This document shows, one piece after another, positions 1 through 64,000 of a stretch of 64,000 bases of DNA. This DNA comes from Chryseobacterium joostei (GTDB taxonomy: Bacteria > Bacteroidota > Bacteroidia > Flavobacteriales > Weeksellaceae), in assembly GCF_003815775.1 (NCBI RefSeq), contig NZ_CP033926.1, forward strand, positions 620,001-684,000. Direction: 5' to 3'. The first letter of the stretch is position 1. The number at the start of each line of letters is the position of its first letter. The translations under genes were made by a program, and so were the position numbers. The notes below the pieces were generated by a model that was given only the letters and a program-made list of their open reading frames with translations, searched no databases and was not told the DNA's origin.

Positions 1-351
1 AAAACGCTTGGTGGATGGCAGGTTATTTCATGGGCCTTGGTTTTATCTTTACCTATCATGCTTCCGCTATTTTTCATCTATTTTCCATCAAATCTTGAAG
101 CGGTAAGCTTTAAAGGCTGGTTTGGTCTTGGCTACATTTCCTTATTCAGTATGTTTATTGGATTTATTTTTTGGTATAAAGGATTAGCTCAGGGAGGAAT
201 TACCACGGTAGGGCAGCTTCAATTATTGCAACCTTTTTTCGGACTTGCTCTGGCTGCATATCTTCTTCATGAGCAGGTAAGCATAGGAATGTTGGGCGTA
301 ACGATTGGTGTTATTCTTTGTGTTGCAGGCACTAAAAAGTTTGCAAAGTGA
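1..351 (+). CDS. EamA/DMT-family permease, C-terminal part (cut by window start)
   Basis: The reading frame is open from base 1, so the true start lies outside the window; about 116 codons are visible and end in TGA. The protein is almost entirely hydrophobic, with helix-sized segments. It carries a segment containing GQLQLLQPFFGLALA, followed by LLHEQ and a last hydrophobic helix ending in a basic tail. That pattern is typical of the last helices of drug/metabolite transporter (EamA) proteins, which export or import small metabolites across the inner membrane. The substrate cannot be told. It faces the AraC gene at 442-1230 across a hairpin. A TTG at 37 could be mistaken for a start but is internal. 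Confidence 0.75.
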   Translation, partial: KTLGGWQVISWALVLSLPIMLPLFFIYFPSNLEAVSFKGWFGLGYISLFSMFIGFIFWYKGLAQGGITTVGQLQLLQPFFGLALAAYLLHEQVSIGMLGVTIGVILCVAGTKKFAK

Positions 352-383
352 TCACTTCTTTACTTCATAATTCAATGATAACA

Positions 384-420
384 GGTAGATTCTTTCTAGT
401 TGGACCAGAAAGAATCTGCC
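384..420. terminator. Hairpin between converging genes
   Basis: Arms GGTAGATTCTTTCT (384-397) and AGAAAGAATCTGCC (407-420) pair over 14 bases with one G-T pair, with a 9-base loop. It lies between the convergent EamA and AraC genes, so it may stop transcription from both sides. Flanking T-runs are weak. Confidence 0.5.
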
Positions 421-441
421 TAAAATATTTAATATAGGCCC

Positions 442-1230
442 TTAGCCTTTATTAATTCTAGGTTTAGCTTTCATAACAGCAAAGTAAGAAGTTGTAAAGG
501 CAGAAAGACTTTGATAGCCTACTTTATAAGCAATTTCACTCAAGTTGTACTGTTGGGTGTCTATCAGTTCAATGCTTTTTAAAATTCTTGTCAGTTGAAG
601 ATATTTTTGGAGGGTAATTCCTGTTTCACTTTTAAAAATACGCTGCAGGGTTCTTACTGACATTGTTGCCTTTTCAGCCAGTGAATCTATATCCAGATTA
701 TACTTAAAGTTGGTATTAATATCATTACAAACAGGAATAAGCCGTGCATCTCCTGGAACAGGAATTTCGAGCCCACTGCTTTCCTTATAGAAATTGGGAA
801 GACTTCTTAAGATGGCCTTAAAAAAAATATCCTGCTCTTCATTCTTTTCTAATGACTGATTCCATTTTGAAGCATAAAATAGCATTTCCTTCAAGACAGG
901 AGGAGCTGCAAAAACCTGAACATTCTGATAAAAATCTTCATCAAAGAAAGATTTGAATAAAAATACCATTAGATTGACAGTTTTTGCTTCTGAGGTAATT
1001 TTATGTGCTTTTCCGGACGGAACCCAAATCACATGATGCTGAGGAACAAGATAAATCTTCTGATCAATATGAAAATACTGATAGCCATCCTCTACAAAGG
1101 TAAGCTGGGCACGATTGTGAATATGTTCGTAGTCATCATGTTTCCAGTCTTTTTCGCACCATACATAAGCTTCCTTTTCGATGGTATCTACAAATTGGCT
1201 TTCCGTTTTTTCAATCAGTCCACATTTCAT
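442..1230 (-). CDS. AraC-family transcriptional regulator with N-terminal cupin
   Basis: A 262-residue protein. The N-terminal half looks like a cupin-type sensor (H-x-H near residues 36-38, then YLVPQHHVIWVPSGKAH). The C-terminal ~100 residues form a double helix-turn-helix of the AraC/XylS type, with TMSVRTLQRIFKSETGIT and LSEIAYKVGYQS. It is a DNA-binding regulator that probably senses a small ligand. It is divergent from the flavodoxin-RidA fusion at 1315, with 84 bases between them, so that gene is a plausible target together with the converging EamA permease. It is clearly similar along its length to the AraC protein at 61076-61882, which also sits beside a transporter gene. The ATG at 1230 is the natural start after a minus-strand TAAATTTG box. 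Confidence 0.85.
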   Translation of the reverse strand: MKCGLIEKTESQFVDTIEKEAYVWCEKDWKHDDYEHIHNRAQLTFVEDGYQYFHIDQKIYLVPQHHVIWVPSGKAHKITSEAKTVNLMVFLFKSFFDEDFYQNVQVFAAPPVLKEMLFYASKWNQSLEKNEEQDIFFKAILRSLPNFYKESSGLEIPVPGDARLIPVCNDINTNFKYNLDIDSLAEKATMSVRTLQRIFKSETGITLQKYLQLTRILKSIELIDTQQYNLSEIAYKVGYQSLSAFTTSYFAVMKAKPRINKG

Positions 1231-1256
1231 ACTGTCGTTTTGTATCTATTTTTTGG

Positions 1257-1288
1257 CAAATTTAATAAAAACGCCAATACTAATTTTG
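1257..1288. promoter_or_regulatory. Divergent promoter pair, Bacteroidetes type
   Basis: Minus-strand TAAATTTG (1264-1257) lies about 27 bases before the AraC start. Plus-strand TAATTTTG (1281-1288) lies about 26 bases before the fusion gene at 1315. Both fit the TAnnTTTG -7 box; no -33 TTTG at the expected spacing is seen for either. Confidence 0.5.
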
Positions 1289-1314
1289 TATTATTAATTT
1301 ATATCCTATTCAGA

Positions 1315-2451
1315 ATGAAAAAACTATGTTCTTTTTTTATTTTAACTTTACTATTAAGCACCACCTACATTATGGCACAGAATAAAGCTAAAGTACTCGT
1401 ACTTATCCATTCAGATAATGGCGGAACCTATGAATTGGCTAAAGAAATCGCCAAAGGAATTGAAATCGAAAATAATGCTGTTTCATCCATTAAATTAGTT
1501 AAGGCATCACAAAATCCAAGTCTAAAAGGACTTCCGGTAGCAACAGTGGATGAACTTACCAATTATGACGGAATAGCCTTTGGTTCTCCGGTTTATTTCG
1601 GGAATATAAGCACTGGAATGAGTGAATTTTTATCTAAAACGGTACAAATCTGGACCAGCCATGGGCTAGAGGGAGTTCCTGCAACGGTATTTATGTCAGC
1701 AGGAAGCGGAGCAGGAAAAGAACTTGCCCTTCAGTCTTTCTGGAACAGTCTTGCAGTACACGGAATGGTTTTGGTATCCAACGGAATTCGTGGTACTGAA
1801 GAGCTTAATAAAGCAATTCCACAAGGAAATAGTGTTTTGGGAATTACAAGCATGGCTTCTCTAAAGGATGTTGAACGTCCTACAAAAGGAGAGCGTCATT
1901 TGGCAGAGCTTCAAGGAAAAAACTTTGCAAAGGTAGCTTTAGCCCTGAAAGACACGCGTTCTAAAAAGAATACACCCATCGTGGAAAATCATCAGAATTT
2001 TAATGAGATTTTAAAACAAAAAAATATTGTTCTTCCCCAGGTTCCTAAGCCTGCCGGAAATTATCAACCGTTTGTACGTTCAGGAAACCTTGTATTCATT
2101 AATCAAGTTGCCTTAAAGGATGGAAAAATCTTCAACGCCGGAAAATTGGGAATAGATGTCAACGAACAGCAGGTAAAGGATGCTACAAAAGTTACCATGC
2201 TGAATGTATTGTCTGTCCTTAATGAAGCTGTTGGTGGAGATTTAGGAAGAGTAAAGCAATGTGTACAACTTACAGGAATTTTTAATACTAAGGATGATTA
2301 TACCAAACATGCAGATCTTATGAATATTGCTTCGGATCTGGCTGTTGAAGTCTTTGGAGAGAAAGGAAAACATGCAAGAGCTACATTTGGAGCATCATCC
2401 ATACCTGTTAACTCTTCAGTTGAAATTCAAGCTGTTTTTGAAGTAGAATAG
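1315..2451 (+). CDS. Exported flavodoxin-like / RidA-family fusion protein
   Basis: The start at 1315 gives a 378-residue protein with a signal peptide (MKKLCSFFILTLLLSTTYIMAQ); the frame is open further upstream, but that part overlaps the divergent AraC gene and has no coding character. Residues about 26-215 resemble WrbA-type flavodoxin-like FMN quinone reductases: the phosphate-loop region reads HSDNGGTYELAKEIA, followed by GSPVYFGNIS and SAGSGAGKE. Residues about 235-378 are a RidA/YjgF domain (FVRSGNLVFINQV at its start, R355 in ARATFGASS, E370 in VEIQAVFE). RidA proteins hydrolyse reactive enamine/imine intermediates. One export signal on both domains implies periplasmic or cell-surface action. 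Domain calls are fairly safe; substrate and cofactor loading are unknown. Confidence 0.8.
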   Translation: MKKLCSFFILTLLLSTTYIMAQNKAKVLVLIHSDNGGTYELAKEIAKGIEIENNAVSSIKLVKASQNPSLKGLPVATVDELTNYDGIAFGSPVYFGNISTGMSEFLSKTVQIWTSHGLEGVPATVFMSAGSGAGKELALQSFWNSLAVHGMVLVSNGIRGTEELNKAIPQGNSVLGITSMASLKDVERPTKGERHLAELQGKNFAKVALALKDTRSKKNTPIVENHQNFNEILKQKNIVLPQVPKPAGNYQPFVRSGNLVFINQVALKDGKIFNAGKLGIDVNEQQVKDATKVTMLNVLSVLNEAVGGDLGRVKQCVQLTGIFNTKDDYTKHADLMNIASDLAVEVFGEKGKHARATFGASSIPVNSSVEIQAVFEVE

Positions 2452-2502
2452 ATCTCTTTTGATTTAAAGAATCTTTAAATAGTAAAAGTCTTTTTAAAGT
2501 TT

Positions 2503-2572
2503 TCTCGCAGATTTGGCTGATTGAGCAGATTAATATGATTAAATCATCTGCGTTATCTGCAAAATCTGCGAG
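2503..2572. repeat. Palindromic intergenic repeat, copy 1
   Basis: Outer arms CTCGCAGATTT (2504-2514) and AAATCTGCGAG (2562-2572) are perfect inverted repeats; inner parts (GAGCAGATTAATATGATTAAA, split by a few bases from ATCTGC) are shared with the other copies at 5961, 6672, 8711 and 34843. The flank GATAAAATCCTTGCC at 2613-2627 is also shared with the copies near 8711 and 34843. It is non-coding and lies between converging genes. Confidence 0.75.
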
Positions 2573-2651
2573 TATTTTTTTAGGAATGTATACAGCATTC
2601 AATTTTATCATAGATAAAATCCTTGCCCCTTTACGTTTCCAACAAAACTAA

Positions 2652-4085
2652 TTACTCAGACAGTTTAGCAAAAACTTCGGAAATGATTACAATACTTTGC
2701 TCCAGCTGATCTTCTGGGAGCGAACCATAACTCAATCTGAATCCATTCACATAATTCCTACTGTATTGCTTCGGATGTATGATCTTAATATTCTTTTCCA
2801 GTAATAAGGTGGTTGCAACATCCCAATCTATTTGTGCTTTAGGAGCGATCCAGAATGCCAGTCCCCCTTCAGGCAAGGTGAAATGGGCAACATCTTTCAT
2901 ATATTTTTTCAAAAGGCTGTACACAAAATCCCTTTTATTCTTGTAATGAACAGTCGCTTTTTTAATGTGCTTTTTTACGGCTCCATCCTTAATTAGTTGT
3001 AAAACAGCTTGTTCCATAATGACGTCTCCATGTACATCAATGATCTTTCTTAAATTTCCTATTTTCTTTAATAAATCCTGATTCTTAGTCGCTAAATAGC
3101 CAATTCTTAAAGCAGGTGCCACTACTTTACTCAACGTTCCTATATAAACATAATTGTTAAGTTCAGGAAAGCTTGAGAGCGGTAAAATAGGGCGATATCC
3201 AAAATGAAACTCATTGTCATAATCATCCTCAATAATTGTAATATTGTGCTTATTAGATAGCTCTATCAACTTTAGTCTTCTTGATAAGCTTAAGGTAACC
3301 GTTGTAGGATATTGTCGGTGAGGCGTTATGTAGATTGCCTTTATATTTTTGTGTTGAATTAAACGTTTTTCAACAGCTTCAATATCAATTCCTTCTTCAT
3401 CCACAGATACAGGGATTAGAGTAGCTCCGGTATATTCAAAAGCCTGCCAGGCCGGTTGATACCCCGGATTTTCTACAATCACACCATCACCTGAGGTTAA
3501 CAGGCTTTGAGCGGTAAGAAACATTCCCATCTGGCTTCCTCTGGTAATGGATATTTCATTTTCCTGAATCTGCATTCCGCGTTGATGATTCAACATTTTT
3601 GAAATCATTTTTCGAAACTCAATATCTCCATGCTCGTCTCCATAACCCATCATCTGCCATTTTGCTTTGATGCTGAAAATCTGCCTGTAAGCTCTTGCCA
3701 ATTCTGTAACAGGAGCAATTTTACTATCCGGATGCCCATCATCAAAACTGATTAACATACCATTAGCTACCATAGATTGATAATCAGTTTCCGAAGTCCT
3801 ATTCAGGCTTTTTGAATGCATTACCGGTATTTTATCAGATACAAAAATACCCTTCCTCTCCTTGGAAATTACCCATTCTTCATTGATTAAAACCTGGTAG
3901 GCTTCTACAACCGTATTTCTATTGATTTTCAGCATTGCAGCCATATTTCGACTGCCCGGAAGTGTATCTCCGGCTTTCAATCTTCCGGATCTAATATCTG
4001 TAATAATGGTATCTGCAATTTGTAAGTAAACTGCTTTATCAAGTTTTTTATCGATTTCAAATTCTAATTTCCAAGGTCGTAGCAT
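2652..4085 (-). CDS. MocR/GntR-type regulator with aminotransferase-like domain
   Basis: A 477-residue protein. Residues about 12-80 form a GntR winged helix (YLQIADTIITDIRSGRLKAG, then NRNTVVEAYQVL). Residues about 115-470 have the fold-type I PLP aminotransferase layout: ITRGSQMGMFL, IYITPHRQYPTTVTLS, IIEDDYDNEF, and the PLP-lysine region YIGTLSKVVAPALRIGY. Such MocR proteins use PLP as an effector-sensing group and usually control a divergent operon. Here the divergent operon is cupin / DapA-like / thioredoxin. A 7-bp inverted repeat in the gap is a candidate operator. It is clearly a paralogue of the MocR protein at 51737-53224. True PdxR function (PLP synthesis control) is possible, but no pdx genes are adjacent. 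Confidence 0.88.
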   Translation of the reverse strand: MLRPWKLEFEIDKKLDKAVYLQIADTIITDIRSGRLKAGDTLPGSRNMAAMLKINRNTVVEAYQVLINEEWVISKERKGIFVSDKIPVMHSKSLNRTSETDYQSMVANGMLISFDDGHPDSKIAPVTELARAYRQIFSIKAKWQMMGYGDEHGDIEFRKMISKMLNHQRGMQIQENEISITRGSQMGMFLTAQSLLTSGDGVIVENPGYQPAWQAFEYTGATLIPVSVDEEGIDIEAVEKRLIQHKNIKAIYITPHRQYPTTVTLSLSRRLKLIELSNKHNITIIEDDYDNEFHFGYRPILPLSSFPELNNYVYIGTLSKVVAPALRIGYLATKNQDLLKKIGNLRKIIDVHGDVIMEQAVLQLIKDGAVKKHIKKATVHYKNKRDFVYSLLKKYMKDVAHFTLPEGGLAFWIAPKAQIDWDVATTLLLEKNIKIIHPKQYSRNYVNGFRLSYGSLPEDQLEQSIVIISEVFAKLSE

Positions 4086-4086
4086 C

Positions 4087-4147
4087 TGGACTATTTATTT
4101 ATATAAAAACTGACTCATTTAACTAGTCCAAATATAGAATAATTTTG
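4087..4147 (+). promoter_or_regulatory. Candidate MocR operator and promoter of the cupin operon
   Basis: TGGACTA (4087-4093) and TAGTCCA (4124-4130) are a perfect inverted repeat separated by 30 bases, spanning most of the divergent gap. It is followed directly by TAATTTTG (4140-4147), a perfect TAnnTTTG -7 box for the gene at 4185. The arrangement fits control by the MocR protein, but binding is an inference. Confidence 0.5.
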
Positions 4148-4184
4148 TCATGCAATAAAGCACAGAACATTAAATTTTAAAATC

Positions 4185-4640
4185 ATGGACAAAAAAGAAT
4201 TCAGTTCAAAAGACTTTCACGAAACATTTGCAAGACCAAAGTATGTAAAACCAGCATATTTAATTCATAAAAATGTAGAGAATGCAGGGGAACATAACCA
4301 ATTTTCAACAGAGAGAAAGCACCCAGTGTTTTTTGTAGATCTTCCCAGTAAAAATGTAAGCATGACTATTGGAGGGCTTCTTCCGGCACAACAAACAAAC
4401 AGACACCGCCATACCTATGAAACCGTATTATTTGTGCTTGAGGGAAAAGGCTGGACAGAAGTAGAGGATGAGCGCGTTCATTGGGAAGCAGGAGATGCTG
4501 TTTATATCCCTTCATGGGCGTGGCATAAGCATCAAAACCTTAGTGATACTGAACCTGCTAAATATATTGCCTGTGAAAATGCACCACAGCTTCAGAATCT
4601 GGGGGTTGCATTGAGGGAAGAAGAGGGAAGAGATCTTTAA
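4185..4640 (+). CDS. Cupin-domain protein
   Basis: A 151-residue cytosolic protein with one small beta-barrel cupin. Metal-binding motif 1 is seen as NRHRHTYETVLFVLEGKG with a later E, and motif 2 as DAVYIPSWAWHKHQNL, so His and Glu ligands for a metal are present. Cupins of this size act as isomerases, dioxygenases or ligand-binding proteins; the reaction cannot be named from sequence. It is the first gene of the operon facing the MocR regulator and is followed after about 140 bases by a DapA-family aldolase, so it may work on the same small carbonyl or keto-acid compound. The ATG follows an A-rich leader typical of this group. Confidence 0.8.
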   Translation: MDKKEFSSKDFHETFARPKYVKPAYLIHKNVENAGEHNQFSTERKHPVFFVDLPSKNVSMTIGGLLPAQQTNRHRHTYETVLFVLEGKGWTEVEDERVHWEAGDAVYIPSWAWHKHQNLSDTEPAKYIACENAPQLQNLGVALREEEGRDL

Positions 4641-4781
4641 TTTTCAGCCATTAAGGGGTATTAAGAATTTGGGCTTTACCAGTTTTCATTCATATTAAAT
4701 TAAGTTCATCTTAATGTCCTCTTAATGACTTATTTAAAATATTTCTGGACACAAAAAATTTTATTCTAAATAAAAGAATTT

Positions 4782-5666
4782 ATGAAAAATGTACCATTTA
4801 AGGGAATTATAGCATATCCTATCACCCCTTTTGATGAAAATGAAAAAGTAGACATTCCTCTTTTCAAGCATTTGGTAGAAAGGCTGATTACTTCCGGAAG
4901 CCATGGAATTGCTCCATTGGGCAGTACAGGAGTAATGCCCTATCTGTCTGATGAAGAAAAGGAGGAAGTTACAGAAGCTACCTTACAGCAAGTGAAAGGA
5001 AGAATTCCTACTCTTGTTGGAGTTTCTAATCTTACAACGGAGAAAACAATTCACCACGCTCAGTTTGCCGAGAAGGCGGGAGCTGATGCAGTGATGATCA
5101 TTCCGATGAGTTACTGGAAACTTACAGATGACGAGATTGTAGCACATTATGATGCGGTAGCCCGTAAAATTTCCATTCCGATTATGGCCTACAATAACCC
5201 GGCAACAAGTGGAGTAGACATGTCACCAGCCCTGTTGAAAAGACTGCTTGAGATTCCTAACGTAACGATGATCAAAGAAAGCACGGGAGACATTCAAAGG
5301 ATGCATTATCTGAGAAGAGAATTAGGTGAAGAAGTAGCGTTCTATAATGGTTCAAATCCTTTAGCTCTAGCTGCGTTTTCTGCGGGAGCAAGAGGCTGGT
5401 GTACCGCTGCACCCAATCTTATTCCTGAACTTAACATTGGACTTTATAATGCGGTTGAGGAGGGTGATCTTGAAAAGGCAAAAACGATTTTCTATCAACA
5501 GTTTGACCTTTTAAAATTTATTGTCAGTAAAGGATTGCCAAGAGCTGTAAAATCAGGTCTTAATATTCTGGGTGAAGATGGTGGAAATTTAAGAAGTCCT
5601 TTAAAACCTCTACACGATAAAGAAACTGAAGAATTAAAAAATATTATTAAAACTCTTATTAATTAA
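4782..5666 (+). CDS. DapA/NanA-family class I aldolase (dihydrodipicolinate synthase-like)
   Basis: A 294-residue protein, usual for the family. The pyruvate-binding GSTG motif is at residues 47-50, the catalytic tyrosine lies in AYNNP (Y137), and the Schiff-base lysine is K165 in TMIKEST. Members condense pyruvate with an aldehyde or cleave the matching keto acid. True DapA is usually found with lysine-pathway genes; here the context is a cupin and a thioredoxin-like protein under a MocR regulator, so a catabolic or side-pathway aldolase (keto-deoxy sugar acid, hydroxyproline-like or N-acetylneuraminate-like) is more likely. The exact substrate is not readable. Confidence 0.85.
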   Translation: MKNVPFKGIIAYPITPFDENEKVDIPLFKHLVERLITSGSHGIAPLGSTGVMPYLSDEEKEEVTEATLQQVKGRIPTLVGVSNLTTEKTIHHAQFAEKAGADAVMIIPMSYWKLTDDEIVAHYDAVARKISIPIMAYNNPATSGVDMSPALLKRLLEIPNVTMIKESTGDIQRMHYLRRELGEEVAFYNGSNPLALAAFSAGARGWCTAAPNLIPELNIGLYNAVEEGDLEKAKTIFYQQFDLLKFIVSKGLPRAVKSGLNILGEDGGNLRSPLKPLHDKETEELKNIIKTLIN

Positions 5667-5675
5667 TACAATCTT

Positions 5676-5909
5676 ATGAAAAAATCCATTTTTTATCATG
5701 CAGGATGTCCTGTATGTATCAGCGCAGAACATGACATCGTTAACCTTATAGGTTTGGAAAATGTTGAAATTATCCATTTAGGAAATGACAAAAGCAAAAT
5801 TGAAGATGCCGAAAAAGCTGGTGTAAAATCTGTACCCGCTTTGGTGACCCCTAACGGGAATGTTCTTCACATTAATTTTGGGGCATCTATGGAAGATGTG
5901 AAAGGTTAA
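5676..5909 (+). CDS. Small thioredoxin/glutaredoxin-like protein
   Basis: A 77-residue protein with a redox-active CPVC motif at residues 11-14 after a first beta strand (KKSIFYHAG), and a cis-proline region VKSVPALVTPNG at about 50-61, as in the thioredoxin fold. No signal peptide, so it acts in the cytosol. It starts 9 bases after the aldolase stop and is followed by a strong terminator, making it the last gene of the cupin operon. A likely role is thiol-disulfide exchange, perhaps for an enzyme of the same operon. It is shorter than standard thioredoxins (about 105 residues), closer to glutaredoxin-like forms. Confidence 0.8.
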   Translation: MKKSIFYHAGCPVCISAEHDIVNLIGLENVEIIHLGNDKSKIEDAEKAGVKSVPALVTPNGNVLHINFGASMEDVKG

Positions 5910-5930
5910 TCCTTATTAATCTTGTATAAA

Positions 5931-5958
5931 CGGCTCAATTTCTTGAGCCGTTTTTTTT
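5931..5958 (+). terminator. Rho-independent terminator
   Basis: CGGCTCAA (5931-5938), loop TTTC, TTGAGCCG (5943-5950), then eight T. A textbook terminator closing the cupin / aldolase / thioredoxin operon. Confidence 0.9.
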
Positions 5959-5960
5959 AA

Positions 5961-6014
5961 TCTCTCAATAACTTTGCAGGTCTTTCACAATCATCAGCGA
6001 AATCTACGAGAGAA
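5961..6014. repeat. Palindromic intergenic repeat, degenerate copy
   Basis: Begins TCTCTCAATAACTTTGCAGG and ends with AAATCTACGAGAGA. The inner TCTTTCACAATCATCAGCG matches the inner part of the copy at 6672 (TCTTTTCACTATCATCCGCG). It is more decayed than the copies at 2503 and 8711. Confidence 0.6.
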
Positions 6015-6035
6015 TTTATTGTTTATTTTGAACTT

Positions 6036-6542
6036 CTAAATTATTGCATTTCCCTCTACACCGTCAGAATTATTGGTTTTATGCCCAATTATTGCTGAAG
6101 TAACAAAACTGAATAAACTTACCAGTTTTCCGGCTTTGGTATCCCAATAATAGGTTTCTTTAGGTTCTACCCGGATAATGGTAACATTGGGATCGTCCTT
6201 TCCATCAAACCAGGCTTTGGCCAGAGGAGACCATTTTTTTTCTATAGTAGCTTTATCCTTATAAACAGAAGCTTCTCCGTACACTGAAAGGTATTGGGAA
6301 TCACCATTGTTCATAAAAAATAATTGTACTCTGCGGTCTTCTTTTATTTCAAAATTCTTATTGCTGGTTCCACTGCTGATAAACCAGAGATTTCCGCTGT
6401 CATCAGTTTCCTGCAGTGTCATTGGTCTAGAATTGATAGGGGTGGTTTCCAATTCTGTACAGAACATACATATTCGGGCTTTTTCTGACAATTCTTTGAT
6501 CTTTTTGATCGCTTCGAGATGGGTGAGATTTTGTGTTGACAT
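6036..6542 (-). CDS. Pyridoxamine-5'-phosphate-oxidase-family protein (general stress protein 26-like)
   Basis: I place the start at 6542 (MSTQNLTHLEAIKKIKEL), giving 168 residues; the frame runs on to 6626, but the extra residues look like untranslated leader. The protein shows the split-barrel flavin-binding layout of the PNPOx-like stress proteins: SRPMTLQETDDSGNLWFIS near residues 39-57, then EIKEDRRVQLFF, YLSVYGEASVYKD and KAWFDGKDDPNVTIIRVEP. These bind FMN or F420-like flavins and are often general stress proteins of unknown reaction; they are not the true vitamin B6 enzyme. It is a single gene flanked by two repeat copies. Confidence 0.82.
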   Translation of the reverse strand: MSTQNLTHLEAIKKIKELSEKARICMFCTELETTPINSRPMTLQETDDSGNLWFISSGTSNKNFEIKEDRRVQLFFMNNGDSQYLSVYGEASVYKDKATIEKKWSPLAKAWFDGKDDPNVTIIRVEPKETYYWDTKAGKLVSLFSFVTSAIIGHKTNNSDGVEGNAII

Positions 6543-6671
6543 AATATAATATTTTAAGTGATTGGTATTAATATATTCAACAGAATGAAGAATAATATGT
6601 AGTAAACTATTCAAATACCTGACCAAAAGGGAATAAAATATTTTACTAGAGATAAATTAAGGCAATTTTTT

Positions 6672-6742
6672 TCTCGTTGATTTTGCAAATTAAGCAGATC
6701 TTTTCACTATCATCCGCGTAACATGTTTAATCTGCAAGAGAA
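6672..6742. repeat. Palindromic intergenic repeat, copy
   Basis: Starts TCTCGTTGATTTTGCAAATT, continues with AAGCAGATC and ATCCGCGTAACAT, and ends AATCTGCAAGAGAA. It has the same plan as the copy at 2503 (outer TCTCG...CGAGA-like arms, inner GCAGAT and ATC-GCG). It lies between the PNPOx-like gene and the AraC gene at 6807. Confidence 0.65.
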
Positions 6743-6806
6743 TTTTAATGTATAATTTTACATGCCTCAGGATATTTAGAATGATAAGTTTTATGTACAT
6801 TTGAAT

Positions 6807-7604
6807 ATGCAGATTTCACCTCCAAAACATCTGGCTCCTTTCATCAGACATTATATCTTTTTAGATAATTCTAAAAATGACATAAAAAATGTAAGGCTGT
6901 TTACAGACGGAAGTACCGGGCTTATTCTATCTGGTAACATGAACCTGTATTCTCATCTTTCGGAGAAGAGTATGCCGCTTTCTTTTTTTTATGGTGGATT
7001 AAATAGCTACAAGGATTTTCACTCAAAAGGAACATTTTCTTTGATCGCAGTAGTTTTCCAACCGTATTTCTTAAATATTCTTCTAAAGGTTTCTGCAAAA
7101 GAAGTTAAAAATCAGATAATCTCGGTAGAAGATGTCCTAAAGAACAAATTACAGCCTTATCAGGAAGATCTTTTTAATAAAGTGAATCCTTTATCGGTTA
7201 TTCGTAGTCTGAATATATTTTTCACCAACTTTTTATCTGGAGAAATAGACTCTGACTTTCATTTTATAACCGCTGTACAGCAGTATATTCTCCAAAATAA
7301 AGGTTCTGCATCCTCAAAAGATTTGGAAATATTTTCGGGTTACTCAGAACGTCACCTTGAGAGAAAATTTGATAATTATATGGGAATGACACCCAAAAAA
7401 TACAGCAATATTATCAGACTTCACTATTTTCTAAGCCTTATGAATAAGGGAATAAAAGATGAAAATATGACGGTTCTTTCTTATCATGCAGGATATTCTG
7501 ACCAGTCCCACATGATCAGGGAGTTCAAAAATAATATTGGGCTTACTCCCCGACAATATGTGAAAACAGAAAACAAAATGGCCGTTAATTTCATTGAGTT
7601 ATAA
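6807..7604 (+). CDS. AraC-family regulator
   Basis: A 265-residue protein when started at the ATG at 6807; a TTG two codons upstream overlaps a TACATTTG promoter-like box and is rejected. The N-terminal ~150 residues resemble the N-terminal domain of small-molecule-responsive AraC proteins (APFIRHYIFLD, then VFQPYFLNILL). The C-terminal part is the AraC double helix-turn-helix (SGYSERHLERKFDNYMGMT, YHAGYSDQSHMIREFKNN, GLTPRQYVK). The nitrilase gene begins 64 bases downstream in the same direction with its own box, so it is the likely target. The box at 6796-6803 ends only 3 bases before the ATG, which would give a leaderless or nearly leaderless mRNA. Confidence 0.85.
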   Translation: MQISPPKHLAPFIRHYIFLDNSKNDIKNVRLFTDGSTGLILSGNMNLYSHLSEKSMPLSFFYGGLNSYKDFHSKGTFSLIAVVFQPYFLNILLKVSAKEVKNQIISVEDVLKNKLQPYQEDLFNKVNPLSVIRSLNIFFTNFLSGEIDSDFHFITAVQQYILQNKGSASSKDLEIFSGYSERHLERKFDNYMGMTPKKYSNIIRLHYFLSLMNKGIKDENMTVLSYHAGYSDQSHMIREFKNNIGLTPRQYVKTENKMAVNFIEL

Positions 7605-7647
7605 TCGTCATGTCGGTTTTATACAATTTTTCGACAACGCTATCATC

Positions 7648-7655
7648 TAGTTTTG
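7648..7655 (+). promoter_or_regulatory. -7 box for the nitrilase gene
   Basis: TAGTTTTG matches TAnnTTTG exactly and lies 13 bases before the ATG at 7669. No TTTG -33 box at standard spacing, which would fit an activator-dependent promoter under the AraC protein upstream. Confidence 0.45.
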
Positions 7656-7668
7656 CTGAAAAAAATCA

Positions 7669-8622
7669 ATGAATATTAAAATTTCAACAGCACAATTTGA
7701 GAACAAAAGTGGGGATAAGGAATATAATCTCTCTGTTATAGAAAAATTGTCTGCACAGGCTGCTTCACAGGGTTCAAATGTCATGGTCTTCCATGAATGT
7801 TCAATCACAGGATATACTTTTGCCCGAAAACTTTCAAAAGAACAGCTTCTCGATATTGCCGAAATCATTCCTGATGGAGAAAGCATTCAAAGGCTACAAC
7901 AGATTGCTACGCAGCACAATATTACCATACTGGCCGGTCTCTTTGAAAAGGATGAGCAAAACAATCTTTTTAAAGCCTATGTGTGCGTAGATAAAACCGG
8001 ATTGAAGGCGAAGTACAGAAAACTCCACCCATTCATCAATCCACATCTTACCCCTGGAAATGAATACTGTGTATTTGATATTTTGGGATGGAAGTGCGGA
8101 ATTCTTATCTGCTATGACAATAATATTATTGAAAATGTAAGGGCGACCAAGCTTTTGGGTGCTGATATTATCTTTATGCCGCATGTTACCATGTGCACCC
8201 CTTCTACAAGACCGGGAGCAGGCTTTGTGGATCCTCAACTTTGGGAAAACAGAGAAAAAGACCCTACTTCTTTACGATTAGAATTTAATGGAATGAAAGG
8301 AAGAGACTGGCTGATGAAATGGCTTCCATCAAGGGCTTATGACAACGGAGCTTATATTGTTTTTTCAAACCCTATCGGGATGGATGATGATCAGCTTAAG
8401 AATGGATGCTCCATGATTATTGATCCTTTTGGAGATGTTGTTGCGGAATGCCGTTCGTTTGAAGATAGTTTTGAAACGACCATCATTACCCCTGAAAAAC
8501 TGACACAGGCAGGAGGTTATAGATATATTAAGGCACGAAGACCTGAATTATATGGCAAAATTATTGGGCAGGAACATTTTTCTGAGCAGAAAGTGGTGTG
8601 GCTGGATGATAAAGATAAATAA
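7669..8622 (+). CDS. Carbon-nitrogen hydrolase (nitrilase superfamily)
   Basis: A 317-residue cytosolic enzyme with the full Glu-Lys-Cys catalytic set: E43 in VFHECSITGY, K118 in KYRKLHPF, and C148 in GILICYDNN. The family hydrolyses nitriles, amides or N-carbamoyl groups. The sequence after the nucleophile (GADIIFMPHVT, then PSRAYDNGAYIVFSNPIG and MIIDPFGDVVAE) fits the amidase/N-carbamoylase branches better than nitrile hydrolases, but this is a judgement. It follows an AraC regulator on the same strand and has no other operon partner before a repeat element. It is probably used to free ammonia or degrade an amide metabolite. Confidence 0.85.
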   Translation: MNIKISTAQFENKSGDKEYNLSVIEKLSAQAASQGSNVMVFHECSITGYTFARKLSKEQLLDIAEIIPDGESIQRLQQIATQHNITILAGLFEKDEQNNLFKAYVCVDKTGLKAKYRKLHPFINPHLTPGNEYCVFDILGWKCGILICYDNNIIENVRATKLLGADIIFMPHVTMCTPSTRPGAGFVDPQLWENREKDPTSLRLEFNGMKGRDWLMKWLPSRAYDNGAYIVFSNPIGMDDDQLKNGCSMIIDPFGDVVAECRSFEDSFETTIITPEKLTQAGGYRYIKARRPELYGKIIGQEHFSEQKVVWLDDKDK

Positions 8623-8676
8623 GAAGAGCTGGCTGCGCAAAGATGCAAAGGCTTTATATACTGTATGTTGTAAGAC

Positions 8677-8770
8677 GTAAGGATTTTATCGGAGATAAAA
8701 TTATTTACTTCTCGCAGATTTAGCGGATTGAGCATATTAATATGATTAAATTATCTGCAAAATCTGCGAG
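8677..8770. repeat. Palindromic intergenic repeat with shared flank
   Basis: The core at 8711-8770 has arms CTCGCAGATTT and AAATCTGCGAG, perfect over 11 bases, with the inner AGCATATTAATATGATTAAA as in copy 1 but lacking about ten inner bases. The flank GTAAGGATTTTATC (8677-8690) is the reverse complement of the GATAAAATCCTT flank at 2613 and 34932. Confidence 0.75.
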
Positions 8771-8818
8771 AATTTTAAAAATCTTGTTTATTATATTTTT
8801 ACGAGTTTTCTGTTCATT

Positions 8819-9463
8819 TTAAATTTCATAGATCTCTGCGTCTGTAAAAACAAAAAACTTACTTTTCTTAGGCAGATTTTTAGTATCAAGCCCTGTAAAC
8901 TCGCTGAATGCGGGTAATAATAATTGATTTGTACTAAGGGCAAAGCAGGGAAGTCTGATACTTTTTACAGCAGAGTTTAAAACAATTCCGGGATGAATAT
9001 GTCCGGTAATCTGGAAACCTGTTTTTGTTTTATCAAAATCATGAATAAAGGTAAATCCATCAACTTCCAGTAAGGATTTCTTAAAATTCAGGCAAAGTTT
9101 TTTCTTTAACTGTTCTGAAATGCGGTCATGATTGCCTTCAATAAGATAAAAATGAAGATCAGGATATTGACTTCTCCATGTGCAGAATTCGTCCACATCA
9201 GAATTATCCCCTGCATGAAGCAAATCACCGACAACAATAAATTTCTCAGGCTGGAAGTATTCAATCAATGCTGAAAGTCTTTCCAGATCACTTTTCATAA
9301 TATGATTGGCTAGTGCAATCCCATTTTTACGAAAATGAGCGGTCTTCCCGATGTGAAGATCAGAAAGTATCAGTGCTTTTTCCTTTTTCCAAAATACAGC
9401 ACGCTGATTGGTTAAAGTAAAAACCTCGTTTTGAATTGAAATATCTTTTGTAACAATAAACAC
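8819..9463 (-). CDS. pdeM: DNA ligase-associated metallophosphoesterase
   Basis: A 214-residue calcineurin-like phosphoesterase. Metal-ligand motifs are all visible: ALILSDLHIGKTAHFRK (D-x-H), VVGDLLHAGDNSDVDEF (GD...), IEGNHDR, and late histidines in TFIHDF and ITGHIHPGI. It matches the small phosphodiesterase that accompanies bacterial ATP-dependent ligase / Lhr-helicase / MBL-exonuclease sets (ligase-associated phosphoesterase family). Here it is on the same strand as that set but separated from it by the phosphoglycerate mutase gene. The start used is GTG at 9463; no ATG lies near and the residues from there on look coding. It presumably trims DNA ends or nucleotides during repair. Confidence 0.85.
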   Translation of the reverse strand: MFIVTKDISIQNEVFTLTNQRAVFWKKEKALILSDLHIGKTAHFRKNGIALANHIMKSDLERLSALIEYFQPEKFIVVGDLLHAGDNSDVDEFCTWRSQYPDLHFYLIEGNHDRISEQLKKKLCLNFKKSLLEVDGFTFIHDFDKTKTGFQITGHIHPGIVLNSAVKSIRLPCFALSTNQLLLPAFSEFTGLDTKNLPKKSKFFVFTDAEIYEI

Positions 9464-9508
9464 GATTAAAAATTATAAATTTAAGGTCTTGTACTTGTGT
9501 ACAAAAAA

Positions 9509-10111
9509 CTAGTTTTCTCTTCTGCTTACATGAAAGTTTTCATCAAAAATATAGGTTATAGGAATACCTGTTGCAATTTCTCTTTCTAAAATTTCGTCAG
9601 GTGATAAATGTTCAAGGTACATAATCAATGAACGCAGACTATTTCCATGGGCTACAATAAGTACATTTTCTCCTTTTTTTAAAAGTGGGGCAATCTCTCT
9701 TTCAAAATAGGGAATAACCCTGTTATAGGTATCTTTAAGACTTTCTCCGCCTGGTGGCACAACATCATAGGACCTGCGCCAGCTATAAACCTGCTCATCA
9801 CCATATTTTTGTGCCGTTTCTGCTTTGTTAAGCCCCTCAAGATCTCCATAAGACCGTTCATTCAATGCTTTATCCATAATAATAGGAATATTGGGTTTCC
9901 CTATTTCATCAAGGATAATGGAAAGGGTATGTTCTGCTCTGATGAGTACAGAAGTAAAAGCAACATCTATTTTTTCTTTGCTTAGGGCTATTCCTGCATT
10001 TTTTGCTTCTTCAATTCCGGTTTCTGTTATATCAATATCCTGCCAGCCTGTAAATCTGTTTTCAAGATTCCAGAGTGACTGCCCGTGGCGGACTAAGAAC
10101 AATTTTGCCAT
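9509..10111 (-). CDS. gpmA: 2,3-bisphosphoglycerate-dependent phosphoglycerate mutase
   Basis: A 200-residue histidine phosphatase-superfamily protein. The phospho-histidine is H9 in LFLVRHGQSLWN, followed by NRFTGWQDIDITETG, the substrate motif LNERSYGDLEGLNK, YSWRRSYDVVPPGGESL, and the second histidine in VLIVAHGNSLRSL. These residues are those of cofactor-dependent phosphoglycerate mutase, interconverting 3- and 2-phosphoglycerate in glycolysis. It is shorter than the E. coli enzyme (about 250), as in many Bacteroidetes. It is a metabolic gene sitting between pdeM and the helicase gene and could share their transcript; a direct repair role is not suggested. Confidence 0.88.
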   Translation of the reverse strand: MAKLFLVRHGQSLWNLENRFTGWQDIDITETGIEEAKNAGIALSKEKIDVAFTSVLIRAEHTLSIILDEIGKPNIPIIMDKALNERSYGDLEGLNKAETAQKYGDEQVYSWRRSYDVVPPGGESLKDTYNRVIPYFEREIAPLLKKGENVLIVAHGNSLRSLIMYLEHLSPDEILEREIATGIPITYIFDENFHVSRREN

Positions 10112-10228
10112 GATTTTAATGTTATTTTACTCTTCGAAGAATATACTCTAAGTTACGAACTTATCAAGAGTTATGATGTACAAAAGACATGAAACTTTTC
10201 AGGTATTTAAGCCGAAAATAATGATATT

Positions 10229-12661
10229 TTAAAGCTTCAACATTCTTTTAATTCTGGCATCAAGCCCTTCACTGGAAAGAGTCTGTCTGAGACTGTCTAC
10301 CTTTATAGGAAAGCTTAACGGAGTAAAGGAATGAGAATGCTTTAAAATAATTTTAGACTTTTCAATTCTTTTAAACGCTTCTACTAAACGCTGTTCCTGA
10401 AGCTGAATATTAAAGACTTCTGTATAGGCCTGCCTGATCAAAAAATGATTGGGATCATAGTCTTCCAGTACCTTAAAGATCAATCCGGCTGAACTTTGCA
10501 AGGATTTATTAGAGCGTTGCTTTCCCGCATAATTTTGAATGACCATTCCCGAGATCACGGCTATATCCCGAAATTTCCTCCTTGCCATTTCTGCAGAATT
10601 AATACTGGCTATCATATCTGTCATCAGGTTCTCTCTGCTTAAAATTTGCTGTATATTTTCTTCATTTAAGGGTATTTCCTTGTCACTGAATAATTCAAAT
10701 CCATAATCATTCATGGCCATCGAAAAGGAAATTGGAGCGAGTTTTGAAATTCTGTAGGCTATTAATGCCGCCATCACTTCATGTACCAAACGGCCTTCAA
10801 AAGGGTACATAAACAAGTGGTATCCTTCTCGGTTTTTAATCATTTCAACCAAGAATTCATCTTCTTTGGGAATATGCGAGTTTTTTTCCTGATTGACCAG
10901 AAGCGGGTGCAGAAATTTCAATTCTTTTTCTGAGGCTTTCGGATTTAGTGCGTGTGAAAGTTTTTCTCTTAAAAAATGACCCAAATCAGAGCTCAAAGGC
11001 AATCTTCCACCCAAATAACTCGGTACAAGTGCTCTTCCTTTGGCGGATCTTACATATACGGTCATATCCTTGATCATTGCTACTTCCAGAGTACGTCCGG
11101 CTAAAATGAATTTTTCTTCTTTTTTTAATTTTGAAATAAAATATTCTTCAATCATTCCAATATAACCCCCGGAAATAAATTTAACCTTTAGCATGGCATC
11201 ACTTACAATTACTCCCATATTCATCCGGTGAAGCATTGCTATTTTCCGTGAGGTTACCTTGTATAAACCATCATCCAAAATCACAATTTTATGGAATTCC
11301 TCATAACTCTTCAATACACTGCCACCAATGGTCAGAAACTCAAGAATGCTTTTCCATTCTTCATCCATCATTTCCTGAAACGCATATACCTTTTTGATTC
11401 TTTTATATACTTCATCGGGATAAAAACCGTTTCCAACCGCCAAGGTCATTAAGAACTGAACCAAAACATCGAAGCATAAGACCTGTGGTTCCCTTGGTTC
11501 AATTACTTTTTGCTTTACGGCTTCCTTTAAGGCAGAAACCTCAATCAGTTCCAGAGAATGAGTGGGTACACAATAAATTTTGGAAGTTTCAAAAGGGGAG
11601 TGTCCACTACGGCCTGCCCGCTGAAGAAATCTTGCCACTCCTTTTGCGGAACCGATCTGAATGACAGTATCAACAGGTTTAAAATCTATTCCTAAATCTA
11701 GCGATGATGTGGAAACAACAGCTTTTAATTTTCCTGAACTCAGATTCTCTTCAATCCAGATCCTTAAATGAGCATCAATGGAGCTATGATGAATAGCGAT
11801 CTGCCCCGCAAAATCCGGATAGGCGTCCAGCAGCAGCTGATACCACATTTCACTTTGGCTTCGGGTATTGGTAAAAACAATGGTAGATTTTGAGTTGAGA
11901 ATAATGGGTACTACTTTATCCGCCAATTTATTCCCAAGATGTCCTGCCCAGGGCAATATTTCAATTTCATCCGGAAAGACGGGAATAATATCTATTTTCT
12001 TTCGTTCCGTAGCTGTAATTTGAGTTTTTTTAACGTCATAGGGAATCAAAACTTCCATAGCTTCTTCCAGATTGCCTATTGTTGCTGTAATGCCCCAGAT
12101 TTTCATGTCGGGAACGTAGCTTCTAAGCTGTGAAATTCCCAATTCTACCATTACACCTCGCTTTGAACCTAATAATTCATGCCATTCATCTACAACAATA
12201 CATTTCATATCGCGAAAAAAGGACTCATGATTTTTCTGAGCAAGAAGTAAGTGTAAACTTTCTGGTGTTACGACAAGAATTTCAGGCATTTTCTTTACCT
12301 GCTGTTGTCTCACTTTAGGATCTGTATCTCCGTTTCTGACCCCTACAGCCCAGTCAAGCCCAATTTCATCAATAGCTTCCTGCATGGCCTTCGCAATATC
12401 CTTGGATAAAGATCTTAATGGGCTTATCCAGATCATTTTCAAACCTTTTTTATAATGTTCAGGATGATTCAGAAAGTCTGAAACCAATGCTAAAAAAACG
12501 GAAAAAGTTTTCCCAAATCCTGTAGGAGCCACGACCATACCGCTGTATCCGCTTCCGAATCTGCGCCATGCATCTATTTGAAATTTAAAAGGAGACATTC
12601 CTTTATCAACCATCCATTGTTGAATGATTTTAAATCCATTGGTATGTTCAAAAGCAGCCAC
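10229..12661 (-). CDS. Ligase-associated Lhr-type DEXH helicase
   Basis: An 810-residue superfamily 2 helicase. Walker A is at residues 46-52 (PTGFGKT), the Walker B/DEXH motif is DEWH at 158-161, followed by SAT-like GITATIG, and a C-terminal RecA domain with STSSLDLGIDF and QRAGRSGHS (motif VI). The length and the extra C-terminal region fit the short Lhr helicases that accompany bacterial ATP-dependent ligases. These are 3'-5' DNA helicases with a DNA-repair role. The likely start is GTG at 12661, one base after the stop of the ligase gene, so the two are tightly coupled. Confidence 0.9.
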   Translation of the reverse strand: MAAFEHTNGFKIIQQWMVDKGMSPFKFQIDAWRRFGSGYSGMVVAPTGFGKTFSVFLALVSDFLNHPEHYKKGLKMIWISPLRSLSKDIAKAMQEAIDEIGLDWAVGVRNGDTDPKVRQQQVKKMPEILVVTPESLHLLLAQKNHESFFRDMKCIVVDEWHELLGSKRGVMVELGISQLRSYVPDMKIWGITATIGNLEEAMEVLIPYDVKKTQITATERKKIDIIPVFPDEIEILPWAGHLGNKLADKVVPIILNSKSTIVFTNTRSQSEMWYQLLLDAYPDFAGQIAIHHSSIDAHLRIWIEENLSSGKLKAVVSTSSLDLGIDFKPVDTVIQIGSAKGVARFLQRAGRSGHSPFETSKIYCVPTHSLELIEVSALKEAVKQKVIEPREPQVLCFDVLVQFLMTLAVGNGFYPDEVYKRIKKVYAFQEMMDEEWKSILEFLTIGGSVLKSYEEFHKIVILDDGLYKVTSRKIAMLHRMNMGVIVSDAMLKVKFISGGYIGMIEEYFISKLKKEEKFILAGRTLEVAMIKDMTVYVRSAKGRALVPSYLGGRLPLSSDLGHFLREKLSHALNPKASEKELKFLHPLLVNQEKNSHIPKEDEFLVEMIKNREGYHLFMYPFEGRLVHEVMAALIAYRISKLAPISFSMAMNDYGFELFSDKEIPLNEENIQQILSRENLMTDMIASINSAEMARRKFRDIAVISGMVIQNYAGKQRSNKSLQSSAGLIFKVLEDYDPNHFLIRQAYTEVFNIQLQEQRLVEAFKRIEKSKIILKHSHSFTPLSFPIKVDSLRQTLSSEGLDARIKRMLKL

Positions 12662-12662
12662 G

Positions 12663-14243
12663 TTATTGTATTAATTTTTTAATTTCTTCAAGATGGTCAA
12701 TTTCGTCTACCGTTTTATCTTTCCGCCATCTGACAATTCTTGGGAACCGAAGGGCAACACCACTTTTGTGACGGTTACTGAGTCCAATTCCTTCGAAGGC
12801 AATTTCAAAGACAAGCTCAGCTTTTACAGTTCGTACCGGGCCAAATTTTTCAATGGCATTTTTTGTTACAAATTTGCTTACTTCCATGATTTCTTTATCC
12901 GTCAATCCTGAATAAGCCTTCGCAATGGTAACCAGTTTATCCTCATTTTTTACGGCAAAAGTATAGTCGGTGTAATAGGCGCTACGTCTGCCACTACCTT
13001 TTTGGGCATAGATCAGAACGGCATCTATTGTAAAGGGATTGATTTTCCATTTCCACCAATCACCTTTCTTTCGACCTGAGTGATAAGGTGAATTTTTCTG
13101 TTTCAGCATCAATCCTTCACTATTTACCGTTCTTGAATTTTCCCGGATATGGTTAAGCTCTTCCCATTTTTCAAAATCGATGCTTTGAGAAAGCTTAATG
13201 TTATGAGGCTTTTCATTGCGCAATAATTCCTCCAGCATTGCTCTTCTGGCAGAGATTGGTTTCTCTCTCAAATCATTATGTTCAAGCTCCAGTAAATCGT
13301 AGGCAAAGACTTCTATAGGAATTTCCGAGAGCATTTTCTTAGTTAAAGTTTTTCTGTTTAATCTCTTCTGTAATTCATTGAAATTTAAAACTTTACCATC
13401 TTTTACTGCAAGTATTTCTCCATCTAAAACGAAGTTCCCGTTCATGGCTTTTATCACTTCGGTAATCTCGGGAAATTGCTCTGTAACAAGCTCTTCACCT
13501 CTCGACCAAATAAAGACTTCATCATTTCTTCGGATAATCTGTCCCCGAATTCCGTCCCATTTGTATTCTACCAGCCACTCATTGGATTCGCCAAGGGCAT
13601 CAAGCTCTTTTTCTAAAGGATAGGCAAGGCAAAAAGGATATGGTTTTGAATTGTCAGGATTTACATTTTCAGCAGCAATCAGTTCTCTGAAAGAAGTTTC
13701 ATTAGGGTTCCATTTCCCCATAAGACTATGCATCAGCGCACTGGATTCCTGACCGGAAAACTTTGTCAATGCATTGATTAACGTTTTATCAGAAACCCCA
13801 ATCCGGAAGCTTCCGCCAATTAATTTATTGAAAATCAATCGTTCTGTATAATCCAATCCGTTCCATGAATTTAGTACAAATTCTTTCTTTTCAGCCTCTG
13901 TTTTGTCTTTTAAATCAACAATATCATTCATCCATTGTGACAGGCTTCTTTCTATTTTTTCCTGTGGGGGAGGAAGAATCAAAGAAAGGGTTTCACCAAG
14001 ATCTCCAACAGAGGAATAACTTTCCTGAAAAAGCCACAGTGGAAGTCCTGTAATTTCCAATGCCCACTCTTTCATATAATTGGTATTGATGTTTCTCTTG
14101 GGTCTTTTCCCTGTAAACAAGGCAATAAACCATACTTTATCATCATCTGGCGTACGCTCCAGATAATCCATAATTGCATCAATTTTAGCATTGGTTTTAT
14201 TGGTTGTTTCCAAGGCATTAATAAGGTTTGCAAAATGTTTCAT
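12663..14243 (-). CDS. ATP-dependent DNA ligase
   Basis: A 526-residue ligase. The nucleotidyl lysine is K228 in VEYKWDGIRGQ (motif I KxDG); further motifs are WSRGEELVT, FVLDGEILAV (motif III), EGLMLKQ (motif IV), and WWKWK (motif V). An N-terminal DNA-binding domain (residues 1-200) precedes it. This is the bacterial ligase type that occurs with an Lhr helicase, an MBL-fold exonuclease and a phosphoesterase, distinct from the replicative NAD-dependent LigA. The stop of the exonuclease gene overlaps its start by four bases (14240-14243), and it is followed directly by the helicase gene. It seals nicks or breaks in DNA, probably in a stress-related repair route. Confidence 0.92.
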   Translation of the reverse strand: MKHFANLINALETTNKTNAKIDAIMDYLERTPDDDKVWFIALFTGKRPKRNINTNYMKEWALEITGLPLWLFQESYSSVGDLGETLSLILPPPQEKIERSLSQWMNDIVDLKDKTEAEKKEFVLNSWNGLDYTERLIFNKLIGGSFRIGVSDKTLINALTKFSGQESSALMHSLMGKWNPNETSFRELIAAENVNPDNSKPYPFCLAYPLEKELDALGESNEWLVEYKWDGIRGQIIRRNDEVFIWSRGEELVTEQFPEITEVIKAMNGNFVLDGEILAVKDGKVLNFNELQKRLNRKTLTKKMLSEIPIEVFAYDLLELEHNDLREKPISARRAMLEELLRNEKPHNIKLSQSIDFEKWEELNHIRENSRTVNSEGLMLKQKNSPYHSGRKKGDWWKWKINPFTIDAVLIYAQKGSGRRSAYYTDYTFAVKNEDKLVTIAKAYSGLTDKEIMEVSKFVTKNAIEKFGPVRTVKAELVFEIAFEGIGLSNRHKSGVALRFPRIVRWRKDKTVDEIDHLEEIKKLIQ

Positions 14244-15262
14244 GATTCCGGATTTTCAATGGTTTCCTTTTCAGATTCTTCTTCGTCTTCACCATAAAGG
14301 GTTTCTACAATATCTGCATGAATGCCAATTTCATTCAGATATTTTGAGAAAATTTCTGTCTGCCCATGCGTAACATGAACAATTTCTGCTTCGGTAGCCT
14401 TTATAGTTTGCAGCAATCCTTTCCAGTCTGCATGATCACTCATGGCAAATCCTGCATCTGCACTTCTCCATCTTCTGGCACCACGTACCTGCATCCATCC
14501 GGAACATATAGCCGTGGCCGGATCCGGAATTTTCTTAATAATATTACTATCCAGTAAGGCTGGTGGAACAATTACAATTTCATGTTCCACTTCCTTTGAA
14601 CGTTCTCTGAAGTCGGCAATGGTATAATCAGGAAGGTTAATTCCCACCGATTCAAAAGCCTCATTCAACTTTCCGATAGAGTAATGTACATATATTTTTC
14701 CCAGCTCCTCTACAGCTGTCATAATTCGTTGGGCTTTACCAAGAGAATACCCGATAAACACTGAGGTTTTGTTATTTTCTTTGTTTTTCAATACCCAGTT
14801 TTGAAGTTTTTGATTTAAATCCTGAACTTCCAGCCAGTTGTAAATAGGCAGTCCAAAGGTACTTTCGGTAACAAACTCATTGCATTTTACTAATTCAAAA
14901 GGAGTACTTAATCCATCATCCTGAATCTTATAATCTCCGGACACAACAGTTACATATCCTTTATATTCCAACCTAATCTGTGCAGAACCAATAATATGAC
15001 ATGCCGGATGAAGAGAAACCTTTACTCCATTAATGGTAATAGTCTCACCATATGCCACACTCTGGCATTCAATATCACTCCCAATCCTTTGATGGAGGAT
15101 AGGCTTTGTAAAATGATGGCAAAGGTATTTTTTCATTCCCCAACGGGCATGATCTGCATGTCCATGAGTGATGATGGCCATATCAACAGGCCGCCAGGGA
15201 TCTATATAAAACTTTCCCTGCGGACAGTAAATTCCTTTTCTGGTAAATGTGATTAGCTTCAA
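14240..15262 (-). CDS. Ligase-associated MBL-fold DNA exonuclease
   Basis: A 340-residue metallo-beta-lactamase/beta-CASP-like protein related to SNM1/CPSF nucleases. The zinc-binding HxHxDH motif is at residues 33-38 (HGHADH), with further ligands in HPACHIIGSA and VVSGDYK, and a late MSDHADWKG plus VHVTHGQTE. It is the first gene of the coupled exonuclease-ligase-helicase unit and overlaps the ligase start by an ATGA-type junction. It is expected to trim DNA ends before ligation. Its C-terminal tail is rich in Glu (EDEEESEKE). Confidence 0.88.
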   Translation of the reverse strand: MKLITFTRKGIYCPQGKFYIDPWRPVDMAIITHGHADHARWGMKKYLCHHFTKPILHQRIGSDIECQSVAYGETITINGVKVSLHPACHIIGSAQIRLEYKGYVTVVSGDYKIQDDGLSTPFELVKCNEFVTESTFGLPIYNWLEVQDLNQKLQNWVLKNKENNKTSVFIGYSLGKAQRIMTAVEELGKIYVHYSIGKLNEAFESVGINLPDYTIADFRERSKEVEHEIVIVPPALLDSNIIKKIPDPATAICSGWMQVRGARRWRSADAGFAMSDHADWKGLLQTIKATEAEIVHVTHGQTEIFSKYLNEIGIHADIVETLYGEDEEESEKETIENPES

Positions 15263-15503
15263 TGGTGTGACTGGTTTTATAGGATAAGCTTCAAAAACTT
15301 AACCAATTTACAATAAACTGTATATTTTATTATTCTTTTGGATTAGATTTTAGTAGAATTATAGGGAGTAAAAGTGTATGTTTTTAAAATTTTTGCAAAG
15401 GCATAATATCTCTTTTGGTTTTGTAAAGATTACCTAGTTTGAATGTAAAATATGAATTTTTTAACATAATATATTTCTATGGGAAGTGAGTAAAATAATT
15501 CTT

Positions 15504-15511
15504 TATATTTG
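15504..15511 (+). promoter_or_regulatory. -7 box upstream of small lipoprotein gene
   Basis: TATATTTG fits TAnnTTTG and lies 27 bases before the ATG at 15539. The rest of the 15263-15538 gap is AT-rich, and I see no other clear signal in it. Confidence 0.45.
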
Positions 15512-15538
15512 TCATCTAATCTTAGAATTAACACAAAC

Positions 15539-15625
15539 ATGAAAAAAAATTTAATCTATGGACTTATACTATTGTCCACAGCATCCTTTGCCCTCAACTC
15601 CTGTAGAACAGATACGATCCAATGA
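15539..15625 (+). CDS. 28-residue lipoprotein-like peptide
   Basis: A short ORF starting MKKNLIYGLILLSTASFALN, followed by SCRTDTIQ and a stop. It has a basic start, a hydrophobic core and a lipobox (LNSC, Cys at residue 22), then only six residues, so the mature product would be a lipid-anchored seven-residue peptide. Its TGA overlaps the ATG of the next gene (ATGA at 15622-15625), suggesting translational coupling. A -7 box precedes it. It may be a real micro-lipoprotein, a leader peptide, or the remnant of a longer lipoprotein that lost its body. Confidence 0.5.
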   Translation: MKKNLIYGLILLSTASFALNSCRTDTIQ

Positions 15626-16035
15626 AACTGAAAATTATTAAAATTATTTCTGTTATCTCATTTTTAATGATTTGCAGTTTAGGTAAAGATGATCTCCCAA
15701 TATTTGTGTATATACTTTTTTCGTTATACCAATTTATTAATGATATAGTTTCTTTATCTTTTTCTCAGCACGATATTTTTTGGGAAGGAATTACTGCTAT
15801 ACCTATTATTGGTACATTATACATTTTCTTATCATCTAGATATTATAAAGATCGTTATTTAATGCTATTCTGTTTTATAGCATTATTATCAATAATAATT
15901 TCTTTGATGATTCCTAATACATATTATAGTGATATTATGTCTAAACTGCGCCTCAGTTTTATAATTCCTTTTATAATATTTGTAGTGAGTTCTATATATG
16001 CAGTAATCCTTATTTTTAGAAATAAGATAAAGTAA
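15622..16035 (+). CDS. Small membrane protein of unknown function
   Basis: A 137-residue protein, overlapping the preceding 28-residue lipoprotein ORF by four bases. It is strongly hydrophobic with about four helix-sized segments (near residues 7-20, 60-72, 80-97 and 112-133) and short loops; it ends with a basic tail RNKIK. No enzyme motif is visible and I do not recognise the family. The base composition is AT-rich compared with the repair genes on its left, and codon use leans to A/T-ending codons, which could point to recent gain. It is closed by a terminator at 16044. Alternatives include a small immunity or stress membrane protein, without direct evidence. Confidence 0.6.
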   Translation: MKLKIIKIISVISFLMICSLGKDDLPIFVYILFSLYQFINDIVSLSFSQHDIFWEGITAIPIIGTLYIFLSSRYYKDRYLMLFCFIALLSIIISLMIPNTYYSDIMSKLRLSFIIPFIIFVVSSIYAVILIFRNKIK

Positions 16036-16043
16036 ATAATTAT

Positions 16044-16073
16044 AATCCAGGATCATTAATCCTGGATTTTTTC
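16044..16073 (+). terminator. Rho-independent terminator
   Basis: AATCCAGG (16044-16051), loop ATCATTAAT minus ends, CCTGGATT (16061-16068), then a T-run. It ends the lipoprotein/membrane protein pair. Confidence 0.85.
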
Positions 16074-16277
16074 CCTTTGTTCTTCAATTCTATTTCCATT
16101 TTGTTGAATGATGAATAATATTCTTGTGAACAAAAGATGGTAATAGATAATCATCTTCCTGACAATCGATTATTCTTTGAGGCTGATGAACTTCTCAACA
16201 CTATAAGTTTGGACTTTACACCAATATAAACCGCTTGAAAATCTTTGAAATTTGTATCAACAAAAAAATAAAATACA

Positions 16278-17066
16278 ATGAGTAAAACAATTCTAATTAC
16301 AGGAGCAGCAAGCGGATTTGGAAAAATTGCAGCCTTTGAGCTTGCTAAAAAAGGACATCAGGTAATTGCAACCACGCAGGTATATCCTCAAATGAGTGAC
16401 CTAATTCGTGAAGCTTCAGCTCAGGGTGTGACTTTGACGGTTGATAAACTAGATGTAACCAATTCAAGGGATATTGCCTATATTTTAAACAAATATGATA
16501 TTGATATTCTGATCAGCAATGCGGGTATTATGGAAGGCGGTCCTATTGCAGAACAACCGGTTGATATTATCCGATCTATGTTTGAGGTGAATGTATTCGG
16601 TGCGTTGGAACTGGCACAGGGCTTTATTAAAAAGTTTATTGAAAAGAAAGGTGGTAAAATTGTCTTCACTTCATCAATGGGAGGTTTATGGACGGTACCC
16701 TACGTGGCCGCTTATTGTGCTTCTAAACACGCCTTGGAATCAATTGCGGAAGGATTGAAAACAGAGCTGGCTCCGTTCAATATCAAAATCGCAACCTGTA
16801 ATCCGGGGGTATTTGGAACAGGGTTCAATGATAGAGGAGTAGACTCTATATTCCGTTGGTATGATCCAAAGGTGAATTTTACTCCGGAAACAGCCTTCGA
16901 TGGAGCCTCTGAATCTCTTGCCCATCAATTAGATCCGTATTCCATGGCAGAAGTTATTGTTAATGTGGCTCTTGATGACAATAGTGATTTTAGGAATGTA
17001 CATCCCAAGGAAACTGAAGATTTTGTAAAACAGCTTCAATCTGAAGCGTGGACTGCTAAAAGCTAA
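16278..17066 (+). CDS. Short-chain dehydrogenase/reductase
   Basis: A 262-residue classical SDR. The NAD(P)-binding TGxxxGxG is at residues 8-15 (TGAASGFG), NAG at 81-83, catalytic Ser around 132-133 (TSSMGG), Tyr146 and Lys150 (YCASK). It is an oxidoreductase for a small alcohol or carbonyl substrate in the cytosol; the substrate cannot be named. It begins a three-gene unit with the HbpS/GlcG-like gene (4 bases later) and an AraC regulator (18 bases later). In similar units the AraC protein controls the dehydrogenase. Confidence 0.88.
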   Translation: MSKTILITGAASGFGKIAAFELAKKGHQVIATTQVYPQMSDLIREASAQGVTLTVDKLDVTNSRDIAYILNKYDIDILISNAGIMEGGPIAEQPVDIIRSMFEVNVFGALELAQGFIKKFIEKKGGKIVFTSSMGGLWTVPYVAAYCASKHALESIAEGLKTELAPFNIKIATCNPGVFGTGFNDRGVDSIFRWYDPKVNFTPETAFDGASESLAHQLDPYSMAEVIVNVALDDNSDFRNVHPKETEDFVKQLQSEAWTAKS

Positions 17067-17070
17067 TAAT

Positions 17071-17475
17071 ATGACTGGAATCAGTTATGAACTAGCAGAA
17101 AAAGTACTGCATGCCGCAATAGAAAAAGCAAAATCATTGGGTATTCCTGTAAGTATTGCTGTGGTAGATACAGGAGGACATCTGGTTGCTTTTGCAAGGC
17201 TGGACAGCATATATGGGGTGATCGATTTTGCCATAAAAAAAGCAAAAACTGCTATTATGTTTGGAATTGACAGTGATGTAATGGGAAGCATTATTTCAGG
17301 TGCTGAGATCCACGGATATGGAATGCTGAACTCCAATAATGGACTTTTAACCCTTGCGGGAGGTGTCATCATTAAGGATGAAAATAGAGCGATAATTGGT
17401 GCTATTGGTTCATCCGGTGGTACTCCTGAACAGGACAAAGAAATTGCTCATACAGGAGCGTCTGCTATCGCTTAA
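17071..17475 (+). CDS. GlcG/HbpS-family heme-binding-like protein
   Basis: A 134-residue protein of the GlcG/HbpS family. The features seen are AIEKAKSLGIPVSIAVVDTGG, split by family-typical spacing, then HLVAFARLD, IDFAIKKAKTA and the glycine-rich GGVIIKDENRAIIGAIG and SSGGTPEQDKEIA. Family members bind heme or small ligands and often sit beside oxidoreductases. It starts 4 bases after the SDR stop, so it is cotranscribed. No signal peptide, so cytosolic. A likely role is helper or ligand-binding partner of the SDR; enzymatic activity is not clear. Confidence 0.8.
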   Translation: MTGISYELAEKVLHAAIEKAKSLGIPVSIAVVDTGGHLVAFARLDSIYGVIDFAIKKAKTAIMFGIDSDVMGSIISGAEIHGYGMLNSNNGLLTLAGGVIIKDENRAIIGAIGSSGGTPEQDKEIAHTGASAIA

Positions 17476-17493
17476 ATTTCAGATATTTGTACT

Positions 17494-18297
17494 ATGGAAA
17501 AGACTTCTGAGATTATATTTGACAAACTGGTTTATTCGTGTGCTTTTGAAGCCTACAGAGGCCACGAGGAATTTATTCCGGATCATTTTCTGGGATTTCA
17601 GATCTCTGGGGAAACGCATGCCTTTCATGATCAGGGAAAGACCATTATTAGGGAAAATACAGTAGTTTTAGTCAGAAAAAATCAATTAATCCGAACGATT
17701 AAGAAGCCTTTAAATGGTGAAAAGTATCAGTTTATTTCCATTACGCTGGACGATGAAACCCTGAGGCAATATGCCAGTGAGCAAAAGATGATAATGGATA
17801 CTCCTTTTGCGGGTAATCAGCGGTTATTTTTTGAGTCTGATGATTTTTTTAAGAGTTATTTTGCATCATTAATTCCTTATATCAATAAAACGAAAGAAAT
17901 ACCTCCAAGACTGGCTGTATTAAAGGTTAAGGAAGCAATTGAACTTCTTCTGCAAGCTCATCCTGAGCTCAAGAATCTTCTTTTTGACTTTTCTGAACCT
18001 CATAAAATCGACCTTAAGGAATTTATGAATAAAAACTTTATGTTCAATGTATCTGTGGAAGCTTTTGCCCGGCTTACAGGTCGCAGCCTTTCAGGTTTTA
18101 AGAGGGATTTCAGTAAAATATTCAATATGACTCCAAAGCAATGGCTCAAGGAAAAAAGATTGAACGAAGCTTATTATCTGATTAAAAACAAGAATAAGAA
18201 ACCATCGGACATCTATCTCGATCTGGGATTTGAAAATCTGTCTCATTTCTATTCTTCATTTAAAAAGAAATACGGAATAACCACCACAGCATTATAA
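17494..18297 (+). CDS. AraC-family regulator
   Basis: A 267-residue regulator. The N-terminal half is a ligand-sensing domain (HFLGFQISGETHAFHDQGK). The C-terminal double helix-turn-helix shows SVEAFARLTGRSLSGFKRDF and MTPKQWLKEKRLNEAYYLI, then PSDIYLDLGFENLSHFYSSF. It follows the SDR and HbpS-like genes on the same strand with an 18-base gap and is the last gene before a perfect terminator, so it probably autoregulates the unit. Its N-terminal domain differs from the cupin AraC pair at 442 and 61076. Confidence 0.87.
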   Translation: MEKTSEIIFDKLVYSCAFEAYRGHEEFIPDHFLGFQISGETHAFHDQGKTIIRENTVVLVRKNQLIRTIKKPLNGEKYQFISITLDDETLRQYASEQKMIMDTPFAGNQRLFFESDDFFKSYFASLIPYINKTKEIPPRLAVLKVKEAIELLLQAHPELKNLLFDFSEPHKIDLKEFMNKNFMFNVSVEAFARLTGRSLSGFKRDFSKIFNMTPKQWLKEKRLNEAYYLIKNKNKKPSDIYLDLGFENLSHFYSSFKKKYGITTTAL

Positions 18298-18330
18298 CCT
18301 GATAAAATAGGTGCTGGGAACAAATATTTT

Positions 18331-18365
18331 TAATTGCAGAATCCTACGATTCTGCAATTATTTTT
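18331..18365 (+). terminator. Strong Rho-independent terminator
   Basis: A perfect 13-base stem, TAATTGCAGAATC (18331-18343) and GATTCTGCAATTA (18348-18360), loop CTAC, then TTTTT. It separates the SDR unit from the AT-rich island. Confidence 0.92.
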
Positions 18366-18480
18366 GTAAGTTAGTAAGGTTCAAATGATTTTATTGATAT
18401 TATATCTGTTGTAGTTCGGTTTTCCCTTCCGTTCTTCATCTGAGTTTCATAACCATTTGGGCATAAAAAACACTTGACAA

Positions 18481-20451
18481 ATGAGAGAAACTACAAAAAT
18501 GTATGTTGGTGGCTCTAAAACAAAAATTGTTCGTGGAGAATATACCATCAAATCAGATGGAAATCACTCTATGTGGGTAACCAAAGGAAATATAATTGTT
18601 ACAGCAGAAAAACAAATAACCCAGCAAGGCGAAAATACCGGAGTTTCCCACGGAAACTATGTTCCTCCTGAAGAAATTTATACCATCCATCCAAAAGTGG
18701 AAAAGGTTGAATTTTTGGATGAAAACAATAAAATACTCAACGAGAATACTAAGGATTTCTTTTACGGACAAAAGCTTAAAATTAAGGTATTAACGTCCAA
18801 TGCAAAAGGGCAAAGCATCTATGTAGACCTACAGGGAAAAACAAAAAGTACCAATCAGAAATTTGATATTTTAAATACAAAACGCTTTTCCTGGAACGGG
18901 TTGGTTACTCATGAAGAAACTTTTGAAACTCCACTTTTTGTTCTCAATCCTAATTGGTATAGTGATGATTTTGAAGAATATGATTATGCTTTACATGAAA
19001 CCAAAATAAATGAAGAAGAGTTAAATGAATTTTTCGCAAAAATAATTTTAGATGCAAAAAATGTTTTTCTTCCACCGACGGGAAACCGTCTAAAGCCCAT
19101 TACCTATAAAAGAAACTATGAAGAACTGATAGGCCTTTTTAAAACAGATAATTCTGGTAGTAAAGATTTATTGACGAATTACGAAAACTTGTACATCGAC
19201 AAATATGCTGATGAAAATGAAGATATTAAAGATATTGTTGATGATTTTTCAGAATGGCTTTGTGAAGACCACACAGAAGCATCTATTGAGGAAATAAATG
19301 CCAAGGTATCTGAAAGTGCGGGAAAATTATGGGATTATGCAGTATTACAGCATCAGGATCATAGCATGAAGCTGACCACAACAAATAACAAAACCGGGGT
19401 AAAAAAGGAAGAAATAAAAGAAAGAAAGGCTATTCTTGACGACAGACCTCTGTATTGGGCAAGGATTGCTATGCAGGTTATCTTAAAAAGGCAATATGTT
19501 TTTATCAAAGAGATTAAAGCACTTTCACAAAAGGATCAGGAGGATTTTTTCAAAAAATCCATTATCCCTAAAAGCAGCAAACTTTGGAAAACCATCGTAC
19601 TTTTTGAAGAAAAAAGTAGAAATTATACAGGAATAGATTTTTCAAAGGCTGATAATAAAAAGAAAATTCTCATTACAGGATTTGATCCTTTCGTATTGAA
19701 TCCACAAAAGGATGGAAATATTTTGCAATCAAACCCTAGTGGTATAAATGCACTTACCTTATATAACAAAATAATTGGGAATTATTTCATACAAACTTTT
19801 ATATGTCCTGTTCGTTATGCTGATTTTGATAGATTTAAAAATGATAAAGGTTTGATAGAATATTTGATTGAGCCATTAATTAAAAACGTTGATATGATAA
19901 TTACAGTAAGCCAAGGCGATGTATTTAGGTTTGATGTAGATAGGTTTCCTTGCAAAAACAGAGGTGGATTCGCTGATAATATGTATTGGGGAAACTCTTC
20001 AGAAAGTTATAATGAAAAATATTTTAATCAACTTAATGAAGGTAAAGAGTTTTATGAGACAACCTTACCTTATAAAAAAATAGTTCCCAATAAAAACAAT
20101 ATTACTGATGTTTTTTGGATATATTTAAACCAAACTTATAATTCATATCATGGTGGAGATAATGATAAAACAACAGAAGGTGTTATTTTGAGATCAAAAC
20201 TCTTAGATCTTCAAAAACAGAAATCTTATGAAGGTTCGGGGGGAGATTACCTTTCTAACGAAATATTTTATAGGGTAGCTAAATTAAGAACAGAATTATA
20301 CTCAACCCTACCTACAGGTCATTTACATATACCTTTAACACAATTTGGAAGCGATATTCCGGCCCCTAGAGGGAATATTGTTACACGTGATATTAATCCA
20401 AAAATTAACATATTAATTGAAGAAATTAAAAATATAATAATCAAAATATGA
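18481..20451 (+). CDS. Large effector-like protein with degenerate pyroglutamyl-peptidase domain
   Basis: A 656-residue protein without signal peptide. Residues about 1-60 are beta-rich (SKTKIVRGEYTIKSDGNHSM, then WVTKGNIIVTAEKQ). About 60-390 hold mixed regions I do not recognise. Residues about 395-656 follow the peptidase C15 (Pcp) plan: ILITGFDPF (G400-F404) and NPS (418-420). By my eye alignment the catalytic Cys is replaced by Ala600 (SNEIFYRVAK against SNTAGxFVCN), the catalytic Glu region reads DVDRF (about 485-489), and the final His is kept (H616 in GHLHIP). This suggests a Pcp-like fold with altered or lost activity. Its stop overlaps the first of three small exported genes (ATGA). 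Effector status is an inference from layout and composition. Confidence 0.6.
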   Translation: MRETTKMYVGGSKTKIVRGEYTIKSDGNHSMWVTKGNIIVTAEKQITQQGENTGVSHGNYVPPEEIYTIHPKVEKVEFLDENNKILNENTKDFFYGQKLKIKVLTSNAKGQSIYVDLQGKTKSTNQKFDILNTKRFSWNGLVTHEETFETPLFVLNPNWYSDDFEEYDYALHETKINEEELNEFFAKIILDAKNVFLPPTGNRLKPITYKRNYEELIGLFKTDNSGSKDLLTNYENLYIDKYADENEDIKDIVDDFSEWLCEDHTEASIEEINAKVSESAGKLWDYAVLQHQDHSMKLTTTNNKTGVKKEEIKERKAILDDRPLYWARIAMQVILKRQYVFIKEIKALSQKDQEDFFKKSIIPKSSKLWKTIVLFEEKSRNYTGIDFSKADNKKKILITGFDPFVLNPQKDGNILQSNPSGINALTLYNKIIGNYFIQTFICPVRYADFDRFKNDKGLIEYLIEPLIKNVDMIITVSQGDVFRFDVDRFPCKNRGGFADNMYWGNSSESYNEKYFNQLNEGKEFYETTLPYKKIVPNKNNITDVFWIYLNQTYNSYHGGDNDKTTEGVILRSKLLDLQKQKSYEGSGGDYLSNEIFYRVAKLRTELYSTLPTGHLHIPLTQFGSDIPAPRGNIVTRDINPKINILIEEIKNIIIKI

Positions 20452-20870
20452 AAATATTAATTAGTATAATTTTTATGTTTTTGTTGAACAATCTATGTAT
20501 TGCTCAGCCATTGCGAACTTCAGCCATTACAGTTGATTCTATTTTCTATAAAAAGCAGCGACTATATTTTGCTAAACAACCTAATAGTAACAATTATAAA
20601 TATTCTCAAGCGAAGAAACAATATAGTTATGTTGGAATTTCTGTTAATTCAAAAACAAATTTCATTTATAAAAATGATACTATGCAAATCAAATTATTGT
20701 TTGATTCTTATAGTCCTCTTTCGTTCCACATTAAAAATTTGCATTTCAGAAAAGGATATTATACCGTAAATCTAAAAGAATGTATTGAAAGATTAAATAA
20801 AAATACTTATCCTATAATTATAAAAAATTTTCCCTGTGATTGCCTATACAGAAATGAAGAAGACCAATAA
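20448..20870 (+). CDS. Small exported protein, island paralogue 1
   Basis: A 140-residue protein with a signal peptide (MKILISIIFMFLLNNLCIA) and no clear lipobox, so probably periplasmic. It overlaps the large gene's stop by four bases and is followed after 3 bases by the next gene. It shares with the next two genes a two-part motif: NDTM (residues 76-79), then FHIKNLHFRKGYY (93-105). I do not recognise the family. The position directly behind a large effector-like gene suggests an immunity or chaperone-like role. Codon use is very AT-rich. The end has three Cys-containing residues close together (FPCDCLY). Confidence 0.65.
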   Translation: MKILISIIFMFLLNNLCIAQPLRTSAITVDSIFYKKQRLYFAKQPNSNNYKYSQAKKQYSYVGISVNSKTNFIYKNDTMQIKLLFDSYSPLSFHIKNLHFRKGYYTVNLKECIERLNKNTYPIIIKNFPCDCLYRNEEDQ

Positions 20871-20873
20871 ATA

Positions 20874-21374
20874 ATGAAAAAAATATTTTTTGTCATACTA
20901 GTTTTGCCTTTTATTTATAGTTGTAATGCGCAAAGAAAAATAGCAAAGGAGGATATGTATAGTTCAAATCTACTTCTATTAAAACCAGAAAAAGGAGTAA
21001 GGATTTTACAGAAAGTATTTATGCAAAATGATACTTATATTTTAATTAAAGACAGAAAGTGGACTGATATTCCCCGTCCTATAAAAATTAGTTTTATAAA
21101 GGATAAGGATACTATGAATTATGTAATTAACTATGAAAATACGGGTAATTATTATTTTCATAACATACGGTTTAAAAAAGGAAATTTTAATATTGAAATT
21201 TTAAAAAATAATTTAGAATCTTCTGATAAGGCTAATGTTTTTAATGACAATATTTTGCTTTATAAATTATTTAACAATAACACAAGAAAAAGAGAAGATA
21301 CTAAATTAAATGATGTCATATTTTATAGTGTTGATTTTGAAAAACTTGACAATGTTAAGATAGAAATGAAATAA
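20874..21374 (+). CDS. Small lipoprotein, island paralogue 2
   Basis: A 166-residue protein with a lipoprotein signal (MKKIFFVILVLPFIYSC, Cys17, followed by NAQ). It has KDTM at 78-81 and YFHNIRFKKGNF at 94-105, the same two-part motif and nearly the same spacing as its neighbours, so the three are paralogues. It is expected to be anchored in a membrane facing the periplasm or surface. No enzyme residues seen. Likely cotranscribed with the 656-residue gene. A role as an immunity protein is an inference. Confidence 0.65.
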   Translation: MKKIFFVILVLPFIYSCNAQRKIAKEDMYSSNLLLLKPEKGVRILQKVFMQNDTYILIKDRKWTDIPRPIKISFIKDKDTMNYVINYENTGNYYFHNIRFKKGNFNIEILKNNLESSDKANVFNDNILLYKLFNNNTRKREDTKLNDVIFYSVDFEKLDNVKIEMK

Positions 21375-21393
21375 AAATAATTGAAATAATAAA

Positions 21394-22008
21394 ATGAATA
21401 TATTCATATATGTCTTAATAATTACCTTAATTTTCACATCGTGCAATGCACAAAAAGTAATTGAAACAACATCAAAAGATGTACTAGTATTTGAATTTAT
21501 AAGTGGAAATATCCAACTCGCAAAATATTATTCAAAAGTATATAATCAGGATAATTCTTATAAAAAAACAGTGGAAGCATCAGAGAATAAAGAAATCTTC
21601 AATAATAAGAATATAAGTGTAGTTACCCAAGAATGGAAACCAATGGGTTCTAAATATTATCAGAAAAAATATACTTTTATTCAACAGAAAGACACAATGA
21701 ATATCTATTGTAAATGTGGTCAGGAGAAGAATTATTACATCAAGAATTTAGAATTTAAAAGAGGAAATTATAATTTAAATTTTGAATTACCTAAAGATAA
21801 TAAAGAGAATAAAGCATCTGAAAAAGATATAAAATATATTGCTGGCAGTGAAATAATTAATGTAAAAGAAATGCAAAAGACTTTCTTTAAAAACACATAT
21901 TCTCCATCTAATGAACCGACAAAAAGAGATTTATATTTTTCAGACTTGAAATTTATAGAAATAGATGTAAAAAATACTGCGAATGTATATCTACAAGAAA
22001 TTAAGTAA
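21394..22008 (+). CDS. Small lipoprotein, island paralogue 3
   Basis: A 204-residue lipoprotein: signal peptide with Cys17 in IFTSCNAQ, identical around the Cys to paralogue 2. The shared motif appears as KDTM (99-102) then YYIKNLEFKRGNY (114-126). The extra length comes from an N-terminal insert with many Lys/Asn residues. Two Cys in CKCG lie between the motif halves. It is the last gene of the island, 19 bases behind paralogue 2, and is closed by a terminator at 22040. The unknown family and low GC suggest recent acquisition of the whole unit. Confidence 0.65.
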   Translation: MNIFIYVLIITLIFTSCNAQKVIETTSKDVLVFEFISGNIQLAKYYSKVYNQDNSYKKTVEASENKEIFNNKNISVVTQEWKPMGSKYYQKKYTFIQQKDTMNIYCKCGQEKNYYIKNLEFKRGNYNLNFELPKDNKENKASEKDIKYIAGSEIINVKEMQKTFFKNTYSPSNEPTKRDLYFSDLKFIEIDVKNTANVYLQEIK

Positions 22009-22039
22009 GAAAATATAGAGATACTATTAAAAACTAGAG

Positions 22040-22073
22040 AAAGCCATCTACATTTTATATAGATGGCTTTTTC
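22040..22073. terminator. Terminator at the end of the island
   Basis: AAAGCCATCTA (22040-22050) pairs perfectly with TAGATGGCTTT (22060-22070), followed by TTT. It can serve the island on the plus strand and, with the A-run on its left, the converging SDR gene. Confidence 0.85.
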
Positions 22074-22084
22074 ATAATTACTCC

Positions 22085-23161
22085 CTAAGGAATTATATTC
22101 TCAGCTCTTAATCGCTCAAACAATTCTATAAAAGAGTCTTCTGTACTTTTATAGGCAGTAAATCCAAGCTTTCTGCTATTGGACATATCACACATTACTT
22201 CCAATGGTCTTCCGAGATCAAGGTCAGTATGCCATGCGGACGATAATTTGCTAAGGTTTTCCTCATTCAAATGATACTTTTTTGCGATCTCGCTCCAGAT
22301 TTGAGAATCATTTTCCAATTCTTTTTCCAGAGGCCTGATGATGCTATTAAACCCTTCTGCTTCTATTCCAAACCAGTCAGCTAACCTTTTCCAAAGCCAT
22401 TTCCATCGAAAAACATCTCCGTTCGTAATATTATAGGCCTGATTTTTTGCAGATTCAGTGGACGAAGCCCATACCAGTTGTTTTGCCAGTACTTTGGCAT
22501 CTGTCACATCCGAAACACCATGCCATTGTGCTTCAGATCCTGGCCATATGAACTTTCTTCCCGTTTCCTTGCAGATACTTGCATAGATAGCCAGCGTAGT
22601 TCCCATATTCATCAGATTACCTACAGCGTGTCCAATTACAGTATGAGGCCTGTGAATACTCCAGGTAAAACCATCTCTTTCCGAAGCCTTGTACACTTCA
22701 TCCTCCTGAGCATAATAGAAATTAGGAAGAGCAAGTCTTGGATGTTCTTCCCGAACAGGTGTTTCAGGCAAAATCCCTTGCTTAACATAAGTCTCGAAAG
22801 GTCCCAGATAATGCTTCAATCCCGTAACTAAAGCCACATGTTTAACTGATTTTTTAGGCGATAATACATCCAGAAGATTTCGGACAAGTAAACTGTTTAC
22901 ATGAATGTTTTCTTCTTCCGTATCATTTCGCATCCATGTTGTGAAGTAAATATGAGTAGGAGAGATCCCATCCAATGCTTCCATCAGGTTCTGTTCATCC
23001 AAAAGATCTGCTTTTATGCTACGAAGACCGGAAATAGTAGAGTTTGGATTTCTGGATAGCCCATAGGTAATCCAGCCTTGTGCAATAAGTTCTTCTGCCA
23101 GATTGCTTCCTGTAATTCCGGTAGCACCTACTACCAATGCTACGTTTTCTTTATTTTCCAT
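22085..23161 (-). CDS. PRISE-type SDR (progesterone 5-beta-reductase/iridoid synthase-like)
   Basis: A 358-residue extended SDR. The dinucleotide-binding motif GATGITG is at residues 12-18. The PRISE-family motif TGLKHYLGPFE (K116) matches the plant-type TGxKHYLGPFE, and NFYY (147-150) supplies the catalytic Tyr region. PRISE enzymes reduce the double bond of enones using NADPH. The bacterial substrate is unknown, perhaps a reactive enone. It is preceded by its own -7 box (minus strand) and by a Crp/Fnr-family gene on the same strand. Confidence 0.85.
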   Translation of the reverse strand: MENKENVALVVGATGITGSNLAEELIAQGWITYGLSRNPNSTISGLRSIKADLLDEQNLMEALDGISPTHIYFTTWMRNDTEEENIHVNSLLVRNLLDVLSPKKSVKHVALVTGLKHYLGPFETYVKQGILPETPVREEHPRLALPNFYYAQEDEVYKASERDGFTWSIHRPHTVIGHAVGNLMNMGTTLAIYASICKETGRKFIWPGSEAQWHGVSDVTDAKVLAKQLVWASSTESAKNQAYNITNGDVFRWKWLWKRLADWFGIEAEGFNSIIRPLEKELENDSQIWSEIAKKYHLNEENLSKLSSAWHTDLDLGRPLEVMCDMSNSRKLGFTAYKSTEDSFIELFERLRAENIIP

Positions 23162-23182
23162 AAGTATTGTAAATTTTCGTTA

Positions 23183-23190
23183 CAAAATTA
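23183..23190 (-). promoter_or_regulatory. -7 box for the PRISE-type SDR gene
   Basis: Minus-strand TAATTTTG (23190 to 23183), a perfect TAnnTTTG about 21 bases before the ATG at 23161. Confidence 0.45.
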
Positions 23191-23246
23191 TGGCTGTGAA
23201 CAGGCTATTATGCTTGATGTGAATCATGCATTTGGATTGATCTGTA

Positions 23247-23831
23247 TCAAGTATTGTTAAGAAGATTTTTTTTACGGATCCTGCTCACAGTTTCAGGAGC
23301 CAGCCCTAGATAGGACGCGATAAGATTATGGGGAACCCTTTTTATCATATCGGGGTTTTTCTGTGCCAGTTGCAGATATTTTTCCTCAGCAGTATAGCTA
23401 TTAGAAACAATCAGTCTATGATCTTTTGTTACAAGGCTATTTTGATAGAGAATTCTAAAATAACGATCCATTACCGGAATTTCCAGCATCATTTTTTCAT
23501 AATCATCAAGAGTGATCATCAGAACTTCAGTTTCTTCAATGGCATCAATGTTTAACACAGATTTTTCCTGATGAATAAAACTGTTAAAATCCGAGATCCA
23601 CCAGCCCTCAAAAGCAAACATATTGATATGTTCATTCCCTTTTTCATCCAAAAAATAAGACTTCAGCAATCCCTTACTTACAAAAGAAAGACATTTACAG
23701 ATCTCTCCTTCCTGTAACAAATATTGCTTTTTTCGAAGTTTTTTTAAAGTAAAGAAAGCCTGAACCTGATTTTTCTGTTCATCGGTTATAGCAACTTTAT
23801 TCTGAATATGGGAAAGAAGTACCTCAAACAT
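23247..23831 (-). CDS. Crp/Fnr-family regulator
   Basis: A 194-residue protein with an N-terminal cyclic-nucleotide-binding-type beta roll (KYLLQEGE-like segment QYLLQEGEICKCLSFVSKG) and a C-terminal winged helix (LIASYLGLAPETVSRIRKK). It has no cysteines arranged for a [4Fe-4S] Fnr cluster. Such single-copy regulators are numerous in Chryseobacterium-like genomes and often control the neighbouring oxidoreductase; here the PRISE-type SDR lies 85 bases downstream on the same strand. The ligand is unknown. It is similar in layout to the Crp-type gene at 35002. Confidence 0.85.
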   Translation of the reverse strand: MFEVLLSHIQNKVAITDEQKNQVQAFFTLKKLRKKQYLLQEGEICKCLSFVSKGLLKSYFLDEKGNEHINMFAFEGWWISDFNSFIHQEKSVLNIDAIEETEVLMITLDDYEKMMLEIPVMDRYFRILYQNSLVTKDHRLIVSNSYTAEEKYLQLAQKNPDMIKRVPHNLIASYLGLAPETVSRIRKKNLLNNT

Positions 23832-23870
23832 TAAAAAAAATATTTTATCAAAAATAAGACTTTCAGTATA

Positions 23871-24327
23871 TTATTCTTCAAAATTATAAAGATTGATGCC
23901 TATTTCCTCATCTTTTATCTTTACAACTCTGGTAGTAAGCGGATAAAAAATAAATTCTCCTGCTCCCCGAATTCTGGCGTCTAAAAGATGTCCTGCCAAA
24001 GCAGTATAATCTTCTCTTCCTAAGGTAATATGCAGATGGAGTAGAGGCTCTCCGCCTATTACAGAAACATTTCCCGAAATATTGGTTACCTCCATTTGCT
24101 CCTTAAATGTTTTATCCACATATTTTTTGGTGGACGGAACAAAGAAACGTAAGGTTGCTTCATCTACCGCTCCAATTCCTGTAACCTCTCCCCGATTGAA
24201 TGCCTTGGCTTCTAACAAAATCTGTAAGCGCTTCAATGATACTTGATTGATTTTTTATACTGACTATATAAACATGGTCTACCTTTTTTGCTGACCAATG
24301 GCTTCCTTTTAAATTTTGTGTATCCAT
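23871..24327 (-). pseudogene. PPC/DUF296-domain gene split by a one-base frameshift
   Basis: An intact downstream frame (from about 24236 to 23871) gives the C-terminal core of a PPC (DUF296) domain: EVTGIGAVDEATLRFF, LLHLHITLGREDY, HLLDARIRGAGEF. It has no credible start (only a TTG). The missing N-terminus is present in another frame, beginning at an ATG at 24327 (MDTQNLKGSHWSAKKVDHVY, then IVSIKNQSSIIEALTDF) and running into the run of four C at 24190-24193 (GGGG on the coding strand). Deleting one of these bases joins ...GIQSG to EVTGIG exactly as the domain needs; the total span (457 bases) is 152 codons plus one. It is either a real null mutation or a sequencing error. PPC proteins bind DNA or small ligands. 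Confidence 0.85.
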
Positions 24328-24525
24328 ATTCGTAAAGCTTTATTTTGTTTTTAGATGTTTTTTTTTAAGCATTCATCGCTTTTAATAAGCAAATGCAATA
24401 ATCATGCTTGTCAATTTCTTTGTAATGATTTTGAAACAGGAAAAATGTAATGTTAATGGGAAATTTATATTCCTTTTACTTGTAAACTGGTAAAAATTAC
24501 AGAAATTTGCAGCAAATAAAAATCA

Positions 24526-25152
24526 ATGAAGATCGTAGATATTGAAAGCTGGAACAGAAAGGAGCATTTTAATTTTTTTTCTAACATGGCAAGTCCATAT
24601 TTTGGCTTTACAACGGAAGTAGATTGTACAAAGGCCTATGATAAAGCTAAGGAAAACGGATACTCATTTTTTGCCTATTACTTTCATAAATCTATGGTGG
24701 CTGTAAATACCGTCGATGAATTAAAGCTTAGAATTATTGACGGGCAGGTTGTGCAGTTTGATACAGTACATGCCGGAAGTACCATTGGCAGGCCAGACGG
24801 AACCTTTGGCTTTTCATTCACCCTTTTCTCTGAGGATTTTGAAACTTTCAATGCTAATTTACAGGAAGAAATAAAGGGAGTACACGAGACTTCAGGGCTT
24901 AGAATAAGTAATGAAAGACTGGGTAAAGACCACGTAAGACATACTACAATTCCCTGGAACTCGTTCAGTGCGATTCTTCATCCAACAGATTTTAATACCG
25001 GAGAATCAATTCCTAAAATTGCTTTCGGTAAATTCAATATCCGTGAGGGTAAAAAATATCTTCCCGTTTCTATTGAAGCTCATCACGGCTTAGCAGATGG
25101 AATTCATATTGCAAAATACCTTGAGGAGTTTCAAAGACAGCTTGATTTATAG
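24526..25152 (+). CDS. Chloramphenicol acetyltransferase-like (CAT fold) acyltransferase
   Basis: A 208-residue protein of the classic CAT family. The catalytic His motif HHxxxDG is present at residues 186-192 (HHGLADG); IPWNSFSAILHP around 142-153 is the conserved region before it. Typical length (about 210-220) and layout. The family transfers acetyl groups from acetyl-CoA to the 3-hydroxyl of chloramphenicol; many chromosomal flavobacterial members have uncertain substrates, so resistance cannot be claimed. It stands alone, with a convergent MBL-fold gene starting 23 bases after its stop. Confidence 0.85.
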   Translation: MKIVDIESWNRKEHFNFFSNMASPYFGFTTEVDCTKAYDKAKENGYSFFAYYFHKSMVAVNTVDELKLRIIDGQVVQFDTVHAGSTIGRPDGTFGFSFTLFSEDFETFNANLQEEIKGVHETSGLRISNERLGKDHVRHTTIPWNSFSAILHPTDFNTGESIPKIAFGKFNIREGKKYLPVSIEAHHGLADGIHIAKYLEEFQRQLDL

Positions 25153-25175
25153 CAGGTCATATGGCAAGGTGCTTT

Positions 25176-25907
25176 CTAGATCTCTATCACTGCTTTTTCC
25201 AGATCATGATAAAGTAGAATTTTCCAATGGTTTTCTCTTGCTTTCTTTTCCCATTCAAGTCGTAATTCCATTGCTTTTCTGCCATCAAAATCACTTTTGT
25301 AGGCTAAATGATACTTCAGGTAAGAAGCCTGTGGAAGATCGTCTGCACCGTAAAAAACAGTTTCTCCATTTTCTTTGATCCAGAAAACCTGCATAAATGG
25401 AGTATGACCGCCCACTACTTCATAGAAAATTTCATCGGTAATTTTACCATTATCATCATTCATCCAGATAATATTGGGCAATTGGATCAGGTTTTCCAAT
25501 ACTTCAAAATCAAAAGAGGGATTCCCTTTATTTTCCATGGCAAAATCCAGTTCACGTTTTTGAATATATATTTCTGCATTAGGAAAAGTGGGTTCATAAC
25601 CATAATCCGTAAGTCTTACAGCTCCTTCAATATGGTCCTTGTGAAGATGGGAAAGGAGTAGCTTTGTAACCTGCTCCGGATATATGCTTTCTCTTTCAAG
25701 AAGCGTGGAGACCACAGAATTTCCATCCTCATTTTTCCATCCAATACCGGCATCCAAAAGAATATAATCATTTTCTGTGATGATAAGAAAAGGCTGTACA
25801 GACATTTTAATTCCGGTAACGGTATTAAAATTTTCATCTGTTAAAAGAGTAAAGTCCTTGGTTTTACTGGCTGAAAAATTACCTTCTTTAAGTGGAATGA
25901 TCTTCAT
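25176..25907 (-). CDS. MBL-fold metallohydrolase (lactonase/glyoxalase II-like)
   Basis: With the start at 25907 (MKIIPLKEG) it has 243 residues; the frame extends to 25955, but this start fits the first beta strand of the fold better. The zinc motif HxHxDH appears as SHLHKDHIEG, with later ligands in VVGGHTPFMQV and VFYGADDLP. This is the metallo-beta-lactamase fold of hydrolases such as N-acyl homoserine lactonases and related esterases. Substrate unknown. The convergent CAT-like gene ends close by and the NrtR-like gene lies upstream on the same strand. Confidence 0.8.
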   Translation of the reverse strand: MKIIPLKEGNFSASKTKDFTLLTDENFNTVTGIKMSVQPFLIITENDYILLDAGIGWKNEDGNSVVSTLLERESIYPEQVTKLLLSHLHKDHIEGAVRLTDYGYEPTFPNAEIYIQKRELDFAMENKGNPSFDFEVLENLIQLPNIIWMNDDNGKITDEIFYEVVGGHTPFMQVFWIKENGETVFYGADDLPQASYLKYHLAYKSDFDGRKAMELRLEWEKKARENHWKILLYHDLEKAVIEI

Positions 25908-25988
25908 GCTGCAAATTTCCTCAATATTTCTAACATTCAAAAGCTTTTTCATCAATGCAGGCCATTGGAAAAAACAATGAAAAGGTAT

Positions 25989-26747
25989 CTACCAGTTATT
26001 CAATCCATTCTCCAATGCTTTCACATAATTTTCTTCATCAAAGGAGTAAAGATCCGGCGACTTATGCGCGCCACCACGTCTCTGTTCATCAAGTTTTTTT
26101 AAAAATCCTAAATTTTTGATTTTCCTATAAAAATTTCCACGGTTGAGCTCCTTGCCCAATATCGCTTCGTATAATTTCTGAAGTTCAGAAAGTGTGAATT
26201 TTTCAGGTAACAAATTATATCCGATGGGTTTGTATGAGATTTTTTCTCTTAATGTAAGAAGTGCTTTTTCAATAATTTCGCGATGATCCATGGCCAGTTC
26301 AATGGTAGGAAGATCTCTTAAATAAACCCACTCACAGGCTTCACTTACATCATCCATAACGGGTTCAATATCCACGGAATTATACAAGGCATAATAACCT
26401 ATGGAGATAAAACGTTGCTTCTGAAATAAGGTTTCATCAAAATCCTCAAAATAAAATTCACTTCTGTTTTTTTTTCCAAAAACTGCAAATTCCTCCAGAA
26501 AAACATTGGTAACACCCGCCCTTGATTTTAAAACCCTCATCACACCTTCATCCAAATCTTCGTCTTTTCTTATAAAACCACCGGGAAGAAGCCATTGTTT
26601 TCGGTAATTCATCCTCACCAGCAAAACTTTCAGTTCATTTTGATCAAAACCGAAAATAACCGGATCGGCTGAAATATGAGGAAGAAAAATTTCTTTTGCT
26701 TCAGCAGACTTTTGTAAAATCTGTTCCTTGGAATCTATATAATCCAT
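25989..26747 (-). CDS. NrtR-family regulator (degenerate Nudix domain plus winged helix)
   Basis: A 252-residue protein. The N-terminal ~150 residues are a Nudix fold (LKVLLVRMNYRKQWLLPGGF), but the Nudix box REUxEExGU is broken: after GGFIRKDEDLDEGVM it reads RVLKSRAGV, losing the metal-binding Glu residues. The C-terminal ~100 residues look like a winged helix (FTLSELQKLYEAILGKELNR, then GNFYRKIKNLGFL). This is the layout of NrtR-type regulators, where a dead Nudix domain senses a sugar-nucleotide-like ligand. Members in Bacteroidetes control sugar or NAD metabolism genes. Start ATG lies just after a palindrome at 26753. Confidence 0.85.
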   Translation of the reverse strand: MDYIDSKEQILQKSAEAKEIFLPHISADPVIFGFDQNELKVLLVRMNYRKQWLLPGGFIRKDEDLDEGVMRVLKSRAGVTNVFLEEFAVFGKKNRSEFYFEDFDETLFQKQRFISIGYYALYNSVDIEPVMDDVSEACEWVYLRDLPTIELAMDHREIIEKALLTLREKISYKPIGYNLLPEKFTLSELQKLYEAILGKELNRGNFYRKIKNLGFLKKLDEQRRGGAHKSPDLYSFDEENYVKALENGLNNW

Positions 26748-26752
26748 AAAAA

Positions 26753-26774
26753 TACATGTGTTATTACAAATGTA
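26753..26774 (-). promoter_or_regulatory. Candidate NrtR operator overlapping its own promoter
   Basis: TACATGTG-TTATTA-CAAATGTA is a 22-base near-perfect palindrome (one mismatch per arm). It includes the minus-strand -7 box TACATTTG (26774 to 26767) just before the regulator's ATG. The size fits NrtR operators, so autoregulation is plausible. Confidence 0.5.
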
Positions 26775-26895
26775 AAGATAAAATTGGATAATGCTTAAAA
26801 AAACTCTCTATTAAAGCCGTTTTTAAGAAAAAAAGCATCTATCTCATCCAAAGGTTAAATCAATTATGATATTATATGTTTTTTATTAAAATGCC

Positions 26896-26903
26896 TACCT
26901 TTG
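26896..26903 (+). promoter_or_regulatory. -7 box for the MFS gene
   Basis: TACCTTTG fits TAnnTTTG, 69 bases before the ATG at 26973, in the divergent gap with the NrtR-like gene. Confidence 0.4.
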
Positions 26904-26972
26904 AATCCGTTAAAAATATATATCCAAAATGATTAATTATAGGATATATTTCTGTTCAATAAAAATTTTATC

Positions 26973-28157
26973 ATGCAGGTAAGCTCTACCAACGGTATTT
27001 CTCGGGCAGTAGTCTGGTTAATGGCCATCATTTCAGGACTTGTTGTAGCCAACAATTATTATAATCAGCCCTTACTGGCACTTATTTCAGAAGATTTTCA
27101 TGTTTCTGAAGCCGCAGTAAGTAAGATTTCAGTTCTTACCCAGATAGGATATGCTTTGGGATTACTATTGATTGTTCCGCTTGGAGATAAATTTTTCCGT
27201 AAAAAACTAATCCTGATTGACTTGCTTCTTGTTTTTGGGTCCTTGCTTTGGATGACCTTCGCCAATCAGCTTTGGATGCTGTATGCAGCGAGCTTGTTGA
27301 TTGGAGCTACTTCTGTAATTCCTCAACTGTTTGTCCCTATTGCGGCAGAACTATCGTCTGATAAAGAAAAATCAGCCAATATAGGATTGGTAATGTCCGG
27401 ACTTTTATTGGGAATTCTTCTGTCTCGTTTTGTAGGCGGAATTGTAGGAGAAGTCTGGGGATGGAGAGCGATGTTTGGCATTGCAGCAGGATTAATGATT
27501 TTGGTATGGTTTGCCGTTTATACTATGCTTCCTGAGCTTTTCCCGAATTTTAAAGGTACCTATAAAGAATTAATGCGCTCTGTGGCTCATCTTGCGAAAA
27601 CACAGCCTATTCTTCAGCTGGCTTCATTCCGTGGGGCAATGGCTTTTGGATCTATGTGTGCCTTATTTACCACTTTGGTCTTTCATATGGAAAAACCACC
27701 CTTTAATGCAGGTTCATCTGTTGTAGGCAGCTTTGGTCTTGCGGGGGCTGTAGGTGCTTTGGCGGCAGCAAAAGTTGGAAACCTGCAAAAGTATTTGGGC
27801 ATCAACCGTATCATATTGTACTCTTTACTGATTTTGATAGGAAGCTGGGGCTTCACTTATTTTGCAGGAGAAACGTATTGGGGATTAATAATAGGCGTTA
27901 TCCTTGTTGACCTTGGAGTACAGTCAAGCCATATCATGAACCAGACCAATTATTTTATGATCAAATCTAATGCTGTCAATAGGTTAAACACGGTTTATAT
28001 GGTTTCTTATTTCATTGGTGGTTCATTGGGAACCTGGCTTGCTTCTTTGGCTTGGCAGAAAGCACAATGGACAGGAGTATGCCTTGTGGGAACTGCTTTT
28101 GGAGTATTAGCATTAATCGCCCATGTTCTGTTTTGTAATAAAGTAAATAAGGCATGA
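26973..28157 (+). CDS. MFS transporter
   Basis: A 394-residue major facilitator protein with about 12 hydrophobic segments. The loop 2-3 motif is visible as GDKFFRKKLILID (G-x3-D/R-type pattern), preceded by SKISVLTQIGYALGLLLIVP. It is close in feel to the MFS branch that includes putative purine/arabinose-type efflux proteins, but the substrate is not readable. It is divergent from the NrtR-like regulator across a gap of 225 bases, so it could be a target of that regulator; it could equally stand alone. Confidence 0.85.
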   Translation: MQVSSTNGISRAVVWLMAIISGLVVANNYYNQPLLALISEDFHVSEAAVSKISVLTQIGYALGLLLIVPLGDKFFRKKLILIDLLLVFGSLLWMTFANQLWMLYAASLLIGATSVIPQLFVPIAAELSSDKEKSANIGLVMSGLLLGILLSRFVGGIVGEVWGWRAMFGIAAGLMILVWFAVYTMLPELFPNFKGTYKELMRSVAHLAKTQPILQLASFRGAMAFGSMCALFTTLVFHMEKPPFNAGSSVVGSFGLAGAVGALAAAKVGNLQKYLGINRIILYSLLILIGSWGFTYFAGETYWGLIIGVILVDLGVQSSHIMNQTNYFMIKSNAVNRLNTVYMVSYFIGGSLGTWLASLAWQKAQWTGVCLVGTAFGVLALIAHVLFCNKVNKA

Positions 28158-28203
28158 TTGTAAAGATCATGATCCTTTGATAAGAAATTAAAAAAAAATA
28201 AAA

Positions 28204-28581
28204 TTATTCTTCAGAAATTTCCTGTTCCTGAATAAGTTTTCTGTGTTTTCCTCCCCAATCACTCAATACACTCCAGATTGGGATCAGCTCTCTTGCAATA
28301 TTTGTAAGTTCATAATCTACGCGTGGTGGAACCTCTGCATGTACTGTTCTTTTAACCAGTCCTTCTTTCTCCAGTTCCCTCAATTGAAGGGTCAGCATCC
28401 TTTCCGTTATCCCTAAAATAGCCTTTTTAAGTTCACTAAAACGCAGTTTTCCATCCTTAAGCTTATCCAAAATCAAGAGTTTCCATCGTCCCCCAATTTT
28501 GCATACAGCATAGGTAAGATCGCATTCATGGATGTATTGTCTGTTAATATTATTCGTTGAGTTTTCTTTTATTTTCCCCAT
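28204..28581 (-). CDS. HxlR-family transcriptional regulator
   Basis: A 125-residue winged-helix protein. The family start C-D-L-T-Y-A-V-C-K-I-G-G-R-W-K is present (Cys20 in HECDLTYAVCKIGGRWKLL), followed by LRFSELKKAILGITERMLT and VEYxLT-type VDYELTNIARELIP. HxlR proteins often sense oxidants, aldehydes or drugs through a Cys near the N-terminus. It is divergent from the alpha/beta hydrolase and MFS operon, its natural target. ATG at 28581. Confidence 0.88.
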   Translation of the reverse strand: MGKIKENSTNNINRQYIHECDLTYAVCKIGGRWKLLILDKLKDGKLRFSELKKAILGITERMLTLQLRELEKEGLVKRTVHAEVPPRVDYELTNIARELIPIWSVLSDWGGKHRKLIQEQEISEE

Positions 28582-28586
28582 TACTT

Positions 28587-28653
28587 ACAAATTTGTTAGT
28601 ACCATACAATTCGATGTATACAATGCAAATGTAAGGTTTGAAATTTAATTTTG
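28587..28653 (+). promoter_or_regulatory. Regulatory gap with HxlR site candidate and -7 box
   Basis: ACAAATTTGT (28587-28596) is a perfect 10-base palindrome just upstream of the HxlR start, a candidate operator. TAATTTTG (28646-28653) is a plus-strand -7 box for the hydrolase at 28744. Confidence 0.45.
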
Positions 28654-28743
28654 TACCACGAAGCAGAAAATATGCAGCAGTAAAAGAACAATAGCGCTAA
28701 TGTTCACTGCAAAAAACAATATTAACTTAAATAAAAAAAGAAA

Positions 28744-29679
28744 ATGCAGTTAACACCCAAAATCAACCAAATTTTAACTCACTTAGAAAAAATACAGTCA
28801 TTTAACGCTCAGGATTCAATGGATGACACCCGTAAATATCTTGAAACCATGTCTTTTCAATTAAGTGGAAAGAGAGAAGCGGTTGCCATGATTGAGGAGC
28901 TGAATATTCCACACGAAAGCCACCAGATTCCCATCCGAATTTATCGTCCAAAGGGAAAAGTCCGTCAGGAAGAACCTGCCATCATTTACATTCATGGAGG
29001 ATGGTTTATAGCCGGAGGTTTTGAAACACATGATGCTGTTGTCCGTAAATTGGCCAACAAAACAAAAGCGACGGTTATTTTTGTTGATTATCGTCTTGCC
29101 CCCGAACATCCTTTTCCTGCAGGTTTAAATGACTGCATTGATACCGTAAAATGGATTATCGAAAACTCAGCATCATTAGGAATTGACAAAAATAGAATAG
29201 GAATTATTGGTGATAGTGCTGGCGGAGCGCTGGCAACCGCTGTTTCCACACAAATAGGAGAGCAGCTGAAATTTCAGGTATTGATTTATCCTGCTGCAGA
29301 CAATCAATTCAATACACAATCTTGGAAAACGTATGAAAATGGTCCCGTTCTTAATAAACAAGGCGGTATCGAAGCCTGGAAACATTATCTTCCCGAACAG
29401 GAATTCAATAATCCCCTGGCTATTCCGATTTTAATCAAAGATTTTAAAAATACACCCCGAACACTGGTACTCCTTGCAGAGCATGATCCATTAGTAGATG
29501 ATGGAAAAACACTTGCCGAAAACATGAAAAATGCAAATATTTCTGTTACAACAAGCTTTTACAAGGATATGGTTCACGGGTTTATGCATATGGGAGAAAT
29601 ATTGGATGAAGTACAGACTGCGATAGATGAAATGGCTGAGTTTGCCTCTCAAAATTTTGAAACGGTCAGAGCAAATTAA
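28744..29679 (+). CDS. Alpha/beta hydrolase, HSL-like esterase
   Basis: A 311-residue protein of the hormone-sensitive-lipase esterase type. The oxyanion motif HGGWF starts at residue 84; the nucleophile is S158 in GDSAGG; the charge relay is expected in EHDPLVDDG and the histidine in MVHGFMHMG. It hydrolyses short-chain esters. No signal peptide, so cytosolic. It is followed after 2 bases by an MFS gene and faces an HxlR regulator, a layout typical of an inducible detoxification unit in which the esterase and pump act on the same compound. Confidence 0.88.
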   Translation: MQLTPKINQILTHLEKIQSFNAQDSMDDTRKYLETMSFQLSGKREAVAMIEELNIPHESHQIPIRIYRPKGKVRQEEPAIIYIHGGWFIAGGFETHDAVVRKLANKTKATVIFVDYRLAPEHPFPAGLNDCIDTVKWIIENSASLGIDKNRIGIIGDSAGGALATAVSTQIGEQLKFQVLIYPAADNQFNTQSWKTYENGPVLNKQGGIEAWKHYLPEQEFNNPLAIPILIKDFKNTPRTLVLLAEHDPLVDDGKTLAENMKNANISVTTSFYKDMVHGFMHMGEILDEVQTAIDEMAEFASQNFETVRAN

Positions 29680-29681
29680 TC

Positions 29682-30851
29682 ATGAAAAAATATGCATACA
29701 TTGGATGCCTGGGGTTCGTTGCTGTTATTACAACAGAATTTGGGATTATCGGGATCCTTCCGCAGGTTGCGGAGCATTATAAAATTAGTATCGACAAGGC
29801 AGGCTATCTTCTCAGTGCGTTTGCCTTGGTCATTGCTCTTACAGGTCCTTTTATGACTTTACTTACGTCTGGAATCAACCGTAAAAATATAATGCTTGCT
29901 GCTATTTTTATGTTCCTGATTACCGGAATTGTATCTTCCTTTTCACCTCCTTTCTGGCTATTGATGTTGGTGAGAATACTTCCAGCATTCCTACAGCCCG
30001 TGTATATTGCCACTGCATTATCCGTTGCAATATCCAATGCAAACGAAAGCAAGAAAAATGGCTTGATGAGCATTGTCTTTAACGGGGTGGCCATTGCAAT
30101 GGTAACAACGGTTCCTTTTGCGACCTGGATTTCAGGCCTTTGGTCATGGGAATATTCATTTATGATTCAGACCATAGTAAGTTTAATTGCTTTAATTGCC
30201 ATTTATTTTTTCCTGCCATCAATACCGGTTAAGGAAAAGAAATCCTATGGAAGCCAGGTCCTGATATTAACACAATCGCCATTTATTCTGAGTACTTTAG
30301 CTAACTTTTTTATGGTAACTGCTTGGTTTTGTACTTATAGTTATTTTGCAGAATATCTGGGAAAAGGGAAAGGAATGAATACCTCCATGGTAAGCTATAT
30401 GCTTCTTTTATTTGGAGTAATAGGGATTATGTCCAATTGGATTGCAGGTAAAATGCTTAATAAAAATGTGGCCGGAACTATGGCATTCTTTCTGTCCGGA
30501 ACAATCCTCATTCCTGTATTATTGTACGTTTCGGATGGAAGTTCATGGGCAACAATTCTTGTCATAGCAATCTGGGGATTTCTATATTCGCCAAGTTTTT
30601 TGAATGCATCATCATATATGATCTCGTCAGCACCTAATGCATTGGAGTTTGCCAACAGTCTGGCCACTTCATTCGGAAACCTTGGGGTAACCTTGGGTAC
30701 AACAGTGGGAGGCTGGATTATCATTACAAAAGGAGTTGAATATACCCCTTGGATAGGCTCTGTTTTCGGACTTTTAGCATTTTTAATGATGATTATGAGA
30801 AAGGTGCTTGAAAAAAAACGAAGTAGGGAACTTTCAGGATGTCAAATCTAA
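29682..30851 (+). CDS. MFS transporter (DHA1-like)
   Basis: A 389-residue protein with about 12 hydrophobic segments; the start (MKKYAYIGCLGFVAVITTEF) and the following GIIGILPQVAEHYKIS motif are typical of the DHA1-type drug/arabinose efflux family (TEFxxxGxLPxxA pattern). It starts 2 bases after the esterase stop and belongs to the same HxlR-facing operon. Probable role: export of the esterase substrate or product, or of the toxic compound that induces the operon. Substrate not known. Confidence 0.86.
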   Translation: MKKYAYIGCLGFVAVITTEFGIIGILPQVAEHYKISIDKAGYLLSAFALVIALTGPFMTLLTSGINRKNIMLAAIFMFLITGIVSSFSPPFWLLMLVRILPAFLQPVYIATALSVAISNANESKKNGLMSIVFNGVAIAMVTTVPFATWISGLWSWEYSFMIQTIVSLIALIAIYFFLPSIPVKEKKSYGSQVLILTQSPFILSTLANFFMVTAWFCTYSYFAEYLGKGKGMNTSMVSYMLLLFGVIGIMSNWIAGKMLNKNVAGTMAFFLSGTILIPVLLYVSDGSSWATILVIAIWGFLYSPSFLNASSYMISSAPNALEFANSLATSFGNLGVTLGTTVGGWIIITKGVEYTPWIGSVFGLLAFLMMIMRKVLEKKRSRELSGCQI

Positions 30852-30862
30852 TTGTAATATAT

Positions 30863-30893
30863 TTTGTTACATTAAATAAAAATCGTAACTTTG
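30863..30893 (+). promoter_or_regulatory. Complete Bacteroidetes promoter
   Basis: TTTG (30863-30866), 19-base spacer, TAACTTTG (30886-30893). This is the only place in the window where I found both boxes with standard spacing; the ATG of the DsbA-like gene follows at 30921. Confidence 0.7.
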
Positions 30894-30920
30894 ATTTATT
30901 AATTACAAAAAATAGAATCA

Positions 30921-31622
30921 ATGAAAATAGAAATCTGGTCGGATGTAATGTGCCCGTTTTGCTATATTGGAAAGAATAATTTTGAACAGGCACTAGAAAA
31001 GCTACCCTTTAAAGATGAAGTAGAAGTAGAGTGGAAGAGTTTTCAGCTTGACCCGACTTTAGATCCCAATAAGACTCAAAATACCATTCAGTATTTCAGA
31101 GAGAAAAAAGGCGTTCCTGAGTCTCAGGCTACCCAAATGTTAACTCAGGTAACCCAAATGGGAAAAGGTTCCGGAATAGATTTTGATTTCGAAAAGGCAT
31201 TAATTACCAATACATTTAGTGCCCACAAACTCCTTCATTTAGCCAAAAAATATAATAAATCTAATGAAATGGAGGAAGCTTTGTTTATTGCTCACTTTAT
31301 TGATGGCCAAAATGTAGGTGATGCTGAAGTTTTGATTTCACTTGCTGAAAAACTTGGAATCGATAAGGACGAAGCAAGACAGGCTGTAACTTCGGACCAA
31401 CTGGATTATGAAGTGAATCAGGATATTCTGGAAGCAAGAAATAATGGCGTTTCAGGTGTTCCTTTCTTTGTGTTGAATGGAAAATATGCAGTTTCAGGCG
31501 CACAACCTGTAGAGGTTTTTGAAAACGCCCTTCAGCAGACTTATAAGGAAACGGTAAGTCCTTTTAAAGATCTTTCCGGAAGTAACGGAGCATCATGTGA
31601 TGCAGACGGATGTAGCATTTAA
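30921..31622 (+). CDS. DsbA-family oxidoreductase (FrnE-like)
   Basis: A 233-residue protein with a thioredoxin fold and alpha-helical insert. The active site is CPFC at residues 11-14 (SDVMCPFCYIGK). The cis-proline region reads NNGVSGVPFFVLNGKYAVSG. No signal peptide, so cytosolic, as in FrnE proteins linked to oxidative stress. The C-terminal tail carries two extra Cys (SCDADGCSI), close to the CxxxxC-type tail of FrnE that can exchange disulfides with the active site. It is preceded by a full TTTG-N19-TAnnTTTG promoter and stands alone. Confidence 0.88.
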   Translation: MKIEIWSDVMCPFCYIGKNNFEQALEKLPFKDEVEVEWKSFQLDPTLDPNKTQNTIQYFREKKGVPESQATQMLTQVTQMGKGSGIDFDFEKALITNTFSAHKLLHLAKKYNKSNEMEEALFIAHFIDGQNVGDAEVLISLAEKLGIDKDEARQAVTSDQLDYEVNQDILEARNNGVSGVPFFVLNGKYAVSGAQPVEVFENALQQTYKETVSPFKDLSGSNGASCDADGCSI

Positions 31623-31625
31623 AAT

Positions 31626-31666
31626 TAAAACCCCAAGACAACTTACAATTGTTTTTGGGTTTTTAA
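31626..31666 (+). terminator. Imperfect terminator after the DsbA-like gene
   Basis: AAAACCCC-AAGACAA on the left pairs with TTGTTTTTGGGTTTT on the right with a few mismatches, followed by T-rich sequence. Confidence 0.65.
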
Positions 31667-31745
31667 TTTGATTTTTTAAGTTAATTTAGCTTGGAAAATT
31701 TATTAACCATCTATATTAAATAGATTTTTCAATGCAAAACTCTCG

Positions 31746-31753
31746 TATCTTTG
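31746..31753 (+). promoter_or_regulatory. -7 box for the nucleosidase gene
   Basis: TATCTTTG, fitting TAnnTTTG, 28 bases before the ATG at 31782. Confidence 0.5.
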
Positions 31754-31781
31754 TCATACAGTATAAAATCTATATTCTTCA

Positions 31782-32363
31782 ATGATAAAAATTAATAATG
31801 AACTTCATTATCCGGTGGCAGACACGCTTTTTGTTTTCGCACTGGATTCGGAGGCAGGAAAGGTATTTGACGGAAAAAATAAATTAGTAACAGGGATAGG
31901 AAAAGTAAATGCAGCCATAGAGCTGACGAAGGAAATTCAGATTAAAAAACCGAAGTTAATTGTTAATCTGGGTTCAGCAGGAAGCAAAGGTTTTCATAAA
32001 GGAGAAGTGGTATGCTGCACAAAATTCATCCAAAGAGATATGGATGTAAGAGGACTTGGTTTTAAAATGTATGAAACCCCGCTATCAGGAGTTCCGCCCA
32101 TATTGGAATACGGTCTTAAAATGGAAGCCCTTAAGGAAGGAATCTGTGGAAGCGGGGACAGCTTTGAAATGAATCATTCTGAAACGGATTATAATATTGT
32201 AGATATGGAAGCTTATCCATTGGCGCTTATTGCCCAAAAGGAAAACATTCCGTTTTTGTGCTTAAAATATATTTCGGACGATGCCGGAAGTGATGCAGCC
32301 GATGACTGGAGCGTACAGGTACATCTTGCTTCTGAAGCTTTTAATAAAATTTTGTTCTCATAA
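31782..32363 (+). CDS. MTA/SAH-nucleosidase-like phosphorylase-superfamily protein
   Basis: A 193-residue protein of the purine nucleoside phosphorylase/uridine phosphorylase superfamily. Seen: VTGIGKVNAAIEL (the G-x-G-x-x-N/V region), VNLGSAGS, and VDMEAYPLALIA, where E143 would bind the ribose; a catalytic Asp may be D166 in ISDDAGSD. It is shorter than the E. coli MTA/SAH nucleosidase (232), so it is a compact relative. It may hydrolyse methylthioadenosine or a related nucleoside. It stands alone between a promoter and a strong terminator. Confidence 0.8.
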   Translation: MIKINNELHYPVADTLFVFALDSEAGKVFDGKNKLVTGIGKVNAAIELTKEIQIKKPKLIVNLGSAGSKGFHKGEVVCCTKFIQRDMDVRGLGFKMYETPLSGVPPILEYGLKMEALKEGICGSGDSFEMNHSETDYNIVDMEAYPLALIAQKENIPFLCLKYISDDAGSDAADDWSVQVHLASEAFNKILFS

Positions 32364-32367
32364 ATAT

Positions 32368-32400
32368 AATCCTGAAATAAGTTTCAGGATTTTGTTTTTT
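32368..32400 (+). terminator. Strong Rho-independent terminator
   Basis: AATCCTGAAA (32368-32377), loop TAAG, TTTCAGGATT (32382-32391), then a T-rich run. Confidence 0.9.
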
Positions 32401-32429
32401 GGTTGTATTTTTACTCATCCATCAATATT

Positions 32430-33224
32430 ATGAAAGTTACTTTTTATCAACCTATACATCCTACTCTTAAAAAATATATAAAAGGATATTATTTTGTAGA
32501 TAAAGATGATAATCATCAACCTATCAGATACCTTACATTTCCAGATAATTATTTTATTGTTTCGGCTTGTCAGGATGTCTCTATTATTCAGGATAAAGGA
32601 TGGGTAGAGATTAACAGGTCCCCATCAAAGAATATAGCAATTGATTTTGTATTTAGATGTGCTGTTCCTACTGAAATTTTTTACCAGCAATCTGTTAATG
32701 AAGTTACCGTTTACTTTAAGCCATTAGGTATTTACCATTTTTTTAATGCTGATAAGAATGAAGATTTACAACAAGAAATTCATCTTTCAGATTTTAAAGA
32801 AATTATGGACAATATTTTAAAGGAACCAAACAGAAAGACACAAATTGAAATGCTGGAAAATTATTGGCTTTCAAAACTCAGGGAAAAAACATTAACCCTA
32901 GCTTATACTGTATTGGATGATTTTGAAACTGAACTGAGCATTGAGAAAATAGCTTCCAAAAATAAAATAACAAGACAATATGTAAATAAGATTTCCCAAC
33001 GATATTTGGCCAAACCGGCCTCCGAATTCAGGAAAATTCAGCGATTTCGCCATGTGCTGATATCAAATAAAAAATCTAGAAATCTTACAGAACTTTCCTA
33101 TGAAAATCTTTTTTATGACCAGTCTCATCTTATTAAAGACTTTAAGGAGCTGACAAAAATAAGTCCGGGAAAATTTTTCGAAAATGTAGATACTGAGCAA
33201 AACAATATTTGGTTATTTATCTAA
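32430..33224 (+). CDS. AraC-family regulator
   Basis: Started at the ATG at 32430 it has 264 residues; the upstream TTG lies in terminator-flanking sequence and is rejected. N-terminal sensor domain, then two helix-turn-helix motifs in the C-terminal third (IEKIASKNKITRQYVNKISQ, then ENLFYDQSHLIKDFKELTKI and SPGKFFENV). No obvious partner gene: the S41 peptidase begins about 70 bases downstream with its own -7 box. Target unknown. Its sensor domain resembles that of the AraC protein at 6807 (Y-F-K-P-L-G-I-Y type segment). Confidence 0.82.
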   Translation: MKVTFYQPIHPTLKKYIKGYYFVDKDDNHQPIRYLTFPDNYFIVSACQDVSIIQDKGWVEINRSPSKNIAIDFVFRCAVPTEIFYQQSVNEVTVYFKPLGIYHFFNADKNEDLQQEIHLSDFKEIMDNILKEPNRKTQIEMLENYWLSKLREKTLTLAYTVLDDFETELSIEKIASKNKITRQYVNKISQRYLAKPASEFRKIQRFRHVLISNKKSRNLTELSYENLFYDQSHLIKDFKELTKISPGKFFENVDTEQNNIWLFI

Positions 33225-33261
33225 GTTTCCATTTTTACAATTAATAAGAATTTCCTTGAAA

Positions 33262-33269
33262 TACATTTG
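33262..33269 (+). promoter_or_regulatory. -7 box for the S41 peptidase gene
   Basis: TACATTTG, fitting TAnnTTTG, 24 bases before the ATG at 33294. Confidence 0.45.
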
Positions 33270-33293
33270 CTGAAATATTAAATCTTTATTTCA

Positions 33294-34304
33294 ATGAAAA
33301 AATTATTGGTTGGAATTTTCTTGTTAAATTCCTTATTCTCTTATGCACAGAAAAATAATAATTCTGCAATACTTTCTGATATTACAGAAAAAGTAAAAAA
33401 CTACTACGTAGATAAAGAGACTTATAAAAAAGTAGATTCTTTATTCCGGAGTGAATTTAAAAATGGTGCCTTTAATCATCTCAGTCAAAAAGATTTTGCG
33501 GCACTTCTCACTCAAAAGCTGAGAACAAATATTAAAGATGAACATTTTTTTGTTAAATATCTCGAAAACTATACTCCTGAAAAGTTGGGGGATGAGAAAG
33601 AAAAAGAGAAATTAAACAATTATAATAATAGTCTTGAAAACTTTGGTTTCGAAACTGTTCAACGACTTCCAGGTAATATTGGTTACATTAATTTTAAAGG
33701 TTTTGCCTCACCTGAATCCAGTGAAAAAACATTAGCTGCTGCAATGAATTTTATTGCTAATACCAATTCTCTGATTATTGATCTTAGGGAAAATGGCGGT
33801 GGAGAAAATGGAATGCTTCTTTTGTTCTGCAGCTATTTTTTTGATCAGAAAACAGATCTTTATACCACGTATTCCAGATATAATAACAAGACGGATTTAA
33901 ACAGTACCCAGTCTAAGGTTTCCGGGGAGAAATATCTTCGTAAAAAAATCTATATTCTTACGAGCAAAAAGACTTTTTCGGCAGGAGAGGCGCTTGCTTA
34001 TTTTTTACAACAACATAAGCTGGCGGAAGTAATAGGTGAAAAAACAGGTGGTGCAGCCAATCCTGTAGAGCATTTTATAATCCAAAATCAATATTTACTG
34101 CTTGTTCCGGCAGGCAAAATAACATCTTTAATGAATGGTAAGAACTGGGAACATATTGGAGTAATCCCTGATCAGGAAGTGAAAAGTGAAGCTGCTCTAA
34201 AGCTTGCTCACAGTAAAATTTTAAAAAATATTTTAATTACAGATACAAAAACGGAATTAACCATACCTGAAATAAAAAATCTTATTAATAAATTAGAGCA
34301 ATAA
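33294..34304 (+). CDS. S41-family (tail-specific protease-like) peptidase
   Basis: A 336-residue exported protein (signal peptide MKKLLVGIFLLNSLFSYAQ). The C-terminal half has the S41 core: IIDLRENGGGENG (163-173), the catalytic Ser at S229 in TSKKTFSAGEALAY, and GEKTGGAANP. There is no PDZ domain between signal and core, unlike CtpA, so it belongs to the short interphotoreceptor-retinoid-binding-protein-like S41 group. It cleaves peptides or binds hydrophobic ligands in the periplasm. A GNAT gene follows 8 bases later, probably cotranscribed. Confidence 0.85.
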   Translation: MKKLLVGIFLLNSLFSYAQKNNNSAILSDITEKVKNYYVDKETYKKVDSLFRSEFKNGAFNHLSQKDFAALLTQKLRTNIKDEHFFVKYLENYTPEKLGDEKEKEKLNNYNNSLENFGFETVQRLPGNIGYINFKGFASPESSEKTLAAAMNFIANTNSLIIDLRENGGGENGMLLLFCSYFFDQKTDLYTTYSRYNNKTDLNSTQSKVSGEKYLRKKIYILTSKKTFSAGEALAYFLQQHKLAEVIGEKTGGAANPVEHFIIQNQYLLLVPAGKITSLMNGKNWEHIGVIPDQEVKSEAALKLAHSKILKNILITDTKTELTIPEIKNLINKLEQ

Positions 34305-34312
34305 TAGATACT

Positions 34313-34834
34313 ATGTCATCAATAATCATCAATAAGGCCGGAGAAAAAGACCTTGAAACACTCCAAAATATTGGTATACAAACCTTTTCCGAAACTTTTT
34401 CAGAAGATAATTCTGAAGAAGCCATGAAAAAATATCTGGAAGAAAGTTTCACTACCGAGAAGATAGAATCTGAGCTGGCCAACCCTGATTCCTTTTTTTA
34501 TATTGCCTGGGAAGAAGATAATCCTGTGGGGTATCTGAAAGTAAATTCGGGTAAGGCACAAACAGAATTACAGGATGAAACCAGCCTTGAAATTGAAAGA
34601 ATCTACGTAAAAAAAAGCCATCATGGTAAAAAAGTAGGCCAGCTACTTTACGATCAAGCTTTAGAAACGGCTAAAAGCTTACATAAGGCCTATTTATGGT
34701 TGGGTGTCTGGGAGCAAAACGAAAGAGCCTTAAGTTTTTACAGAAAAAATGGGTTTGTTGAATTTGACAAACACATCTTCGTACTCGGAGATGAGGAACA
34801 GACAGACCTGATGATGAAAAAAATGATAGATTAA
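34313..34834 (+). CDS. GNAT-family N-acetyltransferase
   Basis: A 173-residue protein of the GNAT fold. The acetyl-CoA-binding stretch is IYVKKSHHGKKVGQLLYDQA (R/Q-x-x-G-x-G/A type, here HHGKKVGQ), preceded by VGYLKVNSG and followed by WLGVWEQNERALSFYRKNGF, the classic C-terminal strand. It would acetylate an amine of an unknown small molecule or protein. It starts 8 bases after the S41 peptidase. A palindromic repeat lies directly behind it. Confidence 0.85.
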   Translation: MSSIIINKAGEKDLETLQNIGIQTFSETFSEDNSEEAMKKYLEESFTTEKIESELANPDSFFYIAWEEDNPVGYLKVNSGKAQTELQDETSLEIERIYVKKSHHGKKVGQLLYDQALETAKSLHKAYLWLGVWEQNERALSFYRKNGFVEFDKHIFVLGDEEQTDLMMKKMID

Positions 34835-34842
34835 GGTATATT

Positions 34843-34903
34843 TTCTTGCCAATTTTGAATAATAATCTAATAAATCTGCTCAATTAGCCCAATCTGCGAG
34901 AGA
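34843..34903. repeat. Palindromic intergenic repeat, inverted copy
   Basis: Read on the minus strand it begins TCTCGCAGATTGGGCTAATT and continues GAGCAGATTTATTAGATTA, matching copy 1 at 2503 base by base with few changes; the other arm is decayed (TTCTTGCCAATTTTG). The flank GATAAAATCCTTGCC recurs at 34932-34946. Confidence 0.7.
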
Positions 34904-35001
34904 TAAATGATACTATTTTTAATTTATTGAAGATAAAATCCTTGCCCTTTAGCAACATAAAATTATAATCTACAACGTCCAAGCTACCTTCTCTTTCAAA
35001 A

Positions 35002-35580
35002 ATGAACAGTATAAAATTTTTAGAACAAGTCAATCAATACCATCTACTCTCAAAGGAGTCAATAATGGCCTTGTTAAATATCTGTACTGAAGAGAAATAT
35101 CATAAAAACGATCTTCTTCTGGAATCAGGAAGCATGGCAAGATATTATTATTTTATAAAATCAGGATTAGTAGGATATTATACCATTGATGAGGAGGGAA
35201 GCAGTATTTATAAGATTTTCTTTGAAGAAAACAGCTTTGTTGCTTCTACGGCTGCCATCATCAAAAATGAGCCTAGCGATTTCAATATCATTGCCCTTGA
35301 GGATTGCTCAGTAATACAATATCCGGTGAAAGCCTATCGTGAATTACTCGAAAAGCATCATGACCTTGCTCTTTTTCATATTCATTATTTAGAGAAAAAC
35401 TGGGTGGTCAAAAAGGAGCCACTGGAAGTTTCCTTAAAATTTGAAAATGCAAAGCAGCGTTACTTATTGCTCCTTGAGAATCAATCCTTATATAAACGTT
35501 TAAAGCAGCATCAGATTGCATCCTACCTTGGAATAACGCCTACCCAGCTAAGCCGCATAAAGAAAGAAATTAACAGATAA
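35002..35580 (+). CDS. Crp/Fnr-family regulator
   Basis: A 192-residue protein: an N-terminal beta-roll (YHKNDLLLESGSMARYYYFI, then KSGLVGYYTIDEEG) and a C-terminal winged helix (HQIASYLGITPTQLSRIKKE). No Fe-S cysteine pattern. It is similar in size and layout to the gene at 23247. It stands alone before a terminator; no obvious target beside it. Confidence 0.85.
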   Translation: MNSIKFLEQVNQYHLLSKESIMALLNICTEEKYHKNDLLLESGSMARYYYFIKSGLVGYYTIDEEGSSIYKIFFEENSFVASTAAIIKNEPSDFNIIALEDCSVIQYPVKAYRELLEKHHDLALFHIHYLEKNWVVKKEPLEVSLKFENAKQRYLLLLENQSLYKRLKQHQIASYLGITPTQLSRIKKEINR

Positions 35581-35597
35581 AAGAAAATAAATTAACA

Positions 35598-35634
35598 AAA
35601 GCTTCAACATATGTTGAGGCTTTACTTTTTTTTC
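35598..35634 (+). terminator. Terminator after Crp-type gene
   Basis: AAAGCTTCAACAT (35598-35610) pairs with ATGTTGAGGCTTT (35611-35623) apart from one mismatch, followed by AC and a run of T. Confidence 0.8.
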
Positions 35635-35798
35635 CATTGCATCTTTGCCCTATCATAAAATTGAATGTACATTATTAAAATAAGGCTTAGGAAATAATAA
35701 ATTCTTGTAGCAAAGATCTTTACTTAACATAAAACATCTTAAATTTATACTTAATGTACTTTGAAATTATGCTCATTATTAATTAAATATTTTAAAGC

Positions 35799-36611
35799 AT
35801 GAAAAAATTTATCAACATCGTTGTTATACTGACCACTTTTGTACAGTTATCAGCACAAAAAATTATTCATCAGGAAGTTTTCAGTCCTAAAATGAATAAA
35901 AAGATCAAAACCATTATTATTACACCGAATCTTCAACCCAATACAACCTATCCGTCAGTATATATTCTTCATGGCTTCAGTGGGAATCCGGACAGAACCA
36001 TCAAGCAGGACATTCCGGATCTGGTTCAGAAGGCTGAGGAGTACAAAACCATTTATGTATTGCCGGACGGAAACTACAGTTCTTGGTATGTGGATAGCCC
36101 AATCCTTAAAGATTCACAATACCAAACCTTTATCGGAAAGGAATTGGTAGATTTCATTGATAAAAATTATCCGGTAAAAGCCGAGAAAAAATTCCGTGGA
36201 ATCCTTGGATGGAGTATGGGAGGTTATGGCGCAACCAATATTGGAGTTACTTATAACAAGACATTTGGGATAGTGGGAAGTTCTTGTGGGGCCCTGGATT
36301 TTAGCTCTTTTGGGGAGGGATATAATAAATATATGGTTAATAATGTATTAGGTCCATTTGAATTCATCAATCCTAATTTCCTTACAGATAACAAAGTAAA
36401 ACTAATGGCAGGAGCCGGACAAAGCTATATTTTTGACTGCGCTACAGAAGATACGCAGATGATTGGAATGAACAGAAATTTTCATAAGAAGCTTACCGAA
36501 CTGAAAATCCAGCATCTTTACACAGAATCCTTAGGAATTCATGATGACAAATACTGGAGCAGATCCCTTTCTGAGCAACTTACTCTTTTTGATAAGTTTT
36601 TTAAACAATAA
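35799..36611 (+). CDS. Exported esterase-type alpha/beta hydrolase
   Basis: A 270-residue protein with a signal peptide (MKKFINIVVILTTFVQLSAQ). It has the esterase D/feruloyl-esterase-like layout: YILHGFSGNPDRT, then the nucleophile S139 in LGWSMGGYGA, a late acidic residue, and His in SLGIHDDKYW. It probably hydrolyses an ester (for example of sugars or phenolic acids) in the periplasm or on the cell surface. It converges on the siderophore-locus oxygenase gene; a shared hairpin separates them. A siderophore esterase role is conceivable from position, but the gene is on the far side of the terminator and not in the operon. Confidence 0.82.
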   Translation: MKKFINIVVILTTFVQLSAQKIIHQEVFSPKMNKKIKTIIITPNLQPNTTYPSVYILHGFSGNPDRTIKQDIPDLVQKAEEYKTIYVLPDGNYSSWYVDSPILKDSQYQTFIGKELVDFIDKNYPVKAEKKFRGILGWSMGGYGATNIGVTYNKTFGIVGSSCGALDFSSFGEGYNKYMVNNVLGPFEFINPNFLTDNKVKLMAGAGQSYIFDCATEDTQMIGMNRNFHKKLTELKIQHLYTESLGIHDDKYWSRSLSEQLTLFDKFFKQ

Positions 36612-36652
36612 AATGTAGTCATCTATATTATTTTGTAAGATAAATTATAAAA

Positions 36653-36686
36653 AAATCCTTTTTAAGATTGTACTTAAAAAGGATTT
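36653..36686. terminator. Bidirectional terminator
   Basis: AAATCCTTTTTAAG (36653-36666), loop ATTGTA, CTTAAAAAGGATTT (36673-36686). A 14-base perfect stem between the convergent esterase and oxygenase genes. Confidence 0.88.
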
Positions 36687-36710
36687 ATCATTTTGTGATT
36701 AACTTAAAGG

Positions 36711-37814
36711 CTACATTCTAAGATGCTGAAAGTTTTTCCCTAAATGCTCTTCGATCACAAAAAATGGATCTTCTGTAAGCGTATGGGCTCTCATATCAAT
36801 AAGACTTACCTTACTCATCATACGCAGCATAATTCTTCTTTCACATGGATGTTCTATGCCATCAATATTTCTTACTCCTGCACGGAAAGCTGACCTTCCA
36901 TGAGCACATAAATGATTGTTAACAAGGATAACATCTCCGGCCTGAGGTGTAAAACCTGAATAAATCAAATGTCTTGCTTCTTCCCAGAATTCTGTTAAAT
37001 ACTGCTGAGCTTCTTCAGTTTGTTTTATACTTGAATTGAAAAGCTGTTCTGCAGCATCAAACCTCATAAACGGAAGCTTGTAATTTCCATACAATACAGA
37101 ATCCAGTGTATCTACTTCATTTTGTTCCGTTTCAAGATTGGCATCCTTCGGGATTTTGTAAATACGGTCAAAAAGAGGTCTGTAATTTTCTCCAATGGAT
37201 TCGTGAGAGCGTATAGAATAAAGAGTGGACGGAACCTGCTCTTCATTTCGGACATACATAAAGCTCAGAAAATCGGCCTGATGTTTCAAAAACGCATCTT
37301 CAGTGTGTACGTAAAGATCGGTTGAAGATCCTGATCCGGTTTGCGTTTCTCTCATTTTTTCATCTGGAATAATGGCATGGATTAACCCACCTCCCTGACG
37401 CTGAGAATAATACTGTACCGGCTTGGATGGCAAAGCTCCATGAATAAGCGCACAAGCAAACCCGTAAAGATTAAACTTCGAATAATCAGCAGACTGCCAA
37501 TTGGGTGGAGTAGATCCTATATTTTCCTGATCTATTTCCATTAATCCCTTAAAGATCAATGCTCCATATTGATTCTTAGAAAAGTCGCTCGCAAAATCAG
37601 CAGCTATATTCAGTATTCTTTCGGGTAGAAAATAAGAAGCCAGCTGATGTACGTGCCTGATAAAATCCCGATTTTCATAGTTCCCATATTTTTTCTGAAG
37701 ATGTATTGCAGCATCTTTTATCATTCTCTGTTCCTGAGATGTGATCTCAATGACGGTAGGAAGCAGTTTTACCTGCGTTAACGTCTCGTTATCTAAAATT
37801 TTTATAGAATTCAT
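36711..37814 (-). CDS. Fe(II)/2-oxoglutarate oxygenase, TauD/clavaminate-synthase-like
   Basis: A 367-residue protein. Iron ligands are visible as H170-T-E172 (LYVHTEDAF) and H305 (NNHLCAHGRSAFRAG), with Arg residues behind it for the 2-oxoglutarate carboxylate. This is the clavaminate-synthase-like/TfdA branch, which hydroxylates unactivated carbons of amino acids, including known lysine and arginine hydroxylases from Bacteroidetes. It is divergent from the siderophore operon and shares its control gap, so it probably hydroxylates the lysine/ornithine-type precursor or a product, adding a hydroxyl to the siderophore backbone. Substrate and position are inference. Confidence 0.82.
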   Translation of the reverse strand: MNSIKILDNETLTQVKLLPTVIEITSQEQRMIKDAAIHLQKKYGNYENRDFIRHVHQLASYFLPERILNIAADFASDFSKNQYGALIFKGLMEIDQENIGSTPPNWQSADYSKFNLYGFACALIHGALPSKPVQYYSQRQGGGLIHAIIPDEKMRETQTGSGSSTDLYVHTEDAFLKHQADFLSFMYVRNEEQVPSTLYSIRSHESIGENYRPLFDRIYKIPKDANLETEQNEVDTLDSVLYGNYKLPFMRFDAAEQLFNSSIKQTEEAQQYLTEFWEEARHLIYSGFTPQAGDVILVNNHLCAHGRSAFRAGVRNIDGIEHPCERRIMLRMMSKVSLIDMRAHTLTEDPFFVIEEHLGKNFQHLRM

Positions 37815-37845
37815 TAAAAAAAATTTGGTGTTAAGTAATAATTTT

Positions 37846-37893
37846 TATCTTTGTTTTTAATTATTCTAAATAATAATAGCGAGTTCAAATTTA
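37846..37893. promoter_or_regulatory. Divergent promoters with Fur-like palindrome
   Basis: Plus-strand -7 box TATCTTTG (37846-37853), minus-strand TAAATTTG (37893 to 37886), and between them TAATTATTCTAAATAATAA (37858-37876), a 19-base element in which 7 of 9 pairs are complementary about the centre, like a Fur box. It is AT-rich, so chance is a real possibility; no TTTG -33 box was found. Confidence 0.4.
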
Positions 37894-38028
37894 TGAATAA
37901 TTACTCAACCACCAAATAAAATATATAAAAAATGCAAAAATTAAAAACTTGACAATCAGACATATATAACAGGATGTCGAAAAACCACAAACAAATCACG
38001 ATTTAAAAAATCACCATACAAATAATTT

Positions 38029-39555
38029 ATGAACAACAATTTAATATCCCTAGGAGAGCTTTCAAGTGTAGCCTCGCCCCACAATTCGGGGAATTTTGGG
38101 AATATTTTTCACCTTGACAATTATGATCACTATCGTAATGCTGTCAATAGTACTTTAGACCTTGTACAGGAGTTTCTTGATAGAAACAAAAAGCCATTCA
38201 GTGGCATAGAGGCTAAGGAAATGAAAAGAATGGTAGAAGAAATCGACCTTAATCAAAAACTTTCAAACTATAACGAGCTTCTTTCTGAAGTAGATGATAT
38301 TTATGTAAAACATGCAACAGCATTTCACCTTCCGGAATATGTTGCCCATCTCAATTGTCCAATTGTTATTCCCGCATTGGCAGGAGAAATTCTGGTAAGT
38401 GCTATCAATTCTTCACAGGACACTTATGATCAAAGTGCCGGAGGAACCTTTATGGAAAGAAAGCTAATTGACTGGACTGCCGGTGAAATTGGGTATAATA
38501 CGAATGAAAGTGATGGTGTTTTCACAGCAGGAGGATCACAAAGTAACTTAATGGGACTGGTTATGATGCGTGACTGTTTTTCCCAGAAAAGATATAATCA
38601 TAATATTAAAATGGATGGTTTGCCACAGGAAGCAGATCGTTTCAGAATATTTGTTTCAGATAAATCTCACTTCAGTAATCTGAAAAATGCTTCAATAATG
38701 GGGCTTGGAGAGAAATCTATCATTAAGGTTCCTACTGATAATGAATTCCGTATGGATATTTCTCTGCTGAAGAAATATATCAAAAGGGAAGAACAAATGG
38801 GAAATATTCCTATTGGTATTGTAGCCACAGCCGGAACTACCGACTTTGGAAATGTAGATCCATTGGAAGATATTGCCAATATAGCAGAACATTATAGTAT
38901 CTGGATGCATGTGGATGCAGCATATGGATGTGCTTTATTATTAAGTGAAAAGTACCGCCATCTATTGAATGGAATTGAAAGAGCAGATTCAGTAACCATT
39001 GATTATCACAAGTCATTCTTCCAACCTATCAGCAGCAGTGCTTTCATTGTTAAAAATAAAAAAGAACTGTTAATCCTTAAACACCATGCCGATTATCTGA
39101 ATCCTAAAGAAATGGACGAGGAGGAAATTCCGGCTCAGATAAACAAATCTATCACACAGAGTACCAGACGATTTGATGCTCTTAAATTATGGTTTACTTT
39201 AAGAATGATGGGCAAGCAACAACTGGCAGAATATACGGACACTGTTATCGACCTTACAAAGGATGCAGCCTCTATGATCACTGAAGATCCTGATTTTGAA
39301 CTTCTTTCAGAAACTGATCTAAGTGTTCTTGTTTTCCGATATATAAGACCTGAAATAAATGATCTGGATGCCATGAACCAATATATTAAAATGAAGCTTT
39401 TCTACAGCGGAGAAATATTGGTGGCAAGTACCAAGGTAAACGGGAATTTCTATCTGAAGTTCACATTCCTGAATCCTATAACCACTACAGAAGATATCCA
39501 CAAAATCCTCACTAAAATCAAAATGCATGGAAAAGACTTTAGTACAGAAAAGTAG
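38029..39555 (+). CDS. PLP-dependent decarboxylase (group II, DDC-like)
   Basis: A 508-residue protein of the aromatic-L-amino-acid/glutamate decarboxylase family. Lys328 in TIDYHKSFFQP binds PLP; HVDAAYG (294-300) is the conserved Asp segment, and TAGTTDFGNVDP precedes it. In siderophore operons this family decarboxylates lysine, ornithine or 2,4-diaminobutyrate to a diamine. Here it starts the operon, and its end overlaps the IucA/IucC-GNAT gene by 29 bases. The expected product is cadaverine or putrescine, or a hydroxylated form if the divergent oxygenase acts first. Confidence 0.88.
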   Translation: MNNNLISLGELSSVASPHNSGNFGNIFHLDNYDHYRNAVNSTLDLVQEFLDRNKKPFSGIEAKEMKRMVEEIDLNQKLSNYNELLSEVDDIYVKHATAFHLPEYVAHLNCPIVIPALAGEILVSAINSSQDTYDQSAGGTFMERKLIDWTAGEIGYNTNESDGVFTAGGSQSNLMGLVMMRDCFSQKRYNHNIKMDGLPQEADRFRIFVSDKSHFSNLKNASIMGLGEKSIIKVPTDNEFRMDISLLKKYIKREEQMGNIPIGIVATAGTTDFGNVDPLEDIANIAEHYSIWMHVDAAYGCALLLSEKYRHLLNGIERADSVTIDYHKSFFQPISSSAFIVKNKKELLILKHHADYLNPKEMDEEEIPAQINKSITQSTRRFDALKLWFTLRMMGKQQLAEYTDTVIDLTKDAASMITEDPDFELLSETDLSVLVFRYIRPEINDLDAMNQYIKMKLFYSGEILVASTKVNGNFYLKFTFLNPITTTEDIHKILTKIKMHGKDFSTEK

Positions 39556-41935
39556 AACCGGAGAAAAAGCCCGGGAAATCACCTACAGGATTCTTCTCAA
39601 CGGAATGCTGAGGGAGCTTGGAAACGGAAAATTTTACCAAGGAGTTCCAAAGTATGATCTTCTTACTGCACAAGCCCTTAAAAAAAGCAATTACACCTTG
39701 CATCTGAGGTTTGAAATGAAGAAAAGCGGACTCTTTTTATTTGCTCCCGTTTCTTACCGTTCTGAAAGTGCATTTCACGAATATGGTTTTCCTGTTTGGG
39801 CTGTAGATCATAACAATAATAAGACGTTTGAAGTTAACATTCAAAAACTTATAGAATTGATTTACAGAGAATTTTCTGATCGATATACTGAAACAGGATT
39901 AGAACATTTTGAGAAAAGGATTCAGAGCAGTTTAAGAAACCTTGAACTTACTACTGAAGCCTGTTTACAACAACAGAGCCTTTTAAGTTATTCATTTTTA
40001 GAATCTGAACAAATGCTTCCGGCAGGGCACAATCTTCATCCTTTCACCAAATCCAGAATGGGGTTTTCTGAGGAAGAGCAAGTATTGTACGGCCCTGAAT
40101 TCAAAAATGGATTTCAGTTGGAGTATTTCCTTATTCATAAAGATTGTATTTCCGAAAAATCCCTGCCAGGAATCTCTGCAAAGGAAATATTCGGGAAACT
40201 GGCTTCAATACCGGAAAATTACGATTCTAAAACCGCAAATGATTATTATGTAGTTCCTTGTCATCCATGGGAAGCCCAATATCTACAGACTACGAAAGGA
40301 TATGCAGATCTTTTAGGTTCCGGAAAAGTAATACACCTTGGGCCATCCGGAGAAGAGTTCTTTGCTACATCATCTATCAGAACACTTTATAGTCCGAAGT
40401 TCAACTGGATGCTAAAATTCTCCCTGCATGTTTTGATGACCGGATCCGTAAGGACCAACAGTCTGAAGGATCTCAAAAGAGGATATGCCTCTTCTGTATG
40501 GTGGGAACAGGAAAAAGAATCATTTGAAAAAGATTTTTCAAGTTTAAAATTACTGCTGGAACCTTCTTCTTTAAGCGTTGATTATAATGGAGAAAATATT
40601 GACAGTTTCAATATCCTGATCCGTGAAAACCCTTTTTCATCTAAAGATAAGGTTCTCTTGCTGGCAAGACTTTGTCAGGATGAAACTACGGACCGTTCTA
40701 ATTTTACTACCCATTTTTTTAATGATGTTGTGGCTCATCTGAGCAAAGAAACGGAAGATGCTGTTATCAACTGGTTTCAAAAGTATGCTCAATTACTGAT
40801 CTCACCTTTGAACAGGTTGTTTAATCAGTTTGGAATGGCTCCTGAAGTTCATCAGCAAAACCTTCTTATACAACTCAATGATCAGCTTCTTCCGGAAACA
40901 ATCTATGTAAGAGACGGGCAGGGATATCTTTTAAGAGAAAGCTTTAAGGAAAAGTATACAAAATCCATAGAAAATTGCCCAGAAATTGAAACCCTGTTTA
41001 TAAGAGACGAACGTCTTCTGGATATTGTGTCTCATCATCTTTTGGTAAGCAATTTCAGTGCATTAATTTCGTCCATAGGTAAAACGGGACTCATTGAAGA
41101 ACAAAAGCTAATCAATATTCTTTATCAGGAATTTGAGCGTGTTCATCAGTCTGAACCTTCAGATTTCACCAATTATGCTTTGCATCAAAGGTATTGGGCC
41201 GTAAAATCAAACCTTCAGTCAGCTGTCCTAGATGTAGATGGTGGTGTGAATGCCTCTGCCATTGCTTATGCTAAAGTTCCCAATATTCTTCACAAATATT
41301 TCTTTTCAGAACAATTGATCCACCCGAAAGGAAAGGAGGTTTTTTTTAAACGTTATTTTCCGAAGGAAGATGTAATAACGGGAATGCGTCCGATAGATCT
41401 TGATAATGATCTTGAGATGTTGCATGAATGGTTCAACAGAGAACATGCTGTAAAAATATGGCAAATGAACTGGCCTATTGATGAGTTGGAAACCTATTAC
41501 AGACTGATGCTTCCAAGTGACGAGGCTCACAGTTATATTGTTGAAAGCAACGATGAACCAACCTGTAATATTGAGGTGTACTGGGCATGCAGAGACATCG
41601 TAGGAGATTATTATGAAGTATTGCCTACGGATTACGGAACACACCAGTTTATAGCACCCATTGATCCTAAAAAGAAATTTGTATCACCTTCAACACAATC
41701 TATGGTTGACTATGTTTTTGCGCAGCCGCAGGTTGGGAAAATGGTAGGTGAAGGTTCTGTGGATTCTCTTGCATCTATGATGAATAAAGCTCATGTTGGG
41801 TTCAAGGTAGAAAAGGTAATTGAAATGCCTCATAAAAAAGCAAATCTTAATTTCTGCTACAGAGAATGGTATTGGGAAAAGTTTCCGCTGAACAAAGACG
41901 TACAAATCACCACAAACATCACAAAAAATGAATAA
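39527..41935 (+). CDS. Fusion of NIS siderophore synthetase (IucA/IucC) and GNAT acyltransferase
   Basis: An 802-residue protein. Residues about 1-600 are an IucA/IucC-type synthetase: GHNLHPFTKSRMGF, then VVPCHPWEAQYL and FATSSIRTLYSP are its ATP and substrate motifs. Residues about 620-802 (MRPIDLDNDLEMLHEWFN, HAVKIWQMNWP, then CYREWYW near the end) match the siderophore acyltransferase domain of AlcB/IucB/RhbD type, which transfers an acyl group to a hydroxylated amine. Such enzymes are usually separate proteins, so this is a domain fusion. It overlaps its upstream and downstream neighbours (29 and 8 bases). Confidence 0.88.
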   Translation: MEKTLVQKSRTGEKAREITYRILLNGMLRELGNGKFYQGVPKYDLLTAQALKKSNYTLHLRFEMKKSGLFLFAPVSYRSESAFHEYGFPVWAVDHNNNKTFEVNIQKLIELIYREFSDRYTETGLEHFEKRIQSSLRNLELTTEACLQQQSLLSYSFLESEQMLPAGHNLHPFTKSRMGFSEEEQVLYGPEFKNGFQLEYFLIHKDCISEKSLPGISAKEIFGKLASIPENYDSKTANDYYVVPCHPWEAQYLQTTKGYADLLGSGKVIHLGPSGEEFFATSSIRTLYSPKFNWMLKFSLHVLMTGSVRTNSLKDLKRGYASSVWWEQEKESFEKDFSSLKLLLEPSSLSVDYNGENIDSFNILIRENPFSSKDKVLLLARLCQDETTDRSNFTTHFFNDVVAHLSKETEDAVINWFQKYAQLLISPLNRLFNQFGMAPEVHQQNLLIQLNDQLLPETIYVRDGQGYLLRESFKEKYTKSIENCPEIETLFIRDERLLDIVSHHLLVSNFSALISSIGKTGLIEEQKLINILYQEFERVHQSEPSDFTNYALHQRYWAVKSNLQSAVLDVDGGVNASAIAYAKVPNILHKYFFSEQLIHPKGKEVFFKRYFPKEDVITGMRPIDLDNDLEMLHEWFNREHAVKIWQMNWPIDELETYYRLMLPSDEAHSYIVESNDEPTCNIEVYWACRDIVGDYYEVLPTDYGTHQFIAPIDPKKKFVSPSTQSMVDYVFAQPQVGKMVGEGSVDSLASMMNKAHVGFKVEKVIEMPHKKANLNFCYREWYWEKFPLNKDVQITTNITKNE

Positions 41936-43244
41936 TGAAACCATTTATAATGTAATAGGTATTGGCATAGGTCCCTTTAATTTGGGGCTTGCTGCCTTAT
42001 CTAATCCAATTCCGGAACTGAAGACACTTTTCCTTGACCAAAAAGATGGTTTTGACTGGCACCCGGGATTAATGATTGACCATGTAACGCTACAGACTCC
42101 ATTTTTATGTGACTGTGTTTCAATGGCTGATCCTACTAACCCTTTAAGCTTACTTAATTATTTGAAAGTAACGGGAAGGCTTTATAAGTTTTTCATCAGA
42201 GAAAACTTCTTCATTCCCAGAAAAGAATACAACCGCTATTGCCAATGGGTGATTGAACAGCTTCCACAATGTCGTTTTTCAACCCAGGTAACAGATATTG
42301 AATATGTGGATGGCCTTTATCTGGTCACCACTATTCATACCAAAACTAAGGAAAAAACAGTTTTAAAGACGGAAAGATTAGTTTTAGGAACTGGAACACA
42401 ACCTCATATTCCTTCTTTTATTCCTAAAGATGATTCCCGTATCATTCATACAAGTTCTTATCTGTATAGAAAAGAAGAGCTTTTGTCTAAAGGCCGTAAG
42501 ATAGCCATTATTGGGTCGGGGCAGAGTGCTGCGGAAGTTTTTTATGATCTTCTCCAAAATAGGGATGAAAACACCGAATTAGGATGGTATTCCCGTCCGG
42601 ACAGATTTTTCCCTATGGAATATTCTAAACTGACGTTGGAACTTACTTCTCCTGATTATGTAGAATATTTCTATAACAGAAACAAGGAAGCCAGAAAAAC
42701 CATTCTAAGCAAACAGCAAAGCCAGTTTAAAGGAATTAACTATGATCTGATTAATGACATCTACGATTTTATCTACGATCTTAATATTGACAATGCAGAT
42801 CCGATGCTTAAAATCATTCCGAACAGCCAGTTGAATAGGGTAGATAATAGTAATCTGGAAACTATTAATCTTGAATTTACTCAATTGGAACAGGAAGTTC
42901 CTTATGAACAGGAAGCTGATTATCTGATTCTTGGGACCGGATACTGTTATCATGAGCCTGCATTCCTGAAAAATATTCAATCCAGAATTAAAAGAGATGT
43001 CGATGGGTTGTTTGATGTTAACAGAAATTACTCAATAGATCACAACAACCGAGAAATCTATATACTTCATGCAGAAGTACATACGCACAGCTATATTTCT
43101 ACAGATCTGGGAATGGCTGCCTACCGAAACTCCTACATCATTAATGATATCCTTGGAAGAGAGCATTATAAAATTGAGAGAAAAATAGCTTTCCAGGACT
43201 TTGATGTAGAAAAATACGCTGATTTACCCACTGCCAACATTTAA
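41928..43244 (+). CDS. Lysine/ornithine N-monooxygenase-type flavoprotein
   Basis: A 438-residue FAD- and NADPH-dependent monooxygenase of the IucD/AlcA/RhbE family. The FAD-binding GxGxxN-like motif is GIGIGPFNLG at residues 11-20; the NADPH motif is IAIIGSGQSAAEVF; the substrate region is LILGTGYCYHEP. It adds a hydroxyl to the terminal amine of a diamine or amino acid (cadaverine/putrescine-type here), giving the hydroxylamine acylated by the GNAT domain. Its start overlaps the previous gene by 8 bases. Confidence 0.92.
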   Translation: MNNETIYNVIGIGIGPFNLGLAALSNPIPELKTLFLDQKDGFDWHPGLMIDHVTLQTPFLCDCVSMADPTNPLSLLNYLKVTGRLYKFFIRENFFIPRKEYNRYCQWVIEQLPQCRFSTQVTDIEYVDGLYLVTTIHTKTKEKTVLKTERLVLGTGTQPHIPSFIPKDDSRIIHTSSYLYRKEELLSKGRKIAIIGSGQSAAEVFYDLLQNRDENTELGWYSRPDRFFPMEYSKLTLELTSPDYVEYFYNRNKEARKTILSKQQSQFKGINYDLINDIYDFIYDLNIDNADPMLKIIPNSQLNRVDNSNLETINLEFTQLEQEVPYEQEADYLILGTGYCYHEPAFLKNIQSRIKRDVDGLFDVNRNYSIDHNNREIYILHAEVHTHSYISTDLGMAAYRNSYIINDILGREHYKIERKIAFQDFDVEKYADLPTANI

Positions 43245-43253
43245 TATTAAAAA

Positions 43254-45068
43254 ATGAACACCAACTTAAAAAATAATATCATTAGCCAGGAGCACTGGCA
43301 GCAGGCCAACAGAAATTTAATGGCCAAAACCATTGCAGAATTAATGCATGAGGAATTATTAAAACCTGTACCATCCTTTGAAGATGAAATGGGATATACC
43401 GTATTCATCCTGGAAACCGGTATTGAAAATATTGTTTATCACTTCCGCGGACAGGAAAGAATGATGGATTATTGGCATATTGATAAGGACAGTATTTCTA
43501 AAACAGAAAACGGTGAGAAAACATCTTTTGTAGATGTAGCTGCCTTTTTCCTGGAAATGCAGTCTGTATTTGATCTAGATCCTTATACCATTGCAAGATA
43601 CACAGAAGAATTGCTGCATACTTTATATTGTGATGCCCTGATTCTTGCCAAAGGAGTAATGTCCTCAAAAGATCTTACTACAGCAGATTACCAGACCGTA
43701 GAACATAATATGACCGGACATCCGTGGGTAATTGTAAACAAAAGCAGGCTTGGCTTCTCACCACGTGATCTTAAAACATTTGCTCCGGAAGCTGAAGAAA
43801 ACCTTAAGGTGATTTGGCTGGCATCTCATAAGAGCAGATCGGCATTTCAGTCATTGGAACATATCAACAGGGAAGAATTTTACCGTTCTGAAATTGGAAA
43901 TACGTTGTATAAAGATTTTCAGCAAAAATTGATAGAAGAAGGAAAACTTGTTGAAGACTATCATTTTATTCCTGTTCATCCTTGGCAGTGGGAACATAAA
44001 CTTCAGATTCATTTTGCAGGAGATATTGCCAACGAGCTTTTAATCCAGCTGGGAGAGGGAGAAGATATTTATAGTCCACAGCAAAGTATTCGTACTTTAT
44101 TTAATGTAGATCATCCTAAAAAAAGATATCTGAAAACAGCGGTTTCTATTCTAAGTACAGGAAATATCAGAGGATTGTCTCCTAAGCAGATGAAAATTGC
44201 CCCATCCATTACAGATTGGGTGAAAGGTTTAATAAAAGATGATACCTATCTGGAAAACAAAGGAACCATTTTTCTGGGTGAAGAAGCTTCAATTGCCTAT
44301 CTGCATCCGCAGTATGGAGCTATTGCCAGTGTACCTTATCAATACAATGAATTTCTTGGAGCCTTATGGCGTGAAAGTGCAGAAAACTACCTTACAGAAG
44401 AAGAACAAATGGTTACCATGGCTTCATTGCTTTATGTAGATGATAACGGAATTCCTTTGGTACAGGCTTTTGCAGAAAAGGCGGGAATGAGTATCAAGGA
44501 ATGGATATCCAGTTATCTTGATGCCTATCTTACCCCTTTACTTCATATCTATTATACCCATTCATTATGTGTAACTCCACATGGTGAAAACATTATGGTC
44601 GTGTTAAAAAATGGGGTACCACAGAGAATTGTTATCAAGGACTTTGTGGATGATATTGTCCTGACAACAGAAGCAAGAGAAAAACTTCCTGCACACCTTG
44701 CAGATGGATTAATACAGTCTTCCAACAAGGAAAACATCCCGCTGTTTATCTTGCTAGGCGTATTTGATGCATTCTTCAGATACCTTTCCAATATACTGCA
44801 CACCTATTCAAACTTTCAGGAAGAAACATTCTGGACTCTTGTTCATGAGTGTATAGAAAGTTACAAAGCAGACAACAGCCACCTGCAGGAACGTTATAAA
44901 AAATATGATCTGTATGTTCCAACATTCAAGAGATTTTACATCAACAGTCTGCGTCTGAAAAATAATGGGTATAGTGAAAATAAAGCATTTGCCATTCCAA
45001 GAAAAGATGGTGCATTGCCTAATCCGCTTTATCAGATAGCCAATAAAAATTCTGTAGCTGTACTATGA
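43254..45068 (+). CDS. IucA/IucC-type NIS siderophore synthetase
   Basis: A 604-residue synthetase. Conserved motifs seen: GHPWVIVNKSRLGFSPRDL, FIPVHPWQWEHKL, then QSIRTLFN, followed by a FhuF-type C-terminal region (VIKDFVDDI). It condenses a hydroxamate-bearing amine with a dicarboxylic acid such as citrate or succinate, using ATP. A second, GNAT-fused synthetase in the operon indicates either two different condensation steps or desferrioxamine-like oligomerisation. It ends with an ATGA overlap to the MATE gene. Confidence 0.9.
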   Translation: MNTNLKNNIISQEHWQQANRNLMAKTIAELMHEELLKPVPSFEDEMGYTVFILETGIENIVYHFRGQERMMDYWHIDKDSISKTENGEKTSFVDVAAFFLEMQSVFDLDPYTIARYTEELLHTLYCDALILAKGVMSSKDLTTADYQTVEHNMTGHPWVIVNKSRLGFSPRDLKTFAPEAEENLKVIWLASHKSRSAFQSLEHINREEFYRSEIGNTLYKDFQQKLIEEGKLVEDYHFIPVHPWQWEHKLQIHFAGDIANELLIQLGEGEDIYSPQQSIRTLFNVDHPKKRYLKTAVSILSTGNIRGLSPKQMKIAPSITDWVKGLIKDDTYLENKGTIFLGEEASIAYLHPQYGAIASVPYQYNEFLGALWRESAENYLTEEEQMVTMASLLYVDDNGIPLVQAFAEKAGMSIKEWISSYLDAYLTPLLHIYYTHSLCVTPHGENIMVVLKNGVPQRIVIKDFVDDIVLTTEAREKLPAHLADGLIQSSNKENIPLFILLGVFDAFFRYLSNILHTYSNFQEETFWTLVHECIESYKADNSHLQERYKKYDLYVPTFKRFYINSLRLKNNGYSENKAFAIPRKDGALPNPLYQIANKNSVAVL

Positions 45069-46468
45069 GGAAACTCCTGCATATCCTAAAAAATGGAACG
45101 GCTTTCACCTACGGAGCCTTAGCCGGTAAAAAAGTAGAGCTTACTTCCGGAAGCATTAACCGTTCCATTTTTAGCTTAGCAATTCCAATGGTGATGGAGC
45201 TTGTGATGGAATCCGTCTTCGTAAGTGTCAACCTTTTAATTATTGCCAGATTAGGTGATAAGGTTCTTGGCCTTGTAGGAATTACGGATAACTACATCAA
45301 TTTTGCCTATGCCATTGCGGTGGGACTCGGCATTGCCGCAGCGACCCTTACAGCAAGAAGAGCTGGTGAAAAAGACAAAGAAGGAATGGGCAGAACCGCT
45401 CATTATATTATTCTTTTAGCTCTGTTTTTCGCAGTGCTTATTGGCGGGGTCTCCTGTTATTTTGCTTCTGAAATTGTAGGATTTCTGGGAATTAATGCCA
45501 ATACGGTAAACGAAGGGGTATCGTTTTCAAGGCTTGTATTTTTGAGTATTGGACTTGTTATCCTTCGTCTTTCCGTGAATGGACTTTTTAGGGGGGCCGG
45601 CGACGCAGACCTTGCCATGAAATCACTTTGGATCTGTCATATTTCGAATATCATCTTTGCTGTAATCTTGGTCTTTGGATTAGGGTTTATTCCAGCTTTC
45701 GGATTGATGGGATTGGCTTATGCAACAGTTTTATCCAGACTTTTAGCAGTCTTGTATCAGGCCTTTATCTTTCTGTCCGGAAAGACAAGTATCAACATCC
45801 TTATGCCTTTTCACTTTGATCTGCCATTACTCAGAAAAATTTTGAAAATAGCCTTTGGAGGACTGGTTCAATATATCATTCCAACGTCCAGCTGGTTGAT
45901 TATGGTAAAAATTATCTCCACATTCGGTACTACAGCCCTTGCGGGATATATTATTGCCCAACGTATTGCTTCAGTAGCCACTATGCCTGCATGGGGAATA
46001 GGAAACGCCGCAGGAGTGCTTACAGGACAGAACTTAGGAGCCGGTGATGCAGACCGTGCAGAGAAAACAGTATGGAGAGCCGGGACAATTAATATGAGCT
46101 ATCTGCTTGCAGTAGCATTATTTTGGCAGCTTGCCGCCGAATATGTAGTAAAATTCTTTACTACAGAACCTGAAGTCGCAAGGTATGCCGTACAATATAT
46201 TCATGTCGTTTCTATGGCTTATTTGTTATTAGGGTTTACAATGGTCATCAGCCGTGCCCTGAATGCCGCAGGAAACATCATGCAGGTCACCTTATTGTAT
46301 ATCGTCATGTTCTATGTAATTCAGCTTCCCTTGGCTTATCTCCTGGGAGTAAGATTTCAATGGGAACTGAAAGGGATATTTACGGCTATCGTTTCCTCGG
46401 AAATCGTATTAGCCATATTATTCTTAATGATCTTTAAAAATGGTAAATGGAAAACTATAAAAATTTAA
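45065..46468 (+). CDS. MATE-family efflux transporter (siderophore exporter)
   Basis: A 467-residue protein with about 12 hydrophobic segments in two similar halves. MATE features include LAIPMVMELVMESVF, GLVGITDNYI and a central loop before the second half (GGLVQYIIPTSSWL). It overlaps the synthetase gene by four bases and is followed closely by the ACP gene, so its role is very likely export of the finished siderophore; sodium- or proton-coupled antiport is the family mechanism. Confidence 0.88.
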   Translation: MRKLLHILKNGTAFTYGALAGKKVELTSGSINRSIFSLAIPMVMELVMESVFVSVNLLIIARLGDKVLGLVGITDNYINFAYAIAVGLGIAAATLTARRAGEKDKEGMGRTAHYIILLALFFAVLIGGVSCYFASEIVGFLGINANTVNEGVSFSRLVFLSIGLVILRLSVNGLFRGAGDADLAMKSLWICHISNIIFAVILVFGLGFIPAFGLMGLAYATVLSRLLAVLYQAFIFLSGKTSINILMPFHFDLPLLRKILKIAFGGLVQYIIPTSSWLIMVKIISTFGTTALAGYIIAQRIASVATMPAWGIGNAAGVLTGQNLGAGDADRAEKTVWRAGTINMSYLLAVALFWQLAAEYVVKFFTTEPEVARYAVQYIHVVSMAYLLLGFTMVISRALNAAGNIMQVTLLYIVMFYVIQLPLAYLLGVRFQWELKGIFTAIVSSEIVLAILFLMIFKNGKWKTIKI

Positions 46469-46469
46469 A

Positions 46470-46715
46470 ATGAACACCACAGAAGAATTTTATGAAATTA
46501 TTGCATCTGCAATTGCAATAAAAAAAGAATTGGTAAACGAAAACCTTACGTATCAGGAAATCCCGGAATGGGATTCTATGTCTCACCTTCTTATTGTAGA
46601 AGCGCTTGAACAGTTTTACCAGATCAAATTTGACTTCAATGATATCCTGGAAATGGGTACCGTTGGAAAAATTCGTGAAAAAATGAAAAAATACGAGGTA
46701 CTCGTAGAAAACTAA
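46470..46715 (+). CDS. Acyl carrier protein
   Basis: An 81-residue four-helix carrier. The phosphopantetheine attachment Ser is S36 in PEWDSMSHLLIVEA (family DSL/DSM motif), with acidic helix 2 (EALEQF). It starts one base after the MATE stop and is followed by an AMP-forming ligase 4 bases later, the natural enzyme to load it. Carrier proteins are not needed in standard NIS siderophore pathways, so this pair points to an acyl or aminoacyl unit presented to the GNAT domain or to a later step. It needs a separate phosphopantetheinyl transferase, not seen in this window. Confidence 0.9.
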   Translation: MNTTEEFYEIIASAIAIKKELVNENLTYQEIPEWDSMSHLLIVEALEQFYQIKFDFNDILEMGTVGKIREKMKKYEVLVEN

Positions 46716-46719
46716 GAAT

Positions 46720-48108
46720 ATGAAAATTTTAGAAAATGTAATTGCCAACAAGAATCTGGTATTTACAGAAGCTTCAAGCGGTAAAACGATACCGATTGGA
46801 GCTTTGTATCGGTCCTTAGGCTTAAATCCTGTAGAAAAAGGACTCCTCTTTTTGTACAATGACAACCAGCTGCCCGGTATTGAGGTTCTCCTCAATTTTT
46901 ACGGAACAGCACATGCTATTGCCTTGCTGGGACAAAAGCTCAATCCGGAGTTCAAAGACCGGATTGAAGCTGAATATCGTCCCAAATACATCTTTGATCC
47001 ACAAAGGGAAGCCATTACTGGATACAGTTTGAAAGAATTTTCGGATACGATTAAGATTTTTGCCAGAGATAATTACAAAAGTGAGGTCAAAATTAATCCG
47101 GAAATCAAAATTCTCTTGAGTACTTCGGGAACTACAGGTATTCCAAAGCTGGTGAAGCTATCGGACGAAAACCTTTTCCAGAATGCCATTAGTATTCTTA
47201 AATACATGCCCATTCTGGAATCTGATGTAGTTCCTTTAAATGTGCCAATCAATTTTGTGTATGGATTTTCCATTTTCACCACCAACTGTATGCGTGCCGG
47301 AAGAATAGTATGTTCTGATAAAGACATTATGCAGAAAGCTTTCTGGGATGAAATGGATGAATATGGATACAGTACCTTAGGAGGGGTCCCTTATTTGTAC
47401 GAAAACCTAAACAGAATAGGTTTTTTCAGGAAAGACAGTCCTAGTCTGAGGTATTTTACCCATACCGGAGGCGTCATTAACGGAGAATTGAGAAAAACAC
47501 TTTTTTCTTACTGTAGCGAGTATGGAAAACATTTCTTCGCACAATACGGCCAGACCGAAGCAGGAGGAAGAATGGCTTATCTCAATACAGAAGGATTATT
47601 AGAAGAGGAAACATCCATCGGAACTCCTGTAGAAGGCGGAAGTTTTAGCATTCATGATGAAACAGATGAATTACTCTTTTCACATGTTAGTATTTTCGGA
47701 GGCTATGCCAATACGCTTGAGGATCTTGCATCCTACGAGCAGCCATCGGTATTGCACACCGGAGATACAGCCACAAAAGGTGAGAACGGAATATATTATA
47801 TCACAGGCAGAATAAAGCGTATCATGAAGCTTTTCGGAATACGTCTTAATCTGGATGAAGTAGAATTTATTCTTAAAAACGAACTGACGGGAAATACTTT
47901 TGTTTGTCTTAATTCCAATGACAAGAAGATCGTTGTGCTTTATGATAATAAGGATATTGACCCTCAGATCATCACAGAAACCATTAAAAACAAATTGCGC
48001 ATTAACCCACAATATGTGCGCACAGAACTTATAGAATCATTTCCATTATCACAAAACGGTAAAATAAATTATCCCCTGTTACAAAACTTACAACATGAAA
48101 ACATTTAA
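46720..48108 (+). CDS. AMP-forming acyl ligase
   Basis: A 462-residue ANL-superfamily enzyme, shorter than acyl-CoA synthetases (about 550). ATP-binding motif LLSTSGTTGIPK at residues 132-143, the A5-type motif YGQTE at 276-280, HTGD at 346-349, and the late catalytic Lys in SQNGKINY (K448). It activates a carboxylic acid as an AMP ester; next to the ACP it should load that acid onto the carrier. Which acid (fatty, aryl, dicarboxylic or amino acid) cannot be read from the sequence. It overlaps the receptor gene by 14 bases. Confidence 0.88.
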   Translation: MKILENVIANKNLVFTEASSGKTIPIGALYRSLGLNPVEKGLLFLYNDNQLPGIEVLLNFYGTAHAIALLGQKLNPEFKDRIEAEYRPKYIFDPQREAITGYSLKEFSDTIKIFARDNYKSEVKINPEIKILLSTSGTTGIPKLVKLSDENLFQNAISILKYMPILESDVVPLNVPINFVYGFSIFTTNCMRAGRIVCSDKDIMQKAFWDEMDEYGYSTLGGVPYLYENLNRIGFFRKDSPSLRYFTHTGGVINGELRKTLFSYCSEYGKHFFAQYGQTEAGGRMAYLNTEGLLEEETSIGTPVEGGSFSIHDETDELLFSHVSIFGGYANTLEDLASYEQPSVLHTGDTATKGENGIYYITGRIKRIMKLFGIRLNLDEVEFILKNELTGNTFVCLNSNDKKIVVLYDNKDIDPQIITETIKNKLRINPQYVRTELIESFPLSQNGKINYPLLQNLQHENI

Positions 48109-50515
48109 AACCCTTATATTACTTTTTACACTTGCCTTATTTTCAGGTTCTCTTTCTGCACAGCAGAGTGAACGTATTCGTGGCAAGATCATGTTGTCTG
48201 AACAGACACCCGTAAAAAACGCACTTTTAAGACTTATGAATACGTCTTATCAGGCAAAAACCAATAATTTAGGAGAATTTTACTTTGATAATGTTACCCC
48301 TGGAGAGTATACTCTCCAGGTGGTTTTAAATGACATGGAGCTGATGCGGGAGCAAATCCATATTAAACAAGATGTCTACGAAATACCTACTGTTTATGCC
48401 CCTGCGCATAGCAATGACATTGAAGGAATTACAGTATATGCTTTTAGTAGAAACAAATTTTTGGCTAAAGACAGTACTTCAATCTCTAAAATGCCCCTAA
48501 AAAGCTTGGAAAATCCACAGGCTTATACTATTATCAACCAACAGATTTTAAAAGAACAGCTTACCTATGATGTTTCAGAAGTATTGAAAAATGTTCCGGG
48601 TATGGTAAAAATGCAGGGAAGTCCGGGAAGGGGTTCAGGAGATGGAAGTTTTTATTACAGCCTTAGAGGTTTCCCTACAAAAATATCAATGGTAGATGGT
48701 GTTCCTGCCAATACCAATGGTGAAGTTGACCCTGCGGATATTGAACATATCGAAGTGATTAAAGGACCATCAGGAACTTTATATGGAGGAGCAGTAACCT
48801 CTTTTGGAGGATTGATTAATGTAGTGACCAAAAAGCCAAAGGATTATTTCGGAGGTGAAATTTCTTATTTGATGGGAAGCTACAACCTGAATCGTGTGAC
48901 TGCAGATGTTTATGGTCCGGTTACAGATTCCAGAAAAACCTTATTCCGTCTTAATGCCGCTTATCAGTATCAAAACGGTTTTAGGGATTCTGAATTCAGA
49001 AAATCATTCTTTGTTGCCCCTACATTAAGCTATCAGGTAAATGATAAGTTGAAATTTAGCTTAGGAGCTCAGATTTACAATTATGAAGGAACCAATACAC
49101 CTATTATTTTCCTTGCCAGATCCAGGCCTTTTGTAGCCCATACGCCTGAAGAGCTTGGATTCGATTGGAAAAGATCATATTCCAACAATGATATGACCTT
49201 GAAGGCTCCATCCATCAACGTAAAAGCTGAGATTAATTATAAAATTTCGAAGAACTGGAGTTCACAAACCCTGATTTCGAGAAACTATAGAAAAACAGAA
49301 GGCTTATACCAATATCAATTCATCAGAGGAGATAAAAGTGATGCAATGCTGGAACGTAATGTACAATGGCAGAACTCAGAAGCTGCTTCTACAAGTGTTC
49401 AACAGAACTTTAACGGACAGTTTAATATTGGAAAGATCAAAAATAAGGTGTTGATTGGTTTAGATTATTTAAATCAATCCCTGAACAACAATCATTCACC
49501 TATCATTAAGTTTGATACCATCAACGGACAGGATCTTACTGCTAAGTATGGCTTTATCTCAAGAGATCTGGCAATGCAGAAAATTCAGGTATCAAAGGCT
49601 GCTTTAACAAGAACGACAATGTCCAGTAATGTTTATGGAGCCTATCTTTCTGATGCGGTTTATATTACCGATAGATTGATCACTTTATTGAGTTTACGTA
49701 TCGATCATTATGAAAGCAAAGGACAGCTTAATCTAAATAAAAATGAACGTCTGGGTGAGTTTAAGCAAACTGCATGGTCTCCTAAAGTAGGAGTTGTTTA
49801 TCAGGTATTTAAAGACCGTTTATCAGTATATGCTAATTATATGAATGGTTTCAGCTATACACCTCCGGTTACTCAAGGACTTGCCGATTATGACGGAAAT
49901 ATGAAGCCACAAAAATCCAACCAATGGGAAGCTGGATTCAAAGGAAATCTTTGGAGAAATCGTATTAATTTCACGGTAGGATACTATGATATTCTGGTTG
50001 ACAATATGCAGAGAGAAATTGAGGTAATGCGTAATGGAAAAGGATACAGAATCACCATTCAGGATGGAGAACAAAGAAGTAAAGGAGTGGAACTAGAAGT
50101 AATCGCGAATCCTCTTCAAGGCTTGAACGTTATGGCAGGATATGCGTATAACGACAGTAGGTTTGTGAAAGCAGAACCTACTGTAGACGGACGTCGCCCA
50201 GGATCTGCAGGACCGGCAAGTGTCTTTAATTCATGGGTAAGCTATGTGCTTCAATTCGGTCCTTTGGATGGACTTGGTTTTGGTTTTGGAGTAAATCGTG
50301 TAGGACATCAAATTACAGAGCATAAAACTACTACAGGAAAATTCACTTTCCCTGCTTATACTCTAATCAATGCATCCATCACCCTTGAAAAAGAAAGATA
50401 CAGATTAGGATTCAAAATGAACAATTTAGGCAATGCACAATATTTCGCAGGGCAGGGGGTCGTAGTAGCCCAGATGCCTCGTAATTTTGTTGCTGAGGTA
50501 AGCCTTAAATTCTAA
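48095..50515 (+). CDS. TonB-dependent siderophore receptor
   Basis: An 806-residue outer-membrane receptor with signal peptide (MKTFKTLILLFTLALFSGSL plus SAQ). Order: a carboxypeptidase-regulatory-like beta-sandwich at about 28-105; a TonB-box-like DIEGITVYA at 108-116; a plug domain (about 130-245) with VPGMVKMQGSPGRGSGDGSF; then a beta barrel ending in Phe (VAEVSLKF), as outer-membrane barrels do. It imports the ferric form of the siderophore made by the operon. The start lies inside the ligase gene's end by 14 bases; a PepSY gene follows after 2 bases. Confidence 0.92.
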   Translation: MKTFKTLILLFTLALFSGSLSAQQSERIRGKIMLSEQTPVKNALLRLMNTSYQAKTNNLGEFYFDNVTPGEYTLQVVLNDMELMREQIHIKQDVYEIPTVYAPAHSNDIEGITVYAFSRNKFLAKDSTSISKMPLKSLENPQAYTIINQQILKEQLTYDVSEVLKNVPGMVKMQGSPGRGSGDGSFYYSLRGFPTKISMVDGVPANTNGEVDPADIEHIEVIKGPSGTLYGGAVTSFGGLINVVTKKPKDYFGGEISYLMGSYNLNRVTADVYGPVTDSRKTLFRLNAAYQYQNGFRDSEFRKSFFVAPTLSYQVNDKLKFSLGAQIYNYEGTNTPIIFLARSRPFVAHTPEELGFDWKRSYSNNDMTLKAPSINVKAEINYKISKNWSSQTLISRNYRKTEGLYQYQFIRGDKSDAMLERNVQWQNSEAASTSVQQNFNGQFNIGKIKNKVLIGLDYLNQSLNNNHSPIIKFDTINGQDLTAKYGFISRDLAMQKIQVSKAALTRTTMSSNVYGAYLSDAVYITDRLITLLSLRIDHYESKGQLNLNKNERLGEFKQTAWSPKVGVVYQVFKDRLSVYANYMNGFSYTPPVTQGLADYDGNMKPQKSNQWEAGFKGNLWRNRINFTVGYYDILVDNMQREIEVMRNGKGYRITIQDGEQRSKGVELEVIANPLQGLNVMAGYAYNDSRFVKAEPTVDGRRPGSAGPASVFNSWVSYVLQFGPLDGLGFGFGVNRVGHQITEHKTTTGKFTFPAYTLINASITLEKERYRLGFKMNNLGNAQYFAGQGVVVAQMPRNFVAEVSLKF

Positions 50516-50517
50516 CT

Positions 50518-51681
50518 ATGAAGCTTAAATTTAGAAAAATAGCATATCAGCTACATCTATGGCTCGGACTAACGTCCGGGCTTATAGTTGTTATAATGGC
50601 AGCCACTGGATGTATTTTAGTATTTGAAGAAGAATTAAAACATATTGTTCACCCAAAAAGATATTTTGTAGAGAACATTGGAGGCAAAAAACTATCGCTT
50701 TCTGATCTTACAGCAAAAGCTGAAAAAGCCCTGCCTGATGGATTGAAGGTTAAAAGAGCTATAATTTCATCCGATCCTTCCCGTACTTATGTATTCCGAA
50801 CCCTTAAAATGGATAACGAAGCGCTGACCTATTGGGGAACCTACCTTTATTATTATAGAGTTTATATAGACCCGTACACAGGGAAAGTTCAGGAAGTAGA
50901 AGATGCAAAAAAAGATTTTTTTGAAATTGTACTGGATCTTCACCGAAGGCTGTTGCTGGGAGAAAAAATAGGAAAAACCATTACAGGATATTCTACACTG
51001 GTCTTCGCCATTATTCTTCTTTCGGGATTAGTGATATGGTATCCAAGAAAGATGAGCAAAGCTATGTTGAAAGGTATGTTCTTCATTAAAACTTCTGCCA
51101 ACTGGAAAAGAATCAACTATGATGTTCATAATGTATTAGGGTTTTATGCCATAATTCCTTTATTATTTATTTCTTATTCAGCTTTGATCTGGAATTTTGA
51201 AAGTATGGATAAATGGATCAAGAATACATTGAATGGAAATATACCCACAGAAAAGAAAGCAAAAAGTAAAATTCCTACGGAAGGATCTGATACATCTGTC
51301 AATATTTTGGATATGATTGGCAATAAGGTAGAAAAAGGGTTAATCACTAAAGAATCTGCACTTGTTAATTTTCCAAGAACAGAGGAAGGAACCTATTATA
51401 CAGAACTTACTTTAGGAAAAAAACAATACCAGAACGAAAATTATAATTTTGACCAGTATTCTGGTGAAATTCTAAAACATCAATTTTATAAAGACAAAAA
51501 TATAGGATATGGTACCGCACTAAGGGAAAGAAATTACGATTTACATACAGGAAGTCTCTTCGGAATCACCGGAAGAATTATTTATCTTTTTGCCGGAATT
51601 ATCGCAGCATCGCTTCCCATTACAGGTTTTATTATTTATCTCAACAAGAAAAAGAAGAAACCCCAAAAGAAAAAAGCATAA
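50518..51681 (+). CDS. PepSY-domain inner-membrane protein (ferric-siderophore reductase-like)
   Basis: A 387-residue protein with an N-terminal helix (QLHLWLGLTSGLIVVIMAAT), a periplasmic PepSY region, a His-containing segment LDLHRRLLLGEKIGKTITG, two central helices, and a last helix after DLHTGSLFGITGRIIYL. This is the PepSY-associated transmembrane family found beside TonB receptors, whose bis-histidine helices carry heme and reduce ferric siderophore or feed electrons to it. It follows the receptor after 2 bases and precedes a terminator, so it closes the operon. Confidence 0.88.
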   Translation: MKLKFRKIAYQLHLWLGLTSGLIVVIMAATGCILVFEEELKHIVHPKRYFVENIGGKKLSLSDLTAKAEKALPDGLKVKRAIISSDPSRTYVFRTLKMDNEALTYWGTYLYYYRVYIDPYTGKVQEVEDAKKDFFEIVLDLHRRLLLGEKIGKTITGYSTLVFAIILLSGLVIWYPRKMSKAMLKGMFFIKTSANWKRINYDVHNVLGFYAIIPLLFISYSALIWNFESMDKWIKNTLNGNIPTEKKAKSKIPTEGSDTSVNILDMIGNKVEKGLITKESALVNFPRTEEGTYYTELTLGKKQYQNENYNFDQYSGEILKHQFYKDKNIGYGTALRERNYDLHTGSLFGITGRIIYLFAGIIAASLPITGFIIYLNKKKKKPQKKKA

Positions 51682-51693
51682 CTAAAATTGACC

Positions 51694-51721
51694 AAGCCTC
51701 TATTATTGTAGAGGCTTTTTT
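51694..51721 (+). terminator. Terminator of the siderophore operon
   Basis: AAGCCTCTA (51694-51702), loop TTATTG, TAGAGGCTT (51709-51717), followed by TTTTT. Confidence 0.9.
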
Positions 51722-51736
51722 ATGGATATATTCTTA

Positions 51737-53224
51737 TCAGACTAGCAATTTTACATTGTGGGAAAGAATATCCATACTTTTTTTCATCTCATCCACATTC
51801 AAATCTCCGAAGCCAAGCCTCATGGCTGTAAGTCCTTTATTTTGATAAAGCAGAGTTTTCGGAATAAAAAGATTATCCTGAGCACACTTTCGGCTTAGCT
51901 GCATCAGGTTAATAGGAATATTCCATTCTAGCCAGATCGCCAGTCCACCTGAAGGTTTTTCAAAGGTGATATCATCGCCAAGGTTTTCTGTAAGCAAAGC
52001 AGAACAATAGTCCCGCCTTTCCTGATACACCTTTAAAGATTTTTTCAGATAGCGGTTAATTTCTCCCTCCTCAATCATTTCTCCCAACGTTCTTTCCATA
52101 AGAATATCACCCTGCCTGTCGATAATTCCAAGATGCTTTCTCATTTCTACCATCAGGTTTTCAGGCGCTACAATAAATCCGGTTCTGAATCCGGGTGCTA
52201 AAGACTTTCCAAATGATCCGATATAGATTACCATTCCGTTTGTATCCGCACTGGCCAAGGGAAGAATTGGACTTTTATCATAGTGAAATTCATAGTCATA
52301 ATCATCTTCAAGAATAACAAAGCCATATTCGTTAGCCAGTTCCAGTAACTCCAGCCTTCGTTGGGCGCTCAGTGCAACGGTAGTAGGATAGTGGTGATGT
52401 GGGGTAAGATAAAGCATTCTTATGTTTTGCCTCTTACAAGCTTCCCTTACGCTTTCCACAATAATTCCGTCTTCATCTATAGGAAGAGTTACAATATTCA
52501 CGCCTGCCTTCTGGAAGATCATATTCACCGAAAAATAGCTTAAAGCTCCTACCAAGACAGTATCTCCGGCAGAAAGCAGAATTTCGGAAACAATATAGAT
52601 ACTCATTTCCGTACTTCGGGTAATCAGTAGATTATTCTTGGAAATGGGGAGTCCACGGGATAAATTAAGATATTGAGACAAATGTTCCTTAAAAAACTCA
52701 CTGCCGTCATGGTTGTAATGCCCCAATCCTTTTTGATTGGATTTGCGTTTAAGAATAGAGCTGTAAAATCGTGAGTGTTGCCCAATTTGGGTAAGCCTGA
52801 TATCCGGAACACCATCATTCAATACAAATTCACAATCCGAATGCTCAAAAGGGTTATCCAGTATATTGGATGTTTTAAATGAAAAACCTGTTGTTTTAGG
52901 GTAGTTTAAAAGATTATTCTCTTCAAAATCCTTTACTCTTATAGGTTTTTCCTGATCCTTGCCAATAACGAAAGTTCCTTTATTCGGAAAACTTTCCACC
53001 CAACCCTGAGCGCACAATTCATCATATACCGCTACAGCAGTATTCCGATGCACATCCAGTATTTCACTGAATGCCCTTGTGCCGGGAAGCTTTGTGCCAA
53101 AAGGCAGATATCCCCGCTGAATGGCATTTACCAATTGATTGGCGACCTGCAAATAAATTGAAGTCTCTGATTTTCTATCAATTTTTATAAAACTTTCATA
53201 AGGAATCTTAACCGGACTATCCAT
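51737..53224 (-). CDS. MocR/GntR-type regulator with aminotransferase-like domain
   Basis: Started at the ATG at 53224 it has 495 residues; an ATG eight codons upstream (53248) would place the protein over its likely promoter (CAGTTTTG), so I prefer 53224. N-terminal GntR winged helix (IYLQVANQLVNAIQRGYLPF, HRNTAVAVYDELCAQGW), then the PLP aminotransferase-like domain: ITRSTEMSIYIVSEILLSAG, YLTPHHHYPTTVALS, VILEDDYDYEFHYD, IGSFGKSLAPGFRTGFI. It faces the biotin operon across 66 bases. It is a paralogue of the MocR gene at 2652. PLP is used by BioF and BioA, so a PLP-linked or amino-acid signal controlling biotin genes is plausible. Confidence 0.82.
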   Translation of the reverse strand: MDSPVKIPYESFIKIDRKSETSIYLQVANQLVNAIQRGYLPFGTKLPGTRAFSEILDVHRNTAVAVYDELCAQGWVESFPNKGTFVIGKDQEKPIRVKDFEENNLLNYPKTTGFSFKTSNILDNPFEHSDCEFVLNDGVPDIRLTQIGQHSRFYSSILKRKSNQKGLGHYNHDGSEFFKEHLSQYLNLSRGLPISKNNLLITRSTEMSIYIVSEILLSAGDTVLVGALSYFSVNMIFQKAGVNIVTLPIDEDGIIVESVREACKRQNIRMLYLTPHHHYPTTVALSAQRRLELLELANEYGFVILEDDYDYEFHYDKSPILPLASADTNGMVIYIGSFGKSLAPGFRTGFIVAPENLMVEMRKHLGIIDRQGDILMERTLGEMIEEGEINRYLKKSLKVYQERRDYCSALLTENLGDDITFEKPSGGLAIWLEWNIPINLMQLSRKCAQDNLFIPKTLLYQNKGLTAMRLGFGDLNVDEMKKSMDILSHNVKLLV

Positions 53225-53264
53225 AATATCAAAACTGGCACCATACAACCATCCGGCAATATAC

Positions 53265-53272
53265 TACTTTTG
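53265..53272 (+). promoter_or_regulatory. -7 box for the biotin operon
   Basis: TACTTTTG, fitting TAnnTTTG, 18 bases before the ATG at 53291, in the divergent gap with the MocR gene. No inverted repeat as clear as the one at 4087 was found. Confidence 0.5.
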
Positions 53273-53290
53273 ACATCAAAATAAAAATCT

Positions 53291-53914
53291 ATGGAATTTC
53301 ATCATCTGTTAAAAAAGATTGTACAGGATGGCAAAACCCATGCAAAATGGCTCAATACGCTATCCTTTATGGAAAATGCGGGCGCAAGAAAGATCTCAAA
53401 ATGTGAACATCCCATTCTTGTAAGTGAGATTCAACTGAAGCATGCTGCTGAAGAACATCGTCATGCCTATTATCTAAAAAAGCAGATTGGAAAAATAAAT
53501 CCTGAACTCTGCAAAACCTATGAAAACAGTGAACTTCTGGCTCCGATAGCAACAAGACAATATCTCCATTCCTTAGACATTAAAGCATGCAGATATCTTC
53601 AGGAGGCATTTCAACTGAGTAAGGAAGATCTTAAATATGCGGCTTATCTTTTTGTAACCTACGCCATTGAAGTAAGGGCAGATGAACTTTATCCGGTCTA
53701 CCAGCAAGCACTTACCGAAGAATCTTCAAGAATTATGGTAAAATCCATTATTTTGGAAGAAGAGGGACACCTGGAAGAAATGATCAATCAATTAAACGAA
53801 TTTTCCGCAGACTGGAAGCTTCATGCTGAACATATTCTTACTATTGAAAAGGAGCTTCATGAAGCATGGATTAATGCTGTTACAGAAGACGTAGAGCAAT
53901 TAAGTTATGCTTAA
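53291..53914 (+). CDS. Ferritin-like diiron protein in the biotin operon
   Basis: A 207-residue alpha-helical protein. Ferritin-type iron ligands are all present in order: E29 (helix 1), E55-x-x-H58 (in AAEEHRHAYY), E127 (YAIEVRADEL), E157-x-x-H160 (LEEEGHLEEM). The spacing (26 residues from E29 to E55, 30 from E127 to E157) is typical of diiron-carboxylate proteins. It begins the biotin operon and overlaps bioF by 8 bases. Ferritin-like diiron enzymes oxidise or cleave C-H or C-C bonds or store iron; in this place it may make the pimeloyl precursor, since no bioC, bioH, bioI or bioW gene is near. I do not know a named family for it; function is inference. Confidence 0.75.
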   Translation: MEFHHLLKKIVQDGKTHAKWLNTLSFMENAGARKISKCEHPILVSEIQLKHAAEEHRHAYYLKKQIGKINPELCKTYENSELLAPIATRQYLHSLDIKACRYLQEAFQLSKEDLKYAAYLFVTYAIEVRADELYPVYQQALTEESSRIMVKSIILEEEGHLEEMINQLNEFSADWKLHAEHILTIEKELHEAWINAVTEDVEQLSYA

Positions 53915-55016
53915 AAGCATTCATCATTTTCAGGAATCTCTCGAAAAAAGAAAAGAGGAAGGAACCTTAAGGAGGCTTCAATCCCGCTCTGAGGGAATTG
54001 ATTTTTACTCCAATGATTATCTGGGGTTTGCAAGAAGTAAGGAACTCCAGAATATTTTATTAAAAAAGATCAATGATAATCCCGATTTACTATCAGGAAG
54101 TACAGGTTCAAGGCTGATTAGCGGAAATAGCAATGTTGTAATAACGACCGAAAGTTTTATTGCAAAAAAGCATAGAGTTTCATCTGCTTTGCTTTTCCCA
54201 TCGGGGTATCATGCCAATCTTGCGCTGTTTTCCACACTTCCTAATCGTCATGATACGATTATTGTGGATGAACAGATTCATCGTTCTGTACATGATGCCT
54301 GCAAAATATCGAATGCCAAAAAGATTAAGTTTAAACATAATGATCTGAATGATCTGGAAAATGTATTAAAAAAACAGGACAGGCACTGCTACATCGCCAT
54401 AGAAAGTCTTTACTCAATGGAAGGAGATTTTGCTCCCATTCAGAAGATTTCAGAAATGGCAAGGCATTACAATGCAGACTTATTGTTAGATGAAGCCCAC
54501 GCTTTTGGTGTTTTTGGACATGGATTGATTGAAAAGTACAATCTACAGGATCAGATTACAGCAAGCGTCATCACCTATGGTAAAGCATTGGGAGCTCATG
54601 GAGCGGCTATTCTTTGTAATGATACTGTGAAGTCTTATCTCATCAATTTTGCTTCGCCTTTTATTTATACCACTTCTGCGCAGGATTTTCAATGGATGAG
54701 TATAAAAGCGGGATATGAATTTTTGGAAAGCAATCTTGAAGCAGCAGAAAAACTTCAGCACAATATCAAAACATTCCGAGAACAGGGACTGAATTCTCCT
54801 TCCTCTGAAAAAAGCCCTATTCAGGCTATTGTTATTCCTCATAACCAAAAATTAGGTCTTCTACAGAAAATTTTATCCAATGAGGGATTTGCAACCTATG
54901 CCATATACAGTCCAACCGTAAAGGAAGGAACGGAACGACTTCGAATATGCCTTCACAGCTTCAATACAGAGAAAGAAATCATCAGACTCACAGGAATTAT
55001 CAAAGAATTTAATTAA
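53907..55016 (+). CDS. bioF: 8-amino-7-oxononanoate synthase
   Basis: A 369-residue PLP enzyme of the alpha-oxoamine synthase family. PLP-Lys226 in ITYGKALGAHGAA; LDEAHAFGVFG (194-204) is the conserved Asp-x-x-His-PLP region; FYSNDYLGFA near residue 33 and GSTGSRLISGN are typical. It joins pimeloyl-thioester with L-alanine to form 8-amino-7-oxononanoate, the first dedicated biotin step after pimelate. It overlaps the diiron gene at its start and precedes bioD. Confidence 0.93.
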   Translation: MLKSIHHFQESLEKRKEEGTLRRLQSRSEGIDFYSNDYLGFARSKELQNILLKKINDNPDLLSGSTGSRLISGNSNVVITTESFIAKKHRVSSALLFPSGYHANLALFSTLPNRHDTIIVDEQIHRSVHDACKISNAKKIKFKHNDLNDLENVLKKQDRHCYIAIESLYSMEGDFAPIQKISEMARHYNADLLLDEAHAFGVFGHGLIEKYNLQDQITASVITYGKALGAHGAAILCNDTVKSYLINFASPFIYTTSAQDFQWMSIKAGYEFLESNLEAAEKLQHNIKTFREQGLNSPSSEKSPIQAIVIPHNQKLGLLQKILSNEGFATYAIYSPTVKEGTERLRICLHSFNTEKEIIRLTGIIKEFN

Positions 55017-55039
55017 AGCAAAATAGCTGACACAACCAT

Positions 55040-55648
55040 ATGAAACTATTTATAACAGGAATAGGAACCGAAATAGGAAAAACGGTTTGTTCTGCCATTT
55101 TAGTACAGCATTTTAAAGCTGATTACTGGAAACCGGTACAATCAGGAGATCTACACTATACTGACAGTAAAAAAATTGAAGACTGGACAGACAATACAAT
55201 ATGCCATCCGGAAAGATACCGTCTGCAATTGGCTGCATCTCCCCACCAGTCTGCCAGAGCGGAAAACATAGACATCAATCTTGATGAGTTTCAATTACCA
55301 GAAACTCAAAACGCATTGATTGTAGAGGGCGCAGGTGGGCTTATGGTCCCTCTTTCGGATCATAGCTTTATGATTGATTTGATAGAAAAACTAAGGATTC
55401 CTACAGCACTTGTTGTAAGAAATTACCTAGGCTGCATCAATCATACCTTGCTTTCCGTGATGGTATTACAACAAAGAAAAATCAAACTTGAATATCTTAT
55501 CCTTAATGGAGAATTTCCTGAAGATACAGAAAGAGTAATCTGTTCTTTCATTGAAAAGGATACAAAAATTATCAGAATTCCTGAAATCAGCCCCGATAAA
55601 GAAAATATCACCACTACAGCAAAACAATTAACAATAACAAAATTATGA
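55040..55648 (+). CDS. bioD: Dethiobiotin synthetase
   Basis: A 202-residue P-loop protein: [14 protein letters not shown] near residue 7 is the nucleotide-binding loop, YWKPVQSG is the conserved substrate region and [11 protein letters not shown] is the second motif. It closes the ureido ring of dethiobiotin from 7,8-diaminononanoate, CO2 and ATP. It lies 23 bases after bioF, and its stop overlaps the start of bioB. Confidence 0.92.
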
Positions 55649-56634
55649 TAATGGATAGAAAAACAGAGATTAGAAATGACTGGACCAAGGAAGAGATTGA
55701 GAATATTTATAATCTCCCTTTAATGGAGCTGATCTACAAGGCAGCAACTGTGCACCGTGAAAGACATGACCCATCCGAAGTACAGATATCTACTTTACTG
55801 TCAATTAAAACAGGGGGCTGCCCGGAAGACTGTTCCTATTGCGGACAGGCCGCACGTTACCATACCAACATCAAGGTACAGGCCTTGTTACCCACAGAAA
55901 CCGTTATTGCTCATGCTCAAAAGGCAAAAGACAGTGGTTCTTCAAGATTCTGCATGGCTGCGGCTTGGCGTGAAGTTCGTAACAATCGTGACTTCGACAG
56001 GGTAATAGATATGGTAAAAGGAGTAAATGAATTAGGACTGGAAGTATGTTGTACGCTGGGAATGCTTACCGAAGAGCAGGCAATCAGGCTTCAGGAAGCT
56101 GGGCTATACGCCTACAATCACAACCTTGATACTTCTGAACAATATTATGAAGAGATTATCTCTACCAGAACATTTGATAACAGAATCAATACCATCAATA
56201 ATGTTAGAAAGGCAGGAATCACTGTATGCTCAGGAGGAATTATAGGACTAGGAGAGACCCACAGAGACAGAATTTCAATGCTATTGACCTTGGCTACAAT
56301 GCCGAAGCACCCGGAATCAGTGCCTATTAATGCATTAGCAAGGGTAGAGGGAACTCCATTGGAAAATAATGAAAAGGTAGATACTTGGGAAATGGTAAGA
56401 ATGATTGCTACAGCAAGAATTGTAATGCCAGCATCTATGGTAAGATTAAGTGCAGGGCGTATAGAAATGACTGAAACAGAACAGGCATGGTGCTTTATGG
56501 CAGGGGCAAACTCTATTTTCACGGGAGAAAGAGAAACCTTGTTGGTAACACCTAACCCTGGAGTATCTGAAGATATGCAGATGCTGGAAAAACTAGGGCT
56601 AAAACCTATGCTTAAAAAAGAAACCTGCTGTTAA
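55645..56634 (+). CDS. bioB: Biotin synthase
   Basis: A radical SAM protein of 329 residues (327 if the start is the ATG at 55651; the first ATG overlaps the bioD stop as ATGA). The radical SAM CxxxCxxC motif is C59-C63-C66 in [10 protein letters not shown]. Further features: [25 protein letters not shown] and RLSAGRIEM. It inserts sulfur into dethiobiotin. The C-terminal cysteines (ETCC) are present but their role is unclear. Confidence 0.95.
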
Positions 56635-56655
56635 AAAAACTATAAATGATGAGTT

Positions 56656-56730
56656 ATGAGTTTTTGGATATTAATCATGAGCATTCTTGTATTCATCCTG
56701 ACTCTTGTGTCTGATTTTTTGAATCATTAA
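56656..56730 (+). CDS. Possible 24-residue membrane micropeptide between bioB and bioA
   Basis: An ORF reading MSFWILIMSILVFILTLVSD, then FLNH and TAA. It is nearly all hydrophobic, one helix long, and lies in the 114-base gap between bioB and bioA, which otherwise shows no signal. No clear ribosome binding site. The region may also simply be a transcript gap; coding status is uncertain. Confidence 0.3.
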   Translation: MSFWILIMSILVFILTLVSDFLNH

Positions 56731-56748
56731 TACATTTTACATCAATAC

Positions 56749-58041
56749 ATGAATACAATAACACAACAGGCAAGTCTTACGCAGAGAGACAGAGCCGTCA
56801 ACTGGCATCCTTACACACAAATGAAGACTGCAGATGCTATCATTCCTATTGTAAAAGGAGAAGGGATTTATCTGTTTGACAATGAAGGCAAGAAATATAT
56901 GGACGTGGTCTCATCATGGTGGGTAACGCTGCATGGCCATTCTCATCCTTATATTGCCCAACGTATATTTGAACAGCTTAACACGCTTGAACAAGTTATT
57001 TTTGCTGGTTTTACCCATGAACCTGCCATACAGCTTTCGGAAAATCTATTAAAACTTTTACCAACCAATCAGAAGAAGGTTTTCTATTCTGATAACGGAT
57101 CCACAGCCGTTGAGGTTGCATTAAAGATGTGCATTCAGTATGCTCATAACCAAGGGAAGAAAAAGACCAAGATTCTGGCTTTTAAAAACGCCTATCATGG
57201 TGATACCTTTGGAGCCATGTCCGTAAGCGGAAAAAGTTTTTGGACAAAACCGTTTGAAAGCATGCTGTTTGAAGTTGTTTTCATCGATACTCCCAATGCT
57301 GAAAACCTGAAAGATTTACAATCACAGATCAGAAATTTGAAAGATGAGGTGGCATGCTTTATTTATGAACCGCTGGTTCAGGGAGCCGCGGGAATGTTAA
57401 TGTATAATGCAGAAGACTTGAGCAGTTTGATGAAATTCTGTAGAGAACTAGGTGTTCTTATGGTTCAGGATGAGGTTTTCACAGGCTTTGGAAGAACAGG
57501 AAAGCTATTTGCTGCCAATTATCTTGCCGAACAGCCGGATATCATGTGCTTTTCAAAAGGATTAACAGGAGGAACCATGCCGATGGGGATCACCACATGC
57601 TCTGATGAAATCTATAATGCCTTTTGGTCTGACGATAAGCATAAAACCTTATTTCATGGACACTCCTTTACAGCAAACCCTTTAGCATGCACTGCTGCCT
57701 TGGCAAGCATGGAAATATTACTTAAAGAAGACACCCAAATGAATATCAAACGTATCACCCATCAGCATTCTGAATTTGTAAAATCACTGGCCATACATCC
57801 TCAGGTAGAAAATGCCCGTCAGGTTGGAACTATTTTAGCTTTTGATTTTAAAACAGAGTACGGAACATCCTATTTCAATGAAATAGGGAAAAGACTTTAC
57901 AATGAATTTTTACAGAGAGGAATCATAATGAGACCATTGGGAAATGTGATCTATCTGGTGCCGCCTTACTGTATCACTTCTGAAGAATTAGATTTTGTTT
58001 ATCAAAATATTATGGAAGTATTAGATCTGTTCAGAAACTAA
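56749..58041 (+). CDS. bioA: Adenosylmethionine-8-amino-7-oxononanoate aminotransferase
   Basis: A 430-residue class III aminotransferase. PLP-Lys270 in CFSKGLTGG; HPYTQM at 20-25 is the BioA-specific substrate region; DNGSTAVEVALK and QDEVFTGFGRTGK are conserved. It converts 8-amino-7-oxononanoate to 7,8-diaminononanoate. It is the last gene of the biotin operon, converging on an HxlR gene. It completes a bioF-bioD-bioB-bioA set. Confidence 0.93.
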   Translation: MNTITQQASLTQRDRAVNWHPYTQMKTADAIIPIVKGEGIYLFDNEGKKYMDVVSSWWVTLHGHSHPYIAQRIFEQLNTLEQVIFAGFTHEPAIQLSENLLKLLPTNQKKVFYSDNGSTAVEVALKMCIQYAHNQGKKKTKILAFKNAYHGDTFGAMSVSGKSFWTKPFESMLFEVVFIDTPNAENLKDLQSQIRNLKDEVACFIYEPLVQGAAGMLMYNAEDLSSLMKFCRELGVLMVQDEVFTGFGRTGKLFAANYLAEQPDIMCFSKGLTGGTMPMGITTCSDEIYNAFWSDDKHKTLFHGHSFTANPLACTAALASMEILLKEDTQMNIKRITHQHSEFVKSLAIHPQVENARQVGTILAFDFKTEYGTSYFNEIGKRLYNEFLQRGIIMRPLGNVIYLVPPYCITSEELDFVYQNIMEVLDLFRN

Positions 58042-58083
58042 AATATCCATCAATAATTACAATAAAAGGCCCTAAAAAACACA

Positions 58084-58401
58084 TCATAAGCTCAGCCCAT
58101 TTCCCCATGAATGAAGTTCAGAAAGGATAGGGCCTAGCTTTTTTCCTTTTTCAGTCAGTTTATAATAAACCTCCGGAGGAAAATTATACACTTCAATCCG
58201 TTCAATAATATGATCGTCCTCCAATTGTTTAAGCTGTTCTGAAAGTACCTTTTTGGATACCCTGGGCATATTCCGCCAAAGCTCGACAAAACGTACCGTA
58301 TCTTCTTCAAAAAGATTGTGCAGAATTAATGGTTTCCATTTTCCGGAAAGAATATCCAGACTCCGTCTAAGACCGCAGTTTTTAAACTCCTCGAAATTCA
58401 T
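58084..58401 (-). CDS. HxlR-family regulator
   Basis: A 105-residue winged-helix protein: CGLRRSLDILSGKWKPLIL at the start (Cys near residue 9), then NMPRVSKKVLSEQLKQL and YYKLTEKGKKLGPIL. It faces the MBL-fold gene at 58493 across a 91-base gap with a -7 box, so that gene is its likely target. It ends close to the biotin operon's last stop without a visible hairpin. Confidence 0.85.
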   Translation of the reverse strand: MNFEEFKNCGLRRSLDILSGKWKPLILHNLFEEDTVRFVELWRNMPRVSKKVLSEQLKQLEDDHIIERIEVYNFPPEVYYKLTEKGKKLGPILSELHSWGNGLSL

Positions 58402-58466
58402 AGTTTACTTTAAAGTATATCGTTAACCTTTTGGTAACCTTCGATTGTTTTCATTCAGTTCACCAA

Positions 58467-58474
58467 TAGCTTTG
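58467..58474 (+). promoter_or_regulatory. -7 box for the MBL-fold gene
   Basis: TAGCTTTG fits TAnnTTTG; ATTG (one change from TTTG) lies 19 bases before it at 58444-58447. The ATG follows at 58493. Confidence 0.5.
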
Positions 58475-58492
58475 TACTACAAACTTAAACAA

Positions 58493-59263
58493 ATGAAATT
58501 ACAATTATGGCGCAATGCAACATTGCTATTGAATATTGACGGAACCTCTATCTTAGTTGATCCAATGCTTGGAGAAAAAGGATCATTAGGAAAATTTCCT
58601 ATGACAGATAATGAATTACTGAATCCTTTGGTAGATTTACCTTTCAGCAGAGAAGAATTAATTGAAAAGTTAGATAAAATAGATGCGGTAGCCATTACCC
58701 ACTTGCATCCGGATCATTGGGACGTACAAGCCGTACAACTTATTGATAAAGCTACGCCCATTCTTTGTCCTGAAAGCATTTCAGATCAAATTATTCAACA
58801 GGGTTTCAAGAATGTTATTTCAATAAAAGATCAAATCCTATGGAAAGATATTGATATTTCAATCACCAAAGGACAGCACGGAACCGGAGAAATTGGAGAA
58901 AAGATGGGAGCAGTCAACGGATTTGTTTTTAAAAAAGATAATCAATCTGTTTATATTGTAGGAGACAGTATTTGGTATAATGACATCGCTGAAGAAATCA
59001 ACAAACATGAACCACAACATATTATCGTAGCGGGTGGCGCAGCAACCTTTTCGGTAGGAGATCCTATTATCATGACCAGTGAAGACATCCTGAAAGTTTG
59101 TGAACATGCTCCTAAAGCAATGATATGGGTTACCCATTTGGAAACCGTAAGCCACTGTAAAGAAAACAGGGCGTTTATTGAAACAAAAATTAAAGAAAAA
59201 GGATATGAATCCCAATGCTTTGTCCTGAAAGACGGAGAAGAAACTGAATTATATTCTCATTAA
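58493..59263 (+). CDS. MBL-fold hydrolase (UlaG-like)
   Basis: I start it at 58493 (MKLQLWRNATLLLNI), giving 256 residues; an upstream ATG at 58445 lies before the -7 box. The zinc motif is THLHPDHWD, with later ligands in VYIVGDSIWYND and WVTHLETVSHC. It fits the L-ascorbate-6-phosphate-lactonase-like (UlaG) branch of the metallo-beta-lactamase fold, whose members hydrolyse various small substrates. Cytosolic. It is paired with the divergent HxlR regulator. Confidence 0.82.
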   Translation: MKLQLWRNATLLLNIDGTSILVDPMLGEKGSLGKFPMTDNELLNPLVDLPFSREELIEKLDKIDAVAITHLHPDHWDVQAVQLIDKATPILCPESISDQIIQQGFKNVISIKDQILWKDIDISITKGQHGTGEIGEKMGAVNGFVFKKDNQSVYIVGDSIWYNDIAEEINKHEPQHIIVAGGAATFSVGDPIIMTSEDILKVCEHAPKAMIWVTHLETVSHCKENRAFIETKIKEKGYESQCFVLKDGEETELYSH

Positions 59264-59267
59264 AATA

Positions 59268-59305
59268 AATAAACCTTATAGACTTTGATATCTATAAGGT
59301 TTATT
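59268..59305. terminator. Bidirectional terminator
   Basis: AATAAACCTTATAGA (59268-59282), loop CTTTGATA, TCTATAAGGTTTATT (59291-59305). A perfect 15-base stem between the MBL gene and the converging orphan gene. Confidence 0.85.
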
Positions 59306-59343
59306 GCTTCATTAAAATAGCCCAACTTATCGAAATAAATTAT

Positions 59344-59709
59344 TTAATTCTTCATATCATTCCAAACCTCTTGTAAATTTTTATCATCTATTTCTTTGCT
59401 GCAATGAATTTTTTCTAAATGTTTATCATTTATATTTTTTGATACTTGGCAAAGTGAAAAATAAAAATAAGGCTTTAATTTTTTTTCAATTTTTTCCATA
59501 TCTAAATTTTCATTATGATGATTAAATATGATAGTAGACTTACAAGGACTTTTAACAATTTCAACATCTAACTCTTTAAGAACTTTTAGTATAAAATTTC
59601 TAGCCAAATCATGATCATCCTTAAAGTCCTTTTTACAATTAATTACATCATAAGATAAATGATATTTTCTTTCCATAGCTTCTTGAATAAATTTTGAGAA
59701 TATTTTCAT
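59344..59709 (-). CDS. Hypothetical 121-residue protein
   Basis: A small protein rich in Lys, Asp, Asn and Ile, without signal peptide or membrane helix. It has four Cys (residues 25, 56, 87 and 102), not in a metal-binding cluster pattern. No known domain is recognised. The region is more AT-rich than the biotin and MFS genes around it and codon use is A/T-ending, so it may be recently acquired. It stands alone between a terminator and the MFS gene. Confidence 0.55.
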   Translation of the reverse strand: MKIFSKFIQEAMERKYHLSYDVINCKKDFKDDHDLARNFILKVLKELDVEIVKSPCKSTIIFNHHNENLDMEKIEKKLKPYFYFSLCQVSKNINDKHLEKIHCSKEIDDKNLQEVWNDMKN

Positions 59710-59798
59710 TAATTAGATTTTACTCAAAATTAAACAAGAATAATATGAGAAAATTATGGTTTCCCATATTTTGTTTTAATTTTCTATACATTAAAAGA

Positions 59799-61004
59799 TT
59801 AATCCTCTACATATTTATTTCTGGCAGCTCTCATTCCAAAATAAAGCATGATCAATACTGCAATACTTAAAAAATAGAATGAAATATTCCAGGAAACATC
59901 CCAGTCATGCAATTTCCCAAAGATAGGAGGGCCAAATGCCGCTATCAGATAGCCTACAGACTGAGCCATTCCCGAAATCTTAACGGCATTGATACTGCTT
60001 TTCGTTCTCGTAGAAAAAAACAAAATGGACAAGCTGAAAGACAAACCATTGGAAATCCCTATAATCACTGCATTTACATAGATCCACTGTGATTTAAGGA
60101 AAACAAACATCATGGTACTGGTGAACATCAGAGCACATATAAATAGAATCAGAATCCTTTGATCTTTCATTTTACTTGCAATGATCGGACAACAAAACGT
60201 TATCGGAATCATGGTAATCTGAATGACAAATAAAACCCATCCTGCGCTTTCACCCGGCATATTATAATCTGCAAGAAATGAGGGTAACCAAGCCACCATG
60301 CAGTAATAGAACAATGACTGCAATCCCATAAAGACACTGATATTCCATGCCTGTGCAGACTTAAACATATTAAAATCAGAAGTTCCCATTGCAGGCTTTG
60401 GCTGTCCGGAATTCTTTTTATTGAATATCATTTCCAGCATTAAAACAAAAAATCCCAAGGCTGCAATGACCAGCCAGATTCCCAAAGAGCCTCGCCATCC
60501 AAATCCCGTCCATTCTCCAATCCTAACGCTAAACCCTGAAGCCAGTGCAGCCGTAAGATTCATAGCAACTGCAAAAACCCCCGTCATTAAGCCAATCTGC
60601 CTTGGAAAATTATTCTTAACATATCCCGGAGTCACTACATTTCCAATACAAATTCCTAATCCGATAAACACAGATCCAATGAATAAAAGTACAAGAGATC
60701 CCGAAATCCTCAGGAACAATCCAAAACTTAAAATAATCAATGAATACATCAATAGCTTACTAATTCCGAGCTTATTCGAAAACCTACTAACCAAAACAGA
60801 ACAAACAGCAAACATAAAAAGTGGAATAGAGGTAAGCAGGCTAACCTGAAAATTATCCAGTTTTAGAGCCTCTCTCACATCCCCAAGAACAGGAGAAACA
60901 GCAACAATAGGCGACCGAAGATTACTGGAGATCAGGATAACCACCAATATATTCAGGATCATTAAAACATAGGAAGCATTTTTTCTTACTTCGTTCTTCA
61001 TCAT
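59799..61004 (-). CDS. MFS transporter, CynX/NimT-like
   Basis: A 401-residue protein with about 12 hydrophobic segments. The loop 2-3 motif appears as SRFSNKLGISKLLMYS, and SSNLRSPIVAVSPVLGDVRE near residue 26 is typical of the cyanate/nitroimidazole-transporter-like CynX branch. The first helix is followed by RSP, conserved in this group. Divergent from the AraC gene at 61076, which probably controls it. ATG at 61004, with a minus-strand TAATTTTG box about 17 bases upstream. Confidence 0.85.
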   Translation of the reverse strand: MMKNEVRKNASYVLMILNILVVILISSNLRSPIVAVSPVLGDVREALKLDNFQVSLLTSIPLFMFAVCSVLVSRFSNKLGISKLLMYSLIILSFGLFLRISGSLVLLFIGSVFIGLGICIGNVVTPGYVKNNFPRQIGLMTGVFAVAMNLTAALASGFSVRIGEWTGFGWRGSLGIWLVIAALGFFVLMLEMIFNKKNSGQPKPAMGTSDFNMFKSAQAWNISVFMGLQSLFYYCMVAWLPSFLADYNMPGESAGWVLFVIQITMIPITFCCPIIASKMKDQRILILFICALMFTSTMMFVFLKSQWIYVNAVIIGISNGLSFSLSILFFSTRTKSSINAVKISGMAQSVGYLIAAFGPPIFGKLHDWDVSWNISFYFLSIAVLIMLYFGMRAARNKYVED

Positions 61005-61020
61005 AATAATAACTTTTGTA

Positions 61021-61052
61021 CAAAATTAGTATAGTAATTTTGTTTAATTTTG
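61021..61052. promoter_or_regulatory. Divergent promoters of MFS and AraC genes
   Basis: Minus strand TAATTTTG (61028 to 61021) for the MFS gene. On the plus strand two tandem TAATTTTG boxes (61035-61042 and 61045-61052), ten bases apart, precede the AraC ATG at 61076. All three fit TAnnTTTG within 32 bases. Confidence 0.5.
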
Positions 61053-61075
61053 CCAAAATTTTAACCTAAAACGAC

Positions 61076-61882
61076 ATGAATGCCAACGACAGTATAAAAG
61101 TAGATGAACTGAATAAGCCTTATTTTGTATGGTTTGAAGAAAACTGGATTCATGATGATGTTCTTCATCAGCATAAGAAAGGCCAGTTGGTTTATGTGGA
61201 AAGTGGCTTTCAGTATATCACCATTGAAGAAAAAATCTACCTTCTTCCTCAAAATCATGCAGTTTGGATACCCTCGAATGTCATTCATAAAACCAATTCT
61301 CATTCTGAAAAGATCAAACTCATGATCATGTTTGCAGACACGGATAACAAGAATTCCTTTTATGATGAGGTGAATGTCTTTTTTGTTCCTCCTGTTCTAA
61401 GGGAAATGATAAAATATGCAGAAAAATGGTCCCAGCTCCTTAAAAAAGATCCCGATGAAACAATATTTTTAAAGGCACTCTTCAATGAACTTCCTCATTT
61501 TGTAGAGCATTCCCTAAAGCTTCACATTTGCCTTCCAAAGGATAAGCGTCTCACCAAGATTATTGAACACTTTCATAATCATTACAATAGAGAGGTTATC
61601 ATAGAAAATCTGGGGGATATGGCTTTATTATCTTCTCGTACCCTGGAACGTATTTTTAAGAAAGAAACCGGACTGACATTGAGTAAATACCAACAAATGC
61701 TTCGCATTATAAAAAGTCTGGAACTTCTCAGTTCAGGGAACCTTACCATTTCAGAGATCGCCTATGAAGTAGGGTACAAGAGTGTACAATCATACACCAG
61801 AAGCTTTCTTTCGGTTATGCAATTCAGACCTACAGACTTCATTAAAAATATTAACACAAATTCAGTAAAAGTGACTTATTAA
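61076..61882 (+). CDS. AraC-family regulator with N-terminal cupin
   Basis: A 268-residue regulator. The cupin sensor shows HQHKKGQLVYVESGFQYI and YLLPQNHAVWIPSNVIH; the C-terminal double helix-turn-helix shows LSSRTLERIFKKETGLTLSK and ISEIAYEVGYKSVQSYTRSF. It is a close relative of the AraC protein at 442-1230, sharing the sensor wording (YLxPQxHxxWxPS) and DNA-reading helices. Divergent from the CynX-like MFS gene, its probable target. Confidence 0.88.
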   Translation: MNANDSIKVDELNKPYFVWFEENWIHDDVLHQHKKGQLVYVESGFQYITIEEKIYLLPQNHAVWIPSNVIHKTNSHSEKIKLMIMFADTDNKNSFYDEVNVFFVPPVLREMIKYAEKWSQLLKKDPDETIFLKALFNELPHFVEHSLKLHICLPKDKRLTKIIEHFHNHYNREVIIENLGDMALLSSRTLERIFKKETGLTLSKYQQMLRIIKSLELLSSGNLTISEIAYEVGYKSVQSYTRSFLSVMQFRPTDFIKNINTNSVKVTY

Positions 61883-62525
61883 TTAACAAAAACTCATATA
61901 TCCCTTTATAGAGAAGCATTTGTGTTATTCAAATTAAGAGATATTTCCTATTCAAAAAATTTGAATTATTAATATCAAATTAATAATTATTGTATTAAAG
62001 AAAACAAAAAGGTCTTCACGAATGAAGACCTTAAAAAAACACAAATGATGAAAAAAAATTATTTCGATTCACAAATATAAGCAAAATTTATATTATGCAG
62101 AGCATCATATGTGCATTTTTTTTAAAAAATATTTATTTTAATTAAAAATAATTATTCTATAACATATTTAGGCTTTTATTAATATTTTGAAATTTTCACA
62201 AAATTTACTTCATGTATACAATTGAAAGCAACGAGTTTGGAGACAAATAAAAATTAATCTTTTGCTTTGTTCTCTTCATAAAAATTACCTCTGAGCCATT
62301 TGAGAAATTTATTCAGAATCTTTTTCCATGAAATAGACCCGATACCATTGTGTATGCTTTGGGTAACTCACATATATAGAACCCGATTGATAAATATTTT
62401 AAAGAAACCCTTTCTTTTAGAACCCAAAATATTTATTTAAACCATTTCTAAAATAAATAAATTCTTAAAAAATTAATACAGTATTCATTTTTTAGAAAAA
62501 ATTTAAGCCTTATATTTGCCATGTA
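61883..62525. other. Gene-poor AT-rich stretch with a hairpin
   Basis: No convincing gene in about 640 bases. It holds a perfect hairpin, AAGGTCTTCA (62009-62018), loop CGAA, TGAAGACCTT (62023-62032). The T-rich side lies on the minus strand (TTTTTGTTTTC after the stem), and a minus-strand TATATTTG box lies at 62079-62072, so a short minus-strand RNA of roughly 60 bases is possible. On the plus strand an 11-codon ORF (MMKKNYFDSQI, 62046-62081) sits just after the hairpin. Beyond it I see only AT-rich sequence and the promoter at 62511. Confidence 0.4.
62511..62518 (+). promoter_or_regulatory. -7 box before the small exported protein
   Basis: TATATTTG fits TAnnTTTG and lies only 7 bases before the ATG at 62526, which implies a leaderless or nearly leaderless mRNA. 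Confidence 0.45.
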
Positions 62526-62888
62526 ATGTTAAAATGGTTCTCCATATTATGCTCGATGATGTATGTGCTAGCTACCACCAATGCGGGGGAAGTAATGAAA
62601 GTGCCTATGTTTGTGGAACACTTTATGGAATACCACGGAAATCTGTCCGAATTCGTCATGGAGCACTATGACAATCACAAAAAAGACTCTGACTGGGATT
62701 TAGACCAAAAGCTGCCGTTTATCAATCCACCCATTGTATTAACAGTGCATGCCCAACTTCCGGAACTTACCTTTGAAATCAAAAAACCTAAGGAAATCAA
62801 GATTCCTCAGAAAAACAGTATTTATCAGGAAAAGGACTTCTCAAACCTTTACCTTTCCAGGATTTTCCAGCCTCCACGGCTTTCATAA
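62526..62888 (+). CDS. Small exported protein upstream of RND efflux genes
   Basis: A 120-residue protein with an N-terminal hydrophobic segment (MLKWFSILCSMMYVLATTNA) that looks like a signal peptide. The mature part is polar, with HFMEYHGNLSEFVMEHYDNH, five His in about 20 residues and several acidic residues, and DWDLDQKLPFINPPI behind it. Small proteins of this kind are found just before CusC/CzcA-type efflux genes in Bacteroidetes and could bind metal in the periplasm, but I do not know a named function. It lies 314 bases before the CzcA-like gene on the same strand. Confidence 0.7.
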   Translation: MLKWFSILCSMMYVLATTNAGEVMKVPMFVEHFMEYHGNLSEFVMEHYDNHKKDSDWDLDQKLPFINPPIVLTVHAQLPELTFEIKKPKEIKIPQKNSIYQEKDFSNLYLSRIFQPPRLS

Positions 62889-63202
62889 TTGATTTTAGAT
62901 TGAAAATTAATGCTTTAAGTTTTTTACTCGAAGCAGTCAATTCTTATTACTTATCAATAAATCTGTAGCGCTTTACCATTCTGCTTACATTTTTAATCAC
63001 AAAACCTTTATTTAAAGCTTTTACAACGTTGTAATAAGTTTAAAATAATGCAGTATGCAATGTTCACCCAATAAGAACTAAAGTGAGCTTCATGCGTACA
63101 AAACTTATCACTTAAATACCTTAAGTGCATCAATTTTTTTGTGGTCAAGTCAAGGTTTAAGCAGTATTCAAGGCACTACGGTTAGCAAATAATATATTTT
63201 TC
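62889..63202. other. Non-coding gap before the RND gene
   Basis: About 314 bases without an ORF of note. It is AT-rich, without a clear hairpin terminator or TAnnTTTG box in correct position that I could be sure of. It probably contains the promoter and metal-responsive control of the RND pump. Confidence 0.4.
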
Positions 63203-64000
63203 ATGTTAAACAAAATCATTGAGTTTTCGGTAAAGAATAAGCTCATCATTGCTCTGTTCACCATAGGACTTGTCCTTCTCGGAGTCTATGAAACTACTAA
63301 ACTTCCCATTGACGCACAACCTGACATCACCAATAATCAGGTCCAGATTATCACTACAGCACCATCTTACGGAGCCGCAGATATAGAGCGTCTTGTCACA
63401 TTCCCCATTGAGCAGTCTACCAGTAATATCAGTGGTATTACAGAACTTCGAAGTCTTTCAAGATTTGGGCTTTCATTGGTAACTGTTGTTTTTGATGATA
63501 AAACAGATGTGTATTGGGCCAGACAGCAGGTTCAGGAGCGTTTACAGCTTGTACAGGACAATATTCCTGCAGGAATTGGGAAACCGGAGCTTGGACCTAT
63601 TTCCACCGGACTGGGAGAGATCTTCCAATATGTGGTAAGAGCAAAAAAGGGCTATGAAAACGTGTATGACGAAACAGAGCTCAGAACCATTCAGGATTGG
63701 GTGGTAAGACGTCAGTTACTAGGAACCAAGGGAGTGGCTGATGTCAGCAGTTTCGGAGGAAAGCTGAAGCAATATGAAATAGCCATCAATCCCAATAAAC
63801 TTCAGGCATTCAACATCAATATCAATGATGTATTTTCCGCTCTGGAAAAAAATAACCAGAATACCGGAGGTGCTTATATTGAGAAAAAAGAAACCGTTCT
63901 TTTTATAAGAAGTGAGGGTCTTTTGGGAAGTACGGAAGATATCGGAAGCATTCAGGTGGCAGAAACAAGGGAAGGAATTCCGGTTCACATAAAAGATGTG
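63203..64000 (+). CDS. CusA/CzcA-family RND efflux pump, N-terminal part (cut by window end)
   Basis: Read directly from the ATG at 63203: MLNKIIEFSVKNKLIIALFT and onward for 266 codons, open at the window end. The first transmembrane helix is followed by LPIDAQPDITNNQVQI, the family's periplasmic entry motif (P-D-I-T-N-N-Q-V), then TFPIEQSTSNISG and SLSRFGLSLVTVVF, matching heavy-metal RND pumps (CusA/CzcA type, about 1,030-1,450 residues). It exports metal ions such as Cu, Zn, Co or Ni, or drugs, with a membrane-fusion and an outer-membrane protein, expected downstream. Confidence 0.92.
   Translation, partial: MLNKIIEFSVKNKLIIALFTIGLVLLGVYETTKLPIDAQPDITNNQVQIITTAPSYGAADIERLVTFPIEQSTSNISGITELRSLSRFGLSLVTVVFDDKTDVYWARQQVQERLQLVQDNIPAGIGKPELGPISTGLGEIFQYVVRAKKGYENVYDETELRTIQDWVVRRQLLGTKGVADVSSFGGKLKQYEIAINPNKLQAFNININDVFSALEKNNQNTGGAYIEKKETVLFIRSEGLLGSTEDIGSIQVAETREGIPVHIKDV

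What the first reader, a model, noticed from the sequence alone, without database searches (positions are those of the whole stretch)
36711..51681. NIS siderophore operon carrying an acyl carrier protein and an AMP-forming ligase
The operon has the expected parts of a desferrioxamine/aerobactin-type pathway: decarboxylase, N-monooxygenase, GNAT domain, two IucA/IucC synthetases, MATE exporter, TonB receptor and PepSY reductase. Inserted between exporter and receptor are a carrier protein (S36) and a 462-residue ligase, not needed in known NIS pathways. They predict a siderophore with an extra acyl group, perhaps a fatty or aryl tail, loaded on the carrier and transferred by the fused GNAT domain. 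This could be a new siderophore type.
Basis: partly seen in the sequence, partly recalled or inferred. Interest (0 to 1): 0.8.

Follow-up and report, generated by a model that had tools for sequence, protein, structure and literature searches.

The report
Genes for a fumarate-tipped iron scavenger
These genes most likely make chryseochelin, an iron-scavenging molecule of Chryseobacterium known since 2023 but with no published gene cluster that we could find, and the two unexplained genes probably load fumarate onto a carrier protein so that it can be attached to the molecule.

Summary
KDO5 itself is encoded in a sister operon with the same carrier and ligase. 4-Hydroxylysine minus CO2 is 3-hydroxycadaverine, a building block of chryseochelin, a Chryseobacterium citrate dihydroxamate whose hydroxamates carry fumarate. 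So the 'extra' acyl group is probably fumaryl, forming the hydroxamates, not a fatty or aryl tail. Ligase and hydroxylase occur in the same 33 of 98 genus genomes. In the 80 closest named loci kept, carrier, MATE and second synthetase are in 80 and the acyltransferase domain in 79; ligase-linked acyltransferases form one supported group. Fumarate as substrate is inferred, not shown; pocket residues and fold did not discriminate. A fatty-acyl role for chryseochelin C is the main rival.

The parts
36711..37814 (-). L-lysine 4-hydroxylase homologue (Fe(II)/2-oxoglutarate oxygenase, clavaminate synthase-like); predicted to make 4-hydroxylysine
   Evidence: 211 of 351 aligned positions identical (60%) to KDO5 (PDB 6euo), E 1.2e-140 in the PDB search; KDO5 residues W112, R145, S167, H176, E178, Y193, D230, N232, H312, R334, R338 (passages of PMC6224419) are W106, R139, S161, H170, E172, Y187, D224, N226, H305, R327, R331 here, read by eye off the alignment; Pfam TauD
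37815..38028 (.). 214-base divergent region between hydroxylase and operon; no Fur-box-like site better than shuffles
   Evidence: best match to a recalled 19-base Fur consensus has 6 mismatches; 123 of 500 shuffles do as well or better. A 4-mismatch site lies at 38116, inside the decarboxylase gene; three more such sites occur on the + strand of the window (31794, 32499, 45898), so it is not convincing
38029..39555 (+). PLP decarboxylase; predicted to turn 4-hydroxylysine (or lysine) into 3-hydroxycadaverine (or cadaverine)
   Evidence: Pfam Pyridoxal_deC E 2.8e-66; best NCBIfam match is a diaminobutyrate decarboxylase, below cut-off
39527..41935 (+). Fusion of an IucA-like NIS synthetase (N-terminal) and a GNAT/IucB-type acyltransferase (about residues 606-802); GNAT part predicted to be the fumaryl transferase
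   Evidence: Pfam IucA_IucC, FhuF and Acetyltransf_8; best PDB relative IucA; GNAT part 70-98% identical in 79 of 80 ligase loci
41928..43244 (+). Flavin N-monooxygenase (Lys_Orn_oxgnase); predicted N-hydroxylation of the diamine
   Evidence: Pfam E 7.6e-111
43254..45068 (+). Second NIS synthetase, DesD/DfoC/AlcC-like
   Evidence: Pfam; PDB best DfoC E 3e-123, IucC E 4.8e-71
45065..46468 (+). MATE exporter
   Evidence: Pfam MatE E 3.8e-46; NCBIfam matE over cut-off
46470..46715 (+). Free-standing carrier protein, phosphopantetheine site Ser36 in WDSM
   Evidence: weak NCBIfam carrier matches below cut-off; WDS(M/V/I) in 80 of 80 related loci
46720..48108 (+). AMP-forming ligase predicted to load fumarate on the carrier protein; TSGTTGIPK, YGQTE, TGD and NGK (K448) motifs present
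48095..50515 (+). TonB-dependent siderophore receptor
   Evidence: NCBIfam TonB-siderophor over cut-off, 263.5 bits; nearest equivalogs FoxA/FhuA, below cut-off
50518..51681 (+). PepSY-TM protein, likely ferric-siderophore reductase
   Evidence: Pfam PepSY_TM E 9.2e-62; role by inference

Best explanation
The operon makes a chryseochelin-type siderophore. The divergent oxygenase hydroxylates lysine at C-4; the decarboxylase gives 3-hydroxycadaverine; the flavin monooxygenase N-hydroxylates one amine. The ligase adenylates fumarate and transfers it to the phosphopantetheine arm of the small carrier protein; the GNAT domain fused to the first synthetase moves fumaryl from the carrier to the N-hydroxylamine, giving a fumaryl hydroxamate. 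The IucA-like and DesD/IucC-like synthetases join two such arms to citrate, through amine or hydroxyl. MATE exports the product; the TonB receptor and PepSY protein recover the iron. Shown here: gene content, homology, co-occurrence. Inferred: every reaction in this organism, and fumarate as the ligase's substrate.
For: Lysine 4-hydroxylase identity; KDO5, letter for letter the crystallised chain, is encoded about 9.8 kb upstream of such a ligase and carrier in Flavobacterium sp. CF136. Chryseochelin A contains citrate, two 3-hydroxycadaverine arms, two hydroxamates and two fumarates, in Chryseobacterium. Hydroxylase and ligase in the same 33 of 98 genus genomes. Ligase (50% identity or more) and GNAT (70% or more) in the same 7 of 395 Bacteroidota genomes; ligase and fusion (67% or more) in the same 11 of 148 family genomes. 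In the 80 named loci kept, carrier, MATE and second synthetase in 80, GNAT in 79. Ligase-linked GNATs form one group, support 100/99, with 13 residues invariant in 75 linked and absent from 5 unlinked GNATs. GNAT is the best conserved part (median 73% against 51% for carrier and 53% for ligase outside Weeksellaceae) although its silent sites are about as diverged as those of its neighbours in the 11 loci tested. Ligase and carrier are present in 9 genomes without a detected hydroxylase, so they do not depend on the hydroxyl through which the chryseochelin B/C ester forms. Precedent for fumarate adenylation: bafilomycin Orf3/Orf2. Two PPTase-domain matches over cut-off in the genome.
Against: No substrate evidence for the ligase: Arg284, a candidate for holding the second carboxylate, is also kept in distant ligases from other clusters; structure neighbours mix oxalyl-CoA, fatty-acyl, aryl and amino-acid enzymes, with a fatty-acyl ligase domain first by VIA Z, in a tie. 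The chryseochelin paper, in the parts seen, names no genes, and its producers are typed only to genus. The second synthetase is closer to DesD/DfoC than to IucC. Loci were chosen by ligase similarity, so linkage counts are one-sided. Nine of 39 non-Weeksellaceae genomes show no hydroxylase, so the product cannot be identical everywhere. Genomes in each sample are related, so counts are not independent events.
Confidence: 0.72

Rival explanations
1. Ligase and carrier supply the fatty acyl chains (C3 to C17) of chryseochelin C, while fumaryl for the hydroxamate comes from elsewhere, such as a CoA thioester. This is.
For: Chryseochelin C carries fatty acyl chains; ligase families matched include fatty-acyl ligases, and some databases call relatives of this ligase long-chain fatty acid-CoA ligases (automatic names); FadD10 and FACL13 are among the structural neighbours, FACL13 first by VIA Z in a tie.
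Against: The operon has one recognised acyltransferase, needed for the hydroxamate. The paper derives C by acylation of the free amine of B with many chain lengths, unlike the work of a dedicated ligase. That amine is freed only when the arm is ester-linked through the 3-hydroxyl, yet carrier and ligase are present in 9 genomes without a detected hydroxylase. None of the 25 best of 62 matched NCBIfam models, fatty-acyl ligases included, reaches its cut-off.
Confidence: 0.13
2. Ligase and carrier activate another small acid (malate, succinate, acetate, crotonate or a 3-hydroxyacid), or fumarate arises after loading; the product is a relative of chryseochelin with a different hydroxamate acyl group.
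For: Ligase specificity not determined; two of three distant ligases read in context sit with a carrier and a FabG-like reductase, suggesting small hydroxyacyl groups there.
Against: No reductase, dehydratase or isomerase gene for the acyl group was recognised in this operon; chryseochelin from the same genus carries fumarate.
Confidence: 0.11
3. The DesD-like synthetase links fumaryl hydroxamate arms head to tail through the free fumaryl carboxylate, giving a bisucaberin-like product instead of a citrate diamide.
For: Second synthetase is nearest to DfoC/DesD/AlcC.
Against: The IucA-like domain has no role in such a pathway; chryseochelin has free fumaryl carboxylates and a citrate core.
Confidence: 0.04

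Closest known systems
Chryseochelins A-C (Chryseobacterium; PMC9989332: abstract, passages and strain section seen)
   Same: Genus, citrate core, 3-hydroxycadaverine, dihydroxamate; each building block has a candidate enzyme here
   Different: The passages seen and the term counts ('gene cluster' 0, 'acyl carrier' 0) give no gene assignment; product of this strain not measured
Aerobactin pathway (IucA-IucB-IucC-IucD; recalled)
   Same: N-monooxygenase, IucB-type acyltransferase, IucA-like synthetase, second synthetase
   Different: Aerobactin uses lysine itself and acetyl-CoA (recalled); here diamine arms, a lysine 4-hydroxylase, and a carrier plus ligase
Desferrioxamine / bisucaberin pathways (DesA-D, DfoC; recalled)
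   Same: Decarboxylase, diamine N-hydroxylase, GNAT, DesD-like synthetase
   Different: Those use succinyl- or acetyl-CoA and no citrate (recalled); extra IucA domain, hydroxylase, carrier and ligase here
Mycobactin MbtK-MbtL-MbtM acylation set (recalled; no text found in the library)
   Same: AMP ligase loads a carrier protein, a GNAT of the IucB/MbtK type transfers the acyl group to an amine; MbtK is among the PDB relatives of this GNAT (E 1.2e-7)
   Different: Long-chain acyl and NRPS assembly there; short dicarboxylate and NIS assembly proposed here
Bafilomycin Orf3/Orf2 fumaryl transfer (PMC7827423, one passage)
   Same: Fumarate activated as fumaryl-AMP and transferred to a natural product
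   Different: No carrier protein mentioned in the passage; acceptor is a hydroxyl; relationship of the ligases not tested
KDO5, L-lysine 4-hydroxylase (PDB 6euo; PMC6224419, passages)
   Same: 60% identical to 36711-37814, the eleven active-site residues named in the passages kept
   Different: Studied as an isolated enzyme; the search listing counts 'siderophore' 0 times in that paper

Membership tests
NIS (IucA/IucC) siderophore operon | IucA/IucC synthetase genes | tested here: met
   Two, Pfam E 7e-52 and 2.2e-74
NIS (IucA/IucC) siderophore operon | Hydroxamate-forming set: N-monooxygenase and IucB-type acyltransferase | tested here: met
   Pfam PF13434 and PF13523
Chryseochelin pathway | Enzymes for 3-hydroxycadaverine (lysine 4-hydroxylase and decarboxylase) | tested here: met
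   By homology: KDO5-like with active site kept and PLP decarboxylase; activity not tested
Chryseochelin pathway | Synthetases able to put two arms on citrate | tested here: inconclusive
   First is IucA-like; second is DesD/DfoC-like rather than IucC-like
Chryseochelin pathway | Fumaryl donor | tested here: inconclusive
   Carrier and ligase are the only candidates in the operon; substrate not identified
Chryseochelin pathway | Operon present in the published producer strains CHR2, CHR5, CHR6 | not testable with these tools
   Producers typed only by 16S to genus
Chryseochelin pathway | Compound made by this organism | not testable with these tools
   Needs LC-MS
Fatty-acyl ligase (FadD/FAAL) | Curated NCBIfam model for a fatty-acyl ligase reached | tested here: inconclusive
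   Not reached by the 25 best of 62 matched models that were shown, e.g. PRK06187 71.7 bits against 476, Staph FadD 68 against 650, PRK06334 (long-chain acyl-ACP ligase) 48.6 against 847; 37 weaker models not shown; a new subfamily could still use fatty acids
ANL adenylate-forming enzymes | AMP-binding domain, ANL fold and catalytic lysine motif | tested here: met
   Pfam, model and neighbours, NGK with K448 invariant in 13 and 57 sequences
Lysine 4-hydroxylase (KDO) family | Fe ligands and lysine-binding residues of KDO5 | tested here: met
Desferrioxamine/bisucaberin pathway | No carrier/ligase, no IucA-type domain (recalled) | tested here: not met
   Carrier, ligase and IucA-like domain present

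The most novel reading that the evidence does not exclude
A branch of NIS siderophore synthesis, spread over several Bacteroidota families, in which the hydroxamate acyl group is a dicarboxylic acid (fumarate) delivered by a dedicated carrier protein and AMP ligase, in the style of mycobactin acylation but inside an NIS pathway, covering chryseochelins and a set of unseen relatives, including versions without the C-4 hydroxyl where the hydroxylase is missing.
Probability: 0.6. Interest if true: 0.7.

Novelty: new variant of a known kind. Interest (0 to 1): 0.6.

Why it matters
It links an isolated siderophore, reported to inhibit the plant pathogen Ralstonia solanacearum by limiting its iron, to a concrete gene set, and gives a native pathway to the lysine 4-hydroxylases used as biocatalysts. 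It also suggests that NIS pathways can borrow carrier-protein chemistry, so that genome mining can predict which Flavobacterium, Chitinophaga, Niastella, Pedobacter and Chryseobacterium strains make fumaryl hydroxamates.

Tried and rejected
Pocket residues: residues conserved in 80 operon ligases were compared with 6 distant ligases. Arg284, which I first thought might hold the second carboxylate, was not operon-specific there and is invariant in 57 ligases including three distant ones, so it does not discriminate. First structure model from 13 sequences was poor (mean pLDDT 62.5); the second, from 57, was good (87.7), but its neighbours are all kinds of ANL enzymes: a chain named oxalate-CoA ligase ranks first in Foldseek and FadD10 sixth, while FACL13, a fatty-acyl ligase domain, ranks first by VIA Z with ties behind it; no substrate can be read from this. 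Fur box: in the divergent region nothing better than shuffles. tRNA and Rfam scans of the window: nothing. The idea that the very similar GNAT domain reflects recent gene transfer was set aside because four-fold silent sites in the 11 of 80 loci tested are about as diverged as in neighbouring genes (GNAT counts rest on 41-61 codons each). Literature searches found no gene assignment (two searches listed 20 of 29 and 20 of 32 papers; the library holds open-licence papers only). A 2021 genome paper reports a ten-gene siderophore cluster in Chryseobacterium sp. KMC2 without a mechanism in the passages seen, and a protein record under that strain's name is an 85% identical ligase. MbtK/MbtL/MbtM text was not found. 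The searches scored at most 11, 4 and 16 ligase candidates per genome.
Full report
What is there. Nine tightly packed + strand genes (38029-51681) and one divergent gene (36711-37814, minus) were read from the sequence and named by Pfam and NCBIfam: PLP decarboxylase, IucA/IucC-GNAT fusion, flavin N-monooxygenase, second IucA/IucC, MATE, an 81-residue carrier protein (motif and weak matches only), a 462-residue AMP ligase, TonB receptor and PepSY protein. The ligase has no close paralogue in the genome (next best match 30% identity).

The missed gene. The divergent gene is an L-lysine 4-hydroxylase homologue: E 1.2e-140 to PDB 6euo, 60% identity. Eleven KDO5 active-site residues named in the passages seen of PMC6224419, which bind iron, succinate or lysine or shape the pocket, are identical here when read by eye off the alignment. 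The KDO5 protein itself is encoded in Flavobacterium sp. CF136, on the 26,009-base contig that also holds ligase locus L072 with its carrier, about 9.8 kb upstream of the ligase; its translation matches the crystallised chain over all 372 residues.

The product. Decarboxylation of 4-hydroxylysine gives 3-hydroxycadaverine (established chemistry; a title in the reference list of PMC12930750 reports 3-hydroxycadaverine production by engineering). Chryseochelin A, secreted by three Chryseobacterium strains, is a citrate dihydroxamate with 3-hydroxycadaverine and fumaric acid; B is an isomer with an ester link and a free amine, C its fatty-acylated form, B and C resting on mass spectrometry (PMC9989332: abstract, passages and section 7 seen). 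The authors write that further studies are needed to prove the biosynthetic pathway, and 'gene cluster' and 'acyl carrier' are counted 0 times in the text. Each building block has a candidate enzyme in this operon, and the one without a common metabolic thioester (recalled), fumaryl, matches the two genes that known NIS pathways lack.

Distribution in the genus. Of 98 genomes of the window's genus, 50 hold an IucA/IucC domain, 33 the hydroxylase and 33 the ligase; the two sets of 33 are identical and all 33 are among the 50. The other 17 have synthetases but neither gene. One of these 17, G082, was read: TonB receptor, decarboxylase, IucA-GNAT (GNAT 52% identical), monooxygenase and a distant MATE (21%), with no carrier, ligase, hydroxylase or second synthetase in the 19 kb. 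So in this sample, relatives lacking the ligase also lack the hydroxylase and are unlikely to make the same compound. These genomes are related, so the counts are not independent events.

Distribution in the family and phylum. In 148 family genomes, 11 have the ligase and the same 11 have the fusion at 67% or more; 3 more have weaker fusion matches (31-38%) and no ligase. In 395 Bacteroidota genomes, 7 have a ligase at 50% or more and the same 7 a GNAT at 70% or more; 6 have weaker ligases (32-41%) with no GNAT match at E 1e-15, and 5 have weaker GNATs (at most 51%) with no ligase. Three of the six weaker ligases were read in context. L145 and L149 stand with a carrier protein, a FabG-like reductase and a weakly LuxE-like protein, among genes that look like sugar-type ones by my reading of their first residues only; L146 has no carrier match.

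Named loci. In these 80, carrier, MATE and second synthetase are present in 80; the decarboxylase in 76, the monooxygenase in 77; the GNAT in 79, the miss being L094, a 6.4-kb record. The carrier motif WDS(M/V/I) is in 80 of 80. The hydroxylase is in 41 of 41 Weeksellaceae loci and in 30 of the 39 other genomes. In 29 of those 30 its coordinates lie 8.9-14.6 kb upstream of the ligase; for L073 the coordinates do not fit one contig and linkage is unresolved, although the script's own tally said 30 of 30. The nine without a detected hydroxylase are L070, L071, L077, L081, L085, L087, L094, L102 and L104; L071 and L094 come from metagenome-assembled genomes. In the Pedobacter genomes of L102 and L104 the monooxygenase lies elsewhere.

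Acyltransferase domain. In a tree of 83 distinct GNAT domains, the 75 ligase-linked ones are one side of a branch with support 100/99; the 5 unlinked and 3 unassigned ones lie outside. Seven of the eight outside rows have long branches. Outside Weeksellaceae the GNAT part has median identity 73% to the window's, against 32% for the IucA part, 51% for the carrier and 53% for the ligase. In the 8 distant of 11 loci tested, four-fold silent sites of the GNAT are 20-37% identical, within the range of the other genes. This points to strong selection on protein sequence, as expected if donor (acyl-carrier) and acceptor stayed the same. Thirteen residues are invariant in 75 linked GNATs and absent from 5 unlinked ones, including K754 and K785 of the fusion; that they read the fumaryl carboxylate or the carrier is speculation.

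Why fumaryl and not a fatty tail. The operon has one recognised acyltransferase, and hydroxamates need one. Chryseochelin's hydroxamate acyl is fumaryl. Fatty chains in chryseochelin C sit on an amine freed by ester linkage through the 3-hydroxyl and vary from C3 to C17. Carrier and ligase are present in nine genomes where no hydroxylase was found and where that ester could not form; since loci were chosen by the ligase, this shows only that the ligase's role does not need the hydroxyl. Fumarate activation by an adenylating enzyme has precedent in bafilomycin (PMC7827423, one passage). The ligase-carrier-GNAT logic resembles MbtM-MbtL-MbtK of mycobactin (recalled). The genome holds two PPTase-domain matches over cut-off that could arm the carrier.

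What is not shown. No result identifies the ligase's substrate. Conserved residues, fold and neighbours are compatible with several acids, fatty acids included. The second synthetase looks more like DesD/DfoC than IucC, so the exact joining chemistry is open. The published producers have no species name and no genome that I could tie to them.

Verdict. A sound observation with a partly right reading. The compound is probably known; the gene assignment and the carrier-based fumaryl supply were not found in the searched open-licence library and are testable.

Noticed in passing
window 51737-55648: Directly downstream lies a biotin locus: a MocR-type regulator (51737-53248, minus; below the cut-off of the 25 NCBIfam models shown), an unnamed 207-residue protein (53291-53914; no NCBIfam match), BioF-like (53907-55016; below cut-off) and BioD (55040-55648; over cut-off). 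It resembles the BioL and bioEFD genes described for Elizabethkingia (PMC12915131, passages); the 207-residue protein would be BioE by position only.
   Followed up: partly
L145:7982-11425 and L149:7873-11356: Two distant relatives of the ligase sit as carrier protein, FabG-like reductase, ligase and a weakly LuxE-like protein (below cut-off), a recurring four-gene set that may build and hand over a small hydroxyacyl group.
   Followed up: partly
L102, L104 (Pedobacter): Carrier, ligase, GNAT fusion, second synthetase and MATE stay together, but decarboxylase and monooxygenase homologues are not in the locus; the monooxygenase lies elsewhere in both genomes.
   Followed up: partly
L142, L143, L144 (window's genus and family): Other hydroxamate gene sets without carrier and ligase: IucA-GNAT fusion alone (L142), and proteins of 534-564 residues ending in a GNAT domain beside a monooxygenase (L143, L144), possibly a further siderophore type.
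   Followed up: no
G598 (genus sample): A genome with two IucA/IucC domains, in frames of 814 and 810 residues on one contig, but without ligase or hydroxylase.
   Followed up: no
window 39527-41935: Within one protein the GNAT part is about 73% and the IucA part about 32% identical (medians) to relatives outside the family, an unusual contrast inside a single reading frame.
   Followed up: partly
G000:C1:1662411-1662665: One of the two PPTase-domain matches of the genome lies in an open frame of 1431 residues, far longer than a usual PPTase.
   Followed up: no
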